20,924 nt of DNA, taken from positions 1-20,924 of the IMG/VR virus record IMGVR_UViG_3300013099_000106, one strand, 5' to 3'. Position 1 is the stretch's first letter; each line of letters begins with the position of its first letter. A program made the position numbers and the translations under genes. The notes beneath the pieces are model-generated. The model did not search any database. It worked only from the letters and a program-made list of their open reading frames with translations, and was not told the DNA's origin. Positions 1-20,924 of this stretch are shown in pieces. This stretch comes from a virus.

Positions 1-1623
1 TGTTGGAAGCTTGCAAAAGATTATATCAAAGGTGTCGAGGATGAAAGTATAACCACAAATAAGTGGATAAAGCTTGCTGTAAAACGACACCTTACTGATC
101 TTAAAAGAGAAGATTTAATTTATAATGTTGAAGATATAGAAAGAGTTTTTAAATTCTTCTCCTTTATAAATGTCAACCACGAAAATGTCTACACTCAATT
201 TCCAATGTTAGGGTATCAAGCTTTTATGTTGATGAACCTATTTGGATTTTATGTTAAGAAAACTTTAAGAAGAAAGTATAGATATGCGTTTCTCTTCGTA
301 GCGCGAAAATCCGGAAAAACTTCGTTTGCCGCAGCTCTACAGTTATATGGCCTTATAGGAGATGGAGTTATTAACCCACAGAGCCTATTAGTAGCCTCTT
401 CAAGGGAACAAGCGTCAATAGCTTTAGGTTATATTACTTCTATGGTACAACATTCATCAGCGATGAACAAAAGATTAGTTGCTCAGCGTTATAGAATTAT
501 ACCAAGAGACCCAAATGACCAAGCATATTGTAAAACATTAGCATCAAACTCCAGTAGATTAGATGGTTATTCAGCCTCAATGGCTATTCTGGATGAGGTT
601 CACGCCTATCCTGATGACTCTCTTTTCAATGTAATGAAATCTTCTACTGGAGCAAGGGAGAATCCACTCATCTTCTTGGTCTCCACCGCTGGATTCTCCC
701 TTAATTCTTTTTGTTATGACTACACCGAATATTGTAAAAATATTCTTAAAGGAGACATAACAGACGACTCAACATTTCCACTTCTCTATATGTTAGATGA
801 AGAGGATAAGATTAATGACACTTCAACGTGGGTGAAGGCGAACCCCGCCTTGGGTGTCATTAATCATAGTGAAGATTTAGAATTAGAGTTTAACCAAGCA
901 AAACATAGAGGTAGCCAAATGGCTAATTTCTTAACGAAACATTTAAATCTTTATGTTGAAAGTGAAATGGCTTGGATACCAGAAAGTAAACTCAAACCTG
1001 TATTTAGAAAAGTAACAGAAGAAGAATTACTTGGAAGATCTTGTTATGCAGGTCTTGACCTTTCATCAACAAGAGACTTAACATCATTAGTACTTGTCTT
1101 TAATGTTGAAGGTAGATTTAAAGTCCTACCTTATTTCTTTATGGTTAATAACCCTGAAAAGTTGTTAAGACCGGGAGGGATAGATATAAAAAGGTGGATA
1201 GAAGACGGTCATATTATTCAATGCAAGACAGAAACTATAGATTATGATCTTATAAGAGATAAGATTACTGAATTAAGTTCAAAATTTGTTATTGAAAAAG
1301 TAAATTATGATAAGTTTAACTCCGCTCTTATTGTGCCTAAGCTTATAGAGTCCGGTATACATTGTGAATCTTTCGCACAAACCGCACAAAAGTTTAATGA
1401 ACCGTTAAAGTATTTAGAGAAATTAATATATGATGACACCATAGATATGTCGGACAACCCGGCTATGTTATGGAATATGCGTAATGTTATTCTTTGGATA
1501 GACGGTAATGGCAATTGCAAAATAATGAAGAACAAATCAAAAGATTCTGTTGATGGAGTTGTCTCACTTGGTATGGGAATTTCTGCATATATAGATTTTC
1601 ATAAATATGATTACGATGCTTAA
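1..1623 (+). CDS. terL: Terminase large subunit (5' truncated by window edge)
   Basis: This is the motor ATPase and nuclease that packages phage DNA into the prohead through the portal. The frame is open from base 1; the ATG at 205 is internal, because the 68 codons before it read as normal terminase N-terminal sequence (KWIKLAVKRHLTDL). 540 residues are visible. Walker A is ARKSGKT at 301-321, and Walker B with the catalytic acid is AILDEVH at 583-603. The C-terminal RNase H-like nuclease shows its first acidic strand as GLDLSSTRDLTSL near 1051-1089, and the late acidic motif as KDSVDGVVSLGMG near 1540-1578. This matches the HK97-type Terminase_1 family in motif order and length. The small subunit is expected upstream of the window. 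The portal gene follows after 34 bases. The family call is secure; the true start cannot be seen. Confidence 0.95.
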   Translation, partial: CWKLAKDYIKGVEDESITTNKWIKLAVKRHLTDLKREDLIYNVEDIERVFKFFSFINVNHENVYTQFPMLGYQAFMLMNLFGFYVKKTLRRKYRYAFLFVARKSGKTSFAAALQLYGLIGDGVINPQSLLVASSREQASIALGYITSMVQHSSAMNKRLVAQRYRIIPRDPNDQAYCKTLASNSSRLDGYSASMAILDEVHAYPDDSLFNVMKSSTGARENPLIFLVSTAGFSLNSFCYDYTEYCKNILKGDITDDSTFPLLYMLDEEDKINDTSTWVKANPALGVINHSEDLELEFNQAKHRGSQMANFLTKHLNLYVESEMAWIPESKLKPVFRKVTEEELLGRSCYAGLDLSSTRDLTSLVLVFNVEGRFKVLPYFFMVNNPEKLLRPGGIDIKRWIEDGHIIQCKTETIDYDLIRDKITELSSKFVIEKVNYDKFNSALIVPKLIESGIHCESFAQTAQKFNEPLKYLEKLIYDDTIDMSDNPAMLWNMRNVILWIDGNGNCKIMKNKSKDSVDGVVSLGMGISAYIDFHKYDYDA

Positions 1624-1634
1624 TTTTTAGCGAA

Positions 1635-1646
1635 ATATATAAAATA
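1635..1646 (+). promoter_or_regulatory. Recurrent AT element ATATATAAAATA before portal
   Basis: The 12-mer ATATATAAAATA lies 11 bases before the portal start. It is part of a 15-mer, GAAATATATAAAATA (1632-1646), repeated exactly at 6466-6480 before the tail tube gene. The 12-mer recurs at 15826-15837 before the fibre gene. Its position in gaps ahead of structural genes suggests a late promoter element or an A/T-rich translation leader of the type seen in Bacteroidota. In sequence this AT-rich, chance recurrence is possible. Confidence 0.35.
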
Positions 1647-1657
1647 AACACCTTAAT

Positions 1658-2905
1658 ATGCCGAATTTATTCCAAAGAATGTTTACTTTCAAGTCTCCAG
1701 AGCAACAAGACGTTGTGATTACAGGAGATGAAACAGGCTACGTAGAACAATGGTATAACAAAAACACATTTAACACTGACAATGCTGATAAAATATCTAC
1801 AGTTTTCACCTGTATAAAGATATTAAGTGATACTTTATCAAGACTTCCTTTAAATGTATACCAATCTTCCAAAGAAGATGGACGAACTGTAGATAAATTA
1901 GACTACAGATACAACCTTCTACACTACAACCCTAACAACTACACTACCTCTCAATCTTTCTTTGCCGCAATGGAGTACTATAGAAATCTCCACGGTAATG
2001 CTTTTGCAAAGATTATAAGGAACCCAGGCTCAGGAAGAGTTACAGCCCTTGAAATTCTACCAGCAGGTAGCGTCATTGGTTATTCCAAAACAGGTGGACA
2101 ACTTTATTATCTTTATCAAAAGAAGAGCGACACAGGAGTAATAATGGAAAACATAATGCTTAATGCGGATGATGTTTTACATTTCAAGATGATAGCAAAG
2201 GATGGAATATGGGGAGTTTCTCCATTAGAAGCCTTACGTTTAAATCTTTCTACAACTTGGAAAGGTATGAATACTATAGATAAATTCTACGAAAACAATG
2301 CTGTTGCTCCTAAAGCTTTAAAGAGTATGATACCTGATGCCGCTTATAGACAAAAAGCAAAGGAAGCGGTTAAAGAATTTAAGAAAAAATATGCAGGACC
2401 AAAGAATGCTGGTGAGATGATCATTCTTCCTGAATATACAGAGATACAGGAACTTTCCCTTTCAATGGCTGATGCTGAATTTATTTCCACCATCAAATTC
2501 AATTCCAATCAGATAAGTGCTGTATATGGGGTCCCACCCCACCTCGTAGGGAATTATGAAGCAAGCAAATTCAACAATGTCGAACAACTTCAACTTAACT
2601 TTAAAGCAAACACAATGGATGCTATTGCTCGTATGTATAGACAAGAGATGGAATTTAAACTTTTGACTACTACAGAAAGAGATTCAGGTAGAACTATTGA
2701 ATTTAACTTTATGGCTTTCGTTGAGACTGATGCTAAAACAAGATTTGAAGGTTATAAGACAATGTTTAACTTAGGTGTGATGACTCCTAATATGATAGCC
2801 AAATTAGAAGGTGCTATGTCTTATGCAGGTGGAGATACTCACTTTATACCTGCTAACTTTATGTCAGTTGAAGGATATGAAGAGAGACAAAAGAAACCGG
2901 AATAA
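1658..2905 (+). CDS. Portal protein (HK97 family)
   Basis: This forms the dodecameric ring at one capsid vertex through which DNA is pumped by TerL and to which the tail connector attaches. The 415-residue length is typical of HK97-type portals. Family-like segments include STVFTCIKILSDTLSRLPLNV near residues 46-66, HGNAFAKI near residue 112, and GVPPHLVGNYEASKFNNVEQ near residues 291-310. The start follows an A/T-rich leader without a Shine-Dalgarno sequence. Its position between terminase and protease is canonical. The polar C-terminus ends a few residues after YEERQKKPE. Nothing appears broken. Confidence 0.94.
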   Translation: MPNLFQRMFTFKSPEQQDVVITGDETGYVEQWYNKNTFNTDNADKISTVFTCIKILSDTLSRLPLNVYQSSKEDGRTVDKLDYRYNLLHYNPNNYTTSQSFFAAMEYYRNLHGNAFAKIIRNPGSGRVTALEILPAGSVIGYSKTGGQLYYLYQKKSDTGVIMENIMLNADDVLHFKMIAKDGIWGVSPLEALRLNLSTTWKGMNTIDKFYENNAVAPKALKSMIPDAAYRQKAKEAVKEFKKKYAGPKNAGEMIILPEYTEIQELSLSMADAEFISTIKFNSNQISAVYGVPPHLVGNYEASKFNNVEQLQLNFKANTMDAIARMYRQEMEFKLLTTTERDSGRTIEFNFMAFVETDAKTRFEGYKTMFNLGVMTPNMIAKLEGAMSYAGGDTHFIPANFMSVEGYEERQKKPE

Positions 2906-2923
2906 ATAAAATAAAGACGAACT

Positions 2924-3586
2924 ATGAAATTCGAAAAAAGATATAACCAAGATGATGAATTTAGAGCCCTTGAAGAAGATGGCAAGAGATACTTATCTGG
3001 ATATGCTGCAAAGTTTAATGTTAGATCTAAATTACTATTTGAGAATGGTAAACTTTTTAATGAGGTCTTGCAAAGAGGAGCTTTTGATGATGTATTAAAA
3101 TCAGAAGACTTAGATGTTATTTTAACATTTAACCACTCCAAAGATAAAGTAATGGCCAGGACTACTTCTGGTACATTAGAATTAAATACGGATGACGTCG
3201 GCCTTAGGTTTAAGGCTGAACTACCAAATAATGTTTCATATGCAAATGATACCTATGAGCTTGTGGAACGCGGTGATTTGAATGCTAATTCATTCGCTTT
3301 CGCTATAACAAAAGAAGGACAACTCTGGACCAGGGACGACGAAGGTAACTCCTTACGTACAATCACCCAAATAAAGAGATTATCTGATGTATCTGTTGTA
3401 ACCTCACCTGCTTATCCTGAAACGGAAGTAGCAGCAAGGGCCTTGGAAGAGGCTGAAGTCGAAGTAGAAGAAGAAACCCCTGAAATAGAGGTTAAATCTG
3501 AAGAAGAAGTTGATGACACTACCCAAGAAATATTAGATGAGTTAGACAAACTCAAAATGAAAATCAAAATAAACAAATTGAAATGA
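2924..3586 (+). CDS. Prohead maturation protease (HK97 U35/S78 type)
   Basis: This serine protease cleaves the scaffold (delta) part of the capsid protein, and itself, during head maturation. The 220-residue protein begins with SGYAAKFNVRSKLLF near residues 26-40. Candidate catalytic residues are His71 in TFNHSKD, Ser123 in NANSFAF and Asp155 in RLSDVSVVTSPAYP; their spacing resembles the His-Ser-acid arrangement of HK97 gp4. After about residue 172 the protein changes to a Glu-rich, probably disordered tail and ends in a Lys-rich helix (DKLKMKIKINKLK). Such a tail could act in scaffolding or be removed by self-cleavage. The stop overlaps the capsid start in ATGA, so the two genes are probably translationally coupled. 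Confidence 0.9.
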   Translation: MKFEKRYNQDDEFRALEEDGKRYLSGYAAKFNVRSKLLFENGKLFNEVLQRGAFDDVLKSEDLDVILTFNHSKDKVMARTTSGTLELNTDDVGLRFKAELPNNVSYANDTYELVERGDLNANSFAFAITKEGQLWTRDDEGNSLRTITQIKRLSDVSVVTSPAYPETEVAARALEEAEVEVEEETPEIEVKSEEEVDDTTQEILDELDKLKMKIKINKLK

Positions 3587-4710
3587 AAAAAATTAACGAT
3601 TTAAAATCAGAAAGAGCAGAAAAGATTTCTGCAATGGAAGCAATCACTAACACTGATTTGACTGACGAAACAAGAAGTGCTTTTGATGGCCTTCAAGCTG
3701 ATGTTGAAGAATTAACTAAAGATATCGTACGTGCTGAAAAGCAAGAAGAGGTAAATAAGTTAGTTGCTGAAAGATCACTTGAAACTCCTGAAGAAGTTGC
3801 TTCAACCGAACAAGCAAGATATGTACAAGCTCTTGTTAGATTCTTTAATGGTGACGGTGTTGCTGAAGAATTTAGAGGTTATAAGAATGGTCTTGAAATA
3901 AGAGATGATTTCTTAACAACTACAGACGCTGGCCTTATCATAAAAGATATGGAAAGCACTCTTAATATTGCCAAGCACGTACCTCTTTTAGGTAAGATTG
4001 GTGGTAAGAAAATGCCTAATATGAAAGGACAGTTTGACTTAACAGCTATGGCTGAAGTTACTGCTGCTTTCGTAGCAGAAACTGTTGCTGTACCAGATGC
4101 ATCAGCTGACCCTGTAACACCAGTAACACTTGCTCCTCGTAGATTAGGTGCTTATCAAGTTGTTTCCGTAGAAGCTCTTGATTCCACTAAACCATCTGTA
4201 TGGGCTGGTATAGTACAAGAAATTCTGGATGCTTGGGATAGAAAAGTATCTTCAGATGCTATTGCACAAACTGTGCTTGACGCAAATGATGCTTCTACCT
4301 CACAAGCTGGAACTAACCTATCATATGCTGACATAATTGGTTTACAAGCCAATGTAGGTGATGTAAATATAGTAAACGGAGTTTATTTAACTACTCCTGC
4401 TATTGCTGCTAAGCTTGCCGCAACTGTTTCTTTAACAGCTGTTGAAGGCCCAGTATGGAAAGGCTCTATTTTCGAAGGAACTATGGCTGGAATTAAAGCA
4501 TATGCATCTTCTGATGTACCAGCTAACCACTTAATTTATATTGATGCTGCCAAAATAACAACAGCGGAATTTAGACCTAAGACTCTTCTTAACAACCCAT
4601 TTGAATATGATGTTGAGGGAAAATTAAAGGTCACTGTTTCTGGTGAGGTTGATTCTGGATTTGGAAACTATAGGTTTGCATCCTTTATCCCTGACTGTTC
4701 AGTAGTCTAA
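3583..4710 (+). CDS. Major capsid protein (HK97 fold) with N-terminal delta-like scaffold
   Basis: This builds the icosahedral shell. The 375-residue protein begins with about 65 highly charged, helical residues (for example SERAEKISAMEAI and DVEELTKDIVRAEKQEEV). This matches the delta domain that serves as built-in scaffold in HK97-type capsid proteins and is cut off by the upstream protease. The shell domain follows, with recognisable stretches such as FLTTTDAGLIIKDMESTLNI, RRLGAYQVVSVEALDST and the C-terminal KLKVTVSGEVDSGFGNYRFA. The cleavage site cannot be placed by eye. Whether the lysine-asparagine cross-link of HK97 itself occurs is unknown. The start overlaps the protease stop, and a stable hairpin follows the gene. 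Confidence 0.92.
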   Translation: MKKINDLKSERAEKISAMEAITNTDLTDETRSAFDGLQADVEELTKDIVRAEKQEEVNKLVAERSLETPEEVASTEQARYVQALVRFFNGDGVAEEFRGYKNGLEIRDDFLTTTDAGLIIKDMESTLNIAKHVPLLGKIGGKKMPNMKGQFDLTAMAEVTAAFVAETVAVPDASADPVTPVTLAPRRLGAYQVVSVEALDSTKPSVWAGIVQEILDAWDRKVSSDAIAQTVLDANDASTSQAGTNLSYADIIGLQANVGDVNIVNGVYLTTPAIAAKLAATVSLTAVEGPVWKGSIFEGTMAGIKAYASSDVPANHLIYIDAAKITTAEFRPKTLLNNPFEYDVEGKLKVTVSGEVDSGFGNYRFASFIPDCSVV

Positions 4711-4738
4711 TATACTTAACGGAATAATAGGTCAATAT

Positions 4739-4761
4739 GAGGGAGAGAAAGGCTCTCCCTC
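4739..4761 (+). terminator. Hairpin after capsid gene, probable terminator or attenuator
   Basis: A perfect 9-bp stem, GAGGGAGAG (4739-4747) with CTCTCCCTC (4753-4761), encloses a 5-base loop, AAAGG. It is followed by TTT and an A/T-rich stretch. It is GC-rich in an otherwise A/T-rich gap and lies directly after the most highly expressed head gene. The U-run is short, so partial termination or 3'-end mRNA stabilisation is as likely as full termination. Confidence 0.6.
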
Positions 4762-4781
4762 TTTAAAAATAATTATAGATT

Positions 4782-5324
4782 ATGCCAATTCAGAAGACAA
4801 AAACTGATTATCCAATCACATTATCTAAAGCCAAGATACACCTTAGGGTTGATATTGACTATACTAATGATGATGCCTATATCCAAACATTGATAAAGGC
4901 TGCTACCAGACAATCTGAGAATTATATAGGGAAGGATCTTGCTCTAACAAGTAATGTTTCTTCTATATTTGATTTTTCAGGAGACACTATACGTATAAAT
5001 GAAGGTAATTTTGTTTCTGTTGAGAATGTTATTACTGACACTTCTACCTTGGTTACGGTTAATACAACCAAAATTTATGATAATTCTTTTGTATTACTCT
5101 TAAACGAACAAGTAAATTCTACTACTGAATATGAGCCTTTACAGGTTGAATTCACTACAGGATATACTGATCAAACCGTACCTGAAGAAATAGCTCAGGC
5201 TATTTTGATAAAGATCGGAAATATGTATGATATTGATAGAGAAGATGGGGGAAAAGAGAAAAAAGAACCTATTGACTTTGCATCTAATTCTTTATTGAAT
5301 GCACATAAAATAATACTTTGGTAA
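4782..5324 (+). CDS. Head-tail connector (phage gp6/SPP1 gp15-like adaptor)
   Basis: This is probably the adaptor ring that docks under the portal. The 180-residue protein starts TLSKAKIHLRVDIDYTNDD (about residues 13-31) and continues DAYIQTLIKAATRQSENYIG, the usual helical opening of the gp6-like connector family. It then has a beta-rich middle (VEFTTGYTDQTVPEEIAQAI) and a final helix (ILIKIGNMYDIDRED). The length and the place directly after the capsid gene fit. The start lies after an A/T-rich leader without a Shine-Dalgarno sequence. It is two bases from the next gene. Confidence 0.85.
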   Translation: MPIQKTKTDYPITLSKAKIHLRVDIDYTNDDAYIQTLIKAATRQSENYIGKDLALTSNVSSIFDFSGDTIRINEGNFVSVENVITDTSTLVTVNTTKIYDNSFVLLLNEQVNSTTEYEPLQVEFTTGYTDQTVPEEIAQAILIKIGNMYDIDREDGGKEKKEPIDFASNSLLNAHKIILW

Positions 5325-5325
5325 T

Positions 5326-5658
5326 ATGTTAGCATCACAACTTGATAGATTAATCACCATTGAAAAAGAGCAAACTACAACAAACGAAGTTGGCACTCCC
5401 ACTGAAGGATATTGCTTCTGGAAGGAGACCAATGCAAATGTTAGAGTTATGACTGGAGCTTCCGAATATGGAACTGAAGGAACATTGCCCTTTACAAGAG
5501 TTGAATTTACTATTCGGTATGATCCTGCTATAAATTACAAATGTAGAATTTTATTTGACAACCAATATTATGAAATAGGTCATTTAGAAACCATTGGTAG
5601 AAAACATTGGTTAAAGATTCGGTCCATTGTATGGGAAGGAGAACTTTCAAATGGCTAA
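5326..5658 (+). CDS. Head closure / head-tail joining protein (SPP1 gp16-like)
   Basis: This small beta-barrel protein likely forms the stopper ring that closes the connector after packaging. It has the standard 110-residue length and a family-like pattern: LDRLITIEKEQTTTNEVGTPTEGY at the N-terminus, VRVMTGASEYG in the middle, and FTIRYDPAINYKCRILFDNQYYEIGHLETIGR towards the end. This resembles the phage head-tail joining family (Phage_H_T_join). It starts one base after the preceding stop and overlaps the next gene by 8 bases, so it sits in a tight translational cluster. Confidence 0.85.
   Translation: MLASQLDRLITIEKEQTTTNEVGTPTEGYCFWKETNANVRVMTGASEYGTEGTLPFTRVEFTIRYDPAINYKCRILFDNQYYEIGHLETIGRKHWLKIRSIVWEGELSNG
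5636..5641 (+). promoter_or_regulatory. Shine-Dalgarno-like AAGGAG for the gp10-like gene
   Basis: AAGGAG ends 9 bases before the ATG at 5651. It is the only well-placed Shine-Dalgarno-like site I found before a start in this window. It supports the start at 5651 over the ATG at 5627. Because it lies inside the coding end of the preceding gene, it could also be chance. Confidence 0.45.
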
Positions 5659-6085
5659 ACAAGATGGAATACAATATGACGTAGAAGGCGTTAAGGAAAT
5701 TACTGAAATGCTTGATGAGTTAGGCTATAAAATTAAATCACAGGTTATTAGGTCATTTAATAGAAAAGCTTTAACAACTCAAATAGTAAAACCTTTAAGA
5801 GCGGCTCTACCATATAGTTCAGTTAAAAGAGAAATTAAAGTACAGAATACAAGATATAACAATAACACTGCAGTGGTGGCTGGTCCAACAAGCAAAGTAT
5901 TTTATGTTAGGTTTCTGGAAAAAGGTACAAAACAAAGGAAAGGTCCAAGAGGGGCTATTATGCCACGACCTATTATAGAACCATTTGTAGATGGGCAAGT
6001 AAAATCAGTTATTAAGTTTACTTCTAAGGAGTATGGAAATGAAGTAGAACGAATTATGAAAAAGAAATTAAGAAGAAAGATATGA
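5651..6085 (+). CDS. Tail completion protein, HK97 gp10-like
   Basis: This is a connector-region protein probably involved in joining head and tail. I chose the start at 5651 (MAKQDGIQYDVEGVKEITEM), because an in-frame ATG at 5627 would add only codons lying within the previous gene, while 5651 has an AAGGAG 9 bases upstream and the short 8-base overlap usual here. The protein is then 144 residues. It has a helical N-terminus, a basic core (RSFNRKALTTQIVKPLRAALPYSSVKREIKV) and the segment FYVRFLEKGTKQRKGPRGAIMPRPIIEPF, typical of the HK97 gp10 family (phrases like 'EFGT...ARPFLRPA'). It ends strongly basic (MKKKLRRKI). Its stop overlaps the next start in ATGA. Confidence 0.82.
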   Translation: MAKQDGIQYDVEGVKEITEMLDELGYKIKSQVIRSFNRKALTTQIVKPLRAALPYSSVKREIKVQNTRYNNNTAVVAGPTSKVFYVRFLEKGTKQRKGPRGAIMPRPIIEPFVDGQVKSVIKFTSKEYGNEVERIMKKKLRRKI

Positions 6086-6462
6086 GTTTTGCAACAGATT
6101 TATATACGATAATGACTGGGGATGCTTCCCTAAATGCAGAAGCTACTGGAGGGATTTTCTATGAAAATCTCGAAGACAACTTTGATTTAGCTAAGAAATG
6201 GATTTTATACCATTTCCGCAAAGAACAACAAATTGATTGTCTTGGAATAAAAAATGCTTATACAGAATATGAAGAAACTATTACAGTTATTGCAACCAAT
6301 ACTGTGGATGTTTTAGATATTTCTGACCAGCTTGTAACATATCTAAATGGAGCCGCTTATGGTGAAGTTGTTGATATAACATTTACAGGAGATGGGCACA
6401 GTTTTGACCAAGATAAAAACATATATATGAACACTTTGACATTCAATGTTATTGGAGAGTAA
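6082..6462 (+). CDS. Tail terminator/completion protein, DUF3168-like
   Basis: This protein probably caps the head-proximal end of the tail tube. The 126-residue sequence begins with a helix (SFATDLYTIMTGDASL). It then has alternating strands and helices with an acidic middle (IFYENLEDNFDLAKKWILYHF), a long helix (TVDVLDISDQLVTYLNG), and a closing strand pair ending NIYMNTLTFNVIGE. The order and length fit the DUF3168 / SPP1 gp17-like fold, and the place just before the tail tube gene fits that role. It is coupled to the preceding gene by the ATGA overlap. The family assignment rests on pattern and synteny more than on a diagnostic motif. Confidence 0.72.
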   Translation: MSFATDLYTIMTGDASLNAEATGGIFYENLEDNFDLAKKWILYHFRKEQQIDCLGIKNAYTEYEETITVIATNTVDVLDISDQLVTYLNGAAYGEVVDITFTGDGHSFDQDKNIYMNTLTFNVIGE

Positions 6463-6468
6463 AGAGAA

Positions 6469-6480
6469 ATATATAAAATA
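6469..6480 (+). promoter_or_regulatory. Recurrent AT element ATATATAAAATA before tail tube gene
   Basis: This is an exact copy of the element at 1635-1646, here within the same 15-mer GAAATATATAAAATA (6466-6480). It sits 24 bases before the tail tube start in a 42-base gap made almost only of A and T (further TAAACATAAAATAAAC follows). A late promoter or leader for a very abundant structural protein would fit. The evidence is recurrence only. Confidence 0.35.
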
Positions 6481-6504
6481 TAAACATAAAATAAACAAAT
6501 TATT

Positions 6505-6939
6505 ATGGCAACACCATTATTTTCAAAAAGTATAGACATTACAATCGACGGGTCTGTAATTGCTTGCGCCACAGATTACTCTTTAAGTATTACAAAAGAC
6601 TTTATCGAGGTGGCCTGTATGACAAGCACAAACAACTCTAAGCAACAAATTCCTGACTTATATTCTTATACAATATCAGGTTCAGGACTTATATTTAGAG
6701 ACAGTGATGTTTCTTCAAGCCAAATTGGTTTTTCCTCTATGGTAAACAATATGGTTGGTGGAAACGCTGACGCATCAATTGGATGGGCTATTACACCGGA
6801 TGTAGCTTCACAAACTTTTTACTCAGGAGTTGGTTATTTCACTTCTCTTTCACAAGATGGAGGAGTTGGAGCAGCTGTCACCTACAGTTATGAGATTGTT
6901 GGAGAAGGAGATTTAGTAGTAGATGTAACAGCAGCTTAA
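6505..6939 (+). CDS. Major tail tube protein
   Basis: This is probably the subunit that polymerises into the tail tube around the tape measure. The 144-residue protein is beta-rich. It starts LFSKSIDITIDGSVIACATDYSLSITKDFIEVACM, the opening of TP901-1/lambda gpV-like tube proteins ('...I.GK.I.....S..I..D.ie...'). It continues with SYTISGSGLIFRDSD and ends with the strands AAVTYSYEIVGEGDLVVDV. Its position directly before the frameshifting chaperone pair and the tape measure is diagnostic for the tube protein. It has its own A/T-rich leader, which agrees with the high expression this protein needs. Confidence 0.87.
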   Translation: MATPLFSKSIDITIDGSVIACATDYSLSITKDFIEVACMTSTNNSKQQIPDLYSYTISGSGLIFRDSDVSSSQIGFSSMVNNMVGGNADASIGWAITPDVASQTFYSGVGYFTSLSQDGGVGAAVTYSYEIVGEGDLVVDVTAA

Positions 6940-6950
6940 AACTATTTCTT

Positions 6951-7370
6951 ATGATAAAATATCTCAGTTATAAGGGGAGGGAGATTCCTTTCCTTATAAC
7001 TTTTTCAACCCTTATTGAATTTGAGGAGTTGACAGGAAAAGACTTTATGGAGATCTTCAATAGCGGAGCTAACGTTATTACTTTAGCTAAGCATTTTAGG
7101 CTTATAGCAAAGTTGGGTATTAAAACAGCTTATGCTCAAAAGAAACCTAATGTGTTTAAACGACTATGGAATGTTATTACAACAGGTCATTGGATAGGTC
7201 TTAAAGATGAAGATTATGCTCATATTAGAGATCAACAGTGGACAGAGTTAATTTCTTTAATTCCCACTTTCTTCTACGACATTACTAATCAAAGTGAAGA
7301 GAAATCTGCTGAGATTATTAATGACCTTAAGAACGAAAAAAAAAAAAAAAAAAGACTACGTAACTCTTAG
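6951..7370 (+). CDS. Tail assembly chaperone, G-type (frame 0 product)
   Basis: This chaperone coats the tape measure during tail assembly (role of lambda gpG). The 139-residue protein has the N-terminal segment ISYL-like YLSYKGREIPFLITFSTLIEFEELTGKDF, common in tail chaperones that start with a strand and a helix reading 'F..l..fe..tG'. A helix-rich middle and the acidic ending SEEKSAEIINDLKNE follow. Without frameshift, translation passes five AAA codons and stops at 7368-7370 after RLRNS. The last codons lie on an 18-A run where the frame can change into the T-type domain (next entry), giving a fusion of about 253-254 residues. It lies 11 bases after the tube gene and has no Shine-Dalgarno sequence. 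Confidence 0.8.
   Translation: MIKYLSYKGREIPFLITFSTLIEFEELTGKDFMEIFNSGANVITLAKHFRLIAKLGIKTAYAQKKPNVFKRLWNVITTGHWIGLKDEDYAHIRDQQWTELISLIPTFFYDITNQSEEKSAEIINDLKNEKKKKKRLRNS
7336..7353 (+). other. Poly-A slippery site (18 A) for tail chaperone frameshift
   Basis: There are eighteen consecutive A residues between G7335 and G7354. Frame 0 reads GAA, five AAA codons, then AGA. The downstream frame reads six AAA codons and then GAC TAC GTA. Joining them needs a -2 or +1 ribosomal shift, or transcriptional slippage (one A lost or two gained). Frameshifting between these two genes is conserved in tailed phages. An assembly error in homopolymer length is the main alternative. Confidence 0.7.
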
Positions 7371-7713
7371 GCTGACTGCCAGAGTTAGATTCAATATCAA
7401 AAAGAAAGAATTCCTCGGGCTGACGTTCAGGGAATTTCAAGATATGAACACTATTTTTAGTAATGACAAGAAAGAACATATCATAGCTCTATATGAAAGT
7501 ATGAGGCTCCAAACTTATTTCCAATTCTCATTACAAGCGTCTAAAAAACACGCAAAGTCTTTTGACCAATTTTGTAAACAACTTATGCCAATGCAATGGG
7601 ATGAAAAAGTTGTTGTTACTGCTGAAGAAGTGGGTGCTATAGATTGGGCCGAAAAGGACCGAATATATAAAGAAAGAGCGGCCAAACCGAAAGTGAAGGC
7701 TAAGATTACTTAA
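7336..7713 (+). CDS. Tail assembly chaperone, T-type domain (made as GT frameshift fusion)
   Basis: This is the C-terminal domain expected to be made only as a fusion to the preceding G-type protein. In lambda the gpG-gpT fusion recruits the tail tube protein to the tape measure-chaperone complex. After the lysine run the frame reads DYVTLRLTARVRFNIKKKEF. It then has a segment I recognise from Bacteroidota phage T domains: LTFREFQDMNTIF, RLQTYFQFSLQAS and SFDQFCKQLMPMQWDEK. A possible ATG at 7294 lies out of frame inside the G gene and would encode a nonsense lysine-rich leader; ATG 7444 would cut into the domain. Neither has a good leader, so I treat the fusion as the real product. The C-terminus is basic (KPKVKAKIT). 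Confidence 0.75.
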   Translation, partial: KKKKKKDYVTLRLTARVRFNIKKKEFLGLTFREFQDMNTIFSNDKKEHIIALYESMRLQTYFQFSLQASKKHAKSFDQFCKQLMPMQWDEKVVVTAEEVGAIDWAEKDRIYKERAAKPKVKAKIT

Positions 7714-7730
7714 CAAGACCTCGAAAGGGC

Positions 7731-7745
7731 ACAGATCTAATCTGT
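7731..7745. repeat. Short inverted repeat before the 93-residue gene
   Basis: ACAGAT and ATCTGT (7731-7736 and 7740-7745) form a perfect 6-bp stem with a 3-base loop, followed by TAAAATAAATT. It sits in the gap after the tail chaperone stop. It may be a weak hairpin in the mRNA or an operator-like palindrome. It is too short to call a terminator. Confidence 0.25.
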
Positions 7746-7762
7746 TAAAATAAATTATTATT

Positions 7763-8044
7763 ATGAAAAATGAAGACTATAGAGGTGTGTATTCGTCTCA
7801 GTATTTCTCTTCTGAAATGCTAAAGTATGGGGCAGATAACCCCCCTGTTTATGTGGCAATCTACAAAGATTTAGAAGCCCAAATAGACAGAGTTATCAAA
7901 TCACAAAGACTATACGAGAAGAAAGAGATGGGAATTGAGGTTAAAATTATACCTAAAGATGACCAACTCCAAATTAGAATGGGAAAGTTTGCTTATACGA
8001 CTGCAGACATTTTCAGGGAAGCTGATGCTCGACACGAAAAATAA
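7763..8044 (+). CDS. Hypothetical protein between tail chaperone and tape measure
   Basis: I do not recognise this 93-residue protein. It is soluble-looking and charged, with no signal peptide or membrane segment. It has an N-terminal Tyr/Ser-rich part (YRGVYSSQYFSSEMLKYG), a central helix (VAIYKDLEAQIDRVIKSQRLYEKKEM) and a short strand region (GIEVKIIPKDDQLQIRM). It lies between the chaperone pair and the tape measure, 9 bases before the latter, so a tail-assembly role is plausible by position only. The start at 7763 follows an A/T-rich leader (AAATTATTATT) like other genes here. Reading frame, spacing and leader support a real gene. Confidence 0.75.
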   Translation: MKNEDYRGVYSSQYFSSEMLKYGADNPPVYVAIYKDLEAQIDRVIKSQRLYEKKEMGIEVKIIPKDDQLQIRMGKFAYTTADIFREADARHEK

Positions 8045-8053
8045 TACTACAGT

Positions 8054-10819
8054 ATGGCAAAAGTAATGACCGATCTGGAAATTAGATTATCTGCTCAGAT
8101 AGCTGATTTAAAAAAGGATCTAAATAAAGCAAGTGGACAGTTAAAATCCTTCGAAAAGAAAACAGAAAAGGGTAGTAACAAAATAGCTGGTGCATTTAAA
8201 TCTATGGGGCCAGCTATTGCTGGAGCGTTTGCTGTTGCAAAATTAGCTCAGTTTGGTAAACAATTACTTCAATTAGCTCTTGAAGCTGAAGGTGTAGAAA
8301 CAGCATTTAAGAAAATTACTAATTCTGAAAGAGTGTTAGTTGATTTAAAGAAAGCTACTAAAGGAACTGTTTCCGAATTAGAATTAATGAAACAAGCTAT
8401 TACCGCCCAAAACTTTAATATTCCTTTAGATGCTTTAGCAAAAGGTCTTGCGTTTGCAACACAAAGAGCTGCAGATACAGGACAATCAGTTGATTATCTT
8501 GTAAACTCATTTACTGTAGGTTTGGGTAGAAAGTCTATTCTTATTCTTGATAACCTTGGTATTTCTGCTTTAGAATTAAAAGAAGCTGTTAAAGAAACTG
8601 GAGATTTTGCAGCAGGTGTTGCTGTAGTTATTGATAAAAATATGGCTGGTTATGCAGATCAAGTTGAAACAGCTGATGTGAAGCTTAAGAGAATGAATGC
8701 TACCTTAGAAGATACTAAACTTCTTGCTGGTAAAGTTCTTTTAGAGGGATTCGCACCTTTTATTGATAAAGCTAATTTCGTTCTTAAATTAAGAACTGGA
8801 GAATTTTATGCAGAAGCAGAACTCGCTGCTGAACAAGCACAAAAATTAGTAGATATTCTTGAGCAACTTAATACTTCTGGAAGTAAATCTGATGGAACTT
8901 TTGATGCTACTTCAATAGAAGAGCAATCAAAAGCACTTGAAAGATTAAACAAACAATTTCCAGGTTTTTTAAAGAATATAGCAAAAATGGAATTAACTTA
9001 TGAGCAAATAGCTGAGATTGCGAAAGTTGGTTTCGAAATTGATATTAGAATAGATAAAGACATTGCTGAAGATCTTGATAAAGCTTTAAATTTAAAAACT
9101 CAACAAGCTGATATTGAAGTATTCACAGAAAAAATAAGAATATTACAAGCTCAAATTAAAAAGAAAACACTTAGCGAAGGATTCTTTCAAGAAGGAACTT
9201 TAATAGGGCCATTAAGTCTAAAAGTTGATGAAAAAAATCTTAAGAACCTTAAAGAGCAATTTGAGACTTTCTTAAATAAGGAAGATATTAAACTTAATTT
9301 TACAGTTGATGGTGATTTAACAGCAGAAGGACAAAAACTACAAGATTTATTTGAGTCATTATTTGATAAAGAGCCCCCAGCCGCTACAGGATTTGAAGAC
9401 ACAATTTCAGGCGTTGCTGAAGAAATTAAGAAGCTACAGTCTACAGCAGAAACATCTTTCCCAGCAACCTCTAAACTTTTACAGGAAATGAATGATAATT
9501 TAGCTCCTGGTAAAGAAAAGATTAAATCATTAGATCAAGTAAATGCTGAGATTGAGAAATTACAGAAAAAGCTTAAGGAATTAAAAGAGCTTGGTTTAAG
9601 TGATGGGTCTATAATTGGTGATCCTAAAACTATTGCTGATTTTGCAAACAATATTAAAGTATTAGAAACTCAAAAATTAACTGCTACTGGAAATGCTTTA
9701 AAAGAAATTAATGTTGAATTAGAAGAATTAGGAAAAACTAAAAAGAATTTAGAAGATCTTGGTATAGGTGAATTTAAAACAGGCTCTATTGGTGATATTA
9801 AAGGTATAATTGACCAATTAGAAAAAGTTAAGATTGGTGTAGACCCAGGAAATATAGCTACTATTGATGCAGCTATTGATGGGTGGCAAGCTAAATTAGA
9901 TGAATTACAATCAGGTAATGTAGAGATATTTCCTGAAGGTTCAATAGCTGAAGCAAGACAAAAAATTAGTGAATTAGAAAAAGAACAACTAACTGCAGTC
10001 GGTGATAAAATTATAACTATTGGATATCTTATTGGTGACTGGCAGAAAATCTTAGATGATTTGAATTTTGACGGTTCAGTTAAAGATTTAGATAAGTTAA
10101 CTGAAGGTGTTCAAGCTTTCCACGATGAAGTCTTAAAATCGGGTAACGATTTCTTAGACAGTGATAGTATTGGTGAAAGAGTTGCTAAGATTAAAGCTGG
10201 ATATGCTTTAGAAATAGCCGCTTATGAGGAAATGCTTATCAATAAAGAGATTGCGTTAAAAGATTTTATTACAAAAGAGGAACAGTTAAATGCACAGAAA
10301 GAAGAAGAAATACAAAAAGTTAGAATAGCTGGTGCTCTAAAGTATATGGAAGTTGCGTCTTCTTTAGCTACAGGATTAGCTGATATTGTAGAAGCACAGA
10401 AACAAAGGGAACTTTCTGCAGTTGGTAACAATGCTAAGAAAAGAGAAAAGATTGAAGAGGCTTATGCTAAGAAGCAAAAGGCTTTAGCTATTATTGAAGC
10501 TATAATAAACACCGCAGTTGGTGTTACAGCAGCTATTCCAATAGTGCCTCTTATGATAGCAGCAGGGGTTGCTGGAGCCGCGGCCGTAGCGATCATAGCG
10601 TCCCAACCATTGGCTGAGGGAGGTATAGCTTATGGACCTACAAACGCTCTAATTGGTGAATACAGTAATGCCCGAACTAACCCTGAGGTGGTAGCTCCTC
10701 TTAACAAGCTACAAGGAATGCTTGGAGGAACGAATGGGGGTAAATATGAATTTATTATAGATGGGACCCAGTTAGTTGGAGTACTACAGAAACAAGAAAC
10801 CCAAAATACTACATTTTAA
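8054..10819 (+). CDS. Tape measure protein
   Basis: This sets tail length and is ejected ahead of the DNA. It has 921 residues; at the usual 0.15 nm per residue the tail would be near 140 nm. The N-terminus is helical (LEIRLSAQIADLKKDLNKASGQL), followed by a hydrophobic stretch near residues 54-76. The middle is mostly coiled coil, with four imperfect units opening GSI/GSV at residues 518, 577, 629 and 674. Near residues 812-855 lies a long hydrophobic, Ala/Val/Ile-rich region, a membrane-insertion candidate. It is followed by the ending EGGIAYGPTNALIGEYSNARTNPEVVAPL, typical of Bacteroidota phage tape measures. The stop and the next start overlap in TAATG. Confidence 0.93.
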   Translation: MAKVMTDLEIRLSAQIADLKKDLNKASGQLKSFEKKTEKGSNKIAGAFKSMGPAIAGAFAVAKLAQFGKQLLQLALEAEGVETAFKKITNSERVLVDLKKATKGTVSELELMKQAITAQNFNIPLDALAKGLAFATQRAADTGQSVDYLVNSFTVGLGRKSILILDNLGISALELKEAVKETGDFAAGVAVVIDKNMAGYADQVETADVKLKRMNATLEDTKLLAGKVLLEGFAPFIDKANFVLKLRTGEFYAEAELAAEQAQKLVDILEQLNTSGSKSDGTFDATSIEEQSKALERLNKQFPGFLKNIAKMELTYEQIAEIAKVGFEIDIRIDKDIAEDLDKALNLKTQQADIEVFTEKIRILQAQIKKKTLSEGFFQEGTLIGPLSLKVDEKNLKNLKEQFETFLNKEDIKLNFTVDGDLTAEGQKLQDLFESLFDKEPPAATGFEDTISGVAEEIKKLQSTAETSFPATSKLLQEMNDNLAPGKEKIKSLDQVNAEIEKLQKKLKELKELGLSDGSIIGDPKTIADFANNIKVLETQKLTATGNALKEINVELEELGKTKKNLEDLGIGEFKTGSIGDIKGIIDQLEKVKIGVDPGNIATIDAAIDGWQAKLDELQSGNVEIFPEGSIAEARQKISELEKEQLTAVGDKIITIGYLIGDWQKILDDLNFDGSVKDLDKLTEGVQAFHDEVLKSGNDFLDSDSIGERVAKIKAGYALEIAAYEEMLINKEIALKDFITKEEQLNAQKEEEIQKVRIAGALKYMEVASSLATGLADIVEAQKQRELSAVGNNAKKREKIEEAYAKKQKALAIIEAIINTAVGVTAAIPIVPLMIAAGVAGAAAVAIIASQPLAEGGIAYGPTNALIGEYSNARTNPEVVAPLNKLQGMLGGTNGGKYEFIIDGTQLVGVLQKQETQNTTF
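9605..10123 (+). repeat. Four imperfect repeats in the tape measure
   Basis: Units start with GSI or GSV at residues 518, 577, 629 and 674 (spacing 59, 52 and 45 residues). They share a pattern of a short helix ending in LE/LK, a small turn (LTATG, LTAVG, or VDPGN), then a second helix ending WQ..L..L. They look like degenerated two-helix repeats whose number could change tail length. Confidence 0.55.
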
Positions 10820-12894
10820 TGTCATATAACACAAAATACCAGATTAATTTCCATTCACAAAGAGGTGTAAACGGAGCAGTTTATCTTAAGAAAGATGGTT
10901 ATGCTGGAGGAATTACTGAATTAAAGATGTCTCCTGGTGGTTTAAAGATTGACTACAAATTTGAAGATTGGTTTGAACCTGTCATTGGACAGTCTTGTAC
11001 ATTAAATATTCTTAATGATTTAGCTGATTATTATGACCTTGATGATTTGATGACATTAGATGAGAGAGAATTTCAAATAGTTGTTGATGCAAGTGATGCT
11101 GACGGAACATCAATAAATCTTTTTAATGGTTGGATTAATAGTGATACAGTGGAACAAAGATATTTTACAAAGTCTTTCTTTAAATTAACTGGATCTAATT
11201 ATTTAAGTAAACTAACCGGAAGTATTCACCCTGAAATACTTGATAGCTCAACAAGAAGTTATGATAGACAAGCTTTAATGAATTATATTAATGAAGGCTT
11301 TCAATTAACTGGGAAAGATACCTCTATTTATGTTAACTGTACTTTAGAACCTTCTACTTTATCAACAATGGGAACAGACCAAACACTTTTTAATAGAGCC
11401 GCTATTTATCCTGAAGTGTTTTGGAAAGATAATGTAGATAGAGTGCCGGGATTAGAAATGATTGAAAAGATATTAAGACCTTTTGATTGTTATACATATG
11501 TGTGGGACAACAAGTGGTATATTGAAAGATATGCTGATGCAAGAAAAGATGATGGACAGAAAGAATATGTAATTTATAATAATGATGATACAAGTGTTGG
11601 GTTTGGAGATACATTTAACACAGACATTGTATCTGAACCGTCTACAAATATGGATGAATTAACATATACTAATTTCTCACAAAACAGAAGTTCGATTCCA
11701 GGCCTTAAGCTTCTTTCAATAGATTTAAAACAAGATTATTATGATAATTTAACTATAAATGAATTCTATAACCCAGCAATGAGAAATGTTGGAGCAGGTG
11801 TTAACAACTGGGCAGGACAAAGAAGATGGGATAGTATGGAAGGAACTATTTCTTCAGGTGGTGGACCAGAAGGATTAGCGACTGTTCATAATGCTGGCTT
11901 ATTTAGTCCTTATCAACAAATAACGAGACCTGTTGTTATGTTACTTTATCCAAATGTATATTATGACTATGATGTAAATGCAGGTAATAATGACTCTTTA
12001 AAAGACTGGGGAATAGCTACAGTATTCGAATGTACTATAACAGACCCAGCAGATACTTCTTTAGGAACAACTTCTATAAGTTTAAGTTGGAAATGGGGAT
12101 GTCAAACAACAGCTCAAGCTTGGGATTGGACAAATGAAAACTTAGTAGAATATAAACTACATTGGTGGTTAAACGTAGGTGGTATAACAAATGACTATAT
12201 TATGTATGATGAGGGCACAAGTGAATGGTATGTAGATTATTCTGGAACAAGAGCTAATTGTGTTCAAACTATTACTGTTACTCCTGATGATTTAGACCAA
12301 ACAACTGGTGTATATGAAGCACAAGTACAAATTCCATTAAGTGATGTTTCTGATGGTTATTATGGAGACACAAGCTTTCAATTTGCTATTGGTCACCCTA
12401 CAGCAGAATGGAATAATGGTGATATTTACTTTGGGCAAGCGTCTTATGTAGGTGATGTTGGAATAGCTGTTTCTGGTGATTTACAAGAAAATAGATATGA
12501 CTATGATGTGTCTATGTCAAACACTTTAAATGAAAAGAAAGTTGAATTAGATATTTTTGACTCTACAAACCTTGGTTTAAAGAATGGTTTATTTACAAGT
12601 TATAGCTGGCAAGACAAAACAGAACTTTGGACAGATATTGACCAATTAGAATATTATGACTTAGCCCAATGGTTAGCTAAAACTAAATTAGCACTTTATA
12701 ACAGAAATAGAAAGAAAATAACTTCTGAAGCTAAATATGGAAGCTTCTTAAAACCATTTAGTATTTGGTATGACACTGGAGACCCTTCAATTAGACCTTA
12801 TATCTTAACAAAATATTCATATACACCTGACCAAGATGAATATAATTTAGAATGGTGGGAATATGATAATGAAACTCAAATAGACTTAGAATAA
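10819..12894 (+). CDS. Tail hub / distal tail tip protein (Tal- or gp27-like)
   Basis: This is probably the tail-tip hub closing the tube and carrying the fibres, a role judged from synteny and architecture. It has 691 residues. Residues 1-250 are beta-rich and resemble the distal-tail/hub start of Bacteroidota phages (YQINFHSQRGVNGAVYLKKDGY, FEPVIGQSCTLNIL, LNRA-like FNRAAIYPEVFW, LEMIEKILRPFDCYTY, WYIERYADARK). Residues about 330-570 are an inserted Trp/Gly/Asp-rich beta region, possibly an adhesion domain. The end (about 585-691) has LAQWLAKTKLALYNRNRKKI and PYILTKYSYTPDQDEYNLEW, which fits a hub barrel. It is joined by TAATG overlaps to the tape measure before it and the fibre gene after it. 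Confidence 0.75.
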   Translation: MSYNTKYQINFHSQRGVNGAVYLKKDGYAGGITELKMSPGGLKIDYKFEDWFEPVIGQSCTLNILNDLADYYDLDDLMTLDEREFQIVVDASDADGTSINLFNGWINSDTVEQRYFTKSFFKLTGSNYLSKLTGSIHPEILDSSTRSYDRQALMNYINEGFQLTGKDTSIYVNCTLEPSTLSTMGTDQTLFNRAAIYPEVFWKDNVDRVPGLEMIEKILRPFDCYTYVWDNKWYIERYADARKDDGQKEYVIYNNDDTSVGFGDTFNTDIVSEPSTNMDELTYTNFSQNRSSIPGLKLLSIDLKQDYYDNLTINEFYNPAMRNVGAGVNNWAGQRRWDSMEGTISSGGGPEGLATVHNAGLFSPYQQITRPVVMLLYPNVYYDYDVNAGNNDSLKDWGIATVFECTITDPADTSLGTTSISLSWKWGCQTTAQAWDWTNENLVEYKLHWWLNVGGITNDYIMYDEGTSEWYVDYSGTRANCVQTITVTPDDLDQTTGVYEAQVQIPLSDVSDGYYGDTSFQFAIGHPTAEWNNGDIYFGQASYVGDVGIAVSGDLQENRYDYDVSMSNTLNEKKVELDIFDSTNLGLKNGLFTSYSWQDKTELWTDIDQLEYYDLAQWLAKTKLALYNRNRKKITSEAKYGSFLKPFSIWYDTGDPSIRPYILTKYSYTPDQDEYNLEWWEYDNETQIDLE

Positions 12895-15503
12895 TGGGTA
12901 TAGCTGTAAAAGAAACAAGAAAATTCGTAAGAAAGGATGCTGGAGCCACTGGAGGTGGAGATATTTATGTATTTGGTTCAACATCAAGCGGTGGTGGTGG
13001 AACAGGTGATTTGACTAATTACTACACAAAAGCACAATTACAAGCAGGTGCTCTTGACGATCTTTATATGGATGAAATAACAGGTGATGCAGAAAGAATG
13101 CTTTTTACATCAGCAGGTGGAGATGCTGCAGTTATTGGAGGTTATTCTATTGACGACCAATCAGGTTATGATGTTATAAACTTAGGTAGAACTGGAGATA
13201 GTGGAACACAAATCGTTTTAAAAGGGATTGGAAGTTTTAAGCCAGGTGCTACTGCAGCAATGAACATTTATGGTGGAGACGGTACAGTTGATGGTGGAGA
13301 TTTAAACTTAGCTGGTGGACCAGCTGGAAGCGGTGTTGATGGAGATGTAAATATTGATGGAGAAATCATTAATATTGGAGATGGAGATACACCAATCTCT
13401 CTTAAAGGAGATGTTTCTATTGGCTTAGGTTTACAGGTAGTAAATGATGCTTCATTTGGCTCAAGTATAAATGTAATAAATAATGGAGTTTTTGGTGGAG
13501 ATGTCTCTATAGGTAATGACTTATGGGTTACAGGAGAAATAAAGACAGATGATTATTTAGGTAAAGATGCTTTCTTTAGTGGATTTTTTGGGTCAGGTTA
13601 TAGAGTTGAAAAAGATGATGATGGATACTATAGTGCAGAACTTGACAATTTAGTTGTAAGAAGAACTGCTCATTTTTATGAATTAGTGATTGACAAAATT
13701 AGAGCAACAAATGGCTCTCTTGTTGTTAGTGACACTGCACCAGCAGTTTATTCTAATGATGACACATCTATATTTACTCCTGCTGGTTTATATTGGGAGT
13801 CTACTGGAGCAAAGCAATATGATTGGTATTTCTATACAAGTCCATCAGAAAATGGATTATTAGAAGATGACTTAATTAAAGCGCAACAATTTAAAGGAGA
13901 TAGAGTTGGACTGTATGAATATGTAGTACAAGATTTAGCAGATGATAATTCAAAGGTTTATGTAAGACACTTTGGAACTGAAAGAAATGATGGAGGTTCT
14001 GCTGCAGGAGAACAAGAATTAATAAACGGAGCTTCTCCAGATGATATGGACACTTGGAATGATGCTGTTTCTGGATATGATTGGGAAGGAGACCAAGGAG
14101 ATTACTTTATAACAACAACTATTCCAATTAGAGGGGCTGGAAAAATTAGAGTTCAAGGAAACTTTAGTGATTCTATTGCAATTACAGGTGGTTTTTCTGT
14201 AACAGTTCAGGTTAGAGCTGCTGATGCAACACTTGGGACACCTATTTCTTCATTTGCTTATTTCTCAACCCCTACGGGTGGTGGGTCTGGCACATTTGAT
14301 GTGGAAATGGATGTATTGTATGACTTAGGAGTAAGTACAAGATGGAATAATGTAAATTCTAAAATCTCATTTCATATTGGAAGTGTTGGAACTGCAAGGT
14401 GGTGTGATGAATTCAATGTAACATCTATAATGGATATGACTTTATCTACTGCAAATGGGACAGATAATCAAATAGATGGTTATGACTTTGTAAGATGGGG
14501 TAACTTAACAGATACAGATAGACAAGGTCTTGTTTACTTAACAGCATCAGATAGTGATGCTCCGTTCATCCAAATCCTTGATGAAATGGATACCTTTACT
14601 ATAAGTGCAGCTAACCAGAAGGGAAGGTTTGGCAACTTAGAGGGCATCAATGACACCTACGTTGGAGGAGCTTTAGATGGTTATGGAATTTACACAGACA
14701 ATGGTTACTTTAAAGGTACAATATGGGCAGCAGATGGTAGTATAGCTGGTTGGAATATAACTGAAGATTCAATTTATACAGGAACAGAAAAATTAACTGA
14801 TGGATATGCTACCTCTGGATTAACTTTAGCTAATGATGGAGGTTTCCACGCAAAGAATGCTTATATAAATTCAGATGGAGATGCTGCTTTTAGACAAATA
14901 GAAGAAGCTGTTTTTAAGATAGACACTGATGACTATGGAATTAAGATTCAAGGTGGTCATATTTGGGAAAATGAATTAGACACTTCTGCTGGATATGTTT
15001 ACATAAATTTTAAAGGTTATGACGGAGGTACTACTTTAGAAAGAAGTACTATAATTGGTAACGGTAGAGGAGGATCTATGATGACCTTTACTGGAAGAGA
15101 AGATTTATCTGGAACAGAAAGAACTATTAAAACAAGTGATCAAACACCTTTTAGAGTAGGAGGGGGTATTGGTTATATGACACACCGTACTGAAACAGGT
15201 TCAGGGATCACAAAAAACTACAGTAGGATAGTAAAATATTCCAATTTAACAGGCAAAACATTTAATATGACTGCCGACCCATTTCCTAATCAAGAAATTA
15301 CAGTAGTAAATTCTGGAACAGTTACAATGGATGTTTCTGGAGGAGCAGCAGGAAATCTTTGGACTTCTTCAGCACAAACAACAATTACACTTGCAGCTGG
15401 AGGTTCATTAACCGCTTTCTATGACTGGGGTGGTACAGATCAACAAGGGAAAGATAATTATTATGATGCCAGGTGGCAAGTAACAAATGTATACACACCT
15501 TAA
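12894..15503 (+). CDS. Central tail fibre / tail tip protein
   Basis: This is an 869-residue fibre-like protein, likely trimeric and extending from the hub. After a Gly-rich N-terminus it has DLTNYYTKAQLQAG (residues 39-53), a motif common in phage tail fibres. Gly/Asp-rich beta repeats (residues about 115-210) follow, then LVVRRTAHFYELVIDKIRAT and NGSLVVSD (253-280), a segment I associate with fibre proteins of Bacteroidota phages. The middle contains FKGDRVGLYEYVV. Near residues 599-640, NGYFKGTIWAADGSIAGWNI matches a widespread fibre repeat. The C-terminus (about 775-869) is a small beta domain. No catalytic motif was recognised. It starts by TAATG overlap with the hub gene, so co-translation is likely. 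Confidence 0.8.
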   Translation: MGIAVKETRKFVRKDAGATGGGDIYVFGSTSSGGGGTGDLTNYYTKAQLQAGALDDLYMDEITGDAERMLFTSAGGDAAVIGGYSIDDQSGYDVINLGRTGDSGTQIVLKGIGSFKPGATAAMNIYGGDGTVDGGDLNLAGGPAGSGVDGDVNIDGEIINIGDGDTPISLKGDVSIGLGLQVVNDASFGSSINVINNGVFGGDVSIGNDLWVTGEIKTDDYLGKDAFFSGFFGSGYRVEKDDDGYYSAELDNLVVRRTAHFYELVIDKIRATNGSLVVSDTAPAVYSNDDTSIFTPAGLYWESTGAKQYDWYFYTSPSENGLLEDDLIKAQQFKGDRVGLYEYVVQDLADDNSKVYVRHFGTERNDGGSAAGEQELINGASPDDMDTWNDAVSGYDWEGDQGDYFITTTIPIRGAGKIRVQGNFSDSIAITGGFSVTVQVRAADATLGTPISSFAYFSTPTGGGSGTFDVEMDVLYDLGVSTRWNNVNSKISFHIGSVGTARWCDEFNVTSIMDMTLSTANGTDNQIDGYDFVRWGNLTDTDRQGLVYLTASDSDAPFIQILDEMDTFTISAANQKGRFGNLEGINDTYVGGALDGYGIYTDNGYFKGTIWAADGSIAGWNITEDSIYTGTEKLTDGYATSGLTLANDGGFHAKNAYINSDGDAAFRQIEEAVFKIDTDDYGIKIQGGHIWENELDTSAGYVYINFKGYDGGTTLERSTIIGNGRGGSMMTFTGREDLSGTERTIKTSDQTPFRVGGGIGYMTHRTETGSGITKNYSRIVKYSNLTGKTFNMTADPFPNQEITVVNSGTVTMDVSGGAAGNLWTSSAQTTITLAAGGSLTAFYDWGGTDQQGKDNYYDARWQVTNVYTP

Positions 15504-15518
15504 AATAAATTAAAAGAT

Positions 15519-15677
15519 ATGAAATTTTTAAAAGTAATGAAAAGTAAATGGTGGGATTTATATCCTATAGTAGCGTTTTTTGCTATAGCCAGTTTAGAAG
15601 GAAATGGATATTGGATTGGTGGTGTTTCACTGGTTTGGTGGTTATTCGTCCTTGCAATTAGATATTTTGTAAAATAA
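15519..15677 (+). CDS. Small membrane protein, 52 residues
   Basis: This short gene follows the fibre gene by 15 bases. The product has a basic start (MKFLKVMKSKWW), a hydrophobic segment (LYPIVAFFAIASL, residues 14-26), a short GNGYW loop, and a second hydrophobic segment (IGGVSLVWWLFVLAIRYFV, residues 33-51). Two membrane-spanning helices in 52 residues would fit a small holin-like or membrane-anchored protein, but no family is recognised and no endolysin gene is visible near it. The ATG lies after an A-rich leader (TTAAAAGAT). Its hydrophobic pattern, clean spacing and same-strand position support it as real. The function is open. Confidence 0.62.
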   Translation: MKFLKVMKSKWWDLYPIVAFFAIASLEGNGYWIGGVSLVWWLFVLAIRYFVK

Positions 15678-15686
15678 AAAGAAATT

Positions 15687-15833
15687 ATGGAAAGAATGTA
15701 CGAAAAAATAGCTCGTTTAGCAAAAGAAGCTAAAGAGGAAACTATTGAAAAAAGAACACTTGCTGAGGATGTAAAAGTTGTCAACAGAAAGAAAAAAATT
15801 AAAAAGACACCTCTAAATAAGGAGGATATATAA
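15687..15833 (+). CDS. Small charged protein, 48 residues, before fibre gene
   Basis: This 48-residue protein starts 9 bases after the small membrane protein gene and ends 21 bases before the fibre gene. It is almost entirely charged: MERMYEKIARLAKEAKEETI is probably an amphipathic helix, and the end is very basic (VNRKKKIKKT). I do not recognise a family. It resembles in size and place the tiny genes that precede the lectin genes further downstream, so a shared helper role is possible. The stop overlaps the ATATATAAAATA element. Confidence 0.55.
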   Translation: MERMYEKIARLAKEAKEETIEKRTLAEDVKVVNRKKKIKKTPLNKEDI

Positions 15834-15837
15834 AATA
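15826..15837 (+). promoter_or_regulatory. Recurrent AT element ATATATAAAATA before repeat-rich fibre gene
   Basis: This is an exact copy of the 12-mer at 1635-1646 and 6469-6480. It is followed by an overlapping second ATATAAAATA (15835-15844), which ends 10 bases before the start at 15855. It overlaps the end of the preceding small gene. The interpretation is the same as for the other copies: late promoter or A/T-rich leader, unproven. Confidence 0.35.
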
Positions 15838-15854
15838 TAAAATAACGACTTTTT

Positions 15855-17630
15855 ATGGCTAAGATTAAGGGAAGGATTATAGATTCTTCAACACGAGCCT
15901 GGATAGCCGACGTTATATCAAATTATGAGGGTGGAGTTTATGCCACTTATACATACGTTGACGGTTCATTAGCTCTGAGAGATGCCTCCATCGCTTGGTT
16001 AGATACAAACAAACTCGGAATAGACTCTTCTTTAAGCGATCTGTCTGACGTTTCAACTGATCAACCAGCAACAAATCAAGTGTTAGGATGGAACGGCACA
16101 ATTTGGATACCAGTAGACTCTTCTTCTGTAGGAGGAGGTACTTCATACGCTTATGTAGATGGCAGTCTCGCTGCCAGAGATGCTTCAATAACATACTTAT
16201 TTAATTGGAACATTGATCAAGATGGTAGTATAACTGCACTTTTTAATGAGAATGATGTTCAGAACATTGAATTAATAAGGTTAGATGGCTCTATAGGCGT
16301 CTTGTTCACTGAGGACCTTAGATTAGACGCTTCAATAGCAGATTTATATAATACCAAATTAGGGACAGACGCTTCACTGAGCGACCTCTCTGATGTCGAC
16401 ACGACAGGTGTCGGTGGTGCACAAGATGGCTCAGCTTTAGTATATGATTCTGGAACAGAAACCTGGGTAGCTGGAGTAGCTGGTGGAGGAGGTGGATTAA
16501 CTGATGTTTCTATGGGAGGAATTTCAGACACATCACTTGGAACAGTAGCTGATGGAGATTTAATTCAATATACAGGTGCTACAGAAACATATGATAATGT
16601 CACACCTGTTGATGTTAGTTCATTAACAGTTGATATTTCTTCTTTAGTTATAGATGCAAGTGATTACTTTATACAAGGAGTTGGAAATTTAGTAGAAGTT
16701 TCAACAGGTGGAATAGGTGCACCTCAAGATGGTAGTGCTTTAGTGTATAATTCTGATGGTTATTGGGAATATGGAGTAGCTGGTGGAGGTGGTGGAAGTG
16801 ATACTTTCGCAGGCTTAACAGATACAAGTGTTGGAACACAAGCCAATAATGATGGTTTGCTTTATAATTCAACCACATCAACCTGGGATAATGTAGCCAC
16901 GATTGATATTTCATCACTTTATTATTCTCAAGATTATTTGGATTCATCAATTAGTCAATTAGCTTTAGAAGATATTCGTCAAGATGGTTCAATAACATAC
17001 TTATTTGAGAATGCTGGCGAAAAAGCTTTTAGAGATTTGTCTGATGTTAGTATTTCTACTGCCGAAGTTGGTGATTTAACACAAATGGTTGATGGCTCTA
17101 TATGGGAAAATATAACACCAGTTGATGTTTCTTCATTAACAGTGGATATTTCTTCTTTAGTAGTTGATGCAAGTGAATATTTTGTTCAAAAATCAGATTT
17201 AGGATATGGACAAATGTATATAAACAGTGGAACTTATGACCAATCTATACCCTCTGGCTCAACCCTTGCTGTTATGACAGGTTGGACTGCAGATGTTTCA
17301 AAGAATGTTAATATGGATGCAAGTGAAGGTTATTTCTGGCCTACTGCTGGCGGATTATACAAAGTAGCTGGTTCATTTTCTGTAACATCAAATACGAATA
17401 ATGTTACATTAACAGGATCATTTTTTAGAAATGAGACTCATATAACTCCAATTTCATTTCAAAGAAAGATTGGTACTGGGTCTGATGTTGGTGCTATGGG
17501 ATTTGCTGGAATTATAACAATGGATGCAGATGCCTCTATTTCAATGAGGATGAAACACGATTCTGGTGGAGCAGTTACAGTTAGAATAGTAGAAGGAAAT
17601 ATAAATGTTCATAGAATAGGAGAGAGTTAA
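15855..17630 (+). CDS. Repeat-rich tail fibre with C-terminal jelly-roll-like head
   Basis: This is probably a side or tip fibre binding the host surface. It has 591 residues. It contains recurring short motifs typical of fibre shafts: YVDGSLALRDASIAWL near residue 34 and YVDGSLAARDASITYL near residue 100, SLSDLSDVST/SLSDLSDVDT, QDGSALVY.S...W (twice), and poly-Gly linkers (GGGGG). The unit TPVDVSSLTVDISSLV.DAS.YF.Q occurs twice. From about residue 450 the repeats end and a compact beta domain begins (GYGQMYINSGTYDQSIP, GLYKVAGSFSVTS, ISMRMKHDSGGAVTVRIVEGNINVHRI). Its pattern resembles C1q/TNF-like trimeric heads; this is a judgement by eye. It begins after an A/T-rich leader and forms a likely new translation unit. 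Confidence 0.8.
   Translation: MAKIKGRIIDSSTRAWIADVISNYEGGVYATYTYVDGSLALRDASIAWLDTNKLGIDSSLSDLSDVSTDQPATNQVLGWNGTIWIPVDSSSVGGGTSYAYVDGSLAARDASITYLFNWNIDQDGSITALFNENDVQNIELIRLDGSIGVLFTEDLRLDASIADLYNTKLGTDASLSDLSDVDTTGVGGAQDGSALVYDSGTETWVAGVAGGGGGLTDVSMGGISDTSLGTVADGDLIQYTGATETYDNVTPVDVSSLTVDISSLVIDASDYFIQGVGNLVEVSTGGIGAPQDGSALVYNSDGYWEYGVAGGGGGSDTFAGLTDTSVGTQANNDGLLYNSTTSTWDNVATIDISSLYYSQDYLDSSISQLALEDIRQDGSITYLFENAGEKAFRDLSDVSISTAEVGDLTQMVDGSIWENITPVDVSSLTVDISSLVVDASEYFVQKSDLGYGQMYINSGTYDQSIPSGSTLAVMTGWTADVSKNVNMDASEGYFWPTAGGLYKVAGSFSVTSNTNNVTLTGSFFRNETHITPISFQRKIGTGSDVGAMGFAGIITMDADASISMRMKHDSGGAVTVRIVEGNINVHRIGES
16602..16676 (+). repeat. 25-residue fibre repeat, copy 1
   Basis: It encodes TPVDVSSLTVDISSLVIDAS followed by DYFIQ. 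A second copy lies exactly 513 bases (171 codons) downstream, with 22 of 25 residues the same and much shared DNA. This may reflect an internal duplication that lengthened the fibre shaft. Confidence 0.8.
17115..17189 (+). repeat. 25-residue fibre repeat, copy 2
   Basis: It encodes TPVDVSSLTVDISSLVVDAS followed by EYFVQ. It differs from copy 1 at three residues (I/V, D/E, I/V), all conservative. It lies just before the change from shaft repeats to the C-terminal head. Confidence 0.8.
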
Positions 17631-17668
17631 TTTAACAAAAGTTTAAAAAACAAACAGTTAGTAAAATA

Positions 17669-17678
17669 ATATAAAATA
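17669..17678 (+). promoter_or_regulatory. AT element ATATAAAATA before first lectin gene
   Basis: This 10-base core of the recurrent element ends only 2 bases before the lectin start at 17681. It is in a 50-base gap with no gene and no convincing hairpin. The very short distance to the ATG fits an A/T-rich translation leader better than a promoter, unless the start is leaderless. Confidence 0.25.
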
Positions 17679-17680
17679 AT

Positions 17681-18454
17681 ATGGGCAATAAGTATTTACA
17701 ATATAACAATAAGTTCGCTGGATGGAATGGAAATCCTATGCAAATAGATGTGCCTGGTGGAGGTGGTTCATATCCGACTGATGGGTTAACACATTATTGG
17801 GGGATAGATGAAACCTCTGGAACTGATATAGCCGATAGCGTTGGTTCATTTAATGGCACATTATATAATGGAAGTTTAAATGCAAGTGGGAAAAATGAAT
17901 ACTGTTTAAGTTGGAACTCCGCGGCAAACTCAGCAATTAGAATGGGAGACGTCCTATCTGTGGAGAAGGCAACAACATATTCGACATCTTTATGGTGGAA
18001 ATTAGATACAGCAAGTGACCCAGGTGAAGGTTTCTTAATTGGAAAAGCTATGAGTTCATCACCATACAAAGGATGGATTTATCATTTTAGTTGGTCGACA
18101 CACATATATTGGGATATATTCGCATCATCTGGTTCGAATCAACAGCGAATCGCAGCAGATGACAATTTAACAGGTGATACAGATTGGCACCACTTTGTAG
18201 CAACTTATGATGGAACAGATGCAACTGGGATGCTTATGTATATTGATGGGACATTAGCAGACACGACAATTTCAACAAATAACTTATCAGATTCGACTTA
18301 TAATTCAGCAGCTCAATTTACAATTGGAAATAGAACAACAAGTAGTAGTGCATTTAAAGGTAGAATAGATGAAGTAGGATATTGGAATAGAGTTTTAACA
18401 AGTGATGAAGTAGCAACATTATGGAATGATGGTGATGGATTATTTTATTCGTAA
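17681..18454 (+). CDS. LamG-like lectin adhesin 1
   Basis: This is a probable receptor-binding or accessory adhesin with a concanavalin-like (LamG/Laminin_G_3) beta-sandwich. It has 257 residues. Residues 1-30 form a short N-terminal module (YLQYNNKFAGWNGNPMQIDV), then YPTDG at 31-35. The lectin fold follows: LTHYWGIDETSG, STSLWWKL near 101-108, the hallmark WHHFVATYDG at 169-178, MYIDGTLADT at 186-195, and the closing RIDEVGYWNRVLTSDEV at 228-244. Metal or sugar ligands cannot be assigned by eye. It is the first of three similar but divergent lectins. There is no signal peptide, as expected for a virion protein. A 67-residue gene follows after 13 bases. Confidence 0.87.
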   Translation: MGNKYLQYNNKFAGWNGNPMQIDVPGGGGSYPTDGLTHYWGIDETSGTDIADSVGSFNGTLYNGSLNASGKNEYCLSWNSAANSAIRMGDVLSVEKATTYSTSLWWKLDTASDPGEGFLIGKAMSSSPYKGWIYHFSWSTHIYWDIFASSGSNQQRIAADDNLTGDTDWHHFVATYDGTDATGMLMYIDGTLADTTISTNNLSDSTYNSAAQFTIGNRTTSSSAFKGRIDEVGYWNRVLTSDEVATLWNDGDGLFYS

Positions 18455-18467
18455 AAACATATAAAAA

Positions 18468-18671
18468 ATGGAACTTAAACCAATTATTAACAAACAAGAA
18501 TTTGGACAATTTAGAACAGACACAGAACTTAAATCTGATTTAGCTTATTACAAAATGTATACGGTGCTAAATGATAAAGATTTCCCATTAACTTATAGTG
18601 AAATGGTAGATGCTATTTCAAAAACAGCCCAAAGCATTGATAAAGATTTTAAAATAAAAAGTTTAAAATGA
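18468..18671 (+). CDS. Small protein between lectins 1 and 2 (67 residues)
   Basis: I do not recognise a family. The protein is soluble, charged and probably helical (TELKSDLAYYKMYTVLNDKD, YSEMVDAISKTAQSIDKDF) and ends KIKSLK. It starts after a TAAAAACATATAAAA leader and its stop overlaps the next lectin start in ATGA, so translation of the two is likely coupled. It is one of three tiny genes alternating with adhesin genes. A helper, chaperone or anchoring role for the following or preceding lectin is an inference from position alone. Confidence 0.75.
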   Translation: MELKPIINKQEFGQFRTDTELKSDLAYYKMYTVLNDKDFPLTYSEMVDAISKTAQSIDKDFKIKSLK

Positions 18672-19423
18672 AATTAGCAATAGACACAGACAATAAGATA
18701 TTTGCACTTGATGCAAGTTTAATAGACTTTGAGGCTTGGGTAGGCGGAGATACACCAAACTGGCCAACAGATGAGATTATATTAGCAGCGAATTTCGATA
18801 GCAATTTAACAGATTATTATGGGAATGATGGAGCCTGGTCTGGAACTCCGTTATATGATGCAACAGGATTCAAGGACGGAAATGGATGCTTGGATATGAC
18901 TCCGATAGCGAATACAGCTTATGTCGATTTTACGGATGTAGATTCATATTTTTATGATGCTTTCTCAGCTGGTGGATTCTCCTTATCCTTTTGGATGTGG
19001 AACGATTATGCTGGCTCCGGAACAACACAACAATGGAAATACTTTATGAATTACGGCTTGGGATATGCTCCAAATAATGGGTGGGATTTAACAAGATATG
19101 GACACAGTGAGATATTCATTAATAGATTTAATAATAATATAAATGGCAATGAATTAAGCGCTTGGAATGATAAAAGTTGGGATCATTTTATTTACTCAGC
19201 AAATTGGACAACTGGGAATTTATTAATATACAAAAATGATGTTAAAACATTAGATAAAACTGGCTCTTTTTCAGCTATATCTGACGTTGGACATAGTTTA
19301 AGATTAGGGGCAGACCCCGCTGGAAGTCAAAACACAGTTTTAACGAAAATTGGACCGTTGCGTGTTTATAATAAGATACTTACGTCAGCTGAGAGAACAC
19401 AATTATATGAAGAATTTGATTAA
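18668..19423 (+). CDS. LamG-like lectin adhesin 2
   Basis: This second lectin-fold adhesin has 251 residues. The N-terminal module (KLAIDTDNKIFALDASLIDF) ends at WPTD (32-35), matching the offset of PTD in lectins 1 and 3. Fold signatures are IILAANFDSNLTDYYG, FSLSFWMW at 104-111, the WHH-like segment SWDHFIYSANW at 170-180 (a variant of the usual WHHVA.TYDG), LLIYKNDVKTL, and LRVYNKILTSAERTQLYEEF at 231-250. It is too different from the other two to be a recent copy, so it probably binds a different ligand. It is translationally coupled to the preceding small gene. Confidence 0.83.
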   Translation: MKLAIDTDNKIFALDASLIDFEAWVGGDTPNWPTDEIILAANFDSNLTDYYGNDGAWSGTPLYDATGFKDGNGCLDMTPIANTAYVDFTDVDSYFYDAFSAGGFSLSFWMWNDYAGSGTTQQWKYFMNYGLGYAPNNGWDLTRYGHSEIFINRFNNNINGNELSAWNDKSWDHFIYSANWTTGNLLIYKNDVKTLDKTGSFSAISDVGHSLRLGADPAGSQNTVLTKIGPLRVYNKILTSAERTQLYEEFD

Positions 19424-19434
19424 AAAATAGAAAA
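19420..19434 (+). repeat. Cassette junction repeat TTAAAAAATAGAAAA, copy 1
   Basis: This 15-mer overlaps the stop of lectin 2 and runs to just before the start of the 60-residue gene at 19436. The same 15 bases occur at 20365-20379, in the same relation to lectin 3 and the 46-residue gene. It may serve as a translation leader, a recombination site between cassettes, or both. Confidence 0.6.
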
Positions 19435-19435
19435 T

Positions 19436-19618
19436 ATGAAGAGATTAATAATTGAAAATGAAGTGCATAACGTTGGGGTAGACAATAGAAAAAATTATAT
19501 GATATGTCATATAATGCAAGTTTTGGATTTATATTCTGAAGAATATTTTGGTGAAGAATTACAACAATTTGCTGATATTCAGTCATATTTAGAAAATTGG
19601 GGAGAGAGTTTAAAATAA
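19436..19618 (+). CDS. Small protein between lectins 2 and 3 (60 residues)
   Basis: I do not recognise a family. It has a basic start (MKRLIIENEVHNVGVDN), then a mostly helical, acidic part (CHIMQVLDLYSEEYFGEEL, FADIQSYLENWGESLK). It has no membrane segment. It shares size, location and the ending ..LK with its neighbours of the same kind, but almost no further sequence similarity by eye. It starts two bases after the junction repeat and is followed after 9 bases by lectin 3. Confidence 0.75.
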   Translation: MKRLIIENEVHNVGVDNRKNYMICHIMQVLDLYSEEYFGEELQQFADIQSYLENWGESLK

Positions 19619-19622
19619 AAGA
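19609..19622 (+). repeat. Cassette junction repeat TTTAAAATAAAAGA, copy 1
   Basis: This 14-mer covers the last codons and stop of the 60-residue gene and reaches to 6 bases before lectin 3. It recurs exactly at 20511-20524, at the end of the 46-residue gene. A related TTTAAAATGA ends the 67-residue gene at 18662-18671. Confidence 0.6.
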
Positions 19623-19627
19623 CTAAA

Positions 19628-20368
19628 ATGGATATTATAAAAAATACAGCAGGTAGCATATTATCATATAATGGAACCCCTTTGGGAACGACTTGGGGAG
19701 CAGCACCAAGTCCTACTTTCCCAACTGATGGACTTGTAGCAAGATGGCAGTTTGAAGATGATTTAACAGATTCTTGGGGTAGTTATGACTTAACTGGAAA
19801 TTCAACAATTACATACGATACTGGATTGGTTGGTGAAGCTTTTGATTCATTAAATAATAGGTATTTGTATACAACAGCAAGTGCAGTATATAGCTTATTT
19901 TCCGGAACAAATGCTCATTCGCTTTCGTTTTGGATTAAAAAAATAAGAGCTTATACCACCGCTGAAGTTAGTTGTGTTTGGAGTGCAACAGTAAGCGGTG
20001 GATATAATAATGCTATGCAAGTATATGAAGATTCTGGGGGTTTTGTTATGTGGAGAAGACAAACCTCAGACACTTTATCTTTCGCACAATCGGATATAGA
20101 CTTATTCGATGGTGAATGGCACCACATTGTTAGAACTTATAATGGCACGTTATTTAGGTGCGTAGCTGATGGAGATATAGGTGGTGATGGAGATAAATCA
20201 AAAACTACAACCGCAGCTGGCGGAGCAATGGATAGAATGGGTGTAAATGTAAGAGGAACAAGCCAATATGTAGGTGATAATAATACTTTTGACCAAATGT
20301 ATATCTATGACAGAGCTTTAGATAACAGTGAAATATTAGCATTGTATAATTCGGGAAGTGGAATTTAA
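19628..20368 (+). CDS. LamG-like lectin adhesin 3
   Basis: This third lectin-fold adhesin has 246 residues. The N-terminal module (IIKNTAGSILSYNGTPLG) aligns with that of lectin 1 (the YNGTPL / WNGNPM part). FPTDG at 31-35 and LVARWQFEDDLTDSWG follow. Hallmarks are HSLSFWIKK at 97-105, EWHHIVRTYNG at 163-173, and IYDRALDNSEILALYNSG at 226-243, the usual last strand and helix of the LamG fold. Short Gly/Asp loops (DGDIGGDGDKS) lie near residue 181. It is the lectin whose flanking DNA matches the preceding unit best. Confidence 0.87.
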   Translation: MDIIKNTAGSILSYNGTPLGTTWGAAPSPTFPTDGLVARWQFEDDLTDSWGSYDLTGNSTITYDTGLVGEAFDSLNNRYLYTTASAVYSLFSGTNAHSLSFWIKKIRAYTTAEVSCVWSATVSGGYNNAMQVYEDSGGFVMWRRQTSDTLSFAQSDIDLFDGEWHHIVRTYNGTLFRCVADGDIGGDGDKSKTTTAAGGAMDRMGVNVRGTSQYVGDNNTFDQMYIYDRALDNSEILALYNSGSGI

Positions 20369-20379
20369 AAAATAGAAAA
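20365..20379 (+). repeat. Cassette junction repeat TTAAAAAATAGAAAA, copy 2
   Basis: This is an exact second copy of the 15-mer at 19420-19434. It again spans the stop of a lectin gene and ends directly before the ATG (20380) of the next tiny gene. The distance between copies is 945 bases, one cassette. Confidence 0.6.
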
Positions 20380-20520
20380 ATGGAATTAAAAGAAAAAGTA
20401 GAAGAAGTTAAAACGTATATCTTAGATCACGTTATAGACAACCACAATGATGGATACGAAGCAAAAGATAGAGCCTTAAAAGAAATCTCTGATTTTTGTT
20501 TAGGAAAACATTTAAAATAA
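20380..20520 (+). CDS. Small protein after lectin 3 (46 residues)
   Basis: This very short gene encodes a charged, probably fully helical protein (MELKEKVEEVKTYILDHVID, then EAKDRALKEISDF, ending CLGKHLK). No family is recognised. Its start MELK matches that of the 67-residue protein after lectin 1. It lies exactly between the two kinds of junction repeat and 9 bases before the next adhesin gene. Regular placement in the array is the main support that it is real. Confidence 0.68.
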   Translation: MELKEKVEEVKTYILDHVIDNHNDGYEAKDRALKEISDFCLGKHLK

Positions 20521-20524
20521 AAGA
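20511..20524 (+). repeat. Cassette junction repeat TTTAAAATAAAAGA, copy 2
   Basis: This is an exact copy of the 14-mer at 19609-19622, in the same position over the end of a tiny gene and before the next adhesin start. Both include the Leu-Lys-stop codons plus following non-coding bases, so the match is not only protein-driven. Confidence 0.6.
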
Positions 20525-20529
20525 GACCA

Positions 20530-20924
20530 ATGGCAATAGCAAAATATGGAAATACTGTAATACGTACTGGTGGAGAGCTTGTTAATGTGCCTTTACTTGG
20601 AGAGAATCCAATATGGGGTGGTGGTAATGCCTGGGAAAATAACAATTCCAATCCACCTATTACTTTTCAAACATATCAAAGCTGGGATTTAGCAGATGCT
20701 TATAAACCTCTTAACGAAACTGGATCATGTGGTTTTCCCGATTCAGGATCTAGTTCATGGTACTGGCAAATTAATTTTGGAGCAACTCATTACATAACAG
20801 GTTTGTCATTCTTATATGAATTTCATTGGTCTGGAACAGCAGCTGGAACTTGTGTTATCTGGAAAGATTATGCTGAGTCTACACAAGGACAATTAGATTT
20901 ATTCTATACACCAGAATCTACAAA
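20530..20924 (+). CDS. Fourth adhesin, possible F5/8-type C (discoidin-like) domain, 3' truncated
   Basis: The frame is open to the window edge, with 131 residues visible. The N-terminus (AIAKYGNTVIRTGGELVNVP) resembles the N-terminal modules of the lectins in length and style, but PTD is missing. The following segment, SWDLADAYKPLNE, then SSSWYWQINFGATHYITGLS, resembles the 'W..idLG....I..i' core of galactose-binding F5/8-type C domains. The text then reads CVIWKDYAESTQGQLDLFY. If so, the array switches from LamG to another sugar-binding fold. The assignment is tentative because only part is present. The start lies 9 bases after the stop of the 46-residue gene. Confidence 0.68.
   Translation, partial: MAIAKYGNTVIRTGGELVNVPLLGENPIWGGGNAWENNNSNPPITFQTYQSWDLADAYKPLNETGSCGFPDSGSSSWYWQINFGATHYITGLSFLYEFHWSGTAAGTCVIWKDYAESTQGQLDLFYTPEST

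Follow-up and report, generated by a model that had tools for sequence, protein, structure and literature searches.

Putative LamG adhesin genes alternating with orphan small genes at the end of a siphovirus late operon

The stretch of DNA analysed here, in the following called the window, comprises the entire IMG/VR record IMGVR_UViG_3300013099_000106 (20,924 bases), and no sequence exists past position 20924. The record is filled by a siphovirus late operon, all on the + strand, in the order large terminase (TerL), portal, protease, capsid, head-tail adaptor, tail tube, tape measure, tail proteins, fibre and, at its end, an array in which adhesin-type genes alternate with small open reading frames. 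The features considered below are:

8054-10819, + strand, tape measure
between tape measure and fibre, + strand, two tail proteins of 691 aa and 869 aa
15519..15677, + strand, small hydrophobic 52-aa gene upstream of the fibre, without homologue
15687..15833, + strand, small basic 48-aa gene upstream of the fibre, only a marginal match (PHROG 6797, E 0.07)
15855..17630, + strand, tail-fibre protein of 591 aa (PHROG tail-fibre match, E 1.3e-6)
17681..18454, + strand, lectin 1 (257 aa), N-terminal tag and Laminin_G_3 domain at aa 83-245 (Pfam PF13385, E 1.6e-19)
18468..18671, + strand, s1 (67 aa), orphan, overlapping the next start by 4 bases
18668..19423, + strand, lectin 2 (251 aa), N-terminal tag and diverged LamG domain
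19436..19618, + strand, s2 (60 aa, acidic), orphan
19628..20368, + strand, lectin 3 (246 aa), N-terminal tag and Laminin_G_3 domain at aa 89-236 (PF13385, E 2.7e-13)
20380..20520, + strand, s3 (46 aa), orphan
20530..20922, + strand, adhesin 4 (first 131 aa, open at the record end; the array ends at 20924), sharing the N-terminal tag of the lectins

Four adhesin-type genes (257, 251, 246 and at least 131 aa) thus alternate with three small open reading frames (67, 60 and 46 aa). This layout had been recognised in a sequence-only reading of the same DNA, and all seven frames are present as it described them. Its proposed period near 950 bases is matched by adhesin start-to-start distances of 987, 960 and 902 (mean 950), and the measured gaps of 13, -4, 12, 9, 11 and 9 bases agree with the proposed maximum of 13; the negative value reflects a 4-base ATGA overlap between the end of s1 and the start of lectin 2. 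The small genes are slightly nearer to the downstream than to the upstream lectin, a spacing that does not settle which lectin each of them would pair with. No small gene occupies the 50 bases between the fibre and lectin 1. The 52-aa and 48-aa genes upstream of the fibre lie outside the lectin gaps, and the former may be an accessory gene of the same type as s1-s3. Tightly packed small genes are unusually dense in the window, with five in the 12.9 kb from the start of the tape measure to the end compared to eight in approximately 237 kb of 32 related loci. The strict alternation of lectin and small genes is absent from every relative examined, and our literature search found no paper describing such an arrangement.

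The small genes commonly end in 'LK-stop', and DNA repeats (D7/D10) occur at the unit junctions. A role of these elements as a unit-specific recombination site was considered and rejected, since they are explained by the leader (T)AAAATAA found before most genes of the phage.

The label 'lectin' is well founded for lectins 1 and 3, which match PF13385 with 71 and 50.8 bits, respectively, above the gathering score of 27.6 bits. Lectin 2 gave no Pfam match even at E 10, and its assignment to LamG is by homology and not by Pfam, given that it aligns to lectin 3 (blastp E 3e-4) and to other phage LamG proteins (alignment A9). A low-confidence structural model of lectin 2 (pLDDT 51) resembles ConA-like domains, with the binding fragments of clostridial neurotoxins and an arabinanase as top matches in the fold search; given the quality of the model, these matches are taken to reflect the common jelly-roll fold only. 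The lectins of the array are mutually 22-28% identical. The proposed F5/8-type C domain of adhesin 4 was not found, because the 131 aa available before the record end match no Pfam family even at E 10. Adhesin 4 is nevertheless connected to the lectins by its N-terminus. A tag profile was derived from lectin N-termini of the window and of two relatives, leaving adhesin 4 out, and its best outside match was adhesin 4 (E 0.0066 among 2238 N-termini), while the next best, an unrelated protein, reached 0.23. There is hence moderate statistical support that the adhesins carry a common N-terminal tag joined to differing C-terminal domains.

Several lines of evidence were collected on the coding status of the small frames. 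In random sequence with the dinucleotide composition of the window, an ATG-initiated frame filling the respective gap arose in only 0.4%, 0.5% and 1.6% of the trials for the three gaps. The codon scores of s1, s2 and s3 amount to 0.31, 0.14 and 0.16 bits per codon, well above the average of -0.42 for wrong reading frames; since 4-11% of equally long segments read in a wrong frame score as high, this measure alone is not decisive. The scores are low in comparison with true-frame segments of long genes, of which 2-11% score as low, and similar to or above those of other short genes of the phage. Furthermore, the motif AAAATA is located 6-25 bases upstream of 18 of the 22 gene starts and of only 9 among 577 other ATGs; it is present at s2 and s3, and s1 has the variant TAAAAAC. 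Taken together, the improbable gap filling, the codon scores and the leader make it likely that s1-s3 are translated. Promoter predictions (30 compared to 23.9 ± 5.3 in shuffled sequences) showed no clear excess.

Searches of Pfam, NCBIfam and PHROGs gave no trustworthy match for any of the three small proteins, the tail-fibre chaperone families Tfa, gp38 and gp57A included, and neither the 50,697 phage records nor the 1.6 Mb of collected loci contained a homologue. The search for s1 and s2 was extended to 375 Bacteroidia genomes and to 32 whole viral records, again without a credible match; one match of s1 within a 619-aa frame of a Bacteroidia genome (E 0.009) was judged to be due to chance. 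A single-sequence model of s1 shows two helices at low confidence (pLDDT 65), too weak for a fold search. Among themselves, s1-s3 have no detectable similarity, although a paralogue of 60 aa could escape detection when the lectins themselves are only 22-28% identical. Because detectable homology among s1-s3 is missing, there is no sign of a paired-unit duplication, and the idea that lectin and small gene were duplicated together is unproven.

The closest context for the array is provided by relatives of the fibre and the tape measure. The 591-aa fibre contains repeated DASI/YVDGSL segments and the N-terminal motif GR(I/V)xDSSTRxWIADV, and its N-terminus can be aligned to those of L021 and L027/L101. 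Relatives of the tape measure occur in Porphyromonas phages and gut phages, and 20 of the 21 related loci found in genomes are from Bacteroidota; hence, a member of the Bacteroidota is the most likely host. Single-protein searches of IMG/VR with the 869-aa tail protein, s1, the tape-measure N-terminus and TerL returned no matches, nor did a genome scan using the fibre alignment. A genome search with the lectin alignment A7 gave matches in 4 of 396 genomes.

Two contigs combine a comparable fibre with sequence past it, namely L101 (the same contig as L027) and L127, whose fibre was identified through its DASI repeats because the fibre N-terminus lies outside the locus. As in the window, the homologous fibre of L101 precedes LamG genes, in the order fibre, Gly-rich protein, LamG, LamG and BppU_N protein with gaps of 1, -4, 32 and 14 bases. 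In L127, the fibre is followed by LamG and double LamG (gaps of -1 and 2 bases). No small gene lies between the tagged LamG genes of either contig. For this lectin type, this contradicts the earlier proposal that each adhesin has a small partner, and it is the kind of finding that the earlier reading had itself named as refuting. The lectins of L101 and L127 are only 18-29% identical to those of the window and may differ from them in their need for a helper.

A different picture emerged from other phage lineages. A search with lectins 1 and 3 yielded 17 loci, not selected for small genes, and in most of them a LamG gene is followed by a small gene. One conserved family of approximately 75 aa, A8, was found in L003, L004, L006-L010 and L013-L017, and also in L005, where it is broken by a stop; it occurs as well behind a multi-LamG protein of Synechococcus phage S-SKS1 and, in part, in phage immuto. 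In many marine phages A8 lies downstream of LamG genes, and among the records searched it was seen in no other setting. Each of the three whole records with a match has one copy, and in the A8 lineages a LamG cluster comes with a single small gene, also where two LamG genes stand in tandem (L005). Membership of s1-s3 in this family was rejected (hhalign probability 0.1-0.2%). A second case comes from the comparison of L033 with L043/L044, in which the genes downstream of the adhesin locus share 96% and 92% identity, whereas adhesin and small gene both lack detectable similarity. Exchange of an adhesin-plus-small-gene cassette is a possible source of this pattern, but any gene within the exchanged stretch would differ too. 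A link between small gene and adhesin has support in other phages, with one small gene per adhesin cluster, but is not supported for the present lectin type.

Collectively, our data are best accommodated by a tail cluster of several adhesins that acquired its tiny genes in separate events, a reading to which we assign a probability of about 0.5. The region would represent the variable distal part of the tail operon, serving host recognition, in a siphovirus probably infecting Bacteroidota. The observed operon location and domains suggest that the tag anchors each adhesin to the tail tip or the fibre, and that the C-terminal domains bind surface glycans, by which the virion could display several ligand specificities. 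The earlier idea of a modular receptor-binding cluster is in this respect supported by the distal position directly after the fibre, the LamG domains and the common tag with variable C-termini; its second element, a small partner for each adhesin, is not. The tiny genes would be accessory, each acquired on its own at a gene junction within a fast-changing region, and not obligate partners of the lectins, because the arrays of tagged lectins in the nearest relatives lack them. Among the observations that weigh against separate gain, all three gaps between lectins contain a small gene, which hints at pairing, and small genes track adhesins in other lineages (A8; L033 versus L043).

These observations lead to the main alternative, in which each tiny gene encodes a dedicated helper, for example a folding or assembly chaperone or a tail attachment factor, and lectin and helper are swapped as a cassette. 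The tight spacing and the ATGA coupling of s1 to lectin 2 point in the same direction, as do the A8 genes behind LamG genes of marine phages and the joint divergence of adhesin and small gene in L033 and L043/L044 next to nearly identical downstream genes. A helper role for s1-s3 is possible by analogy with these two cases. However, tagged lectins without small genes in the nearest relatives and the lack of detectable kinship of s1-s3 disfavour helpers, and s1-s3 match neither A8 nor one another; moreover, A8 lineages have one small gene per LamG cluster and not per lectin. We therefore regard cognate helpers as a tentative explanation and favour separately gained accessory genes. The more specific version, in which a cognate, fast-evolving mini-protein assembles or switches each lectin and the strict alternation reflects interchangeable lectin-plus-helper cassettes, appears doubtful.

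It is improbable that the LamG proteins are secreted or cell-surface products made late in infection instead of virion adhesins. Some relatives of the tape measure (L055) do have late genes with apparent secretion signals, a LamG gene among them, but the lectins here start with the tag and have no evident signal peptide, and comparable LamG proteins, encoded in tandem by phage immuto, carry the annotation 'structural protein'. A role as virion adhesins is predicted from operon location, domains and tag. Finally, spacer or regulatory DNA instead of proteins is a very improbable origin of the tiny frames, since the lack of homologues is outweighed by the rarity of gap-filling frames by chance (0.4-1.6% each), the leader of real genes at s2 and s3, gene-like codon scores, albeit not decisive at such short length, and the absence of any Rfam family match in the array region.

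The row of lectins is an already known kind of host-recognition cluster, and the alternating tiny genes, apparently genuine, had no counterpart in any relative. Bacteroidota vary their glycan coats; therefore, carrying several distinct lectins on a single tail would widen or hedge the host range directly. Should the tiny genes be unrelated accessories, junctions of adhesin genes would be places where new small genes are collected. Should they be lectin-specific helpers, they would point to a modular rule for how phages add adhesins.

Regarding known systems, the record IMGVR_UViG_3300028920_000287 (L027/L101) resembles the window in its homologous tape measure (49% identity), its homologous fibre N-terminus and tagged LamG genes shortly downstream of the fibre, and differs in that its lectins lack intervening tiny genes and are preceded by a Gly-rich gene and followed by a BppU_N-domain gene. 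Flavobacterium phage immuto (Immutovirus, MW353175) likewise has short LamG proteins (220 and 233 aa) encoded by neighbouring genes downstream of a tail-fibre-like gene; however, no gene lies between its LamG genes, one 112-aa gene follows the third LamG-like gene, and immuto is a large, sheath-tailed phage whose proteins begin with different N-termini. Lambda Tfa and T4 gp38/gp57A are tail-fibre chaperones. Like s1-s3, they are encoded by small genes beside or serving a tail-adhesin gene, whereas s1-s3 belong to no family recognised in the databases searched and are only candidates for a helper role. The A8 system of marine phages including S-SKS1 shares with the window the small gene directly downstream of a LamG adhesin gene, and differs in being a single conserved family with one copy per cluster, outside of which s1-s3 fall. 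The A8 gene is a stronger candidate for a general helper of LamG adhesins than s1-s3.

The adhesin regions of two related phages, represented by the loci L033 and L043, were compared:

L033 8631-9649, adhesin region
L043 9781-11568, adhesin region

The genes downstream of this region are 92-96% identical, and the adhesins are unrelated to each other. 3' of the adhesin both loci carry a gene of about 70 aa, the two again being unrelated, and it is possible that the phages differ by the swap of an adhesin-plus-small-gene cassette.

In diverse marine phages, an unnamed conserved family of about 75 aa is encoded immediately 3' of LamG adhesin genes (consensus KYVII..SEVDNVDFSQVLETS..TLRYNLD.TK..VKF.GETPSFL...TY..EEILEI...W), found once per phage across the scanned records. 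Three members searched against Pfam gave no match. Members are encoded at:

L003 2193-2435
L006 6416-6640
L009 6482-6700
L016 9296-9547
L017 3839-4066
L141 4992-5243

Regarding array neighbours, in a relative of the window phage (L101) a glycine-rich protein (PF21722; 13437-14180) precedes the lectins and a BppU_N-domain protein (15654-16001) follows them, which hints at baseplate attachment. Two further small genes, encoding a hydrophobic protein of 52 aa and a basic one of 48 aa, lie 5' of the window fibre (15519-15833); neither is present at the corresponding place in L021, a relative with an alignable fibre N-terminus.

In another phage locus, L055, the genes following the tail operon (14626-20643) start with apparent secretion or lipoprotein signal peptides, including:

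L055 18027-18839, LamG gene

The same holds for L051, L054 and L058; such N-termini are atypical of tail proteins.

Finally, AAAATA is found 6-25 bases 5' of 18 of the 22 gene starts in the window (1650-20530) versus 1.6% of other ATGs; it likely replaces the Shine-Dalgarno sequence as translation-start signal in this phage.
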